DNA of 64,000 nt from positions 1,984,001 to 2,048,000 of the forward strand of contig NZ_OU659204.1 in NCBI RefSeq assembly GCF_915403165.1, given 5' to 3'. Positions 1 through 64,000 of this stretch are shown here, piece after piece. The first letter of the stretch is position 1. Each line of letters starts with the position of its first letter. The DNA is from Providencia alcalifaciens. Its GTDB lineage: Bacteria > Pseudomonadota > Gammaproteobacteria > Enterobacterales > Enterobacteriaceae. Below the pieces are notes generated by a model, which saw only the letters and a program-made list of their open reading frames with translations, was not told where the DNA came from and did no database searches. Position numbers and translations under genes: made by a program.

Positions 1-405
1 AAATTTTTATGTGATGACCATTTAGTTATTTTCGCACCACCATCCAATGATTTGAATAATCACAGCATCTCTTCATTAAACCAAATTGGAAACCATGATT
101 TTATTGGACTTTCTCAAGGCAATGCATTGCAGGATTATATTGACCATCATGCACTGAGCGAAGGAGTTTCATTTAATTACCGAATGCGTTTAGCAACGAT
201 GGACGCGGTGATGCAGTTAGTGAGTGAAGGGCTTGGCTATGCCATTTTACCGCAACAAGTCATATCACGCTTTATCGGAATATATCCAGGAAATATCATT
301 CCTTTATCTGGTGAATGGGCAAAGCGCAAATTATACATTTGCACCCGAAGATTTGATGAATTACCGAGTTATATGGATGAGTTTGTTAAGTTTTTACTTG
401 AATAA
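1..405 (+). CDS. LysR-family transcriptional regulator, C-terminal part (5' end outside window)
   Basis: The reading frame is open from the first base of the window, so the gene starts upstream and only the last 134 codons are visible. They look like the second half of a LysR effector-binding domain: the stretch around DAVMQLVSEGLGYAILP is the usual helix and strand that close the ligand pocket, followed by a short C-terminal helix rich in acidic and aromatic residues. The DNA-binding half is missing, so the target cannot be guessed. The stop codon overlaps the end of the convergent permease gene by 12 bp, so the two genes share their 3' ends. A TTG inside the frame at 52 is not a credible start because the domain begins before it. 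Confidence 0.8.
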   Translation, partial: KFLCDDHLVIFAPPSNDLNNHSISSLNQIGNHDFIGLSQGNALQDYIDHHALSEGVSFNYRMRLATMDAVMQLVSEGLGYAILPQQVISRFIGIYPGNIIPLSGEWAKRKLYICTRRFDELPSYMDEFVKFLLE

Positions 406-1110
406 CATGTAAATACCTAAAACTATTAATCCTAAGAAAAAACAGCGCCTAAATATTTTTTCACTGATTAAATTTCTACAATATTGCCCCACATACATGC
501 CAATAATCGCAGGAATAAGTGCTATTGACGATATGTAATAATCTATAGTCTCTCTGTTATTCTCTCTGAATAATAATATGGCCAATGCAATTGTTGACGC
601 GGTAAACGCGAGGCCTAGTGTTTGTATTAATTCATTTTTATTAAGATTCAGCGATTGTAAATAAGGAACAGCAGGGATCACAAAAACCCCCGTGGCTGCG
701 GTAATAACTCCAGTCATATAACCAATTAGTGGGGATAACCATCGTTCATTTTTACCCGATGTTGACGATTTAGGGAGGAATATGGCCACTAATCCATAAA
801 TGATTAATATCAGACCCAGTGCAGGAAATACCCACTCTGATGCTGAACTCAATTTTGGTAATGGGCTATAAACAGTGCCAATAAAAATAGCGATAATAAA
901 TAAGTAAAATCGTCGAATTAAGTTTAAAAATTTACCACCGATCATAAGCTGCCATATATTGGTGACGAAAGATGGAATAATTAGAATGCTTGCTGCTACA
1001 GCAGGCTCCATGACCGTTGTTAATAAGCCCATCGATAATGTTGGCAAGCCTAGTCCAATAACTCCTTTAACAAATCCCGCCAAAAAGAAGATCAATAAAA
1101 TTAACGCCAT
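394..1110 (-). CDS. TauE/SafE-family membrane permease
   Basis: A 238-residue, strongly hydrophobic protein with about seven to eight predicted membrane segments. The N-terminal FLAGFVKGVIGLGLPTLS is the typical first TauE/SafE repeat signature (hydrophobic run, Gly-rich turn, GLG). A second repeat begins around residue 125 (PLIGYMTGVITAATGVFVIP). The family exports small sulfur-containing or carboxylate anions across the inner membrane; the substrate here is unknown. It converges with the LysR gene to the left and diverges from the ABM/ACT/ArsR operon to the right, with about 220 bp of promoter space between. TauE-type genes are often controlled by a neighbouring LysR protein, which is possible here but not shown. 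Confidence 0.82.
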   Translation of the reverse strand: MALILLIFFLAGFVKGVIGLGLPTLSMGLLTTVMEPAVAASILIIPSFVTNIWQLMIGGKFLNLIRRFYLFIIAIFIGTVYSPLPKLSSASEWVFPALGLILIIYGLVAIFLPKSSTSGKNERWLSPLIGYMTGVITAATGVFVIPAVPYLQSLNLNKNELIQTLGLAFTASTIALAILLFRENNRETIDYYISSIALIPAIIGMYVGQYCRNLISEKIFRRCFFLGLIVLGIYMLFK

Positions 1111-1331
1111 ATTGGATTTACCTTTGAGTTGATAAGTATTGCTTAAAGGGTAATCAATTAAATAAAAACAACCTATACGGATTATTTTTAGGGGGGCTTC
1201 GGAAAATACAGAGTAAGGTTTTCAGCAAGTTACAGCTACTATTGTCATCAATGTTGGTCATTTCGATAGTTATCGAAGTGACATGAATACGAGATTGATA
1301 ACCTATTTAGCGGTTAACAAGGAGACATGAA

Positions 1332-1646
1332 ATGATCGCAGTGATATTTGAAGCACGTATTGCACCAAATAAACAGGAACGCTATTTATCTTTAGCGGAA
1401 AAGTTAAAGCCATTATTGAGCGATATTGAAGGGTTTATTTCAATCGAGCGTTTTCAAAGTTTATCGCACGAAGGCAAATTATTGTCACTGTCATGGTGGG
1501 AAAGTGAGTCCGCTGTTTTGCAATGGAAACAGAATATTTTGCACATGAAGGCTCAGCAAGAAGGTCGAGAAACGATTTTTGATTTTTACAAAATCAGTAT
1601 TGTTAATATGGTTCGAGAATATTCATTTGAAAAGGATAAGCAATAA
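1332..1646 (+). CDS. antibiotic biosynthesis monooxygenase (ABM) fold protein
   Basis: A 104-residue protein with the dimeric ferredoxin-like ABM fold pattern: an N-terminal strand ([12 protein letters not shown]), a helix containing [14 protein letters not shown], then [10 protein letters not shown], a strand with [17 protein letters not shown] and a helix with H at the start of the [10 protein letters not shown] segment. Such proteins are small cofactor-free or haem/quinone-handling oxygenases or simply ligand binders, so no reaction can be named. It is the first gene of a tight three-gene unit: its TAA overlaps the next ATG by one base. An AGGAG-like ribosome site (AAGGAGAC) sits just before the ATG. 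Confidence 0.75.
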
Positions 1647-2059
1647 TGTTTGATATTCATGTGGTTTTAGATGGTAAACCAGGGCAATTAGCGCTGTTAG
1701 GAAAAACATTAGGTAATAACAATGTAGGCTTGGAAGGTGGTGGGGTATTTACCGTCGATGGAAAAAGCCACGCTCATTTTCTTGTCGAGGATGGGAACAA
1801 AGCGAAAACTGTTTTAGAATCTATGGGATTATCTGTTGAAATTAACAAGCCGATTATCCGTAAATTAAGACAGGAAAAACCCGGAGAGTTAGGGGAAATA
1901 GCGCAAATATTAGCGGATCATGATGTAAATATTTTAGTGCAATACAGCGATCATGCTAATCAACTGATACTGATTACAGATAAAACGGATATTGCAGAAT
2001 TAGTCACAAGCCCTTGGGCCGTAGAGAATTTTTTGAATGACCATAAAAATGAAGGATAA
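1646..2059 (+). CDS. ACT-domain-like protein, unknown function
   Basis: A 137-residue protein with two ACT-like halves. The first is [22 protein letters not shown] followed by a strand and a [15 protein letters not shown] helix. The second is [22 protein letters not shown], the classic ACT signature (strand, PGEL turn, helix, D-x-N-I strand). ACT domains bind amino acids or other small ligands and often regulate enzymes. There is no catalytic domain, so it is probably a stand-alone sensor or a partner of its neighbours. It is translationally coupled to the ABM gene upstream (one-base overlap) and overlaps the ArsR-type gene downstream by 11 or 23 bases, depending on the start used. Confidence 0.68.
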
Positions 2060-2726
2060 ACCCACATTAGAATCCTCGATAGCCGCGATTGGAGCGGCTA
2101 TTTCTGATAGTTCGAGGGTTAAAATTCTTTGTGCTTTAATGGATGGAAGGGCGTGGACAGCAATGGAACTGGGCGTTGTCGCGGAAATTTCCGCATCAAC
2201 AACGAGTAGCCACTTAACAAAGTTATTGGATAACCAACTGATTACGGTTATTTCACAAGGCAAATATCGCTATTTTCAAATTGCGAATGAAGGCGTTGCC
2301 AATATCATTGAAAGTATTATGGGACTATCTGCAAGCAATGTATCCCAAGCCAAAATAACGACACCGCCTAACTTAAGAAAATCTCGAACTTGTTATAACC
2401 ATTTAGCCGGTGAAGTGGCTGTTCATATTTTTGATGCACTTAATCAGAAAGAATGGATAACTGAGAATGGATCTGAGATTACGTTATTGGGTATTGAGAG
2501 CTTTAGAACAATGGGGCTTAATTTTAATTTCAAGAATTCAACAAAGGTTTGTTGTCCATGTTTAGATTGGAGTGAACGACGTTTTCATTTAGGCGGACAA
2601 GTTGGTACCGCTTTTCTTGCGCATGCTGAAAAACAAGAGTGGCTGTTTCGACATGCTGGTTATAGAGAAATCACCATCAGTGAAAAAGGGCATAGGGCGT
2701 TTGCTAAATACTTTGGTATCAATTAA
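2037..2726 (+). CDS. ArsR-family winged-helix transcriptional regulator
   Basis: A 229-residue protein. Residues about 15-95 form an ArsR/SmtB-type winged helix: [21 protein letters not shown], then the recognition helix [18 protein letters not shown] and a wing [10 protein letters not shown]. The remaining 130 residues are a C-terminal domain seen in the longer ArsR-like proteins; it contains a CCPCLDW motif that could bind metal or sense redox state, which is inference. It overlaps the ACT gene and is most simply the regulator of its own operon. A second ATG at 2049 (MKDKPT) would shorten the overlap to 11 bp and may be the true start; neither has a strong ribosome site. Confidence 0.8.
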
Positions 2727-2960
2727 CTGGCCAACATAGTCTAATTGCAAAATAAATAGGGATCTTGTCTTAACGAATATGTATTCCAATCATTTAAATC
2801 AATCCATAAGTTTTTCTATTAGCTACTAAAAATTATCATCATTTGTGAACCCTACAAAAGAAAATATAATCATGAGTAAAAATAAGGCCCTACATAAATT
2901 AAATTTCAACTTATGCTGAAATAAACTCATTATATAAATATTGACCATCAAAGGTTTACT

Positions 2961-3818
2961 ATGAATTTACGATTTAAAACATTTGCCGCATTGGTTTTAA
3001 CCATGCCTATTGTATCCTCTGCTTTTGCTTTAACTTTACAGGATCAAGTTAAACAATACGAAAAAGAGGGTTGGAAGGTTGGATTGTCAATTCTATTTTC
3101 AGATGATAAAACGATTTCTATAAATGGAAACCAACGCTTTCCTTTGGATAGCACAGTTAAATCAATTGCTTGCGCTAATGTTCTGGCAAAGGTTGATGCA
3201 AAGAAACTTTCATTAAGCCATTCTATGATAGTAACTGAAAAAAATATTGTGACATATTCGCCAGTTGCTAAAGATTATATGAATAAGCCGTTTACGCTTG
3301 AACAAGCTTGTAAAGCTGCTAATGAATACAGTGATAATACAGCCGCTAATTTTGCTATTTTTTCGGGTGGGGGACCAGAGGCTCTGACGGCATTTATGAG
3401 AGCTATAGGAGATACGGTTACTCGTTCTGACCGATATGAGCCAGAATTGACAGTCAATCCCGAGGGTGATTTGCGAGACACAACGACTCCCGATGCAATG
3501 AGCAAGAGTATCAAGAAAATTTTGACTGGCGAAGTTCTCAGTAATTCATCAAAAGAACAATTGAAAGAATGGATGGTCAATAATAAAGTCGCTGATAATA
3601 TGCTTAGAGCGTCTCTTCCTAAAGAATGGAAAATCGCCGATAGATCAGGTGCAAGTGAATATGGCGTCAGAGGGATAACGTCGATGGTATGGTCAAATAA
3701 TCATGATCCTGTATTTATCAGCATCTATGTAAGAAAAGCGGATACTTCTTTGGATGAACGCTCAGAAGTGATTCGTATTTTAGGTTCTCATCTATTTGAC
3801 GAATACCTTAGTCACTAA
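2961..3818 (+). CDS. class A beta-lactamase, CARB/PSE-like (RSG subgroup)
   Basis: A 285-residue periplasmic serine beta-lactamase. A signal peptide of about 23 residues ends ...SSAFA. The active-site motifs are complete and correctly spaced: S64-T-V-K67 (Ambler 70-73), S124-D-N126 (130-132), E160 (E166) and R228-S-G230 (234-236). Arg in place of the usual Lys at 234 defines the carbenicillinase (CARB/PSE) branch, and the neighbourhoods NGNQRFPL, VTYSP, GDLRDTTTP, WMVNN and IADRSGA match CARB enzymes. Cysteines at 71 and 117 correspond to the 77-123 disulfide. The omega loop reads EPELT, so Ambler position 170, normally Asn and a ligand of the deacylating water, is Thr. No AmpR-type LysR gene adjoins it. 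Ribosome site AAAGG precedes the ATG. Substrate range cannot be predicted from sequence alone. Confidence 0.9.
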   Translation: MNLRFKTFAALVLTMPIVSSAFALTLQDQVKQYEKEGWKVGLSILFSDDKTISINGNQRFPLDSTVKSIACANVLAKVDAKKLSLSHSMIVTEKNIVTYSPVAKDYMNKPFTLEQACKAANEYSDNTAANFAIFSGGGPEALTAFMRAIGDTVTRSDRYEPELTVNPEGDLRDTTTPDAMSKSIKKILTGEVLSNSSKEQLKEWMVNNKVADNMLRASLPKEWKIADRSGASEYGVRGITSMVWSNNHDPVFISIYVRKADTSLDERSEVIRILGSHLFDEYLSH

Positions 3819-3861
3819 AATTATATTGGAATCATTTGTTGTTTAGAGTAGTAAAAGGTTG

Positions 3862-3882
3862 GGGTTCTATGGAGGAACCCCG
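3862..3882. terminator. hairpin after the beta-lactamase gene
   Basis: A perfect 7-bp stem (GGGGTTC and GAACCCC) with a 7-base loop, 44 bp past the beta-lactamase stop. There is no clean T-run on the plus strand, so it is a weak terminator at best or an mRNA-stabilising hairpin. Confidence 0.4.
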
Positions 3883-3929
3883 AAGTAGCAGTGAGATAGA
3901 TATAAGACTGTTATCTGCACATTAATTCT

Positions 3930-3957
3930 ATTTAACATAATATGCATTATGCGAACC
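3930..3957 (-). other. dif: dif site (XerC/XerD chromosome dimer resolution)
   Basis: Read on the minus strand, the site has an 11-bp XerC arm GGTTCGCATAA, a 6-bp centre TGCATA and an 11-bp XerD arm TTATGTTAAAT. E. coli dif has GGTGCGCATAA, TGTATA and TTATGTTAAAT. The XerD arm is identical, the XerC arm differs at one base (allowed by the proteobacterial consensus), and the centre differs at one base and keeps the required 6-bp length. The site lies in non-coding DNA in a terminus region that also holds tus and two Ter sites, which fits the expected location. XerC and XerD resolve chromosome dimers here, activated by FtsK. Confidence 0.9.
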
Positions 3958-3988
3958 CAAGTATGGAATGAAGAAATACAGCGTTTTG
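3953..3988. repeat. dif-adjacent repeat unit, copy beside intact dif
   Basis: The 36 bp that begin inside the XerC arm of dif and extend rightward match 4803-4838 at 28 of 36 positions with no gap. With the second copy it brackets the PAAR remnant and its terminator. Confidence 0.55.
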
Positions 3989-4094
3989 GCTGGTTAATCG
4001 TGTTGGTTCGTTTATCGTTGAAACTGCCTTTTCTATGACCAATTAAGCTTTTAGTCGTTGCTTCATGTCCACTAGTTAAAGTTCCATGATACTT

Positions 4095-4131
4095 AAAAAA
4101 GCTCGTCTACTTTATCGGCGAACGAGCTTCA
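4095..4131 (-). terminator. rho-independent terminator for the PAAR locus
   Basis: On the minus strand, AAGCTCGT pairs with ACGAGCTT across a 15-base loop and is followed by a run of Ts. It lies about 70 bp beyond the stop of the minus-strand PAAR/membrane remnant. Confidence 0.6.
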
Positions 4132-4200
4132 GTTTTCTATGAGGCTTTGGAGAGCCTCCTTACATGTCATACGGCATAAATCCTATCTCACCCTTAATTA

Positions 4201-4455
4201 TTACCGTATTTTTTTGTGAATGATAAATATCAGCGCAAGAACAATAGCAAAACCATAGTATGCAAATTCCATTGAGCTATTATGATCTGACAGTAATTGC
4301 GCAGCAAAATTAGTCCACCTTGCTTTTGAGGTATCACCTATTCCAATAATTCTTATTTCAGTTGAAAAATTTAAATTAAAAATTAAATCGAAAAAAAATA
4401 AGCCTACGTAATATATAACTATTAATAAGCAAGTAAGACCCCATCTAATAAATGA
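4201..4455 (-). pseudogene. remnant of a small two-helix membrane protein, in frame after the broken PAAR gene
   Basis: Directly after the PAAR stop codon the same frame stays open for 84 codons. It reads as two membrane segments (about WGLTCLLIVIYYVGLFFFDLIF and EFAYYGFAIVLALIFIIHK) around a short polar loop containing GIGDTSKARW. The frame has no ATG, GTG or TTG near its beginning and no ribosome site; the only nearby ATG is out of frame and soon hits a stop. It looks like the 3' part of another gene joined to the PAAR 5' part by a deletion. Small membrane proteins downstream of PAAR genes are often immunity proteins of type VI effectors, which is a possible but unproven origin. I do not recognise the family. 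Confidence 0.5.
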
Positions 4456-4632
4456 TTATACGTTGCTGATCCCGCCAAGTATCTTGTAAGTGCCAGAGTG
4501 TTTCCCACACGTGACCATGTCACCTTCACGAGCAGCAGACACGCCGTAAAACAAAAACGTATTGTCGCCCGTTAAGATTTGACCGCCGCAGGTTGTTCGG
4601 TCTCCGACCCGTAAAAAATAGCCTATCGCCAT
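4456..4632 (-). pseudogene. truncated PAAR-domain protein (type VI secretion spike tip)
   Basis: Fifty-eight codons beginning MAIGYFLRVGDRTTCGG and containing AAREGDMVTCGKHSG, the N-terminal and central parts of a PAAR domain. PAAR proteins cap the VgrG spike of type VI secretion systems and often carry a toxin. Full-length family members run about 90 residues for the PAAR fold alone; here it stops at ...GGISNV with a TAA, losing the last strands and the cysteine-containing end. An AAGGATG ribosome site sits 5-6 bases before the ATG, so it could still be translated. No vgrG or other type VI gene is present in the window. It is too short for the usual domain, so it is most likely inactive. Confidence 0.75.
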
Positions 4633-4773
4633 TATGCCATCCTTGTTTTCATTGATTTAATCAGAATTGAGATAATAATCTAACCTAAGTGAAATGTAAT
4701 GAAAACCCTGTCGGCTATGATGATAAATTAGGAAGGGTCTTGATCTCACCTCAACGTGAGTCCGTCCTCGATT

Positions 4774-4838
4774 TTTTAACATAGAGATGTGTCTATTTAT
4801 TCGAACCTAATTATGAAATAAAGAAATCCGGCATTCTG
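4774..4838 (-). repeat. degenerate dif-like site plus flank duplicated from the dif region
   Basis: The plus strand reads TTTTAACATAG, then 12 bases, then TTATTCGAACC. The first element matches the dif XerD arm at 9 of 11 positions and the second matches the local XerC arm at 10 of 11. The two are separated by 12 rather than 6 bp. The 36 bp starting at 4803 are 28/36 identical, without gaps, to the 36 bp starting at 3953 beside true dif. The two copies are in the same orientation about 850 bp apart. This looks like a decayed duplicate of the dif region, and the doubled centre should prevent normal Xer synapsis. Confidence 0.6.
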
Positions 4839-4940
4839 ATCCCCTCAAAAGTTATCGACCTGCACTTGACGCCAAACAAAAATATGCCACCGTATTACTT
4901 CTATAATGACTAGCTTATTTACTCATATAGATGTGGTCAC

Positions 4941-6062
4941 ATGGTTAACAAACTGAATCTTAACTGGCCTGAATTTTTAGAAAAATACTGGCAGAAAAAA
5001 CCCGTTGTATTGAAAAATGCATTTCCTGATTTTGTCGACCCTATCACTCCAGATGAACTGGCCGGCTTGGCGATGGAACCGGAAGTTGACAGCCGCCTAG
5101 TCAGCTTTATTGATAGCAAATGGGAAGCGAGCCATGGCCCGTTTGAGGACTACAGCGAATTAGGTGAAAAAGGATGGTCGCTGTTAGTGCAAGCCGTGAA
5201 CCATTGGCATATGCCTGCCGCTGAACTGGTGAAACCGTTCCGCGTACTGCCTGAATGGCGTCTTGATGACTTGATGATCTCCTATTCGGTGCCTGGCGGT
5301 GGTGTCGGACCACATATTGATAACTATGATGTTTTTATCATCCAAGGAATGGGCCGCCGCCGCTGGCGAGTGGGCGACGCCCTTCCCATGCGGCAATTTT
5401 GCGCACACCCGGCACTATTGCATGTCGATCCATTTGAGCCGATTATTGATGTAGAAATGGCTCCGGGAGATATTCTGTATATTCCGCCGGGATTCCCTCA
5501 CGATGGTTTCACCTTCGAAGATACCATGAACTATTCTGTCGGCTTTCGTGGCCCAACCGGGCGCGATTTGCTGAGCAGTTTTGCAGACTATGCACTGGAA
5601 CAGGATTTGGGCGGAATAAATTATGGCGATCCTGACCTGAAAGTCAGTAAAAATTCAGGAACCATGGAACCTCATGAGGTTGAACGCCTACGAGCCATGA
5701 TGATTGAAATGGTCAACAAGCCCGGTGATTTTGAACAGTGGCTAGGCCGTTTTGCAACCACCCCTCGCCATGAGCTGGATATTGCCCTTGCGGAACCGCC
5801 GTATCAGCCGGAAGAAGTACTGAGCGCTCTAAATGCCGGTGAAAAATTGATACGACTAAGCGGGCTGCGAGTCATGCGTATCGGCGATCGTTTCTTTGTT
5901 AATTCAGATGGTTGGAATACCACAGAAATAAAGGGTGCCGACGCATTGTGCCAGCTTACGGAAGCCGGAATAAATGAACTCGGTGAAGCACTAGAAAACC
6001 CAATTTTTGTCGCTGAGTTGACCGAATTTATCAATCAGGGATATTGGTATTTCGAAGAGTAA
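4941..6062 (+). CDS. roxA: ribosomal protein uL16 3-hydroxylase (JmjC/cupin oxygenase)
   Basis: A 373-residue Fe(II)/2-oxoglutarate oxygenase orthologous to E. coli RoxA (YcfD), which hydroxylates an arginine of ribosomal protein L16. The cupin fold carries the iron ligands H125-x-D127 in GPHIDNYD and the distal His in IPPGFPHDGF, all at the E. coli positions. The N-terminal segment (LNWPEFLEKYWQKKP) is the usual family opening, and the C-terminal winged-helix region for dimerisation is complete. It is a monocistronic gene with its own terminator, lying just to the right of the dif/PAAR accessory patch, and so marks where conserved gene order begins. Confidence 0.93.
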   Translation: MVNKLNLNWPEFLEKYWQKKPVVLKNAFPDFVDPITPDELAGLAMEPEVDSRLVSFIDSKWEASHGPFEDYSELGEKGWSLLVQAVNHWHMPAAELVKPFRVLPEWRLDDLMISYSVPGGGVGPHIDNYDVFIIQGMGRRRWRVGDALPMRQFCAHPALLHVDPFEPIIDVEMAPGDILYIPPGFPHDGFTFEDTMNYSVGFRGPTGRDLLSSFADYALEQDLGGINYGDPDLKVSKNSGTMEPHEVERLRAMMIEMVNKPGDFEQWLGRFATTPRHELDIALAEPPYQPEEVLSALNAGEKLIRLSGLRVMRIGDRFFVNSDGWNTTEIKGADALCQLTEAGINELGEALENPIFVAELTEFINQGYWYFEE

Positions 6063-6080
6063 GTCACTTTAGCCTAACAA

Positions 6081-6110
6081 GATAAAACACCTGCTGACGG
6101 GTGTTTTATC
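6081..6110 (+). terminator. terminator after roxA
   Basis: An 11-bp stem (GATAAAACACC with GGGTGTTTTATC) around a 7-base loop, 19 bp after the roxA stop. The stem itself supplies the T-run. Confidence 0.7.
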
Positions 6111-6327
6111 TCAACATCCCCTTCGCACCTCAAGCTATCTTCGATTTATCGCCAAACTACTGAAATATTCAATCGATTGCAACAATCATAGTCCCGACAA
6201 AATAAATGAGGTCGCAGTCTACGGAGCTCCTCTAATTTAAGCTTATTCTGTTATCTCAACTGATTAAATTCTAATATGATTAAAAACTATCAATAAAACT
6301 AATCCATCCAGCTAATGGAGTATCAAT

Positions 6328-7956
6328 ATGTTTGTCACTCGCAAATTCACCAAAGGAATTTTATTTGTATCGGCGTTAGCGTCATGGCAAGCATTTGCTG
6401 AATCAGCGCCGCTCTCACAGCCTCTTAAGCTCAATCAAGCCACGATTTTTTTACGTGGTGCCGAGTTAACAAATAGCGCTACTGTCAATTTACCGCAAGG
6501 CGAAAGTAAGCTGATTTTCACCAATGTTGCTGACCACCTTGATCAAAAAAGCCTTTCAATTAGCTTAGATAATGAAGATATTCTGATCCGCTCAATTGAC
6601 GTGCAAACCGTGGCAGTGGAACCTGTCTATACGGGTGAAGTGGCAAATTTAAAATCGCAGATAGACGCGATAACCAAACAAATTTCAGAGCTTAATATCA
6701 AAATAAAAGTGGGTGATGACCAACTCGCTTTACTGAAAGATCAGCGTTTTTTTGGTGAAACAACGACATTATCCCTTGAGCAGTCCGCATCCAAATTGGA
6801 ATTTATTCGCAAGCAAATGTCTGCGATATTGAGTGAAAACTTAGCGTATCAGCAGCAGATTGATGAATTGACAGAGAAACAAGCATTATTGCAGGCAAAA
6901 TTTGACGGTATTCTTCCCGATAATATTGGAGAGCAGACACAAATTGTGTTGACGGTTGATACTCCCAAAAGTTTGAGTGCCAACATGCAAATCTCATATG
7001 TTACTCCCGATGCGGGTTGGTCTCCAAGTTATGATATTCGTGCTAAAGATATTGATAAACCAGTCAATATTACCTATAAAGCTGACGTTATTCAAAATAC
7101 CGGCATGGACTGGGACAAAGTTAAACTCACCCTTTCCTCTGCCAACCCAACACGCAATATCACCCCGCCATTTTTAACACCATGGTTATTGTCGGTTTAT
7201 GACCAATATAATCAAGGCTATATGAGCGGAAAAATGTCCGCAGCCATGGATATGGAGGTGGCAGCACCTGCGCCAGTAGCGGAAATTTCAGCATCCAAAA
7301 AACGCAGCCCGGGCATGGCAAACTATGTGTCGACCAACACCAACGGCGTGAATCTCAGTTACAGCATCGAATTGCCTTTTAGCTTAGCCTCTACCCCTAA
7401 AGCAAAATCTATTACCATTAAACAAGCAGATGTTGATGCAAAATATCGTTATACATCAACGCCAAAAATGGCTGAGGAAGTCTATTTGCAAGCTCAAATT
7501 GATGACTGGGATGCACTGAACTTACTGAATGGCCCTGCTAATATTTACTTTATGAACAGCTACGTGGGTGATTTTTATGTGAATTCAGGGCAATTGACTG
7601 AAACTCTCGATATCCCATTTGGTGTGGATGATAACATTCAAATTTCTCGTGTAAATAATGCGGGAATGCGTAAAAAACCAACCTTTATGGGTTCCACCGT
7701 TGAGCAAAAAGAAAGCTTCTTAATTAAGGTACGTAATACGCGGAAAAATGATATTAAACTGTCAGTCTATGACCAACTCCCGACGAGTAAAGATACCGAT
7801 ATTAAAGTGCTTAACCCCGAATATAAAGGCGGAAAACTGGATGAAACAGAGAATAAAATTGAATGGGATTTAACGCTGAAACCTCAAGAAACTGTCGAAT
7901 TGCCTTTAAGTTATACGCTGAAATACCCTAAAAATAAGCAGATTAATGGATTATAA
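6328..7956 (+). CDS. MuiA-family protein (DUF4139), exported
   Basis: A 542-residue protein with a signal peptide ending near ...SWQAFA (about residue 24). Then comes an N-terminal beta domain (LNQATIFLRGAELTNSATVNLPQGESKLIF) of the DUF4140 type, a coiled-coil stretch about 105-185 (KSQIDAITKQISELNIKIKV and following), and a long DUF4139 domain to the end, with PDAGWSPSYDIRA and WDKVKLTLSSANP as family signatures. The family was named for an effect on mucoid exopolysaccharide in other bacteria; its biochemical activity is not known. It stands alone between roxA and ydfG with its own hairpin. The C-terminus lacks an anchor, so it is probably periplasmic. Confidence 0.8.
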   Translation: MFVTRKFTKGILFVSALASWQAFAESAPLSQPLKLNQATIFLRGAELTNSATVNLPQGESKLIFTNVADHLDQKSLSISLDNEDILIRSIDVQTVAVEPVYTGEVANLKSQIDAITKQISELNIKIKVGDDQLALLKDQRFFGETTTLSLEQSASKLEFIRKQMSAILSENLAYQQQIDELTEKQALLQAKFDGILPDNIGEQTQIVLTVDTPKSLSANMQISYVTPDAGWSPSYDIRAKDIDKPVNITYKADVIQNTGMDWDKVKLTLSSANPTRNITPPFLTPWLLSVYDQYNQGYMSGKMSAAMDMEVAAPAPVAEISASKKRSPGMANYVSTNTNGVNLSYSIELPFSLASTPKAKSITIKQADVDAKYRYTSTPKMAEEVYLQAQIDDWDALNLLNGPANIYFMNSYVGDFYVNSGQLTETLDIPFGVDDNIQISRVNNAGMRKKPTFMGSTVEQKESFLIKVRNTRKNDIKLSVYDQLPTSKDTDIKVLNPEYKGGKLDETENKIEWDLTLKPQETVELPLSYTLKYPKNKQINGL

Positions 7957-8000
7957 CTGACTAAATAAGTTAATTATTTTATCGGTGTAAAAGAACTAAA

Positions 8001-8026
8001 TAAGGGGCTTGGATGCCCCTTAATAA
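8001..8026 (+). terminator. hairpin after the MuiA-family gene
   Basis: TAAGGGGC pairs with GCCCCTTA around a 6-base loop, 45 bp past the stop; the T-run is poor. Confidence 0.5.
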
Positions 8027-8076
8027 TAAGGTTAGAATGATTCAAAACAAACAACGATAACAACCTGAGGTACCTA

Positions 8077-8823
8077 ATGATTATTCTAGTAACCGGCGCA
8101 ACATCAGGATTTGGTGAAGCTATTGCTCGCAAATTTATTCAGCATAATTTCACTGTGATTGGGACGGGACGCAGAACTGAAAGATTAAATACATTACATC
8201 AAGAATTGGGTGATAAATTTTATCCATTAACTCTGGATGTACAAGACCGAAAAGCCATTCAGCACGCTGTAGCCAATTTGCCCTCCCACTTAAAAAATAT
8301 CGACCTTTTAGTGAATAATGCGGGGCTTGCTTTAGGATTAGAGCCCGCATTTAATGCAAATCCAGACGACTGGGAAACCATGATCAACACAAATACCAAA
8401 GGCTTAGTCAATATGACGTATGAAGTGCTGCAAGGTATGGTGGAAAAAAATCACGGGCACATTATTAATATCGGCTCTACCGCCGCATCTTGGCCATATA
8501 AAGGCGGCAACGTTTACGGTGCAACTAAGGCGTTTGTAAAACAATTTTCTTTAGGATTACGTGCAGATTTAGTGGGCAAAAAAATTCGTGTGACCGATAT
8601 TGAGCCAGGGTTAGTCGGTGGAACTGAGTTTTCAAATGTCCGTTTTAAAGGTGATGATGAAAAAGTCACAAATACCTATAAAGGCGCGGATGCTCTTACT
8701 GCTGAAGATATTGCGGAAACAGTTTACTGGGTGGCAACCCTTCCGGCTCATATGAATGTTAATACACTGGAATTAATGCCGGTGTGCCAAACCTTCGCTG
8801 GTTTAACCGTACATAAACAATAA
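8077..8823 (+). CDS. ydfG: NADP-dependent 3-hydroxy acid / malonic semialdehyde reductase, SDR family
   Basis: A 248-residue classical short-chain dehydrogenase, collinear with E. coli YdfG. The cofactor motif TGATSGFG starts at residue 6, with RR following the second strand for the NADP 2'-phosphate. NNAG lies near residue 85, and the catalytic Ser-Tyr-Lys sits in NIGSTAASWPYKGGNVYGATK. The C-terminal block IEPGLVGGTEFSNVRFKGDD is almost identical to the E. coli enzyme. E. coli YdfG oxidises serine, allo-threonine and related 3-hydroxy acids and reduces malonic semialdehyde. An AACCTGAGG ribosome site precedes the ATG. It is a single-gene unit. Confidence 0.94.
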   Translation: MIILVTGATSGFGEAIARKFIQHNFTVIGTGRRTERLNTLHQELGDKFYPLTLDVQDRKAIQHAVANLPSHLKNIDLLVNNAGLALGLEPAFNANPDDWETMINTNTKGLVNMTYEVLQGMVEKNHGHIINIGSTAASWPYKGGNVYGATKAFVKQFSLGLRADLVGKKIRVTDIEPGLVGGTEFSNVRFKGDDEKVTNTYKGADALTAEDIAETVYWVATLPAHMNVNTLELMPVCQTFAGLTVHKQ

Positions 8824-8913
8824 TAAATTTTCGTACTATTCTATAAAGACGGCATTATTGTTTATTCGCTATACTATGGTTATAGCACGCGTATTGAAAC
8901 CAAAGGAAATTAC

Positions 8914-9285
8914 ATGAGCACGTCACAAAAATTTATCAAAAATGGTCTGGCTGCAATCTGCTTCTGCCTCCCTTTGATGTGGGTTAATGCGGCGCAAGCA
9001 GCTAATACATCATGCGCTGCGGGTAGCACTTGTGTTTCTGTCGGTAATGGTAGTAATGACCCGTTGAATAAGGAACAGGCGCGACAAGATAAAGAACAGT
9101 GGGATGAGACTAAAATGCTCCGTTCTAAAGTTAACCGTCGCACCGAAAAAGAGTTTGATAAGATTGACTCTGCATTTGATGCTAAAGATAAATGTGAGAA
9201 AAGTTTGAATCTTAATGCGTATTGGGAGCCAAATACTCAACGTTGTCTTGATGTTAACTCAGGCCGTCCAATTATTAATCCATAA
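8914..9285 (+). CDS. ynfB: YnfB family (DUF1283/UPF0482) small exported protein
   Basis: A 123-residue protein with an N-terminal signal peptide (hydrophobic core [12 protein letters not shown], cleavage near NAAQA). The mature part ends with the family block [21 protein letters not shown], then [10 protein letters not shown] and [13 protein letters not shown], closely matching E. coli YnfB. The mature domain has four cysteines (two close together near the start, one in DKCEK and one in QRCLD), so disulfides are likely in the periplasm. Function is unknown in all species. The terminator that follows is shared with the convergent bioD2. Confidence 0.88.
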
Positions 9286-9311
9286 TTTATAATAGAATAT
9301 ATCGATAAAAC

Positions 9312-9335
9312 AAAGGGCGCTATTTGCGCCCTTTT
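9312..9335. terminator. bidirectional terminator between ynfB and bioD2
   Basis: AAAGGGCGC pairs with GCGCCCTTT around a 5-base loop, with T on one side and A on the other, serving both convergent genes. Confidence 0.8.
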
Positions 9336-9367
9336 GCTTAGATAATAAATTAAAATCTATATAAAGA

Positions 9368-10045
9368 TCAAAATGCAGGAATCGAAACAAACTCTTGCAG
9401 TTTTTCACCATCTAAATAATGTCCCAACTCTTTTTCTTCAGGACGCAATAAATAAGGAATTTCACCCAATAATGGTGCATTAATATGTTGCTGCATACGC
9501 TGAATAATTTGAGCGTAATGTGCCAAGCCTGGGTTGATTCTATTTGCTAACCAGCCGACTAATGGCAAACCATCAGCTCGAATAGCTTCAGCTGTCAATA
9601 GTGCATGATTGACACACCCATGCTGAATTCCGACGACTAAGATCACGCCAACAGATTGTTTTTTCAGCCAATCGGCATAAAAAGTATTATCATCAAGAAG
9701 ATAACGCCATCCGCCATTGCCTTCGATAACGACGATGTCGCTTTGTTCATGAAGGTGATCTAACCCTTTGTTGATTTTATTAAAATCAATACTGTTTTCA
9801 TGGCTGTAATTATCGCCAAGTCTGACAGGGTTAACTTCATCATACGAGACAAGATCTTGCGAAACACGGTGAATAAGAAGTGCATCCTTATTGCGCTTCC
9901 CTTCAGGTGTATCGATACATTGATCTGCAATAGGTTTGTACCCTACTGCTTTAATACCTTGATTATTAAGTGCTTGTAATATTGCTAGTGTCGATACCGT
10001 CTTCCCGACATCTGTATCTGTCCCGGTAATAAATAGATTGTTCAT
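9368..10045 (-). CDS. bioD2: dethiobiotin synthetase 2 (BioD2/YnfK)
   Basis: A 225-residue P-loop ATPase with GTDTDVGKT at residues 7-15, KPIADQC in place of the usual KPVxSG block, and the EGNGGWRYLL loop near residue 110 that corresponds to the EGAGG motif of BioD. BioD closes the ureido ring of dethiobiotin from diaminopelargonate, CO2 and ATP. The gene lies next to mlc as ynfK does in E. coli, apart from the bio operon, and is the second paralogue. Whether it is the main enzyme or a spare depends on whether a bioD exists elsewhere, which this window cannot show. Confidence 0.88.
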   Translation of the reverse strand: MNNLFITGTDTDVGKTVSTLAILQALNNQGIKAVGYKPIADQCIDTPEGKRNKDALLIHRVSQDLVSYDEVNPVRLGDNYSHENSIDFNKINKGLDHLHEQSDIVVIEGNGGWRYLLDDNTFYADWLKKQSVGVILVVGIQHGCVNHALLTAEAIRADGLPLVGWLANRINPGLAHYAQIIQRMQQHINAPLLGEIPYLLRPEEKELGHYLDGEKLQEFVSIPAF

Positions 10046-10186
10046 GGTTGTTCTATCCTGAAGTGACAGACTAAGGTCAGCAAAATGCTATAAAAATGAT
10101 ATGAATTCAGTTTATGGGAATGGGGAAATGATAAGTTTGCGTTAGCTCAATTTTGTGTAAGATAATGAGAAGTTTATCAAATTGTA

Positions 10187-11398
10187 TTAGCCTTGCAGTA
10201 ATTGCAACAACAGTGAACCATCATAAAGTGCATTTTGAATTAATGCTGTTTCACTTTCCTTAATTGAAATTATTGATTTATCAAGTATTAACTTATTACA
10301 GTAAAGTGGATTCCCATGTAATGAGATAAAATATTGTAGGCGAGTAAGCCAGTAATTTTGCTCATTAGTTAAAGGCGAATTAACTAAAATCAATTCTGTT
10401 CCAAATAAATTAATCATCATTGCTAATGGATAAGCAAGTCGTTTAGCTGTTGTATCGAGTAATAAAACACATAGTGGGTCATTTTCTATTGCACCTCGAC
10501 TAATTGCGTTAATATCGACACTTCCTTTATGCAAAATAGATTCAGGATAACCTGCAAGTAATTCTCTTGCTTGCTGAACAATCGCAGGAATGGATATTTT
10601 AGTTTCTAAGCAGCCCTTTCCTCCACAATAACAAGATTGTGGTCTTTCTGAATCAGTTTGAGTATGTGCAAATAATATAGGCTGACGTGTTATTGAATCC
10701 AAAGAATAGCCGTGATTCAGCACCGCGATATTAACCACATCTTGAATTTGTAGATAAATAATATTTTTTTGTGGTCGAGACTCTGAATATTTGAGGTGGT
10801 CGCCGATAGCCAGAGCATTAACAGGCGGATGAAGATAGACGGGCAGACCTGTTTTTTCTGTCAGCATCTCGCCGATAGCCAGTTGGTGAACATGGTAGTC
10901 AGGCAACCTATAAATAACCCCAGAATAAGAGTCTAAGAGGCCATCTAATAAGATACTGATCGCCGTGACTCTTTCTAAGTGAGCTCCGTTCTCTTCGAAA
11001 AACAGGCCAATCAGTTCCGATAAACGATCACTAAATTGTTGATTACCTTTGACATCAAAAGGATATCGTTGTTCTGTGAGGGGTTTAGCATTAATTTCTT
11101 TTAACGAAATAACAGCATGTTGCTGTTCAATTCGAATGGCTAAAAATTGCCAGCCTTCACTTTCAATGACTAACCCAACAGCTGGGCGTCCCCTTAACCC
11201 TAATACTGGAAATTCACGTTCCTGTATCAAGTGAGCATCCATCAATTCACGGGTAATTTTGGTGATACTCGCAGGGGCCAATTGAGACTGTTTTGATAAC
11301 GCAATACGGGAAATAGGACCATGCTGTGCAATAATTCGGTACACAAGCCCAGTATTTAATTGCTTTATTTGGTCGGTATTTCCCGTTTGGTTTATCAT
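10187..11398 (-). CDS. mlc: Mlc-type ROK-family sugar regulator, diverged
   Basis: A 403-residue ROK repressor in the position of E. coli mlc (dgsA), between ynfK and ynfL. The N-terminal winged helix is well conserved (DQIKQLNTGLVYRII and SQLAPASITKITREL). The structural zinc site keeps all four ligands: His in FAHTQ and three Cys in CYCGGKGC. The C-terminus ALYDGSLLLQLLQG is nearly identical to Mlc. In contrast the glycine-rich ROK phosphate loop is eroded: where E. coli has DHNVGAGVI, this protein has QDVVNIAVL, and the HDISAW segment is PPVNAL. Mlc represses glucose-PTS genes and is sequestered by dephosphorylated EIICB-Glc; DNA binding should persist, but the effector side may differ. 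Confidence 0.86.
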   Translation of the reverse strand: MINQTGNTDQIKQLNTGLVYRIIAQHGPISRIALSKQSQLAPASITKITRELMDAHLIQEREFPVLGLRGRPAVGLVIESEGWQFLAIRIEQQHAVISLKEINAKPLTEQRYPFDVKGNQQFSDRLSELIGLFFEENGAHLERVTAISILLDGLLDSYSGVIYRLPDYHVHQLAIGEMLTEKTGLPVYLHPPVNALAIGDHLKYSESRPQKNIIYLQIQDVVNIAVLNHGYSLDSITRQPILFAHTQTDSERPQSCYCGGKGCLETKISIPAIVQQARELLAGYPESILHKGSVDINAISRGAIENDPLCVLLLDTTAKRLAYPLAMMINLFGTELILVNSPLTNEQNYWLTRLQYFISLHGNPLYCNKLILDKSIISIKESETALIQNALYDGSLLLQLLQG

Positions 11399-11534
11399 CT
11401 TAACACTCAGAAATCGTTGTAAATTATGATTGATTATGCCTGATATAAATGAAAACTCGGCTACATTTACATATAAAACGTGATGAAAATCTCGTTAATC
11501 ATTTCAAATTCTACGCCTTATACGCCCACAATAC

Positions 11535-12440
11535 CTATATACCCACAATATTATGCAGCAGTAACTCAGTCAGTTTTTTAGCCGCAGCAGGTGGCGTTCG
11601 TCGCGTATTGTAGACCAACCAGACTTCTGAAGTAGCTTGAATATTCGCGAGTTTTAGATACCTCACGCCGTCAATCTTCATTCGTGTAAAGGATTCGGTG
11701 ATGATAGAAATTCCCATTCCAGCAGAAACTAAGCCTAGAATGGTCATAGCTTCGCCTGCTTCTTGGGAAATCGTAGGAACCACCCCTTTGGAGGCTAATA
11801 ATTGATTGATCTCATCATATAGTGCCGTTCCCACTTCTCGCTCAAAGAAAACTAACGGATAAGCCGCAAGCTGCTTAATATCGATGCCACTTTCTTCGAA
11901 AGCCAGTAAAGGATGCCCTTCATAAACCGCAACCATGAAAGGCTCTCTAAATAATAATTGATAGTCCAATTGTTCAGGTAATATTGTATTGCGCATGATG
12001 CCAATGTCTATGCGCCCGGTCACTAAAGGCGGGATTTGCTGCTTCGTATTCATTTGATGCATATGAATAGAAACATCGGGGTACGCTTCTCGGTATTGGC
12101 GCAGGCTCATGGTGACTTTGTGCATAAATGGCGTTGTTGACGTAAAACCAATAGACAGTTCACCAAGTTCCCCTTTTTCCATCCGAGCCGCCTTGGTCGC
12201 TGCAGCGTCGACCTGCCCTAAAATTTGGTAAGCTTCTTTTAGAAACATGGTACCAGCTGGGGTTAAGGCGACATTGCGGTTATTGCGTTCTAATAATTTA
12301 GCATTAACCATTTCTTCAAGAGCTTGAATTTGCAGGCTTAATGGCGGTTGAGACATGTGCAAGCGCTCAGCCGCACGCCCAAAATGTAACTCTTCGGCAA
12401 CAGCAATAAAATAACGTAGGTGGCGTAATTCTATATTCAT
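11535..12440 (-). CDS. ynfL: LysR-family transcriptional regulator YnfL
   Basis: A 301-residue LysR protein. The N-terminal winged helix is MNIELRHLRYFIAVAEELHF with recognition region RLHMSQPPLSLQIQALEE; a linker helix and a complete two-lobed effector domain follow, from about residue 90 to the end. It is divergently transcribed from the MFS gene ynfM, with about 125 bp between the starts, the same arrangement as ynfL-ynfM in E. coli. By the usual LysR logic it probably regulates ynfM from that spacer and represses itself. The inducer is unknown. Confidence 0.9.
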   Translation of the reverse strand: MNIELRHLRYFIAVAEELHFGRAAERLHMSQPPLSLQIQALEEMVNAKLLERNNRNVALTPAGTMFLKEAYQILGQVDAAATKAARMEKGELGELSIGFTSTTPFMHKVTMSLRQYREAYPDVSIHMHQMNTKQQIPPLVTGRIDIGIMRNTILPEQLDYQLLFREPFMVAVYEGHPLLAFEESGIDIKQLAAYPLVFFEREVGTALYDEINQLLASKGVVPTISQEAGEAMTILGLVSAGMGISIITESFTRMKIDGVRYLKLANIQATSEVWLVYNTRRTPPAAAKKLTELLLHNIVGI

Positions 12441-12566
12441 GACCCAATGCCCACTGAATTGATATATTTAAAGTATCATTATCTATAATTAATATATTAG
12501 ACAAAAAAATAGAAAGTTTCTATTCTTTGATCGAAATCAAGTCCGTTTAGTCGTCAAGGAATTTAC

Positions 12567-13829
12567 ATGGAACAGCAGTCAAATAGCCTCTCAACGAGCC
12601 AATCTCTACAAGGAAAACAAACCAAAACCTTGACCAATACAGATCCGAAAAAACATTATATTCAACGGGACGATGCACTGTATTTGCGTGTAACTCTGTC
12701 ATTCTTTACTGTGGGTTTTGCAACATTTGCGTTGCTGTACTTTGTACAACCTATTTTGCCAATGTTGTCAGCGGACTTTAATATTTCTCCGGCGACTGCC
12801 AGTTTATCACTCTCTTTAAGTACGGGATTGATGGCATTGGGGCTACTGATCACCGGCCCTATTTCCGATGCAATTGGTCGTAAAAATGTGATGGTCATTT
12901 CCCTGACTTGTGCTGCACTTTTTACATTAATGAGCTCAATAATGGAAAGTTGGCAAGGGATTTTGATCGCCCGTGCATTAGTGGGGTTATCTCTTAGCGG
13001 TGTAGCGGCCGTCGCCATGACCTATTTGAGCGAAGAAATTCATCCGAGCTATGTTGCTCTGTCAATGGGCTTATATATCAGTGGTAACTCTATTGGGGGA
13101 ATGAGCGGACGTTTAATGACCGGGGTAATTGCCGACTTTTATTCATGGCGAGTTGCGGTTGTTATTTTAGGTTCATTGGCATTGTTGGCGGCGATTGGAT
13201 TTTGGCGTTTATTACCACCGTCCCAACACTTTCGTGCAAGCTCTCTTAAACCTAAAAACCTTTGGGTTAACTTACATTTACACCTACGTGATACGGGGTT
13301 GCCCTGGTTATTTGTTGAGGGTTTCATCTTGATGGGCGGTTTCGTCACCATGTATAACTACATTGGATACCGCTTACTTGAATCGCCTTATAATTTTAGT
13401 CAGTCTATAGTGGGATTTTTATCTGTTATTTATTTAACAGGAACTTACAGTGCGACTAAAACAGGGAGCTTAACCCAGAAACATGGCTTTGGGCGAATTT
13501 TAATTGCTGCCATTGCGATGATGTTAATCGGCGTCATTTTGACGTTACACAGCAATATTTGGGTCATTTTACTAGGCATGACAGTATTGACCGCAGGATT
13601 CTTCGCCGGTCATTCCGTTGCAAGTAGCTGGGTCGGACGCCGCGCTAAAAGGGCAAGAGGACAAGCATCTTCACTCTATTTGTTTAGCTACTATGCGGGT
13701 TCCAGTATTGCCGGTACATTGGGCGGCTTTTTCTGGTCGGCATATGGTTGGAATGGCGTGGCGTTATTTATTGCGGCTCTTCTACTGGCAGGTGTAGGTA
13801 TCGCTTATAAGTTAAAAACAAAATGTTAG
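12567..13829 (+). CDS. ynfM: MFS transporter YnfM
   Basis: A 420-residue major facilitator superfamily protein with 12 predicted membrane segments. An N-terminal cytoplasmic tail of about 45 residues precedes the first helix (FFTVGFATFALLYFVQPILP). The MFS motif A loop GPISDAIGRKNVM follows helix 2, and a second copy, TKTGSLTQKHGFGR, is in the C-terminal half. It is orthologous to E. coli YnfM, a proton-driven efflux carrier implicated in export of small organics. The partner regulator ynfL is divergent. The start is fixed by the AAGGAAT ribosome site eight bases upstream. Confidence 0.9.
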   Translation: MEQQSNSLSTSQSLQGKQTKTLTNTDPKKHYIQRDDALYLRVTLSFFTVGFATFALLYFVQPILPMLSADFNISPATASLSLSLSTGLMALGLLITGPISDAIGRKNVMVISLTCAALFTLMSSIMESWQGILIARALVGLSLSGVAAVAMTYLSEEIHPSYVALSMGLYISGNSIGGMSGRLMTGVIADFYSWRVAVVILGSLALLAAIGFWRLLPPSQHFRASSLKPKNLWVNLHLHLRDTGLPWLFVEGFILMGGFVTMYNYIGYRLLESPYNFSQSIVGFLSVIYLTGTYSATKTGSLTQKHGFGRILIAAIAMMLIGVILTLHSNIWVILLGMTVLTAGFFAGHSVASSWVGRRAKRARGQASSLYLFSYYAGSSIAGTLGGFFWSAYGWNGVALFIAALLLAGVGIAYKLKTKC

Positions 13830-13943
13830 TAGCTTATAAATTACCAAGTAATCCAATAAGTTAACTGGTACTAAAGATTAGAATTCACATCCTCATCATG
13901 GTTAATAGAAAATATACAAATTAATCAATGATGAGGATCTTCA

Positions 13944-14510
13944 ATGAAAAGAATATTATCTTTATTACTCTGCTATAGCGTCTTTGCCCTGCCTCATGGC
14001 TATATCGAGTATCCCGCAAGCCGAGCCTACCTGTGTCAAGTACAAACCAATAAAAACTGTGGTGCTATTCAGTATGAACCTCAATCTGTAGAAGGGTTGA
14101 AAGGCTTCCCGCAAAAAGGCCCTGAGGACGGTAAAATTGCCAGTGCAGGTATTGCGGCTTTTTCGCCTATCGATGTTCAGCTGCCATTTCGTTGGACTCG
14201 AGTGTTAATAGAAAAACCTAATTTTGATTTGTTCTGGCGTTTAACAAAAATCCATAAAACAACTAAATGGGAATATTTTATTACACGAAAAGATTGGAAC
14301 CCAAGTGAACCACTAACCCGATCGCAATTTGAATTAACACCATTTTGCAAATACGAAAAAGTAGAGACGCCGGCGAGTTTAGTACAACACAATTGCAGGC
14401 TCCCCCAAAATTATCAAGGCTACCATGTTGTTTTAGGTGTTTGGACCATAGATGATACGGCCAATGCATTTTATCAAGTTATTGATATAGAAGTAGATTA
14501 TAAGAAATAA
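13944..14510 (+). CDS. AA10 lytic polysaccharide monooxygenase (CBP21-like chitin-active type)
   Basis: A 188-residue secreted copper enzyme, single domain, very similar to Serratia CBP21. A short signal peptide (MKRILSLLLCYSVFALP) leads to His18, which must become the N-terminus to form the histidine brace. The second copper His lies in KIHKTTKWEYF, and the axial pair Asp and Phe are in DTANAFYQVID. CBP21 landmarks SVEGLKGFPQKGP, ITRKDWNPS and LTPFCKYE are present. The enzyme cleaves chitin-like chains oxidatively and can also act as an adhesin or virulence factor in pathogens. The residue before the required cleavage point is Pro, unusual for signal peptidase I; an upstream ribosome site GATGAGGATCTTC fixes the start. 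Confidence 0.92.
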   Translation: MKRILSLLLCYSVFALPHGYIEYPASRAYLCQVQTNKNCGAIQYEPQSVEGLKGFPQKGPEDGKIASAGIAAFSPIDVQLPFRWTRVLIEKPNFDLFWRLTKIHKTTKWEYFITRKDWNPSEPLTRSQFELTPFCKYEKVETPASLVQHNCRLPQNYQGYHVVLGVWTIDDTANAFYQVIDIEVDYKK

Positions 14511-14528
14511 CAGCAAGAAAAATCCATG

Positions 14529-14563
14529 AAGGGATAGTATAATAACCTACCTCGCTATCCCTT
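14529..14563 (+). terminator. hairpin after the LPMO gene
   Basis: AAGGGATAG pairs with CTATCCCTT, with a 17-base loop and a short AATTT tail, 20 bp past the stop. Confidence 0.55.
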
Positions 14564-14626
14564 AATTTCCTGATTAAGCTAGTTGATAAACACGGATGTT
14601 AATGTTAGTTTTGTTTTATAAACAAC

Positions 14627-14643
14627 AGAATGTTGTAACTAAA
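14627..14643 (+). other. ter: Ter site in the tus promoter region
   Basis: AGAATGTTGTAACTAAA matches the Ter consensus AGNATGTTGTAACTAA at every fixed position, including the G at the blocking end. It ends 20 bp before the tus start codon, as TerB does in E. coli, where Tus bound at TerB also represses tus. As oriented it should stop forks moving toward higher coordinates, that is forks coming from the dif side. Confidence 0.93.
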
Positions 14644-14663
14644 TATGGGATTGAATAAATCAA

Positions 14664-15569
14664 ATGTCCAAACAACAGTTAATTAGCTCATTCAATCTAT
14701 TAGAGTCGAATATTAATCTGCTATGCCAATTGCTTCAGGCGCAAAAAGACGTCAATGCAGCTGTATTTAGTTTACCGGAAACCCTTAAAGGGGACGAAAA
14801 CAATGAAGTCAATTCTATCTTTGTGGATAAACATACGGGACACGACGCAATCACCCAAACAATAGAGCTATTTAAGCTTTTGTTTATTCATAAAAAATCA
14901 GAATTGGTTAGCAATAAAACCGCGATACGTTTACCTGGAGCTATTTGTTTAGCCCCCTCTTATGCTGAATATAAACAATTTCAGCAGTTAATCTCCGATA
15001 TCAACCGATTAAAAATAGACATTAAGCAGATAGTGACCAATGTTGATGAGGCTCATCGTTTTGAATTCATAAGAGAAAGTTTGCATGGGTTACTTACTCT
15101 GAATACCTATCGAACTCTCACCTCTGTTGTCGACCCTGATACCATTCGCTTTGGTTGGGCAAATAAGAAAGTGATCAACAAAGTGACTCAAGAAGAGATG
15201 CTCAACCGTTTACAAGCTAGTTTAGAAAGCGGAAGAACACCGGCTCATTTACAGCGCGAACACTGGCAATTGCAGTTAGAAACTGAGATCCAGTTAATTC
15301 GCTCCCTCCCCCATGATTGCATTCTAAAAACACAGCGACCGGTAAAAGTTCAACCAATCGCTCGAGTTTGGGACAAAGAAACACAGAAACAGACTCAATA
15401 TCCTTGCGCAACGCCAATATTGGTTTTTGCTGTCGATAAAGCATTGAGTGATATAAAACTGGGAGAGTTGGCGGATTATCATCAAGATAATATCGCACTG
15501 CGTAATCGCCCAAAAGCAAAGCCAGTTGAATTACTGATACCGCGCTTAAATCTGTATATAGAGCGATAA
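14664..15569 (+). CDS. tus: DNA replication terminus site-binding protein Tus
   Basis: A 301-residue monomeric Ter-binding protein. It aligns along its length with E. coli Tus (309 residues): the N-terminal helices, the central block IRFGWANKKVINKVTQEEML, the DNA-contacting strands IARVWDKETQKQTQYPCATP and the C-terminal region with KPVELLIPRLNLYIE. Tus bound to Ter blocks the replicative helicase in one direction and traps forks in the terminus. It sits tail-to-tail with fumC, the same neighbour as in E. coli, with a Ter site 20 bp upstream, so autorepression is expected. Confidence 0.95.
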   Translation: MSKQQLISSFNLLESNINLLCQLLQAQKDVNAAVFSLPETLKGDENNEVNSIFVDKHTGHDAITQTIELFKLLFIHKKSELVSNKTAIRLPGAICLAPSYAEYKQFQQLISDINRLKIDIKQIVTNVDEAHRFEFIRESLHGLLTLNTYRTLTSVVDPDTIRFGWANKKVINKVTQEEMLNRLQASLESGRTPAHLQREHWQLQLETEIQLIRSLPHDCILKTQRPVKVQPIARVWDKETQKQTQYPCATPILVFAVDKALSDIKLGELADYHQDNIALRNRPKAKPVELLIPRLNLYIER

Positions 15570-15603
15570 AAAAAGCCCCTGCTCTATTTCTAGTACAGGG
15601 GCT
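15567..15603 (-). terminator. terminator of fumC (shared hairpin with tus)
   Basis: AGCCCCTG pairs with CAGGGGCT around a 14-base loop; on the minus strand it is followed by a run of seven Ts, so it ends fumC transcription and overlaps the tus stop. Confidence 0.8.
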
Positions 15604-15629
15604 GAAAACCTTATCTTAGATAAAGATAA

Positions 15630-17027
15630 TTACGATTTCATGCTGCCAACCATATCTTCTGGACGAACCCATTCATCAAATTGAGCTTCAGTTAAGTAGT
15701 TCAATTTCAGAGCAGATTCTTTCAGAGTCAGGCCTTCTTTGTGCGCTTTTTTCGCAATTTCAGCTGATTTGTCGTAGCCGATATGGGTATTTAGCGCAGT
15801 TACCAGCATCAGAGATTCGTGCAGTAATTTCTCAATACGCTCACGGTTTGGTTCGATACCTTCCGCACAGTGTTCGTTGAAGCTACGCATACCATCAGCT
15901 AATAAGCGGATAGATTGTAAGAAATTATCGATAACCATTGGACGGAATACGTTCAATTCAAAGTTACCCGAAGCACCACCAATGTTCACCGCCACATCGT
16001 TACCCATCACTTGAGCGCACAGCATGGTTAACGCTTCACACTGAGTTGGGTTAACTTTACCGGGCATGATTGAGCTGCCTGGTTCGTTTTCAGGAATCGA
16101 GATTTCGCCGATACCACAACGAGGACCTGATGCTAACCACCTAACATCGTTAGCAATCTTCATTAAAGAAGCTGCTAAGCCTTTTAATGCACCGTGTGCG
16201 TGAACTAATGCGTCACACGTTGCTAATGCTTCAAATTTATTCGGTGAAGTCACAAACGGTTGACCCGTTAACTCTGCAATTTTCTTCGCAACACGAACCG
16301 CATATTCAGGGTGAGTATTTAACCCTGTACCGACAGCAGTACCACCTAATGCAAGCTCGCAAACATGCGGTACTGCATTTTCAATATGTTTTTCATTGTG
16401 GGCTAACATCGCGGCCCAGCCTGAAATTTCCTGGCCCAATGTTAATGGCGTTGCATCTTGTAAATGCGTACGACCGATCTTAACAATGTCTTTGAATTCT
16501 TTTGCTTTCGCATCGAGGGTTTTATGCAGAACTTTCAGTTCTGGCAGCAAATGTTCACGCATCGCGACAACGGCCGCTACGTGCATTGCTGTTGGGAAGA
16601 CGTCATTAGAGCTTTGGCTCTTGTTAACATCGTCATTTGGGTGGATCAGACGGTCGTTACCGCGCTGTCCGCCGAGGATTTCGCTACCACGGTTAGCAAG
16701 TACCTCATTCATGTTCATGTTACTTTGAGTACCAGAACCAGTTTGCCAGATAGCGAGAGGGAATTCTGTTGGATGCTTGCCAGCAAGGACTTCGTCTGCC
16801 GCAGCGATAATCGCATCACCGCGATCTTTTGGCAGTAAACCTAAATCCATGTTCACGCTTGCAGCTGCTTTTTTAGTGACGGCTAATGCGTGGATCAGAG
16901 CAACAGGCATTTTCTCTACAGAGATACGGAAATGTTCTAAAGAACGCTGCGTTTGCGCGCCCCACAAGTGGTCAGCAGGTACTTCAATTGGTCCCATTGA
17001 GTCTTTTTCAATGCGAGTGGCTGCCAT
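15630..17027 (-). CDS. fumC: fumarate hydratase class II
   Basis: A 465-residue iron-free fumarase of the TCA cycle interconverting fumarate and malate in the cytoplasm. It has the superfamily signature [11 protein letters not shown], the [11 protein letters not shown] and [10 protein letters not shown] blocks and the [14 protein letters not shown] motif, all as in E. coli FumC. The start at [12 protein letters not shown] is set by TAAGGAG eight bases upstream; the frame continues 34 codons further but without support. It is monocistronic, divergent from manA and convergent with tus. In E. coli it is under SoxRS control for use when the iron-sulfur fumarases are damaged; I did not identify a sox box here. 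Confidence 0.96.
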
Positions 17028-17205
17028 TACTAGCTCCTTAGGTACATATTCAGAATAATTAATTTTAGAATCATCTGCTTGCAGGTAAGCAAATAACCGA
17101 GCAGTATAATGCCACAAATTGAATTTCAATTATGAGACTTGGTCGAGCTTATTGTGCTGTAGTAAAAAGGAAATTAGTTGATTTTTGCAAAAAGAGAGTT
17201 TTGAT

Positions 17206-18381
17206 ATGCTAAAAATGATAAACCAAATCCAACACTATGATTGGGGAAGTAAAACTGCCCTCAATGAACTGTATGGTTATCCTAATCCAGATAATTTACC
17301 TATGGCTGAACTTTGGATGGGCGCTCACCCCAAAGCCAGTTCTGAGGTCATATCCCCCTTAACACATCAGAAAATCTCGTTAAACGCATTCATTAAAGAA
17401 AATCCAGAGAAAATACTGAGTAAACATATTGCCGAGCGCTTTGGCCGCCTGCCTTATTTATTTAAAGTGTTGTGTGCAGCTCAGCCTCTATCTGTTCAGG
17501 TTCATCCAAATAAACATGACGCAGAAATAGGATTTGCTAAAGAAAATGCGCAAGGGATCCCTGTAGATTCTCCTATACGTAATTATAAAGATGATAATCA
17601 TAAACCAGAGCTGATTTATGCATTAACCCCTTTTAAAGCAATGAATGCATTTCGTCCTATAGATGAAATTGTCGAATTATTTAGCTTTATTGCAGCAGCT
17701 CATCCTGAAATTCAACTTTTCGTTCAAACACCAAGCGAAGAACGACTTAAAAAATTATTTGCACAGATTCTTAATCTGACAGGCGATCAAAAAGATCTAG
17801 CTATAGGGGTATTAAAAGCCGCATTAAATAGCAAACAAGGTGAGCCTTGGAATTCAATTAAACAAATGGTGAACTTATATCCAGATGATAATGGTTTATT
17901 TACACCTTTAATGCTAAATATCGTTGAATTACAACCAGGTGATGCCATGTTTTTAGCCGCTAGAACGCCTCATGCCTATTTAGAAGGTGTTGGGTTAGAA
18001 GTGATGGCTAATTCAGATAACGTCTTACGAGCGGGATTGACTAGTAAACATATCGATGTTCAAGAACTGGTTGATAATATTGATTTTAAATCAATTAAAG
18101 CTGAGGATTTGTTCAATATCCCCGAAAAATCTGGAAATGTCTGGAAATATAAGATCCCAGTAGAAGATTTTTCATTTAATATATATTCTATTGACTGCTC
18201 GGGGTTATCTCTAACTAACCATGTTGCTTCAATTTTGTTTTGTATTGAAGGTAAGTTAGTATTGCGATCAGGTAATCAAGAAATAAACATGAATTCTGGT
18301 GAATCTGTTTTCTTACCTGCTTATGAGGATAACATTTCTATTAAAGGAAATGGTCAATTAGCCCGAGTATTTAATTTTTAG
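17206..18381 (+). CDS. manA: mannose-6-phosphate isomerase, class I
   Basis: A 391-residue zinc enzyme converting mannose 6-phosphate and fructose 6-phosphate. The E. coli length is identical. Family blocks include HYDWGSKTALNELYG, MAELWMGAHPKASS, the metal-binding YLFKVLCAAQPLSVQVHPNK with KPELIYAL, and the catalytic Arg in DNVLRAGLTSKHID. An AGAGAG ribosome site is 8 bases before the chosen ATG; the seven codons upstream in the same frame begin with TTG and are unlikely. It links glycolysis with GDP-mannose and mannose use. It has the same neighbours (fumC, ydgA) as in E. coli. Confidence 0.95.
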   Translation: MLKMINQIQHYDWGSKTALNELYGYPNPDNLPMAELWMGAHPKASSEVISPLTHQKISLNAFIKENPEKILSKHIAERFGRLPYLFKVLCAAQPLSVQVHPNKHDAEIGFAKENAQGIPVDSPIRNYKDDNHKPELIYALTPFKAMNAFRPIDEIVELFSFIAAAHPEIQLFVQTPSEERLKKLFAQILNLTGDQKDLAIGVLKAALNSKQGEPWNSIKQMVNLYPDDNGLFTPLMLNIVELQPGDAMFLAARTPHAYLEGVGLEVMANSDNVLRAGLTSKHIDVQELVDNIDFKSIKAEDLFNIPEKSGNVWKYKIPVEDFSFNIYSIDCSGLSLTNHVASILFCIEGKLVLRSGNQEINMNSGESVFLPAYEDNISIKGNGQLARVFNF

Positions 18382-18490
18382 GTCGTATTCTGTATTTAGC
18401 CGTTGGTACACACAGCCAAACGGGTAATAAAAACTTATATTATTTTTACATAAGTACGTTTTGTACGTACTGAAAGGATGGATGTTGATA

Positions 18491-20131
18491 ATGAAAAAGT
18501 CATTAGTTGCGGTAGGTGTTATCGTTGCTCTGGGCGCAGTATGGACTGGCGCATCATGGTACACAGGTTCAAAAGTTGAAGCTGAACTGAATAAAGTGAT
18601 TACGAATTCCAATGCGTTTGTCACCGCTAACAATCCAAGTGCTGATGTTGTCTTTAAATTAGAGAACTACAAACGTGGCGTTTTCTCTTCTCAAGCTGAC
18701 ATTGTCATTACTTCAACCACTTCTGCTGACGAAAACATCGTCTTTAAAGCGGATATCTCACACGGTCCACTGCCATTATCTCAAGTGGCTAAATTCAACC
18801 TGATGCCAAAATTGGGCGCAGTGAATGTTGAATTAGCGAATACTAAAGTGACTAAAGAGCTGTTTGAAGCAACTAAAGGCAAGCCATTCATGCATGGTTC
18901 TGCGGTTATCGGCTACAGCAAAAACGTGGATTCTAGCATTGAGCTGATCCCACTTGAGTACACAAAAGATGACGGTAAGTTCTCTTTCAGTGGCGCTAAA
19001 TTTGATATCGCAACAGGTTCTGATTTAAGCACTGTTGATGCAACTTTAGTGACTGATAGCTTAGTCATTAGCAGCACCAAGGAAGAAGGCTCTATCACCA
19101 TGAAAGGCCTGAAGCTGGTTTCTAATGTAACGAAATCTCAGCACGGCTTCTATACTGGTACTCAATCTTTCGTGATCGCAGATACCGATGTTAGCATCCC
19201 TGAAACTAAGTTCTCGTTCAAAAACCTAGACGTATCAAGTGATACTTCTATCAACGGTGATGATGTTAAAGGTAACATTTCTTACAAAATCAACGATGTA
19301 AAAGCGTTAGAGCAAAACTTAGGTTCTGGTGAACTGACTGTTGCTATCGAAAAATTAGATGCAAAAGCATTAGGCAAGTTTGTTGAGCAATACAACCAAG
19401 CACTGGCTGATGGCTTAGCAACAGGCAACCCAGGTGAAGTTAGCGAAAAAATCGCAATGCAGATGATGACCACCACTCTGCCTGAGCTGATGAAAAGCAA
19501 ACCTGTATTCACTATGAGTCCGTTCTACTGGAAAAACGATGCGGGTCAAAGTTCTATCGACCTGAGCATCACATTCAACAAGTGGAATCAAGACGAAATC
19601 ACTGCGTTAGCAATGCAAAACAAAGTGGATGAAGCGTTCAAACAACTGATCACTTCTTTTGACTTCAGCATGAAACTGAACAAGCCAATGATCATTGAGT
19701 CAATGACTCAAGCGATGATCTTAGATGGCGGCGTAGCAGTATCAGCAGAAGACAAGAAAGCGGTTCAAGAACAAGTATCTGAAGAGTTCGCAGGCGTTCA
19801 ACAAATGCTGACTGCAGATATGTTCTCTAACCCGTTCGAAGAAATGTTCATGACTGATGAACAACGTGCAGAAAAAGCGAAAGAGAAAAAACATCCTTGG
19901 ATGATCGACAGCGAAAACGATTTAACCATGACTGTTAAATTCTCTGGTAACGACCTGACCTTTAACGACGACAAATATACCTTAGCTGAATTCTTAACTA
20001 AGATGAAAATGATGCCGGGCGCAGAAGATGAGATGGGTTACGAAGAAGAAGCTCAACCTGCTGATGGTGCAGAAGTTGCAGAACCTGCAATTGAAGCAGA
20101 ACAACCAGCAGAAGCGCCAGCTGCACAGTAA
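18491..20131 (+). CDS. ydgA: YdgA family protein (DUF945), inner-membrane anchored
   Basis: A 546-residue protein with an uncleaved N-terminal anchor (KKSLVAVGVIVALGAVWTGASWYTG) followed by a large periplasmic region and an acidic Ala/Glu/Pro-rich tail from about residue 515. It is orthologous to E. coli YdgA, one of the AsmA-like/DUF945 family; no enzymatic motif is visible. The start chosen is the ATG that places the charged KK directly before the anchor; the frame extends 10 codons upstream. The coding sequence is codon-optimised in feel (regular use of common codons), suggesting fair expression. It ends at a strong terminator. Confidence 0.9.
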   Translation: MKKSLVAVGVIVALGAVWTGASWYTGSKVEAELNKVITNSNAFVTANNPSADVVFKLENYKRGVFSSQADIVITSTTSADENIVFKADISHGPLPLSQVAKFNLMPKLGAVNVELANTKVTKELFEATKGKPFMHGSAVIGYSKNVDSSIELIPLEYTKDDGKFSFSGAKFDIATGSDLSTVDATLVTDSLVISSTKEEGSITMKGLKLVSNVTKSQHGFYTGTQSFVIADTDVSIPETKFSFKNLDVSSDTSINGDDVKGNISYKINDVKALEQNLGSGELTVAIEKLDAKALGKFVEQYNQALADGLATGNPGEVSEKIAMQMMTTTLPELMKSKPVFTMSPFYWKNDAGQSSIDLSITFNKWNQDEITALAMQNKVDEAFKQLITSFDFSMKLNKPMIIESMTQAMILDGGVAVSAEDKKAVQEQVSEEFAGVQQMLTADMFSNPFEEMFMTDEQRAEKAKEKKHPWMIDSENDLTMTVKFSGNDLTFNDDKYTLAEFLTKMKMMPGAEDEMGYEEEAQPADGAEVAEPAIEAEQPAEAPAAQ

Positions 20132-20170
20132 TTGATTCTTATGGTAATTTATCCTTAAGATAAATCAAGT

Positions 20171-20199
20171 AAACGCCAGTCACACAGACTGGCGTTTTT
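20171..20199 (+). terminator. terminator after ydgA
   Basis: AAACGCCAGT pairs with ACTGGCGTTT around a 7-base loop, followed by Ts. Confidence 0.88.
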
Positions 20200-20280
20200 C
20201 TTTTTATCCCCCTCTTTTTCATTGATTTTTACTCAATTACAGACAAAATGGAGGCAATATATCTATAAGGATCATTTATT

Positions 20281-21282
20281 GTGATAAACAAACAACTCCC
20301 ACTCACGGATTTACATCGCCACCTTGATGGTAATATTCGCCCTGAAACCATCCTTTCCCTTGCACAACAACATCATATTCAGCTCCCCGCAAATGAAATT
20401 GAAGCATTACGCCCCCACGTTCAAATTATGGGACAAGAAGCCGATTTAGTGGGCTTTCTGACTAAACTGGATTGGGGTGTTGCTGTCCTTGCGGATTTAG
20501 ATGCTTGTAAGCGCGTCGCATTTGAAAACGTGGAAGATGCGTTCAACGCAGGCATCGATTATGCAGAGTTGCGTTTCTCCCCCTACTATATGGCCATGAA
20601 GCACCAGCTTCCTGTTGAAGGTGTTGTTGGTGCAGTTATTGATGGTATTGCCGCTGGCTGCCGTCAATATGATATCCAAGTCAATTTGATTGGTATTTTA
20701 AGCCGTACATTTGGACAGCAAGCTTGCGCCATAGAATTAAACGGTCTTCTCGCTCATCGAGATAAACTATGCGCCCTTGATTTAGCGGGTGATGAGTTAG
20801 GATTCCCTGGCGCTCTATTTGAAGAACATTTTACCAAAGCTCGTAATGCTGGGCTCAATATCACTGTTCATGCTGGTGAAGCCGCTGGCGCAGCCAGTAT
20901 TTGGCATGCGATCAAGCATTTAGGCGCTCAGCGTATTGGTCATGGTGTAAAAGCCATTGAGGATCCTGAACTGATTGAGTTTTTAGCAAAGAATAATATT
21001 GGTATTGAAAGCTGTTTAACTTCAAACATTCAAACCAGCACGGTCCCTTCACTGGCTCATCATCCATTGAAAACGTTTTTATCACACGGTGTATTAGCAT
21101 CGATTAATACCGATGACCCTGCTGTTCAAGGTATCGAGCTACCCTACGAATATAATGTTGCTGCACCGCAAGCTGGCCTAACACCGGCTGAAATTGAGCA
21201 AGCCCAACGTAATGGTTTAACCATGGCATTCCTCTCAGAGAGCGAAAAAGCCGCATTAACACGTAAAGCGGTTAATCGATAA
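20281..21282 (+). CDS. add: adenosine deaminase
   Basis: A 333-residue zinc deaminase converting adenosine or deoxyadenosine to inosine forms. Zinc ligands HxH are in [14 protein letters not shown], the third His in [10 protein letters not shown] with catalytic Glu, and the HGVKAIED and NTDDPAVQG motifs close the site. The start is a GTG preceded by AAGGATC; the product begins [12 protein letters not shown]. The E. coli protein is 333 residues, the same length. It is a single-gene unit between ydgA and the second Ter site, matching the E. coli order. Confidence 0.95.
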
Positions 21283-21304
21283 CTCCCGTTATAAACCTAC
21301 CTTT

Positions 21305-21330
21305 GGGCAGAGTACCTTTCTGCCCTATTT
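21305..21330 (+). terminator. hairpin after add
   Basis: GGGCAG pairs with CTGCCC around a 9-base loop, followed by TATTT, 22 bp past the add stop. Confidence 0.65.
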
Positions 21331-21389
21331 AACCCTTCTATATTTCAAATTATCTCTGTTGCTAATTTATTTATAGTATTAGACCCATT

Positions 21390-21406
21390 AGTATGTTGTA
21401 ACTAAA
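21390..21406 (+). other. ter: second Ter site, between add and the YfeH-like gene
   Basis: AGTATGTTGTAACTAAA is a full match to the Ter consensus and identical over this core to E. coli TerB. It is in the same orientation as the site before tus, so it is a backup block for forks coming from the dif side. It lies in the 168-bp gap between two convergent genes. Confidence 0.93.
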
Positions 21407-21450
21407 CTGACGTATCAATAAAGGCAGCCATCGCTGCCTCATCGTGTTAA

Positions 21451-22428
21451 TTAATGTTTTTCTAATCGTTTGGCATATTTCTGGGCTATCACTGCACACA
21501 CCATTAATTGAATTTGATGGAAAATCATTAATGGCAGTAAAATAATTCCCACTGTTGCCGCAGGGAATAAAACGTTCGCCATCGGCACGCCGTTTGCTAA
21601 ACTCTTTTTCGAACCACAGAACAGGATGGTAATTTCATCTTCTTTGCTGAATCCAAGAAGGCGTGCTGACATCACGTTAATCACCATTACCACCACTAAC
21701 ACAACGCAAGAAACTAATGTAATGATAAACAATGAATAAGCATCGATAGTTTGCCAGATGCCCTCCACAACCGCTTCACTGAACGCCACGTAAACCACCA
21801 GAAGAATCGATGAGCGGTCAGTGGTATTAACCAATCGTTTATGGCGATTAATCCAGTTAGCAATTAACGGACGACACAAATGCCCAACAATAAACGGTAC
21901 CATTAATTGCAGCATAATTGAGCCAATCGCGTTTAAAGTGTCCATGGCTTGGCTACCATCGGTATCCATGAGCACCCCTACCAAAACAGGTGAAAGGAAA
22001 ACCCCTAAAATACTGGATGCCGAAGCGCTGCAAATCGCAGCGGCAACGTTGCCTCCTGCAACCGAGGTAAATGCAATCGCTGACTGCACGGTTGCCGGCA
22101 ATGCACATAAATAGAGAAAACCCATATACACCGTCGGTGACATCCAATGAGGCACCATGAAACGTAACGCAATACCAATAATGGGAAAGAGAATAAACGT
22201 ACTGGCAAATACCAGTAAATGAAGCCGCCAGTGCCCCATCCCTGCGACAATAGATTCTCTGGATAACTTAGCGCCATGCATAAAAAACAGTAGCGCGATT
22301 GCCGCTGTAGTTAGGTGCTGAAAAACGGTTTTGACTTCCCCTTCACACGGAAAAATACTGGCGATGACAACCACGCCAATCATGATCAACAAAAAAGAGT
22401 CTATTTTAAGTTTTGCTAATAAATTCAT
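21451..22428 (-). CDS. bile acid:sodium symporter family transporter (YfeH-like)
   Basis: A 325-residue membrane protein of the SLC10/BASS superfamily with nine to ten predicted helices. It is close to E. coli YfeH: ALLFFMHGAKLSRE, PATVQSAIAFTSVAGGNVAA with the two crossing-helix glycines, FCGSKKSLANGVPMANVLFP and the C-terminal LPLMIFHQIQLMVCAV. YfeH-type carriers are sodium-coupled organic-anion transporters whose natural substrate is unknown. The chosen ATG starts MNLLAKLKID; a longer frame of 13 codons has no support. In E. coli this gene is elsewhere, so it is an insertion in the add-ydgJ order. Confidence 0.87.
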   Translation of the reverse strand: MNLLAKLKIDSFLLIMIGVVVIASIFPCEGEVKTVFQHLTTAAIALLFFMHGAKLSRESIVAGMGHWRLHLLVFASTFILFPIIGIALRFMVPHWMSPTVYMGFLYLCALPATVQSAIAFTSVAGGNVAAAICSASASSILGVFLSPVLVGVLMDTDGSQAMDTLNAIGSIMLQLMVPFIVGHLCRPLIANWINRHKRLVNTTDRSSILLVVYVAFSEAVVEGIWQTIDAYSLFIITLVSCVVLVVVMVINVMSARLLGFSKEDEITILFCGSKKSLANGVPMANVLFPAATVGIILLPLMIFHQIQLMVCAVIAQKYAKRLEKH

Positions 22429-22648
22429 TCGATTTTCCACAAATAAAAAGCCAGTGTGAACTGGCAATATGTTGCTGACAAAGAGGGATAAAAGCGTGGT
22501 TTTTCCCTCTTTGTGTTATCAGGCGAAAATCAATGAATTGATTTTCCTCGTTGATTATTGCAACTAAAAATAGCCATTCTCAAACCAATTAGGTTTGAAA
22601 ATCGTCTAAAGCCAAGTTTCACACTGGCTTTATCTTCAACGTTGAACC

Positions 22649-23692
22649 TTAGAAAATATTTTCGATGGTACGTTTTTCTTTCGCTGATTCGATACCGGCT
22701 TCAATCAGTTTCATAATATCGATGGCTTCACTTGGCGTCACTGGATTTGGCTTACCGAGGCGGATAGCGCCATAAATGGCTTCATAGTAGCCACCATAGT
22801 TGCCTTTTTCATTGTTCCACGGCTTCGTCACCATTTCATCACCTTGTGACAGGGTCACAACACCATGATTAGGATCTTCCCCCCAATGCTCTCCTTGCGG
22901 AATCGCGCCACTTTTTAACGCATCTTCTTGAGTATCCAAACCATATTTCACGTAACTGCCTTTCATTCCATGAATGGTATAGATTGGCATTGGCGCAGCG
23001 GCAAGCGTCGTTGAGTGTAGAACCACTTTTTTATCTGCGTAATCCAGCATTGCATGGAAATAATCCACCGCTTCCGCACCCGGACGAATAATACCAAGAT
23101 CCACCGTAATCGCTTTTGGCTTGCCAAAATATTGCAGGACTTGGTCAATAACATGCGGGCCTAAATCGTACCAAATCCCTGCTCCTGGAATATTGGCTTC
23201 ACGCCAGCGTTGTCTAACCACGGGACGAAAACGGTCAAAATGAGACTCATAATATTTAATCTCACCTAAACAGCCATCTTGCAGGATTTTTTTTACGGTA
23301 CGATAGCCAGAATCCCAGCGGCGATTATGATAAACCGATAGCAATTTACCTGCATTTTCAGCGCGGTGTTGCAAATCTTCGGCTTCTTTAACATCGAGCG
23401 TAAAAGGTTTATCGACCACCACATGCTTACCTGCTGCTAGCGCTTTACAGGCTAATGGGTAGTGAGTGTCATTCGGGGTTGGGATCACCACCAGTTCAAT
23501 TTCAGCATCCGCGAAAAGCTCTTCAGGTGTCCCCACCACCTTAACATTAGGATGGTCGGCATGGACTTTGCTCGCATCGCTACTGGAGATTGTGGTTAGT
23601 TCAAACTCCTCTAACATGGCTAAAAATGGGGCATGGAAAGTTTTGCTGGCATAACCGTACCCGACAATCCCAACTTTAATTGGCTTGGACAT
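22649..23692 (-). CDS. ydgJ: Gfo/Idh/MocA-family oxidoreductase YdgJ
   Basis: A 347-residue NAD(P)-dependent oxidoreductase. The N-terminal Rossmann fold begins KVGIVGYGYASKTFHAPF, and the family Lys is in HVVVDKPFTLD (EKP usually, DKP here, as in YdgJ-type members). The C-terminal substrate domain starts near residue 130, with YDLGPHVIDQVLQYFG carrying the catalytic His. The substrate is unknown, probably a sugar or polyol derivative. It lies left of ydgK and the rsx operon as in E. coli, divergent from ydgK. Confidence 0.9.
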   Translation of the reverse strand: MSKPIKVGIVGYGYASKTFHAPFLAMLEEFELTTISSSDASKVHADHPNVKVVGTPEELFADAEIELVVIPTPNDTHYPLACKALAAGKHVVVDKPFTLDVKEAEDLQHRAENAGKLLSVYHNRRWDSGYRTVKKILQDGCLGEIKYYESHFDRFRPVVRQRWREANIPGAGIWYDLGPHVIDQVLQYFGKPKAITVDLGIIRPGAEAVDYFHAMLDYADKKVVLHSTTLAAAPMPIYTIHGMKGSYVKYGLDTQEDALKSGAIPQGEHWGEDPNHGVVTLSQGDEMVTKPWNNEKGNYGGYYEAIYGAIRLGKPNPVTPSEAIDIMKLIEAGIESAKEKRTIENIF

Positions 23693-23821
23693 GTTGACCT
23701 CACATTAGTGACATATTTTGCTATTTTAAAAAAGTACCATCAGAATGAATCAATTAGCAAATAAATCTATGATAGGATTATTATTTATCTGTATTATTTT
23801 ATGATAAGGGATCCCTTATTT

Positions 23822-24262
23822 ATGACTTCTGTTTATAACGCGGACCGTATTACTGGCTGGCTATTAGTCCCCGCTAGCTATTTACTGCTGACATTATTTG
23901 CTGCTTGCAGCATGACCGTGATGTACTGCATTAAGTTTTATGAAATTGTGACCACCGTTGAAAGCTGGAGTAGTTTCATTACTCCTCAGTGGTATTTATC
24001 ATTCGCTATTAGCCTCGCTATGTCACTTTTTAGCGTGCATATGGCGCAATTGATGTTTAAACGTTCTCGCCATTTCCCCCGTCGTTTTACTATCTGGTTA
24101 TTAGCATTAATGTTAATCGGGCTAAAAACCTTCGCCTTTTCCCCGATTGATGACCAGACAGCCTTACAAATCCTTGCGTGGCCACTCTTAGGGGCTGCTT
24201 TTTTCGTCCCATATATGAAAGTTTCTAAACGTGTGAAAATGACTTTCACACAAGATCGATAA
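23822..24262 (+). CDS. ydgK: YdgK family membrane protein (DUF2569)
   Basis: A 146-residue protein with four predicted membrane helices, beginning TSVYNADRITGWLLVPASYL, where ITGWL matches the DUF2569 opening R-I-G-G-W-L. It is in the E. coli ydgK position just before rsxA. Function is unknown, but its constant place before rsx suggests a link with that membrane complex. The ATG used has AAGGGA ten bases upstream; an in-frame ATG seven codons earlier has none. A terminator follows, so it is not firmly co-transcribed with rsx. Confidence 0.82.
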   Translation: MTSVYNADRITGWLLVPASYLLLTLFAACSMTVMYCIKFYEIVTTVESWSSFITPQWYLSFAISLAMSLFSVHMAQLMFKRSRHFPRRFTIWLLALMLIGLKTFAFSPIDDQTALQILAWPLLGAAFFVPYMKVSKRVKMTFTQDR

Positions 24263-24299
24263 GCATCACAAAAATAGCTTTGATATCATAGCCTCCGTT

Positions 24300-24321
24300 A
24301 AACTGACTGCGGTCAGTTTTT
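24300..24321 (+). terminator. terminator between ydgK and rsxA
   Basis: AAACTGAC pairs with GTCAGTTT around a 4-base loop, followed by Ts; it ends 28 bp before the rsxA start. Confidence 0.75.
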
Positions 24322-24349
24322 GGGCTTTTTTCTCTCTTCAGGCTATGAC

Positions 24350-24931
24350 ATGACCGACTATCTTCTACTTTTTATTGGGACAGTGTTAGTCAACAACTTT
24401 GTCCTCGTTAAATTCTTGGGATTATGCCCATTTATGGGTGTATCAAAAAAACTAGAAACTGCCATTGGGATGGGGTTTGCGACGACGTTCGTTATGACTC
24501 TCGCCTCTATTTGTTCGTGGCTAATCGATACGTTGATCTTAATCCCACTGGATCTAGTCTATCTGCGCACACTGAGCTTTATCCTTGTGATTGCTGTCGT
24601 TGTGCAATTTACCGAAATGGTTGTGAGAAAAACTAGCCCAACGTTATACCGCTTATTGGGGATCTTTTTACCACTGATCACCACTAACTGCGCGGTTCTT
24701 GGGGTGGCTTTATTAAATATCAACCAATCCCATAATTTCTTGCAATCTGCGGTTTATGGCTTTAGTGCCGCCGTCGGATTCTCTTTTGTGATGGTGCTTT
24801 TCGCTGCGATCCGCGAGCGTTTGGCTGTCGCAAATGTCCCAGCGCCTTTTAAAGGTTCGTCAATTGGCCTGATCACGGCAGGGTTAATGTCCCTTGCATT
24901 TATGGGCTTTAGTGGTTTGGTGAAATTCTAA
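24350..24931 (+). CDS. rsxA: electron transport complex subunit RsxA
   Basis: A 193-residue integral membrane subunit (six helices) of the Rsx/Rnf complex, the same length as E. coli RsxA. It begins [30 protein letters not shown], split here as [11 protein letters not shown] and [16 protein letters not shown], and has the matching inverted half [15 protein letters not shown]. RsxA and RsxE are inverted-topology homologues that hold a shared iron-sulfur cluster through LCP and TNC cysteines. First gene of rsxABCDGE; its TAA overlaps the rsxB ATG. A frame extending 10 codons upstream runs into the ydgK terminator region and is not used. The complex keeps SoxR reduced in E. coli. Confidence 0.95.
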
Positions 24932-25533
24932 TGATGTCTTTGTGGATTGCGATTGGCATATTAGCCGTTTTCGGGCTGATATTTGGGCTGATCTTAGGCT
25001 ATGCCTCATTACGTTTTAAAGTTGAAGAAGACCCAATTGTTGAAAAACTGGATGCGATTTTACCGCAAAGCCAGTGTGGTCAATGCAGTTACCCAGGATG
25101 TCGTCCCTACGCAGAAGCCGTCGCCAATAACGGTGAGATGATTAATAAATGCGCTCCTGGCGGCGAGCAAGTGATGCTCAAAATAGCTGAATTGATGAAC
25201 GTGGACCCTCAGCCTATTGATGGCGATGAAGAGGCACAAAACCCCGTTCGTAAAGTGGCGGTCATCGATGAAGAAAACTGTATTGGTTGCACCAAATGTA
25301 TTCAAGCTTGCCCAGTGGATGCCATTGTCGGTGCCACTCGCGCTATGCATACCGTGATTGAAGATTTGTGTACAGGCTGTGATCTGTGTGTAGCCCCTTG
25401 CCCTACGGATTGTATTGAAATGGTACCGGTTAAAACCACAACCGCTAACTGGAAATGGGATTTAAACACCATCCCCGTTAAAAACATCACAGAAGCACCT
25501 CTTTCTTCAGTTAAAGAGGGTTCCCATGTTTAA
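24931..25533 (+). CDS. rsxB: electron transport complex iron-sulfur protein RsxB
   Basis: A 200-residue ferredoxin-type subunit. One N-terminal membrane helix (residues 4-25) is followed by a 4Fe-4S motif CGQCSYPGC near residue 50 and two 4Fe-4S repeats, [12 protein letters not shown] and [12 protein letters not shown], at about 113 and 143. It passes electrons along the Rsx chain at the cytoplasmic face. It is coupled to rsxA by a one-base overlap and overlaps rsxC by 8 bases. An adjacent ATG at 24934 could also serve as start. Confidence 0.95.
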
Positions 25534-27910
25534 TTTATTTAAGTGGTTGAAAAAAGATAATATCTGGGACTTCGATGGCGGCATTCACCCGCCAGAGATG
25601 AAACTACAATCCAGCCAAACGCCTATGCGAGTCGCCTCAGTCCCTAACGAGTTAATTATTCCGCTGCAACAGCATTTAGGACCAGAAGGCGAATTGATTG
25701 TTAAGGTTGGTGACACAGTCCTTAAAGGGCAGCCGCTCACCAAAGGTACTGGCCGCACAGTACCCGTACACGCCTCAACGTCAGGAACCATTGTTGCTAT
25801 TGAGCCTATGGTTACTGCCCACCCATCAGGGTTAAAAGAGCTGTGCGTCAAAATTAAATCTGATGGTTTAGATACTTGGGCACCTTTACAGCCCGAGCCT
25901 AACTTCCAGCAACTTTCACGCGCCGATTTGCTCAATAAGATTGAGCAATCAGGGATCGCAGGTTTAGGGGGCGCAGGTTTCCCAACGGCCTCTAAACTGG
26001 CGGGCGGTAAAGACGCCATTAAAACGTTGATTATCAATGCTGCTGAATGCGAGCCATACATCACCGCAGATGACCGCTTAATGCAAGAGCACGCTCAAGA
26101 AGTCATCGAAGGTTGCCGCGTTTTACAACATTTACTCAATCCTGACCAAGTGTTGATTGGTATTGAAGATAATAAACCCGAAGCGATCAATGCATTAAAG
26201 CGGGCTCTTACACCAATGGATCCACAGATTTTTGTGCGCGTGATCCCAACCAAATACCCATCGGGTGGCGCGAAACAGCTCACAAAAATCTTAACTGGAA
26301 AAGAAGTTCCTTCTGGCGCACGTTCTTCCCAAATTGGCGTGTTAATGCAGAACGTCGGTACCGTCGTTGCCATTAAACGTGCGGTGATTGATGGTCAACC
26401 ACTGATTGAACGTGTCGTGACAGTGACGGGTGAAGCTATTAAGCAGCCTGGTAATTTCTGGGCTCGTTTAGGCACTCCAGTTAAGCACCTGCTTCAACAA
26501 TCCGGTTTTGAGCCTGAAACTGAGCAAATGGTGATTATGGGAGGCCCATTAATGGGCTTTACGCTACCGGATCTGAATGTGCCGGTGGTGAAAATCTGTA
26601 ACTGTTTATTGGTCCCTACCCAAGAAGAAATGGGTGAAAAACCCGTCGAAGAAGCCTGCATTCGTTGCGGTTTATGTGTTGATGCCTGCCCTGCGGGATT
26701 ACTGCCCCAGCAATTATATTGGTTCAGCAAAGGCAACGAACACGAAAAAGCGCACAAACATAACCTCTTCGACTGCATTGAGTGTGGCGCTTGCGCTTAT
26801 GTTTGCCCAAGTAATATTCCGCTAGTGCAATATTATCGCCAAGAAAAAGCCGAAATTCGTGAAATAGACCAAGAAGAACGTCGTTCTGCAGAAGCAAAAC
26901 TGCGCTTTGAAGCCAAACAGCAGCGCATGGAACGCGAAAAACTTGCCCGTGAAGAACGCCATAAAAAAGCGGCTGTTCAAGTGGATACCGCAGATAAAGA
27001 TGCGGTTAATGCGGCGCTGGCTCGTGTTAAAGCGAAGAAAGCATCAACCGCTGAGCCAATAAAAATCATTTCGGGTGAATTGCCGGATAATAGTGCCGTT
27101 ATTGCAGCAAGAGAAGCGCGTAAAGCCCAAGCTCGTGCGAAGCAAGCGCAAAAAGTCGCAGAGCAAACCCAATCTGACAACTCAGTGATTGCAGCAGATG
27201 GTGCTGAGGGTGATGACCCACGCAAAGCTGCCGTCGCTGCTGCGATTGCTCGTGCAAAAGCGAAAAAAGCTGCTGCACAGCCAACTTCAGAGCCTGTTGT
27301 TGAAGCGCCAGTTGAAGCCTCTGAGGAAGTCGATCCACGCAAAGCTGCTGTTGCTGCTGCGATTGCTCGTGCGAAAGCCAAGAAAGCTGCTACACAGCAG
27401 ACTTCAGAGCCTGTTGTTGAAGCGCCAGTTGAAGCCGCTGAGGAAGTCGACCCGCGTAAAGCCGCCGTTGCTGCTGCGATTGCTCGTGCGAAAGCCAAGA
27501 AAGCTGCTGCACAGCAAACTTCAGAGCCTGTTGTTGAAGCCCCTGTTGAAGCCGCAGAGGAAGTCGATCCGCGCAAAGCCGCCGTTGCTGCTGCGATTGC
27601 TCGTGCGAAAGCCAAGAAAGCTGCTGCACAGCAAGCGACAGAACAACAATCTGCTGAGCCTATTGTTGAAGCCCCAGTTCAAGCCACTGAAGAAGTCGAT
27701 CCGCGTAAAGCCGCTGTTGCTGCGGCCATTGCTCGTGCGAAAGCCAAGAAAGCTGCTGCACAGCAAACTTCAGAGCCTGTTGTTGAAGCCCCAGCTCAAG
27801 CTGCCGAAGAAGCCGATCCGCGCAAAGCCGCCGTTGCTGCCGCTATTGCTCGAGTTAAGGCAAAGAAAGCCGCGGAACAACAATCAAACGAACAAACCAC
27901 CACAGAGTAA
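25526..27910 (+). CDS. rsxC: electron transport complex subunit RsxC with long repeat tail
   Basis: A 794-residue NADH- and FMN-binding peripheral subunit. The conserved core (1-445) has the RnfC N-terminal domain, the Gly-rich nucleotide region [16 protein letters not shown], the [10 protein letters not shown] block and two 4Fe-4S motifs, [12 protein letters not shown] and [12 protein letters not shown], near residues 377 and 416. After a charged coiled-coil segment ([15 protein letters not shown]...) comes an Ala/Lys-rich tail of six imperfect 39-residue repeats, each starting [20 protein letters not shown]. coli RsxC has a similar Ala/Lys tail of 740 residues total; copy number differs between strains. 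Frames on the other strand and in +2 through this tail are repeat shadows. Confidence 0.95.
27215..27890 (+). repeat. six-copy tandem repeat in the 3' part of rsxC
   Basis: Six units, usually 117 bp, each encoding [19 protein letters not shown] followed by a linker such as [19 protein letters not shown]. Unit 4 has a longer linker (44 residues) and unit 6 is truncated before the C-terminal NEQTTTE. Units 2 and 3 are nearly identical at DNA level, pointing to recent unequal exchange. Confidence 0.92.
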
Positions 27911-27921
27911 GTGATAAACAG

Positions 27922-29001
27922 ATGAAATTTAGACCGCTTGATAGCAAAGCACGCCGTTTAAAAATTGCTAGCGCCCCATTTACTCATGATAACCAAAGCA
28001 CCAGTCAGGTCATGTTTTGGGTTCTGCTTGCCGCTATCCCCGGCATTGCAGTGCAAACCTATTTTTTTGGCGTTGGAACCTTATACCAAATCGCCATTGC
28101 GATGGTTACGGCCGCAGTAACGGAAGCCGTCTCCATCCGCTTACGCCATCAGCCTGTGCTGCCTGTTTTGAAAGATAATTCCGCAATTGTGACGGCATTA
28201 TTACTCGGCGTAAGTTTACCACCACTATCACCTTGGTGGCTGATTGTGTTGGGCACTGTATTTGCCATTATTATTGCTAAGCAATGCTACGGAGGCTTGG
28301 GACAGAATCCATTTAACCCTGCCATGGTCGGTTATGTGGTGTTGCTGATTTCATTCCCTGTACAAATGACCAACTGGTTGCCACCTCAAGAATTGCAACA
28401 GCTGCATATTTCAGGTTTTGATAGCTTGATGGTGATTTTTAGCGGGCATACCTCAACGGGAATAACGCTGGATCAATTACGTACCGGCATTGATGGTATG
28501 AGCCAAGCGACACCGTTGGATAGCTTTAAAACGGGCTTATTAACTCACTCCATTTCCGATGTGCTACAGCAACCCGTTTTACAAGGCTCTTTAGCCGGTA
28601 TCGGCTGGCAGTGGGTGAACCTTGCCTATTTGGCAGGCGGACTAATTATGCTAAGCCGTCGCATTATTAGCTGGCATATTCCCGTGGCATTTATTGGTAC
28701 TTTAGCCCTACTCGCGGTGGTTAGCTGGTTAATTGACGATAGCCGCTATTCTCCGCCATTAATCCAATTATTGTCAGGTGCGACTATGTTGGGTGCATTC
28801 TTTATTGCTACCGACCCAGTCACCGCATCGACCACACCAAAAGGACGGATTATTTTTGGTGTATTAATTGGCTTTTTAGTGTGGGTGATCCGCGTTTATG
28901 GTGGATATCCTGATGCCGTCGCCTTCGCTGTCTTACTTGCCAATATCACTGTACCATTAATCGACCACTATACGCAGCCTCGCGCGTATGGGCATAAGTA
29001 A
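27922..29001 (+). CDS. rsxD: electron transport complex subunit RsxD
   Basis: A 359-residue membrane flavoprotein with about nine to ten helices, the NqrB/RnfD partner. The covalent FMN site is the Thr in the SQATPLDS motif (S-x-A-T) near residue 190. Other landmarks are [32 protein letters not shown] and [17 protein letters not shown], all conserved in E. coli RsxD. It follows rsxC after 11 bases with no intervening promoter and precedes rsxG by 9 bases. Confidence 0.94.
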
Positions 29002-29010
29002 GGAGCCAGC

Positions 29011-29640
29011 ATGTTCAATACAATGCGCCGTCATGGCACAATCTTGGCTCTGTTCGCGGCGGGAACGACAGCCCTAAGCGCTGCTGTATATACGCTGACG
29101 AAAGATACCATTGCGGAACAAGCCGCCATTGTGCAGAAGAAATTGCTCGACCAAGTGGTGCCTGAATCTTTATATGATAATGAACTCGCCAAAGAGTGCT
29201 ATCTGGTCACCAATGAAGCTATACTGGGAAATAAACTCCCTCGACATCTGTATATTGCCCGCAAGGATGGTCAGCCTGTTGCTGCGGCTTTAGAAAGCAC
29301 CGCTCCTGATGGTTATTCCGGCGCGATCAACTTGTTAGTCGGTGCAGATTTTAAAGGCAATGTTTTGGGTGTTCGAGTCACAGAACACCATGAAACACCG
29401 GGACTTGGGGACAAAATTGAAACCCGTATTTCCGATTGGATCACCCATTTTACGGGCAAAAAAATCGAATCTGCGCAGGACCCTCATTGGGCAGTGAAAA
29501 AAGATGGTGGTGATTTTGACCAATTTACGGGGGCAACCATTACCCCTCGTGCTGTTGTCAATGCCACAAAACGTACCGCCTCATTTATTCAAACGGTACC
29601 TGAAGAATTAGCGAACTACCCAATTTGTGGGGATGAATAA
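29011..29640 (+). CDS. rsxG: electron transport complex subunit RsxG
   Basis: A 209-residue subunit with one N-terminal membrane helix and a periplasmic flavin domain. The covalent FMN attachment site is the second Thr in [11 protein letters not shown] (family SGAT-T) near residue 177. The [10 protein letters not shown] and VTEHHETPG blocks are typical of RnfG/NqrC. AAGGAGC sits 5 bases before the ATG. It couples to rsxE by an overlapping TAATG. Confidence 0.94.
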
Positions 29641-30356
29641 TGAGTAGCGAAACCAAAGAATTATTTGCTCAAGGGTTATGGAAGAATAACTCAGCATTAG
29701 TACAATTACTGGGTTTATGCCCATTATTAGCGGTATCATCTACAGCGACTAACGCATTAGGTCTGGGGCTAGCAACAACCCTCGTTCTTGTCTGCACTAA
29801 CGTAGCGGTATCCGCTTTTCGTCGCTGGGTTCCCGCTGAAATTCGTATTCCTATTTACGTGATGATTATTGCCTCTGTTGTGAGCGCTGTACAAATGCTG
29901 ATCAACGCCTATGCATTTGGTTTGTATGAATCGCTGGGGATCTTTATTCCACTGATTGTCACAAACTGTATCGTGATTGGCCGCGCTGAAGCTTATGCTT
30001 CTCGCAATCCCGTTCCTTTATCTGCCGTCGATGGTTTGGCAATGGGATTGGGAGCAACAGCCGCACTGTTTGTACTGGGTGCTATGCGTGAAATTCTCGG
30101 CAACGGCACCTTGTTCGATGGCGCTGACCTTCTGTTAGGTTCATGGGCAAAATCGTTACGTGTGGAAGTCTTACACCTTGACTCACCTTTTTTACTCGCT
30201 ATGCTGCCCCCGGGCGCATTTATTGGCTTAGCCTTGATGCTAGCAGGTAAATACCTTATTGATGAAAAGATGAAAAAGCGCGCGGCGCTAAAATCAGGTC
30301 AACAACCTGCTCGTGAATACCAAAAAGAACAAGGTTGTGGCACTCATATTTCTTAA
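29640..30356 (+). CDS. rsxE: electron transport complex subunit RsxE
   Basis: A 238-residue six-helix membrane protein, the inverted partner of RsxA. It carries [17 protein letters not shown] and [17 protein letters not shown], with LCP and TNC cysteines that bind the shared membrane cluster, and [16 protein letters not shown] as in E. coli. The C-terminal tail is charged ([17 protein letters not shown]). It overlaps rsxG by one base, and nth follows after 19 bases, so the operon continues. Confidence 0.94.
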
Positions 30357-30375
30357 ATTTGAAGCTTTGTGAGCA

Positions 30376-31017
30376 ATGAATAAAACTAAACGAATCGAAA
30401 TTCTCACTCGCCTGCGCGATAACAATCCTCATCCTACAACGGAGCTAGAATTTAGCTCCCCTTTTGAGTTACTGATTTCGGTGCTGCTGTCTGCACAAGC
30501 CACCGATGTCAGCGTCAACAAAGCGACGGCAAAACTTTATCCCGTCGCCAATACACCGGAGCAGATGGTCGCCCTAGGCGTTGATGGCATCAAAGAGTAT
30601 ATTAAAACCATTGGATTATTTAATACCAAAGCTGAAAGCGTCTATAAAACCTGTCAGATTCTGATTGAAAAGCATCATAGCCAAGTCCCTGAAAACCGCG
30701 AGGCATTAGAAGCCTTGCCGGGTGTTGGGCGTAAAACGGCAAACGTTGTGCTCAATACCGCCTTTGGCTGGCCAACCATTGCCGTCGATACCCATATTTT
30801 TCGCGTGTGTAATCGCACCAAGTTTGCTCCTGGCAAAGATGTTGTGGAAGTCGAGGAAAAGTTATTGAAAGTGGTTCCTGCTGAATTTAAAGTCGATTGC
30901 CACCACTGGTTCATTCTCCATGGTCGTTATACATGCATCGCCCGAAAACCGCGCTGTGGATCTTGCATCATTGAAGATCTTTGCGAGTTTAAAGATAAAA
31001 TTTACCCTGAAAATTAA
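30376..31017 (+). CDS. nth: endonuclease III (DNA glycosylase/AP lyase)
   Basis: A 213-residue base-excision-repair enzyme for oxidised pyrimidines. The helix-hairpin-helix EALPGVGRKTANVVLN contains the catalytic Lys, and VDTHIFRVCNR contains the catalytic Asp. The C-terminal 4Fe-4S site is C-x6-C-x2-C-x5-C in CIARKPRCGSCIIEDLC. E. coli Nth is 211 residues. It is the last gene of the rsx operon as in E. coli, and a terminator follows 15 bp downstream. Confidence 0.96.
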   Translation: MNKTKRIEILTRLRDNNPHPTTELEFSSPFELLISVLLSAQATDVSVNKATAKLYPVANTPEQMVALGVDGIKEYIKTIGLFNTKAESVYKTCQILIEKHHSQVPENREALEALPGVGRKTANVVLNTAFGWPTIAVDTHIFRVCNRTKFAPGKDVVEVEEKLLKVVPAEFKVDCHHWFILHGRYTCIARKPRCGSCIIEDLCEFKDKIYPEN

Positions 31018-31032
31018 TCAACTTAGCCCAAG

Positions 31033-31075
31033 ATGCGAATTTCCACACAGTTATAAAGTCATTCGCATTTTTTTC
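31033..31075 (+). terminator. terminator of the rsx-nth operon
   Basis: ATGCGAAT pairs with ATTCGCAT across a 20-base loop, followed by seven or more Ts. Confidence 0.65.
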
Positions 31076-31138
31076 TTGCTCTAAGACTTTGTCTTACGCA
31101 ACAATAGAGCCAAACTCAACATCAAATAAACGGTAAGT

Positions 31139-33082
31139 ATGTTTCAAGACAACCCATTATTAGCGCAACTCAAACAAACGTTGCATGCCAAAACACCTCG
31201 TGTCGAAGGTCTGGTGAAAAGCACTGAAAAAGGCTTTGGCTTTTTAGAAGTCGATGGACAAAAAAGCTATTTCATTCCACCTCCGCAAATGAAAAAAGTG
31301 ATGCACGGGGATAGAATTTCTGCCGCCGTTCATACGGATAAAGACCGTGAGTTTGCCGAGCCTGAAGAGCTTATCGAGCCATTCCTTAACCGTTTTGTTG
31401 GTAAAATTCAGAAGAAAGATAACGACAATCGCCTGTTTGTTATTCCAGATCACCCACTGCTAAAAGATGCCATTTCTTGTCGACCAATCAATGGTATCAC
31501 TCATGAATTTAAGCAAGGTGACTGGGTTGTCGCAGAAATGCGTCGCCACCCATTAAAAGGCGACAAAGGTTTCTACGCCGAAATTACAGAATATATTACC
31601 TTCGGTGATGACCATTTCGCGCCGTGGTGGGTAACGTTACGCCGTCACCAATTAGATCGCGCTGAACCTGTAATGGTTGAGAGTGAGCGTGATGATGAAG
31701 GTTTAGAACGTCTTGATTTAACTGACCTTCACTTTGTCACCATCGACAGTGCAAGTACTGAAGATATGGATGATGCGCTGTATATCGAGAAAACGGCTGA
31801 AGGCAATCTGAAGCTGTATATCGCGATTGCCGATCCAACCAGTTATATCAAAGAAGGCAGCGAATTGGATAAACTGGCATTAGCCCGTTCATTCACCAAT
31901 TACCTGCCAGGCTTTAACATTCCAATGTTGCCTCGCCAACTGTCTGATGATTTATGTTCTTTGCGTCCAAATGCCCGCCGCCCTGCACTGGTTTGCATTA
32001 CGCAGATCCTGCAAGATGGCTTGATTGATAGCAATATTGAGTTTTTCAGTGCGTGGGTTGAATCTAAAACTAAATTAGTTTACGACGAAGTTTCTGATTG
32101 GCTAGAAGAATCGGGCTCTTGGAAACCACAATCTGACGCTGACACTCAGCAAATTCTGCTATTAAAAGAGATGGCGGACAAGCGCTTACAGTGGCGTCAT
32201 GATAATGCCTTAGTCTTCAAAGATAGACCGGATTACCGTTTTGTTTTAGACGAAAATGGCAACGTGGTGGATATCGTCTCAGAAAGCCGTCGTACTGCAA
32301 ATCGTATTGTTGAAGAAGCGATGATCACCGCCAACTTATGTGCAGCTAACGTACTGAAAAACAAATTAGGTTTCGGTGTGTTTAACGTCCATATGGGCTT
32401 TGAACCTCTGCAAATCGAGCAAGTGGTTCAGACCTTGAAAGATAATGGCATCGAAGCTAAAGGTGAAGAACTATTAACCCTTGAAGGTTTCCGTCAATTA
32501 CGCCGCCTCTTGGATTCACAGCCGACTCAATTCTTAGACAGCCGTATTCGTCGCTTCCAAACCTTTGCGGAAGTGAAAGCGGATCCAGGCCCTCACTTTG
32601 GTCTGGGCTTTGACGCGTATGCAACATGGACATCGCCAATTCGTAAATACACCGATATCGTCAACCACCGGTTGCTGAAATCGATTATTGCAGGTGCTCC
32701 AACACCAGAAAAACCAAGTGAAGCGTTATCCCTTAAGCTGGCAGAACGTCGCCGTGCTAACCGTATGGCTGAGCGTGATGTGGGTGATTGGTTATATTCC
32801 CGCTATCTGAAACCATTTGAAGGCACCGATACCAAGTTCCCTGCAGAAATTATCGATATTACTCGCGGCGGTGTGCGTGTGCGTTTAGTGGATAACGGTG
32901 CCGTTGCCTTTATTCCTGCACCATTCCTGCACAGTGTTCGTGATGAAATTCAATGCAGCCAAGAGACTGGTAGCGTGCTGATCAAAGGCGAAAAAGCCTA
33001 TCAACTAAACGATATTATTGATGTCAACATCGCTGAAGTGCGTATGGAAACCCGTAATATCGTGGCTCGCCCAGCTGCGTAG
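31139..33082 (+). CDS. rnb: exoribonuclease II
   Basis: A 647-residue 3'-5' exoribonuclease, close to the 644 of E. coli. N-terminal cold-shock domains ([19 protein letters not shown]) are followed by the RNB catalytic domain with [19 protein letters not shown], whose acidic cluster (E-D-M-D-D) coordinates the two metals. The C-terminal S1 domain includes [19 protein letters not shown]. Between nth and osmB here; in E. coli nth and rnb are far apart, while rnb and osmB are only a few genes apart. Its own terminator follows. Confidence 0.96.
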
Positions 33083-33101
33083 TCATTCGCTATTTCGTAC
33101 C

Positions 33102-33136
33102 AAAAAAGCCATTACTTAAGAGTAATGGCTTTTTTT
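33102..33136 (+). terminator. terminator of rnb
   Basis: A 15-bp perfect stem (AAAAAAGCCATTACT with its complement) with a TAAG loop and a long T-run, 19 bp past the stop. Confidence 0.92.
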
Positions 33137-33311
33137 ATATGGTCAAAATACATTCAATATGAATGAGTTAGCATTTAATGTTAAACATCTAACATTTCTT
33201 GACATTTTTTTCTGATTATTCCGATCCGCCTATTCTTTTTTCATGATATTTTATTTTGGCTATATGCTGATACGTAATTATCATTATAAAAAATAAGTTG
33301 GAGTAAACATC

Positions 33312-33518
33312 ATGAAACGCATCCTCTCTTTTGTCATTATCGCAACGGTGGCGCTGGGTCTCAGTGCTTGTTCAAATATGTCAAAACAGAATAAAAACAC
33401 AGCGATTGGAGCGACTGTCGGTGCTGTTGGAGGCGCAATATTAACGGATGGAAGCGCTCTGGGCACAGTAGGCGGCGCGGCTATCGGCGGGATTATTGGA
33501 CATCAAGTGAAGAAGTAA
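33312..33518 (+). CDS. osmB: osmotically inducible lipoprotein OsmB
   Basis: A 68-residue lipoprotein. A signal peptide with lipobox LSAC gives Cys20 as the lipidated N-terminus. The mature part NTAIGATVGAVGGAILTDGSALGTVGGAAIGGIIGHQVKK is the Gly-zipper region shared with E. coli OsmB; here it is quoted in two pieces, NTAIGATVGAVGGAILTDG and TVGGAAIGGIIGHQVKK. It is likely an outer-membrane-associated protein induced by osmotic and envelope stress. It is on the opposite strand to yciH, the same arrangement at the yciH end as in E. coli. Confidence 0.92.
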   Translation: MKRILSFVIIATVALGLSACSNMSKQNKNTAIGATVGAVGGAILTDGSALGTVGGAAIGGIIGHQVKK

Positions 33519-33542
33519 ATTTTACACACACATTATAATGAC

Positions 33543-33570
33543 AAATGGGGGAGCAATTTCCCCCATTTTA
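33543..33570. terminator. terminator between osmB and yciH
   Basis: AAATGGGGGA pairs with TCCCCCATTT around a short loop; it lies between convergent genes and can serve both. Confidence 0.75.
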
Positions 33571-33600
33571 TTAGGATGGTTATTTCTTAAAGATTGCTAA

Positions 33601-33927
33601 TCAGCCACCGGCCAATTTAACTTGGTAATCTTTAGCTTCAAGTAATTGTTTCAGCAAGTCACGCTTATCACCTTGGATCTCGATATCACCGTCTTTCACA
33701 GCTCCGCCGCAACCGCATTTTTTCTTTAATTCAGCAGCCAGTTTCGTCAGTTGTGCATCATCTAAGTCCAACCCCGTCACAACGCAAACGCCCTTCCCCT
33801 TACGACCGGATGTTTCACGGCGAATACGCACGATACCATCGCCTTTCGGACGCTCGGCTTTCGGTTTCTCTTCCTCAATGCGTCCAATATCCGTGCTATA
33901 GACGAGACGGCTGTTAGCGTCACTCAT
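33601..33927 (-). CDS. yciH: YciH, SUI1/eIF1-like translation factor
   Basis: A 108-residue protein with a SUI1 domain. The stretch [20 protein letters not shown] is followed by [21 protein letters not shown], the canonical eIF1 core, split here between two quotes. E. coli YciH discriminates against non-canonical initiation complexes in vitro. Its ATG overlaps the pyrF stop by 4 bases, so the two are translationally coupled, as in E. coli pyrF-yciH. Confidence 0.94.
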
Positions 33928-34661
33928 GCGATATCCTTAATGGACTGGTTAATTTGTTGTAAGGTCAGCGCTGGGTCTTCACTACGGGTGATCGGACGCC
34001 CAATTACCATATAATCGACACCCGCTTCAATCGCTTGCTGTGGGGTCATAATACGGCGTTGGTCACCTACTTCACTGCCTACAGGGCGAATACCAGGAGT
34101 CACTAACTTAAACGCTTGCCCACATACCGCTTTTAGCGCTTTTGCCTCATGTGCGGAGCACACGACACCATCAAGACCACACTGTTTAGTTAACAGCGCT
34201 AAACGTTCAGCATGCTCGGCTGGCGTTAGATTAATACCAACACCCGCTAAATCCGAAGCATCCATACTGGTTAATACGGTGACAGCCGTTAATAAAGGTG
34301 CGTCTTTTCCGTAACTTTCAAGAGCTTGACGTGCCGCTTCCATCATTCGTGCACCGCCGCTAGCGTGGACGTTGACCATCCAAACGCCCATTTCTGCGGC
34401 TGCGGAAACAGCACGAGCAACCGTATTCGGAATATCATGGAATTTGAGATCCAGAAAAACATCAAAACCACGATCATGGAGTGACTTTACAAATTGAGGA
34501 CCATTAAATGTGAACATCTCTTTGCCCACTTTTAAGCGACAATCGCGCGGGTCAATCCTATCAACAAATGCCAGTGCGGCATCCGCAGTTTCATAGTCTA
34601 GAGCCACAATGATAGGCGAGTCAGTGTTTACGCGAACGAGGTTCTCAGTTGAGGAGATCAT
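33924..34661 (-). CDS. pyrF: orotidine 5'-phosphate decarboxylase
   Basis: A 245-residue enzyme making UMP from OMP. The active-site signature is [17 protein letters not shown] with its Lys and Asp in the D-x-K-x-x-D arrangement, and phosphate binding is by [10 protein letters not shown] and VIGRPITRS. It is in the order lapA-lapB-pyrF-yciH on one strand, as in E. coli; 45 bp separate it from lapB. Only the family's normal length and motifs are seen, nothing unusual. Confidence 0.96.
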
Positions 34662-34706
34662 TTCATAGCCTTTATTGAGTATTGTCAGAAATTAAAAGTG
34701 ACGCTG

Positions 34707-35879
34707 TCACTGGCCATCCAGCCCGCGAATTGGCTTGATGGTGTCCCAAGAGCGGCAAGATGGACAGTGCCAATAGAGCGAACGGGAGGTAAAACCACAT
34801 TTGTGGCAACGGTAATCCGGTTTAGTACGAATTTGCTCACCCACCATTTTACGCAGCAAAATCAAGCTCTCTTTGGCTCGGCCTTCTTCTGCTTCTGCCA
34901 AATGATAATCCATCAAACGGTAGAATAAACGCATGGTTGGATGACGCTGAATTTGGTCATTGATGTAGCTAGCAGCCGCTTCGTGATTCTGCTTTTCAAC
35001 GATAATATCAGCGAGATAAAGCTCGGCAATTGCGCCTGTATTTCCATCAACACATTGACGTAAATAGGTTTCCCAGCCTTCTGCCAGCCCAGTGTGTCGA
35101 TAGCATTCGTACAGCATTGGCAGCGTTTCAGAAACCAGTTCTCTATCTTGATGATAAACCTGCACTAAGGCAGAAATCGCTTTATCATAATTGCCTTGCT
35201 CGATAAAAATACGCCCTTTCATAATCGAAACGCGTGCGCAGTTTTTATCCGCTTGCTCACCTTTGTTTAATAGGCTTAAAGCTTCGTCGATATCATCACT
35301 CGCCAATTCTTGAGTCGCTAACTCACAATAGAAATGGGCGATCTGTTCCCGTAACTCTTCAGAGCCTAGTTTCACCAGCTTGGTTGCCGTTTCTATGGCT
35401 TTGCCCCAGTCACTGGTTAATTGATAAATCGATAACAAAGATTGCAGCGCACTGTGTTTAAAATCCACTTCATCGGTTAATTGCTGGAACATGTTTTCAG
35501 CACGGTCATACACACCCGCTGTCATATAATCACGACCGAGTTGTTGAGTGGCTAATAAACGTTGTTCAAAAGAAAGTGCGGCACTTTCCACCAGCGACTG
35601 GTGAATTCGAATCGCACGTTCAACTTCGCCACGAGAACGGAATAAGTTACCTAGCGTTAGGTGAGCTTCAAAGGCGGAGCTGTCTTCCGTTTTGAGCATT
35701 TCGAGGAATAAATCAACGGCTTTATCTTGTTGATTAGATAATAGGAAGTTCACGCCTGTCACGTAGTCACGGGACAAGCGATTTGCATGCTGCTGCTTAT
35801 CTTGCTGAGCACTTCTGCGCCCCATGTACCAGCCGTATGCAGCGGCAATAGGTAGCAACAGAAAAAGCAACTCGAACAT
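34707..35879 (-). CDS. lapB: LPS assembly protein LapB (YciM)
   Basis: A 390-residue inner-membrane-anchored protein. An N-terminal helix (LLFLLLPIAAAYGWYMG) is followed by about nine TPR repeats facing the cytoplasm and a C-terminal rubredoxin-type metal domain with two CxxC pairs, CHKCGF and CPSCRSW. In E. coli LapB brings LpxC to the FtsH protease and so limits lipid A synthesis. It lies 6 bp downstream of lapA, so the pair is one transcript. Confidence 0.95.
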   Translation of the reverse strand: MFELLFLLLPIAAAYGWYMGRRSAQQDKQQHANRLSRDYVTGVNFLLSNQQDKAVDLFLEMLKTEDSSAFEAHLTLGNLFRSRGEVERAIRIHQSLVESAALSFEQRLLATQQLGRDYMTAGVYDRAENMFQQLTDEVDFKHSALQSLLSIYQLTSDWGKAIETATKLVKLGSEELREQIAHFYCELATQELASDDIDEALSLLNKGEQADKNCARVSIMKGRIFIEQGNYDKAISALVQVYHQDRELVSETLPMLYECYRHTGLAEGWETYLRQCVDGNTGAIAELYLADIIVEKQNHEAAASYINDQIQRHPTMRLFYRLMDYHLAEAEEGRAKESLILLRKMVGEQIRTKPDYRCHKCGFTSRSLYWHCPSCRSWDTIKPIRGLDGQ

Positions 35880-35885
35880 TGAGGA

Positions 35886-36203
35886 TTATTCCTTGTTCTG
35901 AGCTGTCACTAATTCGGTTGAGTTAGAAATAGTTTTCTCTCCAGCACCCAATTGTGATTCTAAACGTCTAATTTTACGACGTGCATTCTTAAGGCTAACA
36001 ATGGTACGCAAATAGAACACTGCACACACCAGCCACCCCAGCACAAAACCGACACCAAATAAGGTTGCAAGTAAGGAAGATAAAGAAAAATCTCCTTTTG
36101 CAATCAGGTAGTTAAATGTAATAACCTGATCATTGCTTGAACCTAGCGTAATCGACACAATAAAAACAGCGACCGCTAGTAATAAAATCAGAAAGTATTT
36201 CAC
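35886..36203 (-). CDS. lapA: LPS assembly protein LapA (YciS)
   Basis: A 105-residue protein with two membrane helices (residues about 3-20 and 45-65) and a C-terminal cytoplasmic coiled coil KNARRKIRRLESQLG. It is a partner of LapB in controlling LPS production. The first gene of the lapA-lapB-pyrF-yciH unit, with about 155 bp upstream before pgpB holding its promoter. Confidence 0.93.
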   Translation of the reverse strand: MKYFLILLLAVAVFIVSITLGSSNDQVITFNYLIAKGDFSLSSLLATLFGVGFVLGWLVCAVFYLRTIVSLKNARRKIRRLESQLGAGEKTISNSTELVTAQNKE

Positions 36204-36357
36204 ATTTTTTCCCGTTATCAGTTCTTATCGTTCCAAAACATATCGCTGATAAGGTAGCATTTTCAGCGCATTCAGACAAAGTAAATTATTCGCCTGCCAA
36301 GTGTATTCGCACTAAAAACCGCCCTTTTTCATCATAATAATCCGATTGGCGTTAAAT

Positions 36358-37068
36358 TCATTTCTCTAAGAATCGAGATTGATATATCCAGTAACCTAAC
36401 AGTGCGAAAAGCGCACTAATTAACGTGGAGGCAATAATATCAATTGGCCAATGCATACCCAGCAGCATGCGACTTAAGCCAATTCCCTGTGCCCAGCATA
36501 ATATGACGAGACTCAATGCATATTGACGTTGTTGCCAAAACAGCACCATCAACAGTAATGCCCATCCCGCCGCAAATAACATATGACCTGAAGGAAATGA
36601 GTAGCCTGTTTCTGACTGCCAATGTTTACGCTGCCATTTAGGAATAAGCGAATCCGACTTCACGGTGTTTTTAATCAAATCCGCCCGCTCTCCGCGTTTT
36701 AAATCATAAAATTCCTGATGGGGAATTTGATACGTTTTCTCCAACCAAACCACATAGGGACGCGGTTCTTGGAAGGTGCTTTTCATTAAGGACTTCACCC
36801 CTTGTGCACCGAGAATACATAACGCGATAACCACCAGCAGCTTCAGCCATTGGTTTCGCTTATGACGAAAAACAATTAACGTTAAGAGAGTTAAAAATAC
36901 AGACGTCACATAGCTATAGGGCAATCCTGCGCTATCCGTCAGCCAAAGTAACCATTTCATTGATGGCTGATGCTCAGGAGACCATTGCCAGCCTGTGGCT
37001 ATCATAACTATCGGCGGTAATAGCAAAAAAATGACACTTATTGCGATAAGGTAGGCACTCTTTCTCAT
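36358..37068 (-). CDS. pgpB: phosphatidylglycerophosphatase B / undecaprenyl-PP phosphatase
   Basis: A 236-residue PAP2-family membrane phosphatase with six helices. The three catalytic motifs are present: KSTFQEPRPYVVW (motif C1), SFPSGHMLFAAGW (C2) and SRMLLGMHWPIDIIAS (C3). E. coli PgpB (254 residues) dephosphorylates phosphatidylglycerophosphate and undecaprenyl pyrophosphate on the periplasmic face. It is divergent from ribA as in E. coli but here on the same strand as lapA. Confidence 0.92.
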   Translation of the reverse strand: MRKSAYLIAISVIFLLLPPIVMIATGWQWSPEHQPSMKWLLWLTDSAGLPYSYVTSVFLTLLTLIVFRHKRNQWLKLLVVIALCILGAQGVKSLMKSTFQEPRPYVVWLEKTYQIPHQEFYDLKRGERADLIKNTVKSDSLIPKWQRKHWQSETGYSFPSGHMLFAAGWALLLMVLFWQQRQYALSLVILCWAQGIGLSRMLLGMHWPIDIIASTLISALFALLGYWIYQSRFLEK

Positions 37069-37281
37069 CTAGAATATTCCTTACGTTTTAATTATTTCCT
37101 AATTAACAATTTTTACATAGCTTGCAAATATCTCTGTTATAGTAGTATAGCGTCGGCTGTGTGCAAAGAATGCCGGACTCTATATGCAAACGTCATATAG
37201 CATCGATATATTTAACTTTAGTAACTATATCGATTTACGTGTTTAATTCAGCAAGAGTTACTTTAACTAATGAAAGAAAAT

Positions 37282-37878
37282 ATGCAGCTAAAACGTATTG
37301 CCGAAGCCAAACTACCAACCCCTTTCGGTGAATTCCTAATGGTAGGATTTGAAGAAATCGCAACAGGTCGAGACCATGTCGCACTGATTTTTGGTGATAT
37401 TACAGGCGCAACGCCAGTACTCAGTCGTATTCATTCCGAATGCTTAACCGGCGATGCATTATTTAGTTTACGTTGTGACTGTGGTTTTCAATTAGAATCT
37501 GCGCTCAAGCAAATTAGTGAAGAAGGCCGTGGAGTACTGCTGTATCACCGCCAAGAAGGTCGTAACATTGGGTTACTGAACAAAATCCGTGCTTATGCAT
37601 TACAAGACCAAGGATTAGATACCGTTGAAGCTAACCTAAAATTAGGATTTAAAGCCGACGAACGTGATTTTACCCTGTGCTCTGATATGTATAAATTATT
37701 AGGTATCAATGAAGTTCGCTTACTGACTAATAACCCGAAAAAAATTGATATTATGCGTGAAGCGGGTATCAACGTCGTTGAACGTGTGCCACTAATTGTT
37801 GGACGAAATCCTAGCAATGAACATTATTTAGATGTGAAAGCACAAAAAATGGGTCATATGTTATTTAAGCACCAATAA
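37282..37878 (+). CDS. ribA: GTP cyclohydrolase II
   Basis: A 198-residue zinc enzyme, first step of riboflavin synthesis from GTP. The zinc site is C-x10-C-x-C in [17 protein letters not shown]; the catalytic and GTP-binding blocks [19 protein letters not shown] and [14 protein letters not shown] are as in E. coli (196 residues). The ATG opening [10 protein letters not shown] matches the E. coli start. An in-frame ATG four codons earlier, at 37270, is also possible. It is a single gene with a terminator. Confidence 0.95.
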
Positions 37879-37893
37879 TTACTCCTCTCAATT

Positions 37894-37924
37894 AGGAAGG
37901 GTGTCCCTTGCCCTTCCTATTATT
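37894..37924 (+). terminator. terminator of ribA
   Basis: AGGAAGGG pairs with CCCTTCCT around a 9-base loop, followed by a T-rich segment. Confidence 0.65.
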
Positions 37925-38125
37925 CTTGCCTAAATTCCCATTTTCATCATAACAATCGAATCCCTAACATTTGACGAGTGCTATATTCACATTCTTTTTA
38001 TAAGGTTTATACTGTTCGCAACTTAATACCATTCATAATTAAATACATCGAAAAATAAGAGTGGAACATTCCCACATAATAATCCGAATGGGAAATGTCT
38101 ATTTTTCGTCTACCAAGGAGATAGT

Positions 38126-39103
38126 GTGAATAACCTGCATTCCATCCAGCGCATGAGAAGACTGCGTAAAAGTGAACAATTCCGCGACCTATTCCAAGAA
38201 ACCCACCTCTCCATCAATGACTTGTGCTTGCCAATTTTCGTAGAAGAAGGCTTAGACGATTACGCACCGATAGCGAGTATGCCTGGCGTTGTGCGTATTC
38301 CAGAAAAACGCTTAGCCTATGAAATTGAACGTATTGCAAAAGCGGGCATTAAGTCTGTTATGACCTTCGGTGTGTCTCATCACTTAGATGAAAATGGTAG
38401 CGATGCATGGCAAGACAATGGTCTGGTTGCACGTATGTCTCGTATCTGTAAAGAGACCGTCCCAGAAATGATTGTGATGTCAGACACTTGTTTCTGCGAA
38501 TACACGTCTCACGGTCACTGCGGTGTGATGCACGGTGATGTGGTTGATAACGACCAAACTATCCATAATTTAGGTTTGCAGGCCGTTGCAGCTGCGCGTG
38601 CGGGTGCTGATTTTATCGCCCCTTCAGCTGCGATGGATGGACAAGTTTCCGCAATTCGCCATGCGCTTGATGAAGCTGGATTTACCGATACCGCGATTAT
38701 GTCTTACTCCACGAAGTTCGCTTCCGCTCTGTATGGCCCTTTCCGTGATGCCGCAGGTTCATGTTTGAAAGGTGATCGTAAAACTTACCAAATGAACCCA
38801 ATGAACCGCCGTGAAGCACTGCACGAGTCGCTGATTGATATGCAAGAAGGCGCAGATGCGCTGATGGTAAAACCAGCAGGGGCTTATTTAGATATTATCC
38901 GTGACCTGCGTGAGTGTACCCAATTGCCTATTGGTGCTTATCAAGTCAGTGGTGAATACGCCATGATCAAATTTGCTGCGCAAGCAGGTGCGATTGATGA
39001 AACTCGCGTCACGTTAGAAAGCTTAGGGTCGATTAAACGTGCTGGAGCTGATTTAATCTTTACTTATTTCGCACTGCAATTAGCTGAAAATAAGATCCTG
39101 TAA
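38126..39103 (+). CDS. hemB: delta-aminolevulinic acid dehydratase (porphobilinogen synthase)
   Basis: A 325-residue enzyme joining two 5-aminolevulinates into porphobilinogen for haem. Active-site lysines are in [14 protein letters not shown] and [15 protein letters not shown]; the zinc cysteines are in [14 protein letters not shown]. The start is a GTG with AAGGAG six bases upstream; the product begins [14 protein letters not shown]. In E. coli hemB is near 8 min, so here it is an insertion in the ribA-acnA order. Transcription stops at a strong bidirectional terminator. Confidence 0.95.
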
Positions 39104-39120
39104 TCTCTATTTAGGATAAC

Positions 39121-39160
39121 AAAACGCCGATACTGGATATAAATACAGTATCGGCGTTTT
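39121..39160. terminator. bidirectional terminator between hemB and the unknown gene
   Basis: A 15-bp perfect stem (AAAACGCCGATACTG and complement) with a 10-base loop, T-rich on both strands. Confidence 0.92.
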
Positions 39161-39196
39161 TGTTCATTTCCGCTTATTTATTCAACAATATGAGCA

Positions 39197-39646
39197 TTAA
39201 CTTGCCTTTTTTTGTTGAAATTCTAGCTGCTCGGATAGACGGTCTGCATACATTTGGGCGGTTTCTGGGGTCAGTAATCCTGCAATTAGAAGATCTTTTT
39301 TACCATTTGCAAGGTCAGCAACGACGCCCCACGTTTCGATATCCATTGCTTCACAATCAAGTTCGTGATCGGTAACAGGCAAAATATCAAAGAAATCTTT
39401 TAGTGGTGCAATAGAAATTGCGGTGTACCCGGCATTTAAGCCTAATGGGAACTCTTTATCTGCATATAATCTTAAATCATGGACTTCTGTCTCTGGGGTT
39501 CTCATTACAACTGAATAGAGGTTCGGAATATGTTCTAAAATGTCACGAACTTCGTCATTCGCACCCGCACAATGTGAAGTGCTTAATAGAATGTCTGCCG
39601 CCCATAATGCACCCTTGAAAAAATCAGTTTCATTGATATTTGCCAT
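39197..39646 (-). CDS. conserved-looking hypothetical protein, 149 aa
   Basis: An acidic soluble protein beginning MANINETDFFKGALWAAD, without signal peptide or membrane segment. The chosen ATG has AAGGAAA six bases upstream; the frame runs 13 codons further but without a ribosome site. Codon use is ordinary for the window and the ORF is followed by a shared terminator, so it is a real gene. Features are a Cys-His pair near residue 24 (TSHCAGAND), a predicted alpha/beta pattern and a C-terminal helix with ETAQMYADRLSEQLEF. I do not recognise the family. It lies between hemB and acnA, convergent with hemB. Confidence 0.7.
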   Translation of the reverse strand: MANINETDFFKGALWAADILLSTSHCAGANDEVRDILEHIPNLYSVVMRTPETEVHDLRLYADKEFPLGLNAGYTAISIAPLKDFFDILPVTDHELDCEAMDIETWGVVADLANGKKDLLIAGLLTPETAQMYADRLSEQLEFQQKKAS

Positions 39647-39794
39647 ATTGATTTCCTTTACGCTATTTTCGATAAATGCGGTCACTTCATTCCATCAAAC
39701 TACTGAGCTTTTTCTGAATACTGACTATCACAATAACTGAGAAACTGGCTAAAAAACTTGAGAAATAACAATATTAAGCGTTAATAAAGAAAAA

Positions 39795-39820
39795 ACGCCC
39801 ACAAGAAATCTTGTAGGCGC
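39795..39820 (-). terminator. terminator of acnA
   Basis: On the minus strand CGCCTACAAG pairs with CTTGTGGGCG (one G-T pair) and is followed by a T-run, 13 bp past the acnA stop. Confidence 0.8.
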
Positions 39821-39832
39821 AATAAACGGATA

Positions 39833-42505
39833 TTAACTGAGCATTTGTCGGATCACATAATGCAAGATCCCACCATGTCGGTAATATTCCATTTCCGTGG
39901 CAGTATCAATGCGGCAACAAGTATTCACCTCTTTCACTTTGCCATCACTATAGGTAATTTTTACGGTGATATTTTGGCTTGGAGTCAGAGACTGTAAACC
40001 GGTAACATCAATACGCTCATCACCTTTTAAACCAAGGGTTTTACGGGTTTCGCCACCTGTAAATTCTAATGGAATAACGCCCATCCCAATTAAGTTAGAG
40101 CGGTGGATACGTTCATAGGATTCGGCTATCACCACACGAACACCCAGTAAATTAGTTCCTTTTGCTGCCCAGTCACGGCTAGAGCCTGAACCATATTCTT
40201 TACCCGCTATAATAGCTAACGGACGTTTTTGTTGTTGATACAGCATCGCTGCATCAAAGATAGCCATCTGTTTACCTGTTGGAATATGTAAGGTATAGCC
40301 GCCTTCTACTCCCGGTACCATTTCATTACGGATACGAATATTGGCAAACGTACCGCGCATCATGACTTCATGGTTACCACGACGAGAACCGTAAGAGTTA
40401 AAATCCGCGACTGCCACACCGTGTTCTTGGAGATAACGCCCCGCTGGACTTTCCTTCTTAATATTCCCCGCCGGAGATATATGGTCAGTTGTTACCGAAT
40501 CCCCGAGAATAGCGAGAATATTTGCCCCGTGAACATCAGCGACGGGTTTAGGTTGCACTGGCATATTTTCAAAGAATGGTGGATGGCGAATATAAGTTGA
40601 ATCCCCTTGCCAATGATAGGTTGACGAGCTTTCAACATTCAGTGCACGCCAAGCTTCATCCCCTTCAAAGACCGAGTTATATTCCTTATGGAACATATCG
40701 GTTTTGACTTTCTCAACCGCACTGGCAATTTCCGCACTGGATGGCCAGATATCTTTCAAATAGACAGGCTGCCCCTGTTTATCCACACCTAATGGGTCGG
40801 TTTTCAAATTAACGTGCATATTGCCCGCCAGTGCATAGGCAACGACGAGCGGTGGTGATGCCAGCCAGTTGGTTTTTACCAACGGATGAATGCGCCCTTC
40901 GAAGTTACGGTTACCTGAAAGCACCGCTCCAACAGTCAGATCAGATTGCTTAATGGCCTCCTCAATCGGTGCAGGTAGCGGACCGGAGTTACCAATACAG
41001 GTAGTACAACCATACCCTACAAGGTTAAAGCCCAGTTGATCAAGATAAGGGGTTAATCCCGCTAATGCGAGGTAATCAGTCACAACCTTAGAGCCCGGCG
41101 CGAGAGAGGATTTAACCCACGGCTGACGAGAAAGCCCTTTTTCTATCGCTTTTTTCGCCAGTAACCCTGCCGCCATTAATACACTAGGGTTAGAGGTATT
41201 GGTACAGGATGTGATAGCAGCGATCACCACCGCACCATCGGTGAGGTCAAATTCCTGTCCTTGAAAATTCACACGAGGATGTGCGTGTTTATCTTGCTTA
41301 TTCAGCTCTAAATCCACTGCGCCTTGGAATGCTTTCGGAACTTGGCTCAGTTCAACGCGGTCTTGTGGACGTTTAGGTCCCGCAAGGCTAGACTCGACCG
41401 TGCCCATATCCAGCGCTAAGGTACTGGTGAAAATCGGCTCATCACCTTGGTGACGCCATAAGCCTTGCTGCTTGCTGTACGCTTCCACCAGCGCGATTTC
41501 ATCGTCTTCACGCCCTGTCAGTTTCATATACGCAAGGGTAATTTCGTCTATCGGGAAGAAGCCGCAGGTTGCCCCATATTCTGGTGACATATTGGCAATG
41601 GTCGCGCGATCGGCTAATGGCAGGTCGGCTAAGCCATCCCCATAGAATTCAACAAATTTACCCACCACACCATGTTTACGTAGCATCTGAGTGACGGTTA
41701 AGACCAAGTCTGTTGCCGTTATCCCTTCTGCTAATTTACCGGTTAGCTTGAAACCCACCACATCGGGGATCAGCATGGAAACAGGTTGCCCCAGCATCGC
41801 GGCTTCCGCCTCAATTCCGCCAACGCCCCAGCCTAATACCCCCAGGCCGTTGATCATGGTGGTGTGGGAGTCAGTTCCAACCAAAGTATCGGGGTAGGCA
41901 ACTAACTTGCCATCAACCTCTTCATGCCAAATCGCTTTACCGAGGTATTCAAGGTTAACTTGGTGGCAAATCCCCGTTCCCGGCGGTACTACCCTAAAGC
42001 GGTTAAACGCTTTTTGTCCCCAACGTAAAAATAGGTAGCGTTCGTGGTTACGCTTCATTTCGATTTCGACGTTGTCATCAAACGCTTGGGAATTACCAAA
42101 CTCATCGACCATTACTGAGTGGTCAATAACTAAGTCGACGGGAGATAATGGGTTAACTTGGTTGACGTTACCACCAAGGGATTTGACGGCTTCACGCATA
42201 GCGGCGAGGTCAACAACCGCAGGAACACCGGTAAAGTCTTGCATCAGCACCCGCGCGGGGCGATACGCAATTTCTCTGTCGGCATGAGCGTTTTTTTGCC
42301 AATCGATGATGGCTTGAAGATCGGCATCTACGACGGATTTACCGTCGATATGACGCAGTAGGTTTTCGAGTAGAACTTTGAGGGATTTAGGAAGTCTCGC
42401 CCCGCTGCCTAATTGTTTCTCTGCAAGGGCAAGACTGAAGTAATTATACTGTTTGTTACCGACATTCAGTGTTGCTGCACTGCTTGTTTTTAAACTCAAC
42501 GACAT
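39833..42505 (-). CDS. acnA: aconitate hydratase A
   Basis: An 890-residue TCA-cycle enzyme interconverting citrate and isocitrate. The 4Fe-4S cysteines lie in SCTNTSNP and GCTTCIGNSG. Other aconitase blocks are VGTDSHTTMINGLGVLGWG and AGKEYGSGSSRDWAAKG (swivel domain active-site Ser). The length equals E. coli AcnA (891). It is preceded by AAGGAGG. In E. coli it is the stress-responsive aconitase; its place next to cysB is conserved. Confidence 0.96.
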   Translation of the reverse strand: MSLSLKTSSAATLNVGNKQYNYFSLALAEKQLGSGARLPKSLKVLLENLLRHIDGKSVVDADLQAIIDWQKNAHADREIAYRPARVLMQDFTGVPAVVDLAAMREAVKSLGGNVNQVNPLSPVDLVIDHSVMVDEFGNSQAFDDNVEIEMKRNHERYLFLRWGQKAFNRFRVVPPGTGICHQVNLEYLGKAIWHEEVDGKLVAYPDTLVGTDSHTTMINGLGVLGWGVGGIEAEAAMLGQPVSMLIPDVVGFKLTGKLAEGITATDLVLTVTQMLRKHGVVGKFVEFYGDGLADLPLADRATIANMSPEYGATCGFFPIDEITLAYMKLTGREDDEIALVEAYSKQQGLWRHQGDEPIFTSTLALDMGTVESSLAGPKRPQDRVELSQVPKAFQGAVDLELNKQDKHAHPRVNFQGQEFDLTDGAVVIAAITSCTNTSNPSVLMAAGLLAKKAIEKGLSRQPWVKSSLAPGSKVVTDYLALAGLTPYLDQLGFNLVGYGCTTCIGNSGPLPAPIEEAIKQSDLTVGAVLSGNRNFEGRIHPLVKTNWLASPPLVVAYALAGNMHVNLKTDPLGVDKQGQPVYLKDIWPSSAEIASAVEKVKTDMFHKEYNSVFEGDEAWRALNVESSSTYHWQGDSTYIRHPPFFENMPVQPKPVADVHGANILAILGDSVTTDHISPAGNIKKESPAGRYLQEHGVAVADFNSYGSRRGNHEVMMRGTFANIRIRNEMVPGVEGGYTLHIPTGKQMAIFDAAMLYQQQKRPLAIIAGKEYGSGSSRDWAAKGTNLLGVRVVIAESYERIHRSNLIGMGVIPLEFTGGETRKTLGLKGDERIDVTGLQSLTPSQNITVKITYSDGKVKEVNTCCRIDTATEMEYYRHGGILHYVIRQMLS

Positions 42506-42598
42506 AACTCCTCCTTGGCGTTTTTATCACCTTATTTTTTTACGCAGTATTATTAATCATAGTCCTCATAATCATTTCCTCTATAGATTTTGTGCCAA

Positions 42599-43597
<999 letters not shown>

Positions 43598-43862
43598 TCA
43601 TTTTTGCTATAGCTAAAAAACATTACATATAACAAAAAGTAATATTGTTTAATTTATATATAACCAATATAACATCAAACTAATGAGAATAAACAGTATG
43701 ATGATATTATTTCATCTTGCTGTGAAAAAAAGACGGCACCCAAGTAAGGTATTGCAAAGTCAGATTATTTTTTTCTTCGACTATGCTTGAATAATTAGCA
43801 TGCGAATTTTATTTCCATTTTTGCGGTGTGCATCCTATTTAGACTACAGAGAGGTTATCTAG

Positions 43863-45896
43863 ATGCGTATAAAAGTTTTAGCCATGATGGTCGGTTTATC
43901 AACCCTATCCTTTGCGCCTCACTTATTAGCGAAAGAGCTATCTTACGGTCAGCAAAAAATCGTGTTATCCGACACCATCGTACCCGGCAATGATTTTTAC
44001 CAGTACGTTAACCATGATTGGATTAATAAAGCGAAAATTCCAACGGGTATGCCACGAATTAACTCTTTTGTGGATTTGTATTTAAGTACCGAAAAACAGA
44101 CTCAATCTATTATCGATGAATTAAAGCAAGCCCCTGAGAGCAGCTTAGATCATAATCAGAAAAATATTCGTAACTTATATTTGAGCTATTTAGATGAAGC
44201 CAGCATTGAAAAAGCGGGTTTAACGCCAATCAAATCAAACTTAGCGGCTATCACTAAAGCCAAAGATCATAATGATATTAGCCGTCTGATGACGCTGCCA
44301 GGTTATACTTCCCTACTCTCTTATTGGGTAGATTTAGACGCCAAAGCCCCAGATACTTATATTCTGTATCTTGGTCAAGGTGGACTTGGGTTGCCTAATC
44401 GTAATTACTACCTTGACGACACCCCGCAAATGAAAGAGATCCGCAAAAACTACATTGCGTATATTGCGACTATTTTAAAATTAGCCGGCGAAAAAGACGT
44501 TAAGAAAAAAGCGCAACAGATCTTCGACCTTGAAAAATCCATTGCTGAAGTGCATTGGAGCCCAGAAGCTCGCCGTGACACCATCAAAAACTATCATCCT
44601 ATGACCCTCGCTGAAATGAAGAAATTTACCGATGGTTTTGCGTGGGATAGTTTTATTCAGCACTGGAAATTAACGGATCAGCAACTGGCGAAAGTAGTGG
44701 TTGAGAATGACACTGCGGTAGAAAAAACGGCACAGATTTTTGCTAATACCCCTGTTTCAGTCTTGAAAGATTACCTCACATTCCAGTACGTGAACGACCA
44801 TGCGAGTTATCTGAACAAAACCTTATCTGATGCACGCTTTGATTTTTACTCGAAAAAACTCAATGGCGTCGAAAAACAGCGGACTCGTCAAGAACGCGCT
44901 CTTCAAACGGTCAATTCACTGCAAGGTGAGCCTCTCGGACAAATTTATGTGGAGAAATACTTCAATCCACAATCTAAAGAGAAAATCCAAGATTTAGTCA
45001 GCTATGTGCGCGGTACCTTTAATGCTCGCCTGAAAGATAATGATTGGATGGATGAATCAACCCGCCAAGAAGCGCTGAAAAAGTTAGAGCAGTTTACGGT
45101 CAAAGTCGGCTATCCTGATAAATGGAATGATTTTAGTAGCGTTAATTTAAAGCCAAATACATTGATGGATAACTATAAGCAAATGGAGGCGTGGTCATAT
45201 AACGATGCTATGAGCAAAATTGGTCAGCCCGTTCGCAAATGGGAATGGGGCATGACGCCACAAACCATCAATGCGTATTTCAATCCCGTACAAAATGAAA
45301 TTGTATTCCCTGCTGCTATTTTGCAAGCACCATTCTTCGACCCAAATGTGGATCCTGCTTATAACTACGGTGCCATCGGGGCAGTAATCGGTCATGAAAT
45401 GGGTCACGGTTTTGATGACCAAGGCAGCTTATATGATGGCACCGGCCAGCTACGTAATTGGTGGAGCGATAGTGCCAAAGCGCATTTTAAAGAGAAAACT
45501 GCCAAGTTGGTGGATCAATATAATGGCTTTGCCGTCGATGGCCAGAAAGTGAATGGTGAGTTAACTCTCGGCGAGAATATTGGTGATTTAGGCGGTTTAA
45601 ATATCGCGTTAAGCGCCTATAAACAATTTGCTAAAGAGAACTACCCAAATGGCGAGCCTCCGATTATTGATGGCATGACTGGCTTGCAGCGCTTCTTTAT
45701 TTCATGGGCCAGAACTTGGCAAGAGTTGTCAAATAAGGAATCCGAGCGCAATAAGATCCTCACCGATCCACACAGTCCAAATCAGTTCCGCGCTAATGGT
45801 GTCGTCCGTAATATTGATGATTGGTATACCACCTTCGGCGTCGATAAGGATAATGCCCTATACCTCGAGCCGGAGAAGCGGATTAAGATTTGGTGA
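43863..45896 (+). CDS. M13-family (neprilysin/PepO-like) zinc metallopeptidase, exported
   Basis: A 677-residue protein with a signal peptide ending near ...APHLLA (residue 23). The N-terminal M13 domain starts PGNDFYQYVNHDWI. The zinc-binding HEMGH is at residues 511-515, the third ligand Glu571 is in GENIGDLGGL, and the substrate-binding NAYFNP and the C-terminal FRANGVVRNIDDWYTTFGV are present. M13 enzymes cleave small peptides; bacterial ones act in the periplasm or outside the cell. It lacks an N-terminal membrane anchor. It is not in this position in E. coli, so it was inserted between cysB and topA. It ends at a clear terminator. Confidence 0.92.
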   Translation: MRIKVLAMMVGLSTLSFAPHLLAKELSYGQQKIVLSDTIVPGNDFYQYVNHDWINKAKIPTGMPRINSFVDLYLSTEKQTQSIIDELKQAPESSLDHNQKNIRNLYLSYLDEASIEKAGLTPIKSNLAAITKAKDHNDISRLMTLPGYTSLLSYWVDLDAKAPDTYILYLGQGGLGLPNRNYYLDDTPQMKEIRKNYIAYIATILKLAGEKDVKKKAQQIFDLEKSIAEVHWSPEARRDTIKNYHPMTLAEMKKFTDGFAWDSFIQHWKLTDQQLAKVVVENDTAVEKTAQIFANTPVSVLKDYLTFQYVNDHASYLNKTLSDARFDFYSKKLNGVEKQRTRQERALQTVNSLQGEPLGQIYVEKYFNPQSKEKIQDLVSYVRGTFNARLKDNDWMDESTRQEALKKLEQFTVKVGYPDKWNDFSSVNLKPNTLMDNYKQMEAWSYNDAMSKIGQPVRKWEWGMTPQTINAYFNPVQNEIVFPAAILQAPFFDPNVDPAYNYGAIGAVIGHEMGHGFDDQGSLYDGTGQLRNWWSDSAKAHFKEKTAKLVDQYNGFAVDGQKVNGELTLGENIGDLGGLNIALSAYKQFAKENYPNGEPPIIDGMTGLQRFFISWARTWQELSNKESERNKILTDPHSPNQFRANGVVRNIDDWYTTFGVDKDNALYLEPEKRIKIW

Positions 45897-45930
45897 TTGG
45901 GTTAAATCAGTAAGATTAAGATAACGTTGA

Positions 45931-45961
45931 AAAGCCTCTTTTATAAGAGGCTTTTATTTTT
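45931..45961 (+). terminator. terminator of the M13 peptidase gene
   Basis: AAAGCCTCTT pairs with AAGAGGCTTT around a 5-base loop and is followed by TATTTTTA. Confidence 0.88.
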
Positions 45962-46095
45962 AAAGTGACCCGTCCTAAATAAGATTAAAAATACTTCATA
46001 AGATGGAGTTTAGCTCAACCAATAATAGATTTTTCTGGTTATGTTAAAAATTCAATTCAATCGTTATACTTCATTTAATTTGTTTATGCTAATCT

Positions 46096-47649
46096 ATGTC
46101 ACACAAAATTAAGAGTGAAAAGCATTCAAGTTTAGTTATGAAACAGAAAATAAAAAATACATTTTTAAGCAAAATGATGCTTAAGTTTATTTCCGTCTTT
46201 ATTCTTTTTTCAATATTACATGAGGTAATGGGCTATCCATTTAAGCCTCTTTACGTCTTGTGCCTAAGCATCGCATTACTTTATTTAAACAATGGGTTAT
46301 ATCGATTTTTTGTTTTATTTTTCACCATACTAGCGAGTTCATATTTGCCCATTGGTTTAATTTATGGCCCTCCAACATATAATACGGTGGCTTCCTTTTA
46401 TTATACTGACATACAAGAATCACGAGAATTCATATCAAATATAGATTATAAGTATTATATTTATTCTATCATTACACTAGTTTTTGGAGTCTTAGTTAGC
46501 TTTATTAAAGCCGATAAAATAAATTATCTCAAAAAGATAATGCTAAGTATCGTGATGATTGTTTTCCTTTTCACTCCATCAAAATATGCGTTAAGTGGTA
46601 AATATGAGAAAGCGGCTAATTCGGGAGCTCCAGAAACGCGCTTTTTTACAGAACTAATTTACTCAATTCATTCATTAATCGATGAGATTGATTTGTATAC
46701 AAGTGATGACACTTTTAAAATTGCAGGGATTAATAACCAATATGATACTTATGTTATTGTTATTGGAGAAAGTGTCCGAAAAGATTTTATGCAGGAATAT
46801 GGGTTTAAAATACAGAACACTCCATTTATGAGCTCCGTCAATGGGATTTTCTTTACTAACTACATTTCGGCTGCTAGTTCGACACAGCCATCTTTAACAC
46901 ATAGTTTATCTTTATACCCTAGAATTGGGAATAATATCATGACACTAGCTAATAAAGCAGGTTTTGATACTTATTGGTTATCTAATCAAGGATTTGTTGG
47001 TGAGTATGATGGCTCAGTTGCCGCTATTGGACGCAGAGCAAATAATAGCTTCTTTATTAAAAGAGGAAGCTCAGATGATAAGTTAATCTCTCCAGATGAA
47101 GCATTATTACCAGAATTTAAGCTGGCTTTAAAATCAAAAGGCTCCAAAAAACTCATTGTTGTTCATCTTATGGGTAGCCATACGCCATTTTGTACTAGAA
47201 CAGAGGGACAATATGACTATTTTTATCAGAACCAAAAATTCTCTTGCTATGTGCAAAGCATAAAAAATACAGATAAATTGCTGTCAGAAATTTATTCTGA
47301 TTTAAGTGAAACTCAATCTAAGTGGTCCATGATGTATTTTTCCGACCATGCGTTGTCTTTAACGTATGACAGAAATGAGTTGGCACATAGTGATAAATAC
47401 AAACAAAATTATGAAGTGCCATTTTTTATTACATCTTATAATTCCAATCAAAAAGAAACGATAAATAACCGCCGCAGTGGTCTAAACTTTATGTCTTTGT
47501 TTTCTCAATGGTTAGGAATAAATGAAGGTAGCATTGAAGGCAATTGCGATATGCTATCTAAAAACGATTGTGCCAATCAGAATTTCATCATCGATTTCAA
47601 TAAAAACCGTCGGATTTATGATGATTTACCTGATGATTATTCTAAGTAA
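46096..47649 (+). CDS. phosphoethanolamine-transferase-like membrane sulfatase-fold protein
   Basis: A 517-residue protein. About five N-terminal membrane helices (residues 27-165) are followed by a periplasmic sulfatase-fold domain. The nucleophile region reads VIGESVRKDF with Ser226 where EptA and MCR enzymes have Thr. The metal pair D417-H418 is in YFSDHALSL, and VHLMGSHTPF carries another metal His. The family transfers phosphoethanolamine to lipid A, core sugars or periplasmic glucans; the target here is unknown. The gene is noticeably AT-rich and its codons differ from its neighbours, suggesting horizontal origin. ATG at 46138 (MKQKIKN) is an alternative start; neither has a good ribosome site. 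Four ERIC elements follow on the downstream side. Confidence 0.85.
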   Translation: MSHKIKSEKHSSLVMKQKIKNTFLSKMMLKFISVFILFSILHEVMGYPFKPLYVLCLSIALLYLNNGLYRFFVLFFTILASSYLPIGLIYGPPTYNTVASFYYTDIQESREFISNIDYKYYIYSIITLVFGVLVSFIKADKINYLKKIMLSIVMIVFLFTPSKYALSGKYEKAANSGAPETRFFTELIYSIHSLIDEIDLYTSDDTFKIAGINNQYDTYVIVIGESVRKDFMQEYGFKIQNTPFMSSVNGIFFTNYISAASSTQPSLTHSLSLYPRIGNNIMTLANKAGFDTYWLSNQGFVGEYDGSVAAIGRRANNSFFIKRGSSDDKLISPDEALLPEFKLALKSKGSKKLIVVHLMGSHTPFCTRTEGQYDYFYQNQKFSCYVQSIKNTDKLLSEIYSDLSETQSKWSMMYFSDHALSLTYDRNELAHSDKYKQNYEVPFFITSYNSNQKETINNRRSGLNFMSLFSQWLGINEGSIEGNCDMLSKNDCANQNFIIDFNKNRRIYDDLPDDYSK

Positions 47650-47694
47650 TAACAAGTCTGCGTGCTATGTAATAAACGCAATTATTAACGTTTA

Positions 47695-47790
47695 AACAAG
47701 ACAGCTAGCGCGAATATCTCGGGGAGCATACAAAAGTATGTGACCCGAATAGCCAAGTGGCGTCAACGCAGTTATCACAAAAATCATGCC
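47695..47790. repeat. ERIC-type repeat 1 (partial)
   Basis: An imperfect palindromic element whose centre is GAGCATACAAAAGTATGTGA within flanking CTCGGG and CCCGAA arms. It resembles the ERIC/IRU core (AAGTAAGTGACTGGGG family). It begins near AAGACAGCTAGCGCG and lacks the usual outer left end. With repeats 2 and 3 it fills the gap between the PEtN-type gene and sodC. Confidence 0.72.
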
Positions 47791-47800
47791 TCTGAAACAC

Positions 47801-47918
47801 CCTTCTAAATAACTCGTGCTGTAGCAAGGCGGCAAAGGAGCTAATCCCTAGAAGCATACACTAGTATGTGACTAGGGTTAGCGAGTGTAGCCAACGCCGC
47901 TACGGTGCGAATTATGCC
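47801..47918. repeat. ERIC-type repeat 2
   Basis: About 118 bp running from CCTTCTAAATAACTCGTGCTG to GGTGCGAATTATGCC. The central hairpin is CATAC-ACTA-GTATG, flanked by CCCTAG on the left and CTAGGG on the right. Confidence 0.82.
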
Positions 47919-47927
47919 CAGAAACTT

Positions 47928-48050
47928 CCTTCTAAATAATTCGTGCTGTAGCAAGGCGGCAAATGAGCTAATTCCTAGGAGCATACACAAGTATGTGACT
48001 AGGGTTAGCGAGTGTAGCCAACACAGCTACGGTGCGAATTATGACGAAGG
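47928..48050. repeat. ERIC-type repeat 3 (reaches into sodC)
   Basis: About 122 bp, nearly identical to repeat 2 and in the same orientation, from CCTTCTAAATAATTCGTGC to GAATTATGACGAAGG. Its right end overlaps the 3' end of sodC: the sodC stop codon and last codons lie inside the repeat. Confidence 0.85.
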
Positions 48051-48572
48051 AATGTTGCCGCAGGCCATCCTAGCCCCACCACCGCCCAACGCTTCTGGAT
48101 GGTCTGAATAATTATCCCCACCCGCATGCACCATCAGCGCGCGGTTTTGGACATCTTTCAGGGATTTTAATTTTGGTGCTAGCACGCTGTAGGTGGCATT
48201 ACCTTGGCTATCAACCACTAAGCCCGGTAAGTCTCCGAGGTGACCTGTTTTGTCATAAGGCCCTTTATGAACCCCTGTTTTGGCTGGATCTAAATGCCCA
48301 CCCGCTTTTAATGCAGGAACAGTTTTACCGTCTTTTTCACCCGGTTCGCAACTTGGGTTTTCATGTACATGGAAACCATGCACGCCACCCGCTTGCAGAC
48401 CAGATAATTTAGGTGTGAAGAGTAATCCGTATTCAGTTTCAGAAATCACCACTTCGCCAATAGCTTTACCCTCACCTTTGGCTGTTGCTTCTTTCAGCTC
48501 TACCGTGGTTTGTGCCGCATATGCTGCGCTAGTTGTGAATAGTGCCGCTAACAAACATAATTTGAACTTCAT
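48039..48572 (-). CDS. sodC: Cu/Zn superoxide dismutase
   Basis: A 177-residue periplasmic enzyme. A signal peptide ends near AAYA (residue 20). Copper and zinc ligands are in GFHVHENPSC, the GGHLDPAK...GVHKGPYDKTGHLGD region and MVHAGGDNYSDHP; the disulfide partner is in RMACG. The usual C-terminus ends right after ACG plus one or two residues; here it reads ACGNIPSS, and the last codons and stop come from an ERIC element. The start has GGAGG four bases upstream. It converts superoxide outside the cytoplasm, an accessory defence against host or self-made oxidants. It was inserted between cysB and topA relative to E. coli. Confidence 0.95.
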   Translation of the reverse strand: MKFKLCLLAALFTTSAAYAAQTTVELKEATAKGEGKAIGEVVISETEYGLLFTPKLSGLQAGGVHGFHVHENPSCEPGEKDGKTVPALKAGGHLDPAKTGVHKGPYDKTGHLGDLPGLVVDSQGNATYSVLAPKLKSLKDVQNRALMVHAGGDNYSDHPEALGGGGARMACGNIPSS

Positions 48573-48684
48573 ACTGCCTCCAGTCATTCACTGTGATTAT
48601 TATCCTTAAGCTAAACGTTAGCATAATAAATGAATGAAAATGGGCGATTGCTGCTTTTGTTATGTGAGAGCTATCGAATTATGA

Positions 48685-48712
48685 ACAAAAAAAAGAGCCC
48701 TGAGGGCTCTTC
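48685..48712 (-). terminator. terminator of topA
   Basis: On the minus strand AAGAGCCC pairs with GGGCTCTT over a 3-base loop and runs into about eight Ts. It is the first strong terminator after topA, reading through the ERIC element. Confidence 0.7.
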
Positions 48713-48755
48713 TATATGATTGCGGCTTTGGCTTTGAATAACTCCAAAGCTGTTA

Positions 48756-48927
48756 TTCTAAATAGTTCGCGTTAGAACAAGGCGGCTAGCACCAGAGTCA
48801 TCCTGAATATAATCAATAGATTTATTCTAAAAGGCGGCTAGCGCGGATATCTCGGGGAGCATACATGAGTATGTGACCCGAGTAGCCAAGTGACGCCAAC
48901 GCCGTTATCACGCGAAATATGACGAAT
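48756..48927. repeat. ERIC-type repeat 4, composite with duplicated left end
   Basis: The element core (CTCGGGGAGCATACATGAG then TATGTGACCCGAG) is at 48851-48882 and ends GCGAAATATGACG just before the topA stop. The left end motif (TTATTCTAAA...AAGGCGGCTAGC) occurs twice, at about 48753-48790 and 48821-48842, with a short unrelated segment between. This looks like a second element's end left behind by partial deletion. Confidence 0.7.
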
Positions 48928-48929
48928 AA

Positions 48930-51548
48930 CTATTCTTTGGCTTTCCAGACACCATCAACATAAAAAGCACTCCAACCCGTCGCCTTACCATCTTTCTCGG
49001 ACGAAACATATTGCTGTTTTGTCTTGCGGCTAAAACGAACCACTGTAGGGTTGCCTTCTTCGTCTTGTGCTGGTGCTTCCGCTAAGTACGCCAGTTTTTC
49101 TGGTAATCTGTCTTTAAATCGTTGCAGTTCTGCGACTAATGGCGCACGAGTTTCTCTTGATTTCGGGAAGGTATTTGCGGCGAGGAATACGCCAGCTGCA
49201 CCATCACGTAACACAAAATAGGCATCCGATTTTTCACACGGTAATTCTGGTAACGGCACTGGGTCTTCTTTCGGTGGTGCAATTTCACCACTTTTTAAGA
49301 TCTTGCGGGTATTTTTACACTCTTCATTGGTGCAACCCATGTATTTCCCAAAACGCCCCATTTTCAGGTGCATTTCAGAACCACATTTATCACACTCAAT
49401 CACCGGACCATCGTAACCTTTGATGCGGAACTCGCCTGCTTCGATTTCATAGCCTTCACATGCTGGGTTGTTACCACATACATGTAATTTACGACCATTA
49501 TCAATCAGGTAGCTGTCCATCGCAGTGCCACATTTTGGACAACGACGTTTTGCTCTTAATGCGTTAGTTTCTGCATCGTCACCTTCGAGGATGTTTAATA
49601 CTTCATCTTCAGGGATCAGATTAATGGTTTTCTTACAGCGCTCTTTTGGTGGCAGTGCATAGCCCGAGCAGCCTAAGAATACCCCTGTGGATGCGGTACG
49701 AATTCCCATATGACGTTCACAGTCAGGACAGATAATCGAGGTGATCACCATTGGGTTGGTCCGCATGCCGCCTTCTTCTGGATCTTTCTCTGCAACATCT
49801 AGCTGCTTACTGAAATCAGAGAAAAATTCATCCAACACCGCTTTCCACTCTGCTTCATGATTCGCAACGTGGTCCAGCTGGTTTTCCATGCGAGCAGTGA
49901 AGTCGTAGTTCATCAGGTCGTTGAAGTTTTCTTCTAAACGGTCTGTAACGATTTCACCCATTTTTTCCGCGTAGAAACGACGGTTTTCCACTTTTACGTA
50001 GCCACGATCTTGGATCGTTGAAATGATTGCCGCATACGTTGATGGGCGACCAATACCACGTTTTTCTAATTCTTTAACCAAAGAGGCTTCACTAAAGCGC
50101 GCTGGTGGTTTAGTAAAGTGCTGGCTTGGTAGTAATTCCAGCAGTGATAATTCAGTACCCACTTGAATCGCAGGTAATGTCTTATCTTCGTCATTTTTAC
50201 GCAGTGCTGGCATGACTCTTGTCCAACCATCAAAACGTAACGTACGACCTTTGGCTTTTAATTCGAAATCTCCCGCTTTCACCGTTAATGTGGTGGAGTC
50301 ATATTTCGCAGGGGTCATTTGACACGCAACAAATTGATTCCAAATTAACTGGTAGAGGCGCTTAGCGTCGTTTTCCATGTCTTTCAGTGAATCAGGTAAT
50401 ACATCAACACTGGATGGGCGAATAGCTTCGTGCGCTTCTTGGGAATTATCTTTACTGGTGTAAACGTTGGCGTCTTTTGGTAGATACTGTGCGCCAAAGT
50501 TATCGGAAATATAACCACGTACCATGCTCACTGCATCTTGGCTCAAGTTCGTTGAGTCCGTACGCATATAAGTGATGTAACCCGCTTCATATAAGCGCTG
50601 AGCCATCATCATGGTTTTCTTCACACCAAAACTTAGACGTGTACTTGCCGCCTGCTGGAGTGTCGACGTGATAAAAGGTGCGCTTGGTTTACTGGACGTT
50701 GGCTTATCTTCACGATCAATCACTTGATAGCGTGCTTTTTCCAGTAATTTAACTGCAGCTTCTGTTTGGACTTTATTAACAGGTTTAAAAGCTTTCCCCG
50801 CTTGGGAGGTCACTTCTAAACGTAAGTTAGTCGCGTTTTTATCTGCTAAATCTGCATGGAGTTCCCAATATTCTTCAGGAACAAACGCTTTAATTTCACG
50901 TTCACGCTCAACGATAAGTCTTACTGCTACAGACTGTACACGTCCGGCAGATAACCCGCGAGCCACTTTTTTCCACAATAATGGAGAGACCATATAACCA
51001 ACGACACGGTCCATAAAGCGACGAGCTTGCTGAGCATTAACACGGTCGATATTCAATTCGCCCGGGCTTTCAAATGCTTGAGTAATTGCATTTTTGGTGA
51101 TTTCGTTAAACACCACTCGGCTAAAACGAGAATCATCACCACCGATCACTTCACGTAAATGCCATGCAATGGCTTCCCCTTCGCGGTCAAGGTCCGTCGC
51201 GAGGTAGACGTGGTCAGCATCTTCGGCTAACGCTTTTAATTCAGAAACCACTTTTTCCTTACCCGGCAAAATTTGATAATTCGCCTTCCAACCATGATAA
51301 GGGTCGATCCCCATGCGTTTGACTAACGCTTCTTGCGGATCCTTTTTAACTTTCTTTGTTTTGTCGGTCTTTGCTTTATCGGTAGATGAGCCTGTACTCT
51401 TTGGTGAGCCGGATTGTGAACCAGAGCCGCTTTTCGGCAGATCACGAATGTGGCCAACGCTGCTTTTTACAACGTAGCCACTGCCAAGATATTTATTGAT
51501 CGTTTTGGCTTTTGCCGGGGACTCCACTATAACAAGAGCTTTACCCAT
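48930..51548 (-). CDS. topA: DNA topoisomerase I
   Basis: An 872-residue type IA topoisomerase that relaxes negative supercoils. The Toprim domain begins [20 protein letters not shown] and has [13 protein letters not shown] with its acidic metal site. The active-site Tyr is in [15 protein letters not shown]. Three C-terminal four-Cys zinc ribbons (CPDC, CPKC and CDKC) and two further ribbon-like modules follow. A Ser/Gly/Lys-rich insert after RDLPKSG (residues about 38-72) is longer than in E. coli. The stop is six bases from the ERIC end. Confidence 0.96.
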
Positions 51549-51835
51549 ATTTACCTTTACCTACTATCAACGAAGGCGCATTTTTCTATTCAAATGCGCA
51601 AAATGAGAATCTCTTTTTTATATTGCGACAGAATCACAATATATCAATATTTTTTCGCACAATAATTTGTAACGAAACGAATTTTATCCATCAGTCACAT
51701 TATTTTGTAAAGCATACAAATTGCTCTAGTTGACTGATTTTAACCACATAATGCAGTTTAGCCGCATTGAAAAACACACACTGTACCTGATAAAATGCTA
51801 GAAGCAACCAATTATTTTTTCAAGAGAGGCATTCT

Positions 51836-52093
51836 ATGAATAATGAGATTCAAACTATTTCAAAGCAAGAACTGCTTGAAAAAGCCAACGAAATCATCAA
51901 AAAACACGATGAGTACCTTGATGGCATGTTCGTGGATAATGTCGAGCAACATCGTGATGTTTTAGTTTTCAAAGGCGAGTTTTTCCTTGATGAAAACGGG
52001 ATCCCTTCCCTAAAAAGTCCAGCTGCTTTTAATATGTATAAGCATTTGGCACACCTATTTTCTGATAAGTACCGACTACAAGAATCAGAATAG
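51836..52093 (+). CDS. yciN: YciN family protein (DUF2498)
   Basis: An 85-residue cytoplasmic protein, E. coli YciN 83 residues. It opens with IQTISKQELLEKANEIIKKH and ends with the conserved FNMYKHLAHLFSDKYRL. Function is unknown, but it is always next to topA, divergent from it. AAGAGAGG lies 8 bases before the ATG. Confidence 0.92.
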   Translation: MNNEIQTISKQELLEKANEIIKKHDEYLDGMFVDNVEQHRDVLVFKGEFFLDENGIPSLKSPAAFNMYKHLAHLFSDKYRLQESE

Positions 52094-52100
52094 TCATAAA

Positions 52101-52130
52101 AAAATACCGGCTTTTATAGCCGGTATTTTT
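52101..52130. terminator. bidirectional terminator between yciN and sohB
   Basis: AAAATACCGGC pairs with GCCGGTATTTT around a 7-base loop; Ts on both strands serve the convergent genes. Confidence 0.9.
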
Positions 52131-52187
52131 AAGGGTAGTTCAACATAAATATTGTGTCATGAATATTCAGTGAACATTATGGTTTTT

Positions 52188-53234
52188 TTATAAAAGAGGC
52201 TTTTGTCCACGCTGCCACCAGCGTAATAATAGCTTATCCGCACTCTCTGCCGCACTACTGGTAAAGCGCTCTACCATTTTCTTGCTCATCACAAAACGGA
52301 TGCTGATAATCTCTTTAGTTTCGATTGCGTTAATGATCAAATCATCACTAACACCAATTTGGTCAACTAGACCTTTCTCTAGAGCTTGCGTTCCATACCA
52401 ATACTCACCAGTTGCCACCGCTCCAATATCAAGGGATGGGCGATTTTGATGGACAAAATCTTTAAACAGTTCGTGAGTTGAATTCAGATCTTCAACAAAT
52501 TTCTTACGCCCCTGCTCTGTATTTTCGCCGAGCATTGTCAGAGTACGTTTATATTCCCCGGCCGTGTGCAGTTCCACATCCACATCGTGCTTTTTCAATA
52601 AGCGGTGAATATTCGGAACCTGAGCGACAACGCCAATAGAACCTATAATAGAAAACGGTGCCGCAACAATTTTATTCGCGATACACGCCATCATATAGCC
52701 GCCACTTGCTGCGACTTTATCAACTGCAATTGTTAACGGAATATTTTTCTCTTTCAATCGCATTAACTGAGAAGCCGCTAAGCCATAGCCATGGACTAAA
52801 CCACCTGGGCTTTCTAAACGTAATAAAACTTCATCTTGCTGATCTGCAACTGCAAGAATTGCACTGATTTCTTCGCGTAAAGAGCTGACTTCACGGGCAT
52901 CCATGCTGCCTTTAAAGTCTAAGACATATAAGCAAGGCTTTTTGACGGCAGTTTGCCCCATTTTCGCCCCTGCTTTTTCATTTTTAGACTTCGCTTTTTC
53001 CTGCTTTTTAAACGCCTTTGACCACGCTTTTTGCTCAGAGTCATTCATTTTGATCTGCTGCATTTGACGTTGGCGTTCACGGTAACTTTCACCTAAATCA
53101 GTAATTTTTAACGCGCCTTTACTTCCTTGACGTCTCATACCTACGCCAAATACAAATACTGCAATCACAGCAATGGCTACCACAATGGTGACCACTTTTG
53201 CTAAAAACAGTCCGTACAAAGAGAAATACTCCAC
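52188..53234 (-). CDS. sohB: SohB inner-membrane protease (SppA-like, S49 family)
   Basis: A 348-residue protein with an N-terminal membrane helix (residues 12-32), a charged linker rich in Lys and Glu, and an S49 ClpP-fold peptidase domain. The catalytic Ser is in KVAASGGYMMACIANKI and the general-base Lys in HTAGEYKRTLTMLGENTEQG. Signal-peptide peptidase A relatives degrade cleaved signal peptides and envelope proteins. It is convergent with yciN and divergent from yciK, exactly as in E. coli. Confidence 0.94.
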   Translation of the reverse strand: MEYFSLYGLFLAKVVTIVVAIAVIAVFVFGVGMRRQGSKGALKITDLGESYRERQRQMQQIKMNDSEQKAWSKAFKKQEKAKSKNEKAGAKMGQTAVKKPCLYVLDFKGSMDAREVSSLREEISAILAVADQQDEVLLRLESPGGLVHGYGLAASQLMRLKEKNIPLTIAVDKVAASGGYMMACIANKIVAAPFSIIGSIGVVAQVPNIHRLLKKHDVDVELHTAGEYKRTLTMLGENTEQGRKKFVEDLNSTHELFKDFVHQNRPSLDIGAVATGEYWYGTQALEKGLVDQIGVSDDLIINAIETKEIISIRFVMSKKMVERFTSSAAESADKLLLRWWQRGQKPLL

Positions 53235-53412
53235 AAGTTGATCCTTCTAATATTTAACGCTAATAAAAAAATGATCGCATGATTGTTCGCAAACAACCAG
53301 TAAAAAAACTGTTATCAATAACCACAGACATGAAACAAATGTGGTAAATTGCCCTCCCGTGCAATCTACGCGATGATAACCCTCAACGCGACTTATGACG
53401 ATAGGAAAAATT

Positions 53413-54174
53413 ATGCTTCATTATCAGCCTAGACAAGATCTTTTAAAGGGTAAAACTATCTTAATTACCGGTGCTACCGACGGGATTGGTCAAGAAGCAG
53501 CATTAACGTATGCACGCTTTGGCGCATCCGTCATTTTATTAGGTCGTAACCTGCAAAAATTAGATACAGTTAAACAGCAAATTATTGATTCTACCAGTGC
53601 ATCCGTAGAAACCTATGTAATTGATTTGCTGACTGCGACAGAGGAAACTTGCCAAGCTATCGCCGACGATATTGCAAAACAACATCCTTATTTAGATGGT
53701 GTATTACATAGCGCTGGCTTGCTAGGAAATATCGCACCAATCAGTGAGCAACCCACTCAACTCTGGCATGACGTCATGCAAGTTAACGTGAATGCGGGCT
53801 TTATGCTCACACAAGCATTACTCCCTTTATTAGAAAAAGCGCCTCGGGCATCGCTGATTTTCACCAGTTCAAGCGTAGGTAAACAAGGACGCGCTAATTG
53901 GGGCGTTTATGCCGTTTCAAAATTTGCGACTGAAGGTTTAATGCAAGTCTTAGCCGATGAATATCAAGGCACTGGATTACGCATTAACTGCATTAACCCG
54001 GGACGCACTCGTACCGCTATGCGTGCAGGCGCAGCACCTGGTGAAGATCCAATGACACTAAAAACACCTGCCGATATCATGCCGACTTATCTATACTTAA
54101 TGGGTGATGATAGCGCCGAGCAAACAGGAACCAGCGTAGACGCTCAGCCCAATTTAAAACCGATTAAAGCTTAA
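53413..54174 (+). CDS. yciK: YciK short-chain dehydrogenase
   Basis: A 253-residue SDR. It starts MLHYQPRQDLLKGKTILITG; the cofactor loop is TGATDGIG, followed by HSAGLLGN and the active-site segment SSSVGKQGRANWGVYAVSKFA (Ser, Tyr, Lys), ending with INPGRTRTAMRAGA. The substrate is unknown. An AGGAAAAATT ribosome site fixes the ATG; six codons of open frame lie upstream without support. It is 23 bp before btuR, so they form one operon as in E. coli. Confidence 0.94.
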   Translation: MLHYQPRQDLLKGKTILITGATDGIGQEAALTYARFGASVILLGRNLQKLDTVKQQIIDSTSASVETYVIDLLTATEETCQAIADDIAKQHPYLDGVLHSAGLLGNIAPISEQPTQLWHDVMQVNVNAGFMLTQALLPLLEKAPRASLIFTSSSVGKQGRANWGVYAVSKFATEGLMQVLADEYQGTGLRINCINPGRTRTAMRAGAAPGEDPMTLKTPADIMPTYLYLMGDDSAEQTGTSVDAQPNLKPIKA

Positions 54175-54197
54175 AATCGACTGAAACGGAGCGAACC

Positions 54198-54788
54198 ATG
54201 AGCCAAGACCGACACGAAGAACGTCAACAACGTTTAAAGCAAAAAGTGGATGAGCGAATTGAAGCAGCCCAGCTGGAGCGCGGGATCCTGATTGTCTTCA
54301 CTGGCAATGGAAAAGGAAAAACGACGGCAGCATTTGGCACCGCTTGTCGCGCTGTCGGTCATGGCAAAAAAGTAGCGGTTGTCCAGTTTATTAAAGGCGG
54401 TTGGAATAATGGCGAGCGCAATCTTTTAGAGCCTCACGGCGTCCCCTTTTATGTAATGTCCACTGGATTTACTTGGGAAACGCAAAACAAGCAGACTGAC
54501 ACACAAGCTTGCCTTGAAACTTGGCAACATGCAGTGGAATTATTGCAAGACCCTCAATACGACTTGGTGATCCTCGACGAGCTGACCTACATGGTCAGTT
54601 ACCATTATCTTCCTCTTGCTGAAGTAATGAATGCATTAAGTTGCCGCCCTGAAAATCAATCAGTCATTATTACGGGTCGAGGATGCCACCGTGATCTGTT
54701 GGAGTTTGCCGATACGGTGACAGAAATGCGCCCTGTTAAACATGCCTTTGATGCGGGGATCAAAGCGCAAGAAGGGATTGATTGGTAG
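54198..54788 (+). CDS. btuR: cob(I)yrinic acid a,c-diamide adenosyltransferase
   Basis: A 196-residue CobA/BtuR enzyme attaching the 5'-deoxyadenosyl group to corrinoids. The P-loop GNGKGKTTAAFGTA is at residues 36-49, the corrinoid-contact region is VVQFIKGGWNNGERNL, and LVILDELTYMVSYHYL and GRGCHRDLLEFADTVTEM complete the family pattern. It has the E. coli length (196). It is downstream of yciK and serves B12 salvage or synthesis. Confidence 0.95.
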   Translation: MSQDRHEERQQRLKQKVDERIEAAQLERGILIVFTGNGKGKTTAAFGTACRAVGHGKKVAVVQFIKGGWNNGERNLLEPHGVPFYVMSTGFTWETQNKQTDTQACLETWQHAVELLQDPQYDLVILDELTYMVSYHYLPLAEVMNALSCRPENQSVIITGRGCHRDLLEFADTVTEMRPVKHAFDAGIKAQEGIDW

Positions 54789-54802
54789 CCTTTGGCAACA
54801 TG

Positions 54803-55723
54803 CTATTTCGGTGCCACATCCAGTTTTAAAACTCCAGCACTAAAAATGGCGGCGGTTTGCGACAAGAATTGCAAATATTTTTGTCGCTCCTCAAGACAAT
54901 TATCCCCAGTATCCCATTGGCTATAGAGCTCCGCCATATTCGATACGGCTACATGGTATTGATTATAAAAGTTCTGTTTTTTTTCTGGATCAGCGGATCC
55001 TCGATAAGCTTGGATCAGAGCGTTTACTTTCATCGCGTACTGTTGGATTTGCTGATCTTCAAAAACAGGGAGTGTGACAGGATAGTCAAATGTTAAACTC
55101 ACCGTATTGTTTTGTACTGGCTTATTTTGATGCACAACCAGTTGCATTATTTGCTTATCATCCGAAGAAATCTCCGTAATGAGTTCAGAATAAGAAAAAC
55201 ATTTTGTTTTTATTTTACTAACGGTCGTTAGTGAATTTAATTCATCAGGGATCCGTGTTCCGACCGGGTAATCACAGTTGAATACGTTATTATCAATAAT
55301 GATATCATCACTACTCTCAACTCTCCCTTTTACTCGATAATCACCAACAGTTAATTCCTGTATGGCTTGATTATGAATAGAAGGAATTCCATTATTACCG
55401 TATACAAAACTGTAGGAATAATAAAGATGCTCTTGGGGATTTAATATCCCACCTTTATTGCCTGGGTAAACCATAAAATAAATGATTTTCCCTTCTTCGG
55501 TTGTCATGGAATGTAAGCCTTGCTTTAAATATAGGCTACCCACTGACGCTTTCGGGATCACCGTCAGTTTGTTATCAATAAAAAAAGAATAATTTTCCGA
55601 CGAGTCATTACTAAAAAAGAAACGCCCACTTTCAGAAGTATGTGGTTGATAAACATCACAACTTGTTATGCCAAAACTCAATAGTGCTGCATATTTTGCC
55701 GACTTTGCACATAACATAAACAT
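54803..55723 (-). CDS. hypothetical lipoprotein
   Basis: A 306-residue protein. A short hydrophobic N-terminus (KYAALLSFGITSC) ends in a lipobox (ITSC), so Cys22 or so would be lipidated. The remaining part is polar and beta-rich, with no motif I recognise; segments such as LTVIPKASVGSLYLKQGLHS suggest a small beta-sandwich followed by a longer domain with CDYPVG, KTKCFSYS and a helical end. The gene is AT-rich and absent from the E. coli btuR-rluB interval. It converges with btuR and leaves a long empty region on its promoter side. The second in-frame ATG (MLCAKSAK) is as good a start. Confidence 0.65.
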   Translation of the reverse strand: MFMLCAKSAKYAALLSFGITSCDVYQPHTSESGRFFFSNDSSENYSFFIDNKLTVIPKASVGSLYLKQGLHSMTTEEGKIIYFMVYPGNKGGILNPQEHLYYSYSFVYGNNGIPSIHNQAIQELTVGDYRVKGRVESSDDIIIDNNVFNCDYPVGTRIPDELNSLTTVSKIKTKCFSYSELITEISSDDKQIMQLVVHQNKPVQNNTVSLTFDYPVTLPVFEDQQIQQYAMKVNALIQAYRGSADPEKKQNFYNQYHVAVSNMAELYSQWDTGDNCLEERQKYLQFLSQTAAIFSAGVLKLDVAPK

Positions 55724-56108
55724 TAAAGCCTTTTATTGTTTCATTATGATAAAAATAGATCAGATGGACGAGTTGTACAATATAAAAGCCACATAATGTG
55801 ACAGACACCTTATAAACTCTTGATTAGCGTATTTTAAGTTTTAAATATCGAAATAACAAAAAAATAAAAGTAATCAGTGGTACAACCCAACCTATTTTAC
55901 TTTATCTTTTTCTAGTCAAAAAAAGATGCTCAATAAATAATAATTTAAGATTAGGTTAATTTATTTATATTATCCAAGTGAGTTTTTTCTGAATTAAGTC
56001 AAATTAACTATAATAAATCGATTGTTAAATGAGTGAAAATTGAATGAGTTAATAATTAAAATATTCAAAAAGAATGGCTGATTATTTCGCTAATCTATTT
56101 AACTGAAA
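55724..56108. other. AT-rich non-coding region upstream of the lipoprotein gene
   Basis: About 385 bp of strongly AT-rich sequence with no open frame, RNA gene or repeat that I can identify; it must contain the promoter of the lipoprotein gene. Confidence 0.5.
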
Positions 56109-56112
56109 TAAA

Positions 56113-56140
56113 AAAGGCTATGGAAAATACCATAACCTTT
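56113..56140 (-). terminator. terminator of rluB
   Basis: AAAGG-TATGG pairs with CCATA-CCTTT around a 6-base loop; on the minus strand it runs into Ts, 31 bp past the stop. Confidence 0.78.
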
Positions 56141-56170
56141 ATTTTGAAGCATTCAAATAACGTTATACGA

Positions 56171-57088
56171 TTAGATTCGAGTACGACGTTTAGAGGTTGG
56201 GCGTGAAGTTTGGCGCTTCGCAGCTGGGCGAGAGGCTACTTGAGTGTGACGTTTCACCGCGCGGCGAATTTGGTTAGCTTTGAGTCGACGTTGATCACGC
56301 TCAACTGCAACTTTACTTTCAGTTTCAACAGACAAACCAACTAACTCTCTTAAATAGTTAGTTTGCTCTAAACCTAGTTCAGTCCAACCACCTCGTGGTA
56401 AACCTTTTGGTAAATCAATATCTCCGTAGCGAACACGGATAAGGCGGCTCACTTGCACACCAACAGCTTCCCATAGGCGACGAACTTCGCGGTTACGTCC
56501 CTCAGTTAATGTCACGTTATACCATTGGTTCATTCCCTCACCACCACGGAATGAAACCGTTTTAAATGAGGCTGGACCATCTTCTAATTGGACGCCCATG
56601 GTTAACTGGCGAATTTTTGCATCCGTGATTTCACCGAATACGCGTACTGCATATTCACGCTCAACTTCACGGCTTGGATGCATTAAACGGTTGGCTAATT
56701 CACCATCCGTCGTGAATAATAGTAATCCGCTGGTATTCACATCCAAACGCCCCACAGCAATCCAACGTGCTCCGGTTAATTTTGGTAAACGTGTAAACAC
56801 GGTTGGACGACCTTCCGGGTCATGGCGTGTACACAATTCCCCTTCAGGTTTGTAATATGCCATCACGCGGCAAATTTCTTTTTCTGGCTCTTTTATCGCT
56901 AAAATACGACCATCAAGACGAATTTTAGTTGATGATGTAACTTCAACACGATCACCCAATGTGGCCATTTTACCATCAACACTAATGCGGCCTTCTTTCA
57001 ATAAGCCTTCGATTTCTCGGCGGGAGCCATGCCCTGAACGGGCAAGAATTTTTTGTAACTTTTCAGTTTGTTGCGGTTTAGAACTCAT
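56171..57088 (-). CDS. rluB: 23S rRNA pseudouridine(2605) synthase
   Basis: A 305-residue pseudouridine synthase of the RsuA family. The N-terminal S4 domain is [21 protein letters not shown]; the catalytic Asp is in [38 protein letters not shown] ends the core. A basic tail of Arg/Lys/Ser follows. The start is the ATG of [11 protein letters not shown], with GAGGAT five bases upstream; a further 23 open codons lack support. It is in the yciO-rluB order known from E. coli, same strand. Confidence 0.94.
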
Positions 57089-57284
57089 GAGATCCTCAGC
57101 TGTCGCCTTCACAGGCGTCAAATAGCTTTTTGCGCTATAAAAACAAGTCTCGCTCAATTAACAAGTCTTGCGTAATCGGCAAAAAGTGATGAATTTGAAA
57201 ACCTGCGCATTATACACAGGTTTATTGTGATCCCCTATGACTAATCTTCTTCCCAGAAAGAATGAATCTTCCAGGAAAATGGGC

Positions 57285-57905
57285 TTATTCAAATGGGGTT
57301 GGGTCGCCAGTTCCGACACGGGCGACTACGGGTGTGTCATCAGTAAAATCAATTACCGTGGTTGGTTTTTGCCCGATGTAACCACCGTGGATCACTAAGT
57401 CCACTTGTTTATCCAGTAAATCGCGGATCTCTTCTGGGTCTGATTGGGTAAAATCATCTCCCGGTAAAATTAAACTGGTGGACATGAGTGGCTCACCCAC
57501 AGCTTCCAGTAAATCGCGAGCAATTGGGTTTGATGGCACGCGTAACCCAATGGTTTTACGCTTTTCGTTCATCAAACGACGGGGCACTTCTTTGGTGGCT
57601 TTTAAAATAAATGTGTAGTTACCCGGTGTATTATTTTTGATTAAACGAAAAACAGTGTTATCCACATGGGCATAATTAGACAGTTCGGATAGATCACGGC
57701 ACATCAAGGTAAAATTATGGTTCGCATCCAATTTACGGATACGGCAAATACGTTCTAGGGCATTTTTATCTTCTAAGCGACAACCAATGGCATAACCTGA
57801 ATCGGTCGGGTAGACGACAACCCCGCCTTTATTCAGGATTTCAACGCTTTGGCTAATTAGCCTTGCCTGAGGGTTGTCCGGATGGATATAAAAAAACTGG
57901 CTCAT
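57285..57905 (-). CDS. yciO: YciO, TsaC/YrdC-fold protein
   Basis: A 206-residue YrdC-like protein starting MSQFFYIHPDNPQARLISQ. Conserved features are GGVVVYPTDSGYAIGCRL (the KRxxxK equivalent region and nucleotide pocket), CRDLSELSNYA, PGNYTFILKAT and RKTIGLRVPSNPIARDLLE. Members bind double-stranded RNA and ATP; unlike TsaC its role in tRNA modification is unsettled. It lies downstream of rnm on the same strand with about 220 bp between. Confidence 0.92.
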   Translation of the reverse strand: MSQFFYIHPDNPQARLISQSVEILNKGGVVVYPTDSGYAIGCRLEDKNALERICRIRKLDANHNFTLMCRDLSELSNYAHVDNTVFRLIKNNTPGNYTFILKATKEVPRRLMNEKRKTIGLRVPSNPIARDLLEAVGEPLMSTSLILPGDDFTQSDPEEIRDLLDKQVDLVIHGGYIGQKPTTVIDFTDDTPVVARVGTGDPTPFE

Positions 57906-58124
57906 AGTGACCTCTATAGTTGAGTATCGACAGCATCATCCGGTGAACGACCTAAAAATGGCACTATCTATCTATTCTTACAAAACACAACGGCCACAAT
58001 AATACCTTTATCAAATAATATTGTGACTCAATAAAATAATTTATATACAGGCTATTTTACACCCAAACCGTGATCCATCAACGAATTAGGTCATATTCTT
58101 ACAAACTAGGGGGTTATTCGCCCC

Positions 58125-58991
58125 TCAATTCACTTTATCCCACAGGGTCCAAACGGCTCGATCATCATCAGGGAGCCATAAATTACGCCCTAACTCAATC
58201 CACGAACAAGGGCGATGGAAGTCTGACCCAACAGAAGTTTTCAAATCGGCCTCTTGCGCCAACTCCCCTAAAAATCGCTTCTCATTTGCCGGTTGCTGGC
58301 AATGAGAAATTTCCATCGCATCCCCTTCGCAGGCTTTAAAGTGATCGATCAGGCGTCTTAGCCATTTATTCGATAATTGATATTTTGATGGATGTGCTAG
58401 AACCGCTACACCGCCAGATTGATGAATGGCATCCACAGCTTCTTGGATGCTGCACCACTGCGCTGGCACATAGCCGGTTTTTCCTTTCGCCAGATAGCGC
58501 TTAAACACATTATTGATGGTTTTCTCTTTGCCAATTTTGACAATATACTGCGCAAAATGGGCGCGAGTAACCTGTCCACCGCCCGACATCGCTTGAGCAT
58601 TTTCCCACGCATCCTCAATCCCCGCCTTTTGCAAGCGACGACCTATCTCAATTCCGCGTTCTAAACGGCGTTGTGACTGCTGAGTGAGTAACGTTTCCAT
58701 CGCAGGATGGCTAGGTGAAAAATTCAGCCCAACAATATGAATTTCAATGTTTTCCCACAGGGTAGAAATTTCAACCCCGTTCACTAATGTTAATGGCCGT
58801 GGATTATCAGTAAGATACGCTTTGGCGGCAATTAAGCCATCACAAGTATCATGATCCGTAATTGATAAAATATTCACACCCATTGCTATCGCACGTTCGA
58901 CTAACTCAGCGGGAGGCAATTCTCCATCTGATGCATTCGTATGGCTATGTAAGTCATAGCGAGTCATTATTGGCGTCGAATCTTGCGACAT
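58125..58991 (-). CDS. rnm: RNase AM / 3',5'-nucleoside bisphosphate phosphatase (TrpH, YciV)
   Basis: A 288-residue PHP-domain enzyme. Metal-binding motifs are DLHSHTNASDG at the start, ITDHDTCDG, HIVGLNFSP, AVLAHPSKYQLS and VGSDFHRPCSW, matching E. coli YciV. In E. coli it degrades short RNA and trims 5' ends of 5S and other rRNAs. Divergent from the trp operon, with the trp promoter in the gap. The first ATG is used; an alternative start lies 8 codons in (MTRYDLHS). Confidence 0.93.
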   Translation of the reverse strand: MSQDSTPIMTRYDLHSHTNASDGELPPAELVERAIAMGVNILSITDHDTCDGLIAAKAYLTDNPRPLTLVNGVEISTLWENIEIHIVGLNFSPSHPAMETLLTQQSQRRLERGIEIGRRLQKAGIEDAWENAQAMSGGGQVTRAHFAQYIVKIGKEKTINNVFKRYLAKGKTGYVPAQWCSIQEAVDAIHQSGGVAVLAHPSKYQLSNKWLRRLIDHFKACEGDAMEISHCQQPANEKRFLGELAQEADLKTSVGSDFHRPCSWIELGRNLWLPDDDRAVWTLWDKVN

Positions 58992-59047
58992 AGTGTTACC
59001 TTCTCCCTTTCGACTTAACGAAAATTAAAAATAAATACAAACTGCTA

Positions 59048-59084
59048 TTGACATAAATCACGCGATCCAGTTTACTAGTACGCA
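59048..59084 (+). promoter_or_regulatory. trp promoter and TrpR operator
   Basis: TTGACA (59048-59053) and TTTACT (59071-59076) form -35 and -10 boxes with a 17-bp spacer. The segment 59063-59084 matches the E. coli trp operator at most positions, including the central ACTAGTACGCA half. Tryptophan-bound TrpR should bind here and block initiation. Confidence 0.9.
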
Positions 59085-59158
59085 AGATTGATTGTATTCA
59101 AAAGAATTTAGTATTCAAAAGCATTTAAAACTTAATTTGTTTATCCAGTGAGGCATGT

Positions 59159-59230
59159 ATGACTGTTTTCAATTTATCAAATCGTTGGTGGCGCGACTTC
59201 CCAAATTGGGCGGAAGCCGCACGCGCATAA
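59159..59230 (+). CDS. trpL: trp leader peptide
   Basis: A 23-codon leader with tandem Trp codons at positions 10-11 and a third at 17 (NRWWRDFPNWAEAA). A GTGAGG ribosome site lies 5-6 bases upstream. An overlapping ATG four bases earlier reads a different peptide without Trp and is not the leader. Ribosome stalling at the Trp codons when charged tRNA-Trp is scarce would allow the antiterminator to form. Confidence 0.92.
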   Translation: MTVFNLSNRWWRDFPNWAEAARA

Positions 59231-59251
59231 ATTGTTAATGCCTCAGTGCCG

Positions 59252-59280
59252 AACCCGCCCTCAACCAGCGGGTTTTTTTA
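59252..59280 (+). terminator. trp attenuator terminator
   Basis: AACCCGC (59252-59258) pairs with GCGGGTT (59268-59274) and is followed by seven Ts. It is the terminator half of attenuation, 22 bp after trpL and 28 bp before trpE. Confidence 0.9.
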
Positions 59281-59307
59281 CGTCTAAAATTAGCTTAAGG
59301 CAGCAAA

Positions 59308-60882
59308 ATGAACAAACAAAACACCACATTAGCACATTTTAATCATCTGGATAGCCCAATTAACTATCAACCGGATCCTACGTTGTTATTTAATCACCTG
59401 TGCCAGAATAAAGCCGCTACCATGCTGTTAGAATCGGCTGAAGTCAACAACAAAGCCAATTTACAAAGCCTATTAATCATCGACAGCGCATTACGTATCC
59501 GTGCCTTTGGTCAACGGGTTGAAATTGAAGCGTTAACTGAAAATGGCCAAGCCCTATTACCTTTAATTAATGCGCAATTAGCAGAGAAAGCGATTTCTCG
59601 CGATTTAACCACAAACCATCTGACCGTCATCTTTGCACAACCAGAAAGCCAATTAGATGAAGATAGCCGTTTAAAAAGCGCATCTTGTTTAGATGTATTA
59701 CGCGCATTGCCAGCACTTGCACAAGCCCACTTCCCGAGACCCGAAATCCTGTTTATGGGCGGTTTATTTGCCTATGACTTAGTGGCAAATTTTGAAGCAT
59801 TACCGGAAGTGACTGCCACAAACCAATGCCCTGATTTCTGTTTTTTTGTCGCAGAACACTATTTAGTGATCGATCATCAGAACCAAGCCGCACGCTTAAA
59901 AAGCCTGTTATTTACCGCAGATACCCACATCGTTGCACAAGTACAGCAGCATCATAGCGAAATTATCGTCGCGTGCCGTCCTTACTTACCGGCATTACCT
60001 CTGGGTGAACAAGGCAACTTCAGCGTTACTATCAATAAAAACGATGAAGAATATGGCCATGTCGTCAATACCTTAAAAGAAGCCATCTACCGCGGTGATA
60101 TTTTCCAAGTCGTCCCGTCACGCAAATTCAGTATGCCATGTGCTCAACCGCTGATTGCCTATCAAAAACTTAAGGCGCAAAACCCAAGCCCGTACATGTT
60201 CTATATGCAAGACAACGATTTCACCCTGTTTGGCGCTTCGCCTGAAAGCGCATTGAAATACAACAAACAAACTCGTGTGGTTGAAATCTACCCAATTGCA
60301 GGTACTCGTCCTCGTGGACGCAATGCGCAAGGAAATATCGACTTAGATTTAGATAGCCGCATTGAATTAGCCATGCGTACCGATGAAAAAGAGCTGGCAG
60401 AACACATTATGTTGGTGGACTTAGCCCGTAATGATTTAGCGCGAATTTGTGAAGCTGGTAGCCGCTATGTTGCCAATCTGACCAAAGTTGACCGTTACTC
60501 TTTTGTGATGCACTTAGTTTCCCACGTTGTTGGCACTTTACGCAGCGACTTAGATGTTTTCCATGCTTATCAAGCGTGTATGAATATGGGGACATTAACA
60601 GGCGCGCCAAAAGTCAAAGCGATGCAACTGATCGCGGAATGCGAAAAAGAACGCAGAGGCTCCTACGGCGGCGCAGTGGGTTACTTTAATGGTAAAGGGG
60701 ATTTTGATACCTGCATCGTTATTCGTTCCGCGTATGTCGAAAACGGCATTGCCACCGTTCAAGCTGGCGGCGGCGTTGTCCTCGACTCTTCTCCACAAGG
60801 TGAAGCCGACGAAACTCGTAATAAAGCCCGCGCAGTGATCCGCGCCATTGCCCAAGCCCACCAAGTTGAGGAGTTATTTTAA
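59308..60882 (+). CDS. trpE: anthranilate synthase component I
   Basis: A 524-residue chorismate-using subunit. The feedback site LLESAE is near residue 41. The catalytic domain carries [45 protein letters not shown] and [16 protein letters not shown], all diagnostic. Together with TrpG it makes anthranilate from chorismate and glutamine. Its stop overlaps the trpG ATG by one base, which couples their translation. Confidence 0.96.
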
Positions 60883-61490
60883 TGGCTAATATCTTACTAC
60901 TCGATAACGTCGACTCCTTCACTTACAACCTGGTCGACCAATTACGCGCCAGCGGTCATCATGTGGTGATCTACCGCAACACCGTTACTGCGGCACATGT
61001 TTTATCCGTATTGAATCAGCTCGATGATGCAATTTTAGTCCTTTCACCGGGTCCAGGAAAACCCAGTGATGCGGGCTGTATGCCGGAAGTACTTAAATCG
61101 GTAATAGGCACCATTCCAGTGATTGGTATCTGCTTAGGGCATCAAGCCATTGTTGAAGCTTATGGCGGAACAGTTTCCCCTGCGGGTGAAATTTTACACG
61201 GTAAAGCATCAATGGCGACCCACGATGAGCAAGCCATGTTTGCAGGCTTAGAAAACCCTATATCAGTGGCTCGCTATCACTCTTTAGTGGGTAGCCAAAT
61301 CCCTGAATCATTAACCATTTGCGCACAATCCAATGGCATGGTCATGGCGGTACGCAATGATGAACAGCGAGTGTGTGGATTCCAGTTTCACCCCGAATCC
61401 ATCTTAACCACCCAAGGAAAATTGTTGTTAGAAAATACGGTGGCATGGGCGCTTTCTTCCCCCAACAAAACAACATCACATTCGCACTAA
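60882..61490 (+). CDS. trpG: anthranilate synthase component II (glutamine amidotransferase)
   Basis: A 202-residue class I amidotransferase. The nucleophile Cys is in [15 protein letters not shown] and the His-Glu pair in [12 protein letters not shown]. It supplies ammonia to TrpE. It ends after about 200 residues and is followed by a separate trpD, as in Serratia and Yersinia, unlike the fused TrpGD of E. coli. Confidence 0.96.
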
Positions 61491-61510
61491 TGGGACACAG
61501 AGAGCCAATC

Positions 61511-62512
61511 ATGCAAAACATTTACGATAAATTATTTAAGGCGCAAGCGTTAACTCAGCAAGAGAGCCAATATTTATTTAACGCCATTATTCAAGGTGAA
61601 CTCACAGAGCCCCAACTAGCCGCCGTCTTAATCAGCATGAAAATGCGTGGCGAACAACCACAAGAAATTGCAGGTGCTGCACTAGCATGCTTAGAAAATG
61701 CCCAACCTTTCCCACGCCCTGACTATCAATTCAGTGATATTGTCGGCACAGGAGGAGACGGTGCGAACAGTATTAATATTTCGACCGCCAGCGCGTTTGT
61801 CGCGGCAGAATGCGGGATCAAAGTCGCGAAACACGGCAATCGCAGCGTTTCCAGTCGCTCAGGTTCATCGGATCTGCTCGCCGCCTTTGGCATTGCCTTA
61901 GATTTAAGCGCTCAAAGTGCCCGTGATGCATTAGACGAATTAGGCTTATGTTTCTTATTTGCCCCGCAATATCACAGTGGATTCCGCCATGCCGCGCCTG
62001 TACGTAGCCAATTAAAAACCCGTACTTTATTTAATGTACTGGGCCCATTAATTAACCCAGCGCGCCCACCGTTAGCCTTAGTGGGCGTGTATCAAGATTC
62101 ATTGGTTGAACCGGTCGCAAAAACCATGCAAATGCTTGGGTTTACCCGCGCGGCTGTGGTACATAGTGGAGGGATGGATGAAGTTTCACTTCATGCACCA
62201 ACCCATGTTGCCGAATTAAAAAATGGGGAAGTTCAACAATATACTCTAACGGCTGAAGATTTTGGCTTAGCACCTTATCAACTGAAAGATTTGGAAGGCG
62301 GTACCCCAGATGAAAACCGTTTTCTACTGACACAATTATTACAAGGTCATGGTCAAGCGGCTCATGAGGCGGCTGTCGCCGCAAATGTCGCCATGTTATT
62401 ACGCATTAATGGTTACGAAGATTTAAAAGAAAACAGCGAGCACGCACTCAGTATTATTCGTAGCGGCAAAGCATTTGGCCGCGTTCTGGCACTAGCTGCA
62501 AGGGAGCACTAA
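61511..62512 (+). CDS. trpD: anthranilate phosphoribosyltransferase
   Basis: A 333-residue enzyme adding phosphoribose to anthranilate. The PRPP loop is [17 protein letters not shown], then [17 protein letters not shown] and [14 protein letters not shown]. The chosen ATG ([10 protein letters not shown]) starts the alpha domain and lies 21 bases after trpG; an ATG overlapping the trpG stop at 61490 is also in frame and would add seven residues. Confidence 0.95.
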
Positions 62513-62513
62513 G

Positions 62514-63890
62514 ATGAAAGGCACTGTATTACAAAAGATTGTGGATGATAAATTTGCCTATTTAGTGGAGCGCAAACAGCGTCAACCACTGGCAAGTTTT
62601 CAATCAAAAGTGCAACCTGCGCAACGAAATTTCTACTCAGCTCTACAAGCTAAGCGCCCAGTGTTTATTTTAGAGTGCAAAAAAGCCTCTCCATCGAAGG
62701 GGCTTATCCGTGAAGATTTCGATCCTGCGGTGATTGCAGGCTTGTATGCCCCTTATGCTTCTGCGATTTCAGTTTTGACTGATGAAAAATATTTCCAAGG
62801 CAAAATGGATTATCTGACCATCGTCAGCAACACCGTGAAACAGCCTGTTCTGTGCAAAGATTTTATCGTTGACCCTTATCAGATTTACCTTGCTCGCTAT
62901 TACCAAGCGGATGCCATTTTACTCATGCTGTCCGTATTAAATGATGAACAATATCTTACCCTTGCCGATGTTGCACACCAACTGAACATGGGCGTACTCA
63001 CTGAGGTGAGCAACGACGAAGAGCTGGAACGTGCCATAACATTGAAAGCCAAAGTGGTTGGGATCAACAACCGCGACCTGCGTGATATGTCCATCGATTT
63101 AAATCGTACGCGTCAGCTTGCTCCGCGTTTACCGGCAGGAACCGTGGTCATCAGCGAGTCAGGCATTCTTCAACATCAACATATTCAAAGCCTTGCGGAT
63201 GTAGCTAACGGCTTCTTAATTGGTAGCGCCCTGATGGAGCAAGCGGACTTACCTCAAGCACTGCGTAACCTGCTGATTGGTGAGCATAAAGTGTGTGGAT
63301 TAACCCGTGAGCACGATGCTAAAGCCGCATTTACCGCAGGAGCCAATTTTGGTGGACTGATTTTTGCTGAAAAATCTCCTCGTAAAGTGACACTGTCACA
63401 GGCAAGGCAAATTATTCATGCTGCGCCGCTTAAATTTGTGGGAGTTTTCCGTAATCAATCCGTAGATTTTGTAGCGCATATTGCCCAACAATTGGCGTTG
63501 CATGCGGTTCAGCTACACGGTGATGAAGATAATACTTACATGGCACAATTACGTGAAATGTTGCCAGCACACTGCCATATTTGGAAAGCGCTGAATATGG
63601 CTGATAGCCAAATCGCCGATTATGACCCTGCGTTAATTGATTTGCTGCTATTAGATAACGGTGCTGGCGGTACAGGAAAAACCTTTGATTGGTCATCAAT
63701 ACCAACAAATAGTGGCCACAAACTGATGGTGGCTGGCGGACTTAGCCCTGAAAACTGCCAACAAGCCGCCCAACTCGTCTGCAATGGGCTTGATTTTAAC
63801 TCTGGCATTGAAGTCGAACCGGGTATTAAATCCGAACAAAAATTAAACCAAGTCTTTGATGCATTGAAATCAGCCCGTATGGCGATTTAG
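62514..63890 (+). CDS. trpCF: bifunctional indole-3-glycerol-phosphate synthase / phosphoribosylanthranilate isomerase
   Basis: A 458-residue fusion. The TrpC barrel (1-255) has FILECKKASPSKGLI, VLCKDFIVDPYQIYLARY and GINNRDLRDM. The TrpF barrel (256-458) begins VCGLTREHDAKAAFTAGA with its catalytic Cys and ends with LLLDNGAGGTGKTFDW (catalytic Asp) and VAGGLSPENCQQA. The fusion is the normal enterobacterial state. ATG follows the trpD stop by one base. Confidence 0.96.
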   Translation: MKGTVLQKIVDDKFAYLVERKQRQPLASFQSKVQPAQRNFYSALQAKRPVFILECKKASPSKGLIREDFDPAVIAGLYAPYASAISVLTDEKYFQGKMDYLTIVSNTVKQPVLCKDFIVDPYQIYLARYYQADAILLMLSVLNDEQYLTLADVAHQLNMGVLTEVSNDEELERAITLKAKVVGINNRDLRDMSIDLNRTRQLAPRLPAGTVVISESGILQHQHIQSLADVANGFLIGSALMEQADLPQALRNLLIGEHKVCGLTREHDAKAAFTAGANFGGLIFAEKSPRKVTLSQARQIIHAAPLKFVGVFRNQSVDFVAHIAQQLALHAVQLHGDEDNTYMAQLREMLPAHCHIWKALNMADSQIADYDPALIDLLLLDNGAGGTGKTFDWSSIPTNSGHKLMVAGGLSPENCQQAAQLVCNGLDFNSGIEVEPGIKSEQKLNQVFDALKSARMAI

Positions 63891-63943
63891 CACAAAGCCA
63901 TATCAATCATACTGAACATATAAACTTAAAATGGATAATAAAT

Positions 63944-64000
63944 AATGAGCAAATTAGACCCCTATTTCGGTGAGTTTGGTGGGCAATATGTCCCAGAAAT
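63944..64000 (+). CDS. trpB: tryptophan synthase beta subunit, N-terminal part (continues beyond window)
   Basis: Nineteen codons are visible, MSKLDPYFGEFGGQYVPE followed by the first bases of the next codon, the invariant start of TrpB. It lies 53 bp after trpCF, without a terminator between, so it is the next gene of the operon. The rest, and presumably trpA, is outside the window. Confidence 0.93.

Follow-up and report, generated by a model that had tools for sequence, protein, structure and literature searches.

The chromosomal dif site of Providencia alcalifaciens lies at positions 3930-3957 of the window, the 64,000-nucleotide stretch of DNA analysed here (C1:1984001-2048000). As a dif site the 28-mer is ordinary. 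It is bordered, however, on its XerC side by a flank of approximately 42 bp that is conserved and phased to dif in Enterobacterales. From its position we infer that this flank is a docking element of dif for Topo IV. The whole account, in which the chromosomal dif carries a ~42-bp flank as a seat for Topo IV, mobile elements bring their own copies of it and the window retains a scar of one such entry, has in our judgement slightly better than an even chance of being right. The features on which it draws are as follows.

2961-3818, plus strand: class A beta-lactamase gene, on the XerD side of dif
3930-3957, minus strand: chromosomal dif (XerC arm 3957-3947, centre 3946-3941, XerD arm 3940-3930)
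3958-3999, plus strand: conserved XerC-side flank, +1 to +42 counted outward, with block A at +12 to +30 (3969-3987) and block B at +33 to +42 (3990-3999)
4941-6062, plus strand: roxA (JmjC_2, ROXA-like_wH)
5380-5387, minus strand: first reversed KOPS past dif
14628-14641, plus strand: Ter-like site directly ahead of tus, one mismatch
14664-15569, plus strand: tus (PF05472), starting 10.7 kb from dif
21391-21404, plus strand: Ter-like site, exact core
49468, minus strand: Ter-like site, two mismatches

Read on the minus strand from 3957 to 3930, dif is GGTTCGCATAA-TGCATA-TTATGTTAAAT, 28 bp in the order XerC arm, centre and XerD arm. It shares with E. coli dif its length, the 11-6-11 layout, an identical XerD arm and a place at the skew and KOPS switch. 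It differs, as the original prediction had it, by one base in the XerC arm and one in the centre, and also in its neighbour, which is hipA in E. coli and roxA here. The 28-mer matches once in the window and in none of 100 shuffles. Moreover, a search of the whole 3.93-Mb source genome, allowing up to three mismatches, recovered no dif match beyond 3930-3957. A chance match, or a better dif elsewhere, is therefore rejected, and the prediction that this is the chromosomal dif, in non-coding DNA and unlikely to have arisen by chance, is borne out by a sole genomic match that sits at the GC-skew and KOPS switch, between the end of the beta-lactamase gene (3818) and the start of roxA (4941). The enzymology of dimer resolution by Xer, FtsK and KOPS is established knowledge; the identity of this dif rests on sequence and position. 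XerC and XerD at 3930-3957, activated by FtsK coming along KOPS, would resolve chromosome dimers to monomers.

Over the 424 kb analysed, the CUSUM change point in GC skew falls at C1:1988020, 90 bp from dif (C1:1987930). The plain cumulative maximum, which is less sharp than CUSUM, falls at 2004078, 16 kb from dif. KOPS (GGGNAGGG) polarity reverses at dif over the same 424 kb, with seven plus and no minus sites to the left versus one plus and nine minus to the right; the looser RGNAGGG gives 74 plus and 10 minus to the left versus 21 plus and 82 minus to the right. Among the genome-wide KOPS matches listed (100 of 188), 62 plus and 10 minus sites fall between 77 kb and dif and one plus and 20 minus between dif and 2361 kb, a count that omits five minus sites below 77 kb. 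A scan with the E. coli Ter core (chance mean 0.38) found the three Ter-like sites given above, and the predicted distance of about 11 kb from dif to tus and its Ter site agrees with the 10.7 kb to tus and the Ter-like site at 14628 beside it. Taken together, the single match in the genome, one match per congener and the coincident switch of skew and KOPS strongly support the claim that dif fixes the terminus of this chromosome; the switch is at dif itself and no better match lies at a switch elsewhere.

Exactly one dif was found in 23 of 24 Providencia genomes, the source included, with the centre TGCATA in 19, TACATA in three and TGTGTA in one; in other genera of the family it is mostly TGTATA. 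The remaining genome (G006) was rejected as a congener that lacks dif. Its contig C6 begins inside dif and its contig C3 ends near an attachment site, so that a full match is missing because the assembly is broken inside dif. The roxA gene, whose closest named relatives are from Providencia, is the neighbour of dif in several Providencia besides the window, and also in Proteus and Morganella loci. The gap between the two measures 983 bp in the window. Seven other Providencia regions have roxA within 10 kb, six with a gap of 252-612 bp and the seventh, G002, with one of 8819 bp. The beta-lactamase on the other side scores above the NF033103 cut-off and scores best against the CARB/PSE/RTG model, while staying under the cut-off of that model. 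In two other species (L116 and L123) this gene occupies the same position next to dif, which makes it a neighbour common to these species and not a recent Xer insertion. TauE/ABM/ArsR-type genes also lie on the XerD side. The original prediction held dif to be an integration target that explains the unusual genes around it. The first part is supported in this lineage by the elements in relatives and a probable scar in the window described below. Integration at dif may not explain all the unusual genes nearby; a search of 20 kb around dif gave no second dif-like site. An Rfam search of window positions 1-20000 returned no known RNA at gathering scores.

Twenty-two Providencia flanks were compared, leaving out G002 and taking for G019 and G020 the flank that lies behind the IS. 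Between species, identity over the first 45 bp of the XerC side is 80-88%, declining to 0.61 at +46 to +60 and to 0.28-0.38 further out; on the XerD side it is 0.46, then 0.35, then approximately 0.3. Other Enterobacteriaceae sensu GTDB have a phased XerC-side consensus as well, seen over 89 flanks. To obtain these, 90 of 95 dif matches in the family were taken (the five left unread include G000 and G023, treated among Providencia) and 89 of the 90 loci were kept on the XerC side. For the matrix, 31 of the 89 were set aside as possibly IS-derived, a conservative cut that took out many ordinary-looking flanks, leaving 58 clean flanks and 45 non-redundant ones. An earlier set had removed 12 of the 89 as IS-like, leaving 77, and a smaller alignment dropped one of 30 flanks as too short. 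The 45 non-redundant flanks give the consensus AAnGTAAnnnTAGGnGAATTCTGgnGTTTTnnGgtcAtnnTT and 15.70 bits over 60 columns, compared with at most 1.93 bits in 1000 register shuffles. The same genomes sum to -0.08 bits on the XerD side, where a weak signal is confined to the first seven bases (best A at +5, 0.78 bits). Conservation fades beyond +42.

The window flank scores 13.8 against a 99% off-register limit of 3.0. Leave-one-out scoring puts 48 of the 58 clean flanks above this limit and 10 below, and all 20 Providencia flanks, which lie outside the training set, pass it. Four E. coli strains, among them MG1655 (dif at 1590750-1590777), have a flank that reaches at least the 99.97th percentile, beside the neighbour gene hipA; the second conserved block, +31 to +42 of MG1655, reads GCGGTCATGATT. 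A loose regular expression for the motif matches 27/58 flanks versus 0/58 at a control offset, and a strict one matched none of 77 flanks. Part of the flank is missing from about +27 in G022 (L104, about 10042-10056). The flank is not a promoter or terminator by our scans, in which the respective consensus sequences scored no better in 3700-5100 than in shuffles, and these candidates were rejected.

The open-licence literature yielded nothing on point for conserved dif flanks, Providencia dif or its phages, and one survey reports that across Proteobacteria the sequence outside the 28-mer is highly variable (PMC2731167). With the earlier matrix two Morganella flanks pass the limit and four of four Proteus flanks fail it. 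A single motif for the whole order is rejected, because the matrix built on Enterobacteriaceae has no in-register match among the other families taken together, where the XerC side gives 2.99 bits (54 flanks) versus 6.17 bits on the XerD side (60 flanks). In family f8 (L327-L330, L337-L351), which has small genomes and which we take to be Pasteurellaceae, 13 of 19 flanks share by eye a different conserved XerC-side sequence. It spans about 60 bp and has, again by eye, a GAAAACT-like core one base further out. Mean identity in f8 over +1 to +60 is 0.49-0.55 on the XerC side versus 0.29-0.40 on the XerD side.

In E. coli 28 bp are enough for dimer resolution, a reaction that therefore cannot require the flank. 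Within the E. coli chromosome, Topo IV cleavage is most enriched next to dif (PMC4865107). Two of its sites, 33 and 38 bp from the XerC box, are exceptionally strong and unlike the Topo IV consensus (PMC10117906). Deletion of the XerC box abolishes cleavage and deletion of the XerD box has a weak effect (PMC10117906, PMC4865107). The hot spot thus lies on the same side of dif, and at the same distance, as block B; the sections of these two papers available to us differ in that they report cleavage and its need for XerC and describe no conserved flank. The flank and its extent were computed before they were compared with the published cleavage positions; that Topo IV cuts at dif was already known. 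The agreement in side, extent and place is our main argument for docking, in which the flank at 3958-3999 would seat Topo IV beside XerC to unlink two finished chromosomes.

Several points count against docking. Topo IV binding at dif has been reported not to be sequence-dependent. Cleavage disappears when xerD, too, is deleted or when the chromosome is linear, and it is weaker when dif is moved by 300 kb or put on a plasmid (PMC4865107). Topo IV may simply be drawn by the XerCD complex (PMC10117906). To the sequence-independent binding, the need for a circular chromosome and the reduced cleavage at displaced or plasmid-borne dif must be added the genomes without the motif. The flank could instead serve XerC, or another host protein, as an enlarged site for binding or assembly, acting in dimer resolution or its timing. 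It does lie on the XerC side, where the plasmid sites cer and psi keep their accessory sequences (PMC11724359). Those sequences are approximately 200 bp long, however, bind other proteins (ArgR or ArcA with PepA) and belong to plasmid sites (PMC11724359), and a dif with a 6-bp centre has been argued to need no accessory elements (PMC2731167). We consider this role improbable, and keep to Topo IV docking as the preferred function of the flank.

Mobile elements that enter at dif bear directly on how the flank is maintained. Two relatives, G008 and G017, each carry two tandem CTX-type filamentous prophages at dif, spaced by 8865 and 10060 bp (G008 and G017); those of G008 have Zot, Rep_trans, secretin and G3P domains, and Zot was found in G017 too. 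Their attachment region consists of a short-centre site followed by an inverted long-centre site, and single-stranded folding of the inverted sites gives z scores of -4.1 (L115), -4.9 (L026) and -5.1 (L115, other strand). They are therefore like CTXphi in their tandem arrangement at dif and in a folded attP built of a short-centre and an inverted long-centre site. CTXphi attP has centres of 12 bp and 5-7 bp, 90 bp apart (PMC4246890), whereas the long-centre site of the Providencia prophages has a 9-bp centre. A further difference from CTX-type inoviruses is that these prophages carry in approximately 57 bp of dif flank. In G017 the copy after dif is the same as the copy between the prophages, and the host copy past the array shares its first 57 bases and then diverges. 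In G008 the copy after dif again equals that between the prophages, 50 of 58 flank bases are the same in the host copy past the array, and the displaced host XerC arm is unlike the arm now at dif. These junctions show that dif receives a new XerC arm and a new flank from the phage. Filamentous phages entering at dif swap the host XerC arm and flank for their own copy.

With up to two mismatches allowed, 5 of 24 Providencia genomes have the short-centre pattern. The family sample has it in 3 of 392 genomes, and one viral contig matches it exactly. Phage records gave no match to dif with its XerC-side flank and five short matches to dif with its XerD-side flank. Separately, the large lytic coliphages rV5 and Av-05 (L335, L336) carry dif-like 28-mers in stretches that have no annotated genes.

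A second class of element reaches the same place. An IS1202/ISNCY transposase lies at dif in G002, G019 and G020, which hold the only full copies in the 24 Providencia genomes; a fourth match, partial and 54% identical, is in G013, away from dif. The G002 copy matches NF033594, and the transposases of G002 and G019 are 96% and 97% identical to that of G020. A 5-bp repeat at the XerC arm is clear in G020 and one base short in G019, and the right end is lost in G002. The G002 element (L110, 10141-18310) carries a PRTase-CE protein, a reverse transcriptase, a UvrD-type helicase and an OLD-like nuclease. On their Pfam domains this cargo looks defence-like, the first two being retron-like and the last two Gabija-like. 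The G020 element (L127, 11586-15392) carries a 1268-aa CHAT-domain protein. IS1202-family "dif hunters" have been described in Acinetobacter, in a paper whose main text makes no mention of Providencia (PMC10132070). The elements here resemble them in the NF033594 transposase and, in G020, the 5-bp target repeat at the XerC arm, and differ in their host, Providencia rather than Acinetobacter, and in carrying further genes (PMC10132070).

The ends of these elements are relevant to the flank itself. Among the 89 flanks from other genera, four start with the same IS end and four with a second IS-like end, the comparison covering the ends only. The left ends of one IS1202 lineage score at the 99.81-99.97th percentile in register with the flank matrix (L191, L196, L259, L260, L110, L127), a range that also takes in L224, which has no IS terminus; L126, one base out of register, has the same score when counted from its own first base. 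The IS1202 right end scores lower (97.8th percentile) and the ends of the second IS lineage (L194, L239, L241, L256) reach the 90-98th percentile only. A likeness as good as that of the left end was reached by 39 of 20000 letter shuffles, for this one lineage. As far as its letters go, the left end of one IS1202 lineage thus resembles the dif flank in register, which is suggestive only. Phages that restore the XerC arm and flank would leave dif complete after insertion, and an IS end resembling the flank hints at the same.

It follows that the flank may have no function of its own: elements that integrate at dif, both phages and IS, would carry it and rewrite the host copy, and so mimic conservation. 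Phages do swap the host XerC arm and flank, one IS lineage has a similar end, and insertions at dif are common in Providencia. However, the phage short-centre site is present in only 3/392 genomes of the family versus the motif in 48/58 clean flanks, and E. coli, far from Providencia, has the flank beside a different gene, hipA. Moreover, the register of the flank to dif is fixed over 45 diverged flanks, and its end falls roughly where Topo IV cuts in E. coli. We regard such mimicry as unlikely, though it carries some weight, and continue to favour a flank that is conserved for docking Topo IV.

The window itself appears to hold the remains of one such entry, between dif and roxA, where all reading frames in 3900-4940 are short. 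L116, the closest uninterrupted relative, served as the reference for aligning the remnant. Its parts are listed below.

4097-4832, no strand: DNA that has no counterpart in L116, where 29 unaligned bases stand in its place; read as an element remnant
4204-4455, minus strand: second piece of a broken PAAR gene, in frame past a stop codon, with membrane-like residues, searched separately
4456-4632, minus strand: first piece of that gene, a 58-aa PAAR-domain frame (PF05488, E 1.1e-11)
4774-4807, minus strand: decayed long-centre attachment site (XerC-like arm 4807-4797, 12-bp centre, XerD-like arm 4784-4774)
4808-4838, plus strand: second, truncated copy of the dif flank (score 10.1, 99.97th percentile)

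The second XerC arm and flank copy (4797-4838) is 79% identical to the first. Thus the far end of the remnant carries a second dif-like half site with flank, which we took as the mark of a CTX-type insertion. The XerD-like arm of the decayed site is of phage type, with the inner base TAACATAG. An equally good XerD-like arm within 5-15 bases was found in 5 of 20000 random 40-mers from the window, and in 7 of 1598 inside the patch, where the overlapping 40-mers include the site itself. In the source genome (G000), a Zot search gave no match and no short-centre site was found at up to two mismatches. Folding of the inverted site pair in the remnant gave z +0.55 and no attP fold. Because an intact attP hairpin is thus absent, we infer rather than observe that window positions 3958-4838 are the old scar of a Xer-type entry followed by turnover.

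Alternatively, 3958-4838 may be a tandem duplication of the dif region or a decayed IS1202-type insertion rather than a phage remnant, and we put the chance of this at not far below one half. Relatives match the window's first flank copy over approximately 139 bp, more than the roughly 57 bp that the phages carry. In addition, G002 has the second XerC arm in common with the window (10/11 bases) and the same flank truncation, yet an IS1202-type element lies between its copies, over 8.8 kb versus 0.85 kb in the window. Against this, the second window site combines the phage-type inner base with a 12-bp centre like that of the CTXphi long-centre attP (PMC4246890), an equally good XerD-like arm is rare by chance (the 5/20000 above), and known left and right IS ends gave no match in 3958-4850 under 5/16 and 7/17 mismatches. 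An old Xer-type entry therefore remains our preferred reading of the scar.

Two further observations concern this region. The broken PAAR gene (T6SS tip) lies 0.5 kb from dif and contains a matS-like 13-mer (4511-4523, one mismatch). An origin of the PAAR gene bound to dif was rejected; its nearest relatives, at up to 86% identity, lie elsewhere in other Providencia genomes. A comparable scar, a decayed attachment-site pair 1.1 kb from dif, is seen in G021 (C1:2281526-2281551, in L128).

In summary, the dif of Enterobacterales may be a composite, in which the 28-bp Xer site is joined on its XerC side to a sequence-specific Topo IV seat of approximately 42 bp that is under selection and restored by unrelated mobile elements. 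We hold this broader proposal tentatively, at somewhat less than even odds. A conserved element at the place of cleavage gives a testable reason why Topo IV cuts there at letters unlike its consensus. Such an element would tie decatenation and dimer resolution together in a single DNA module, and would account for the flank letters found in phages that settle at dif.
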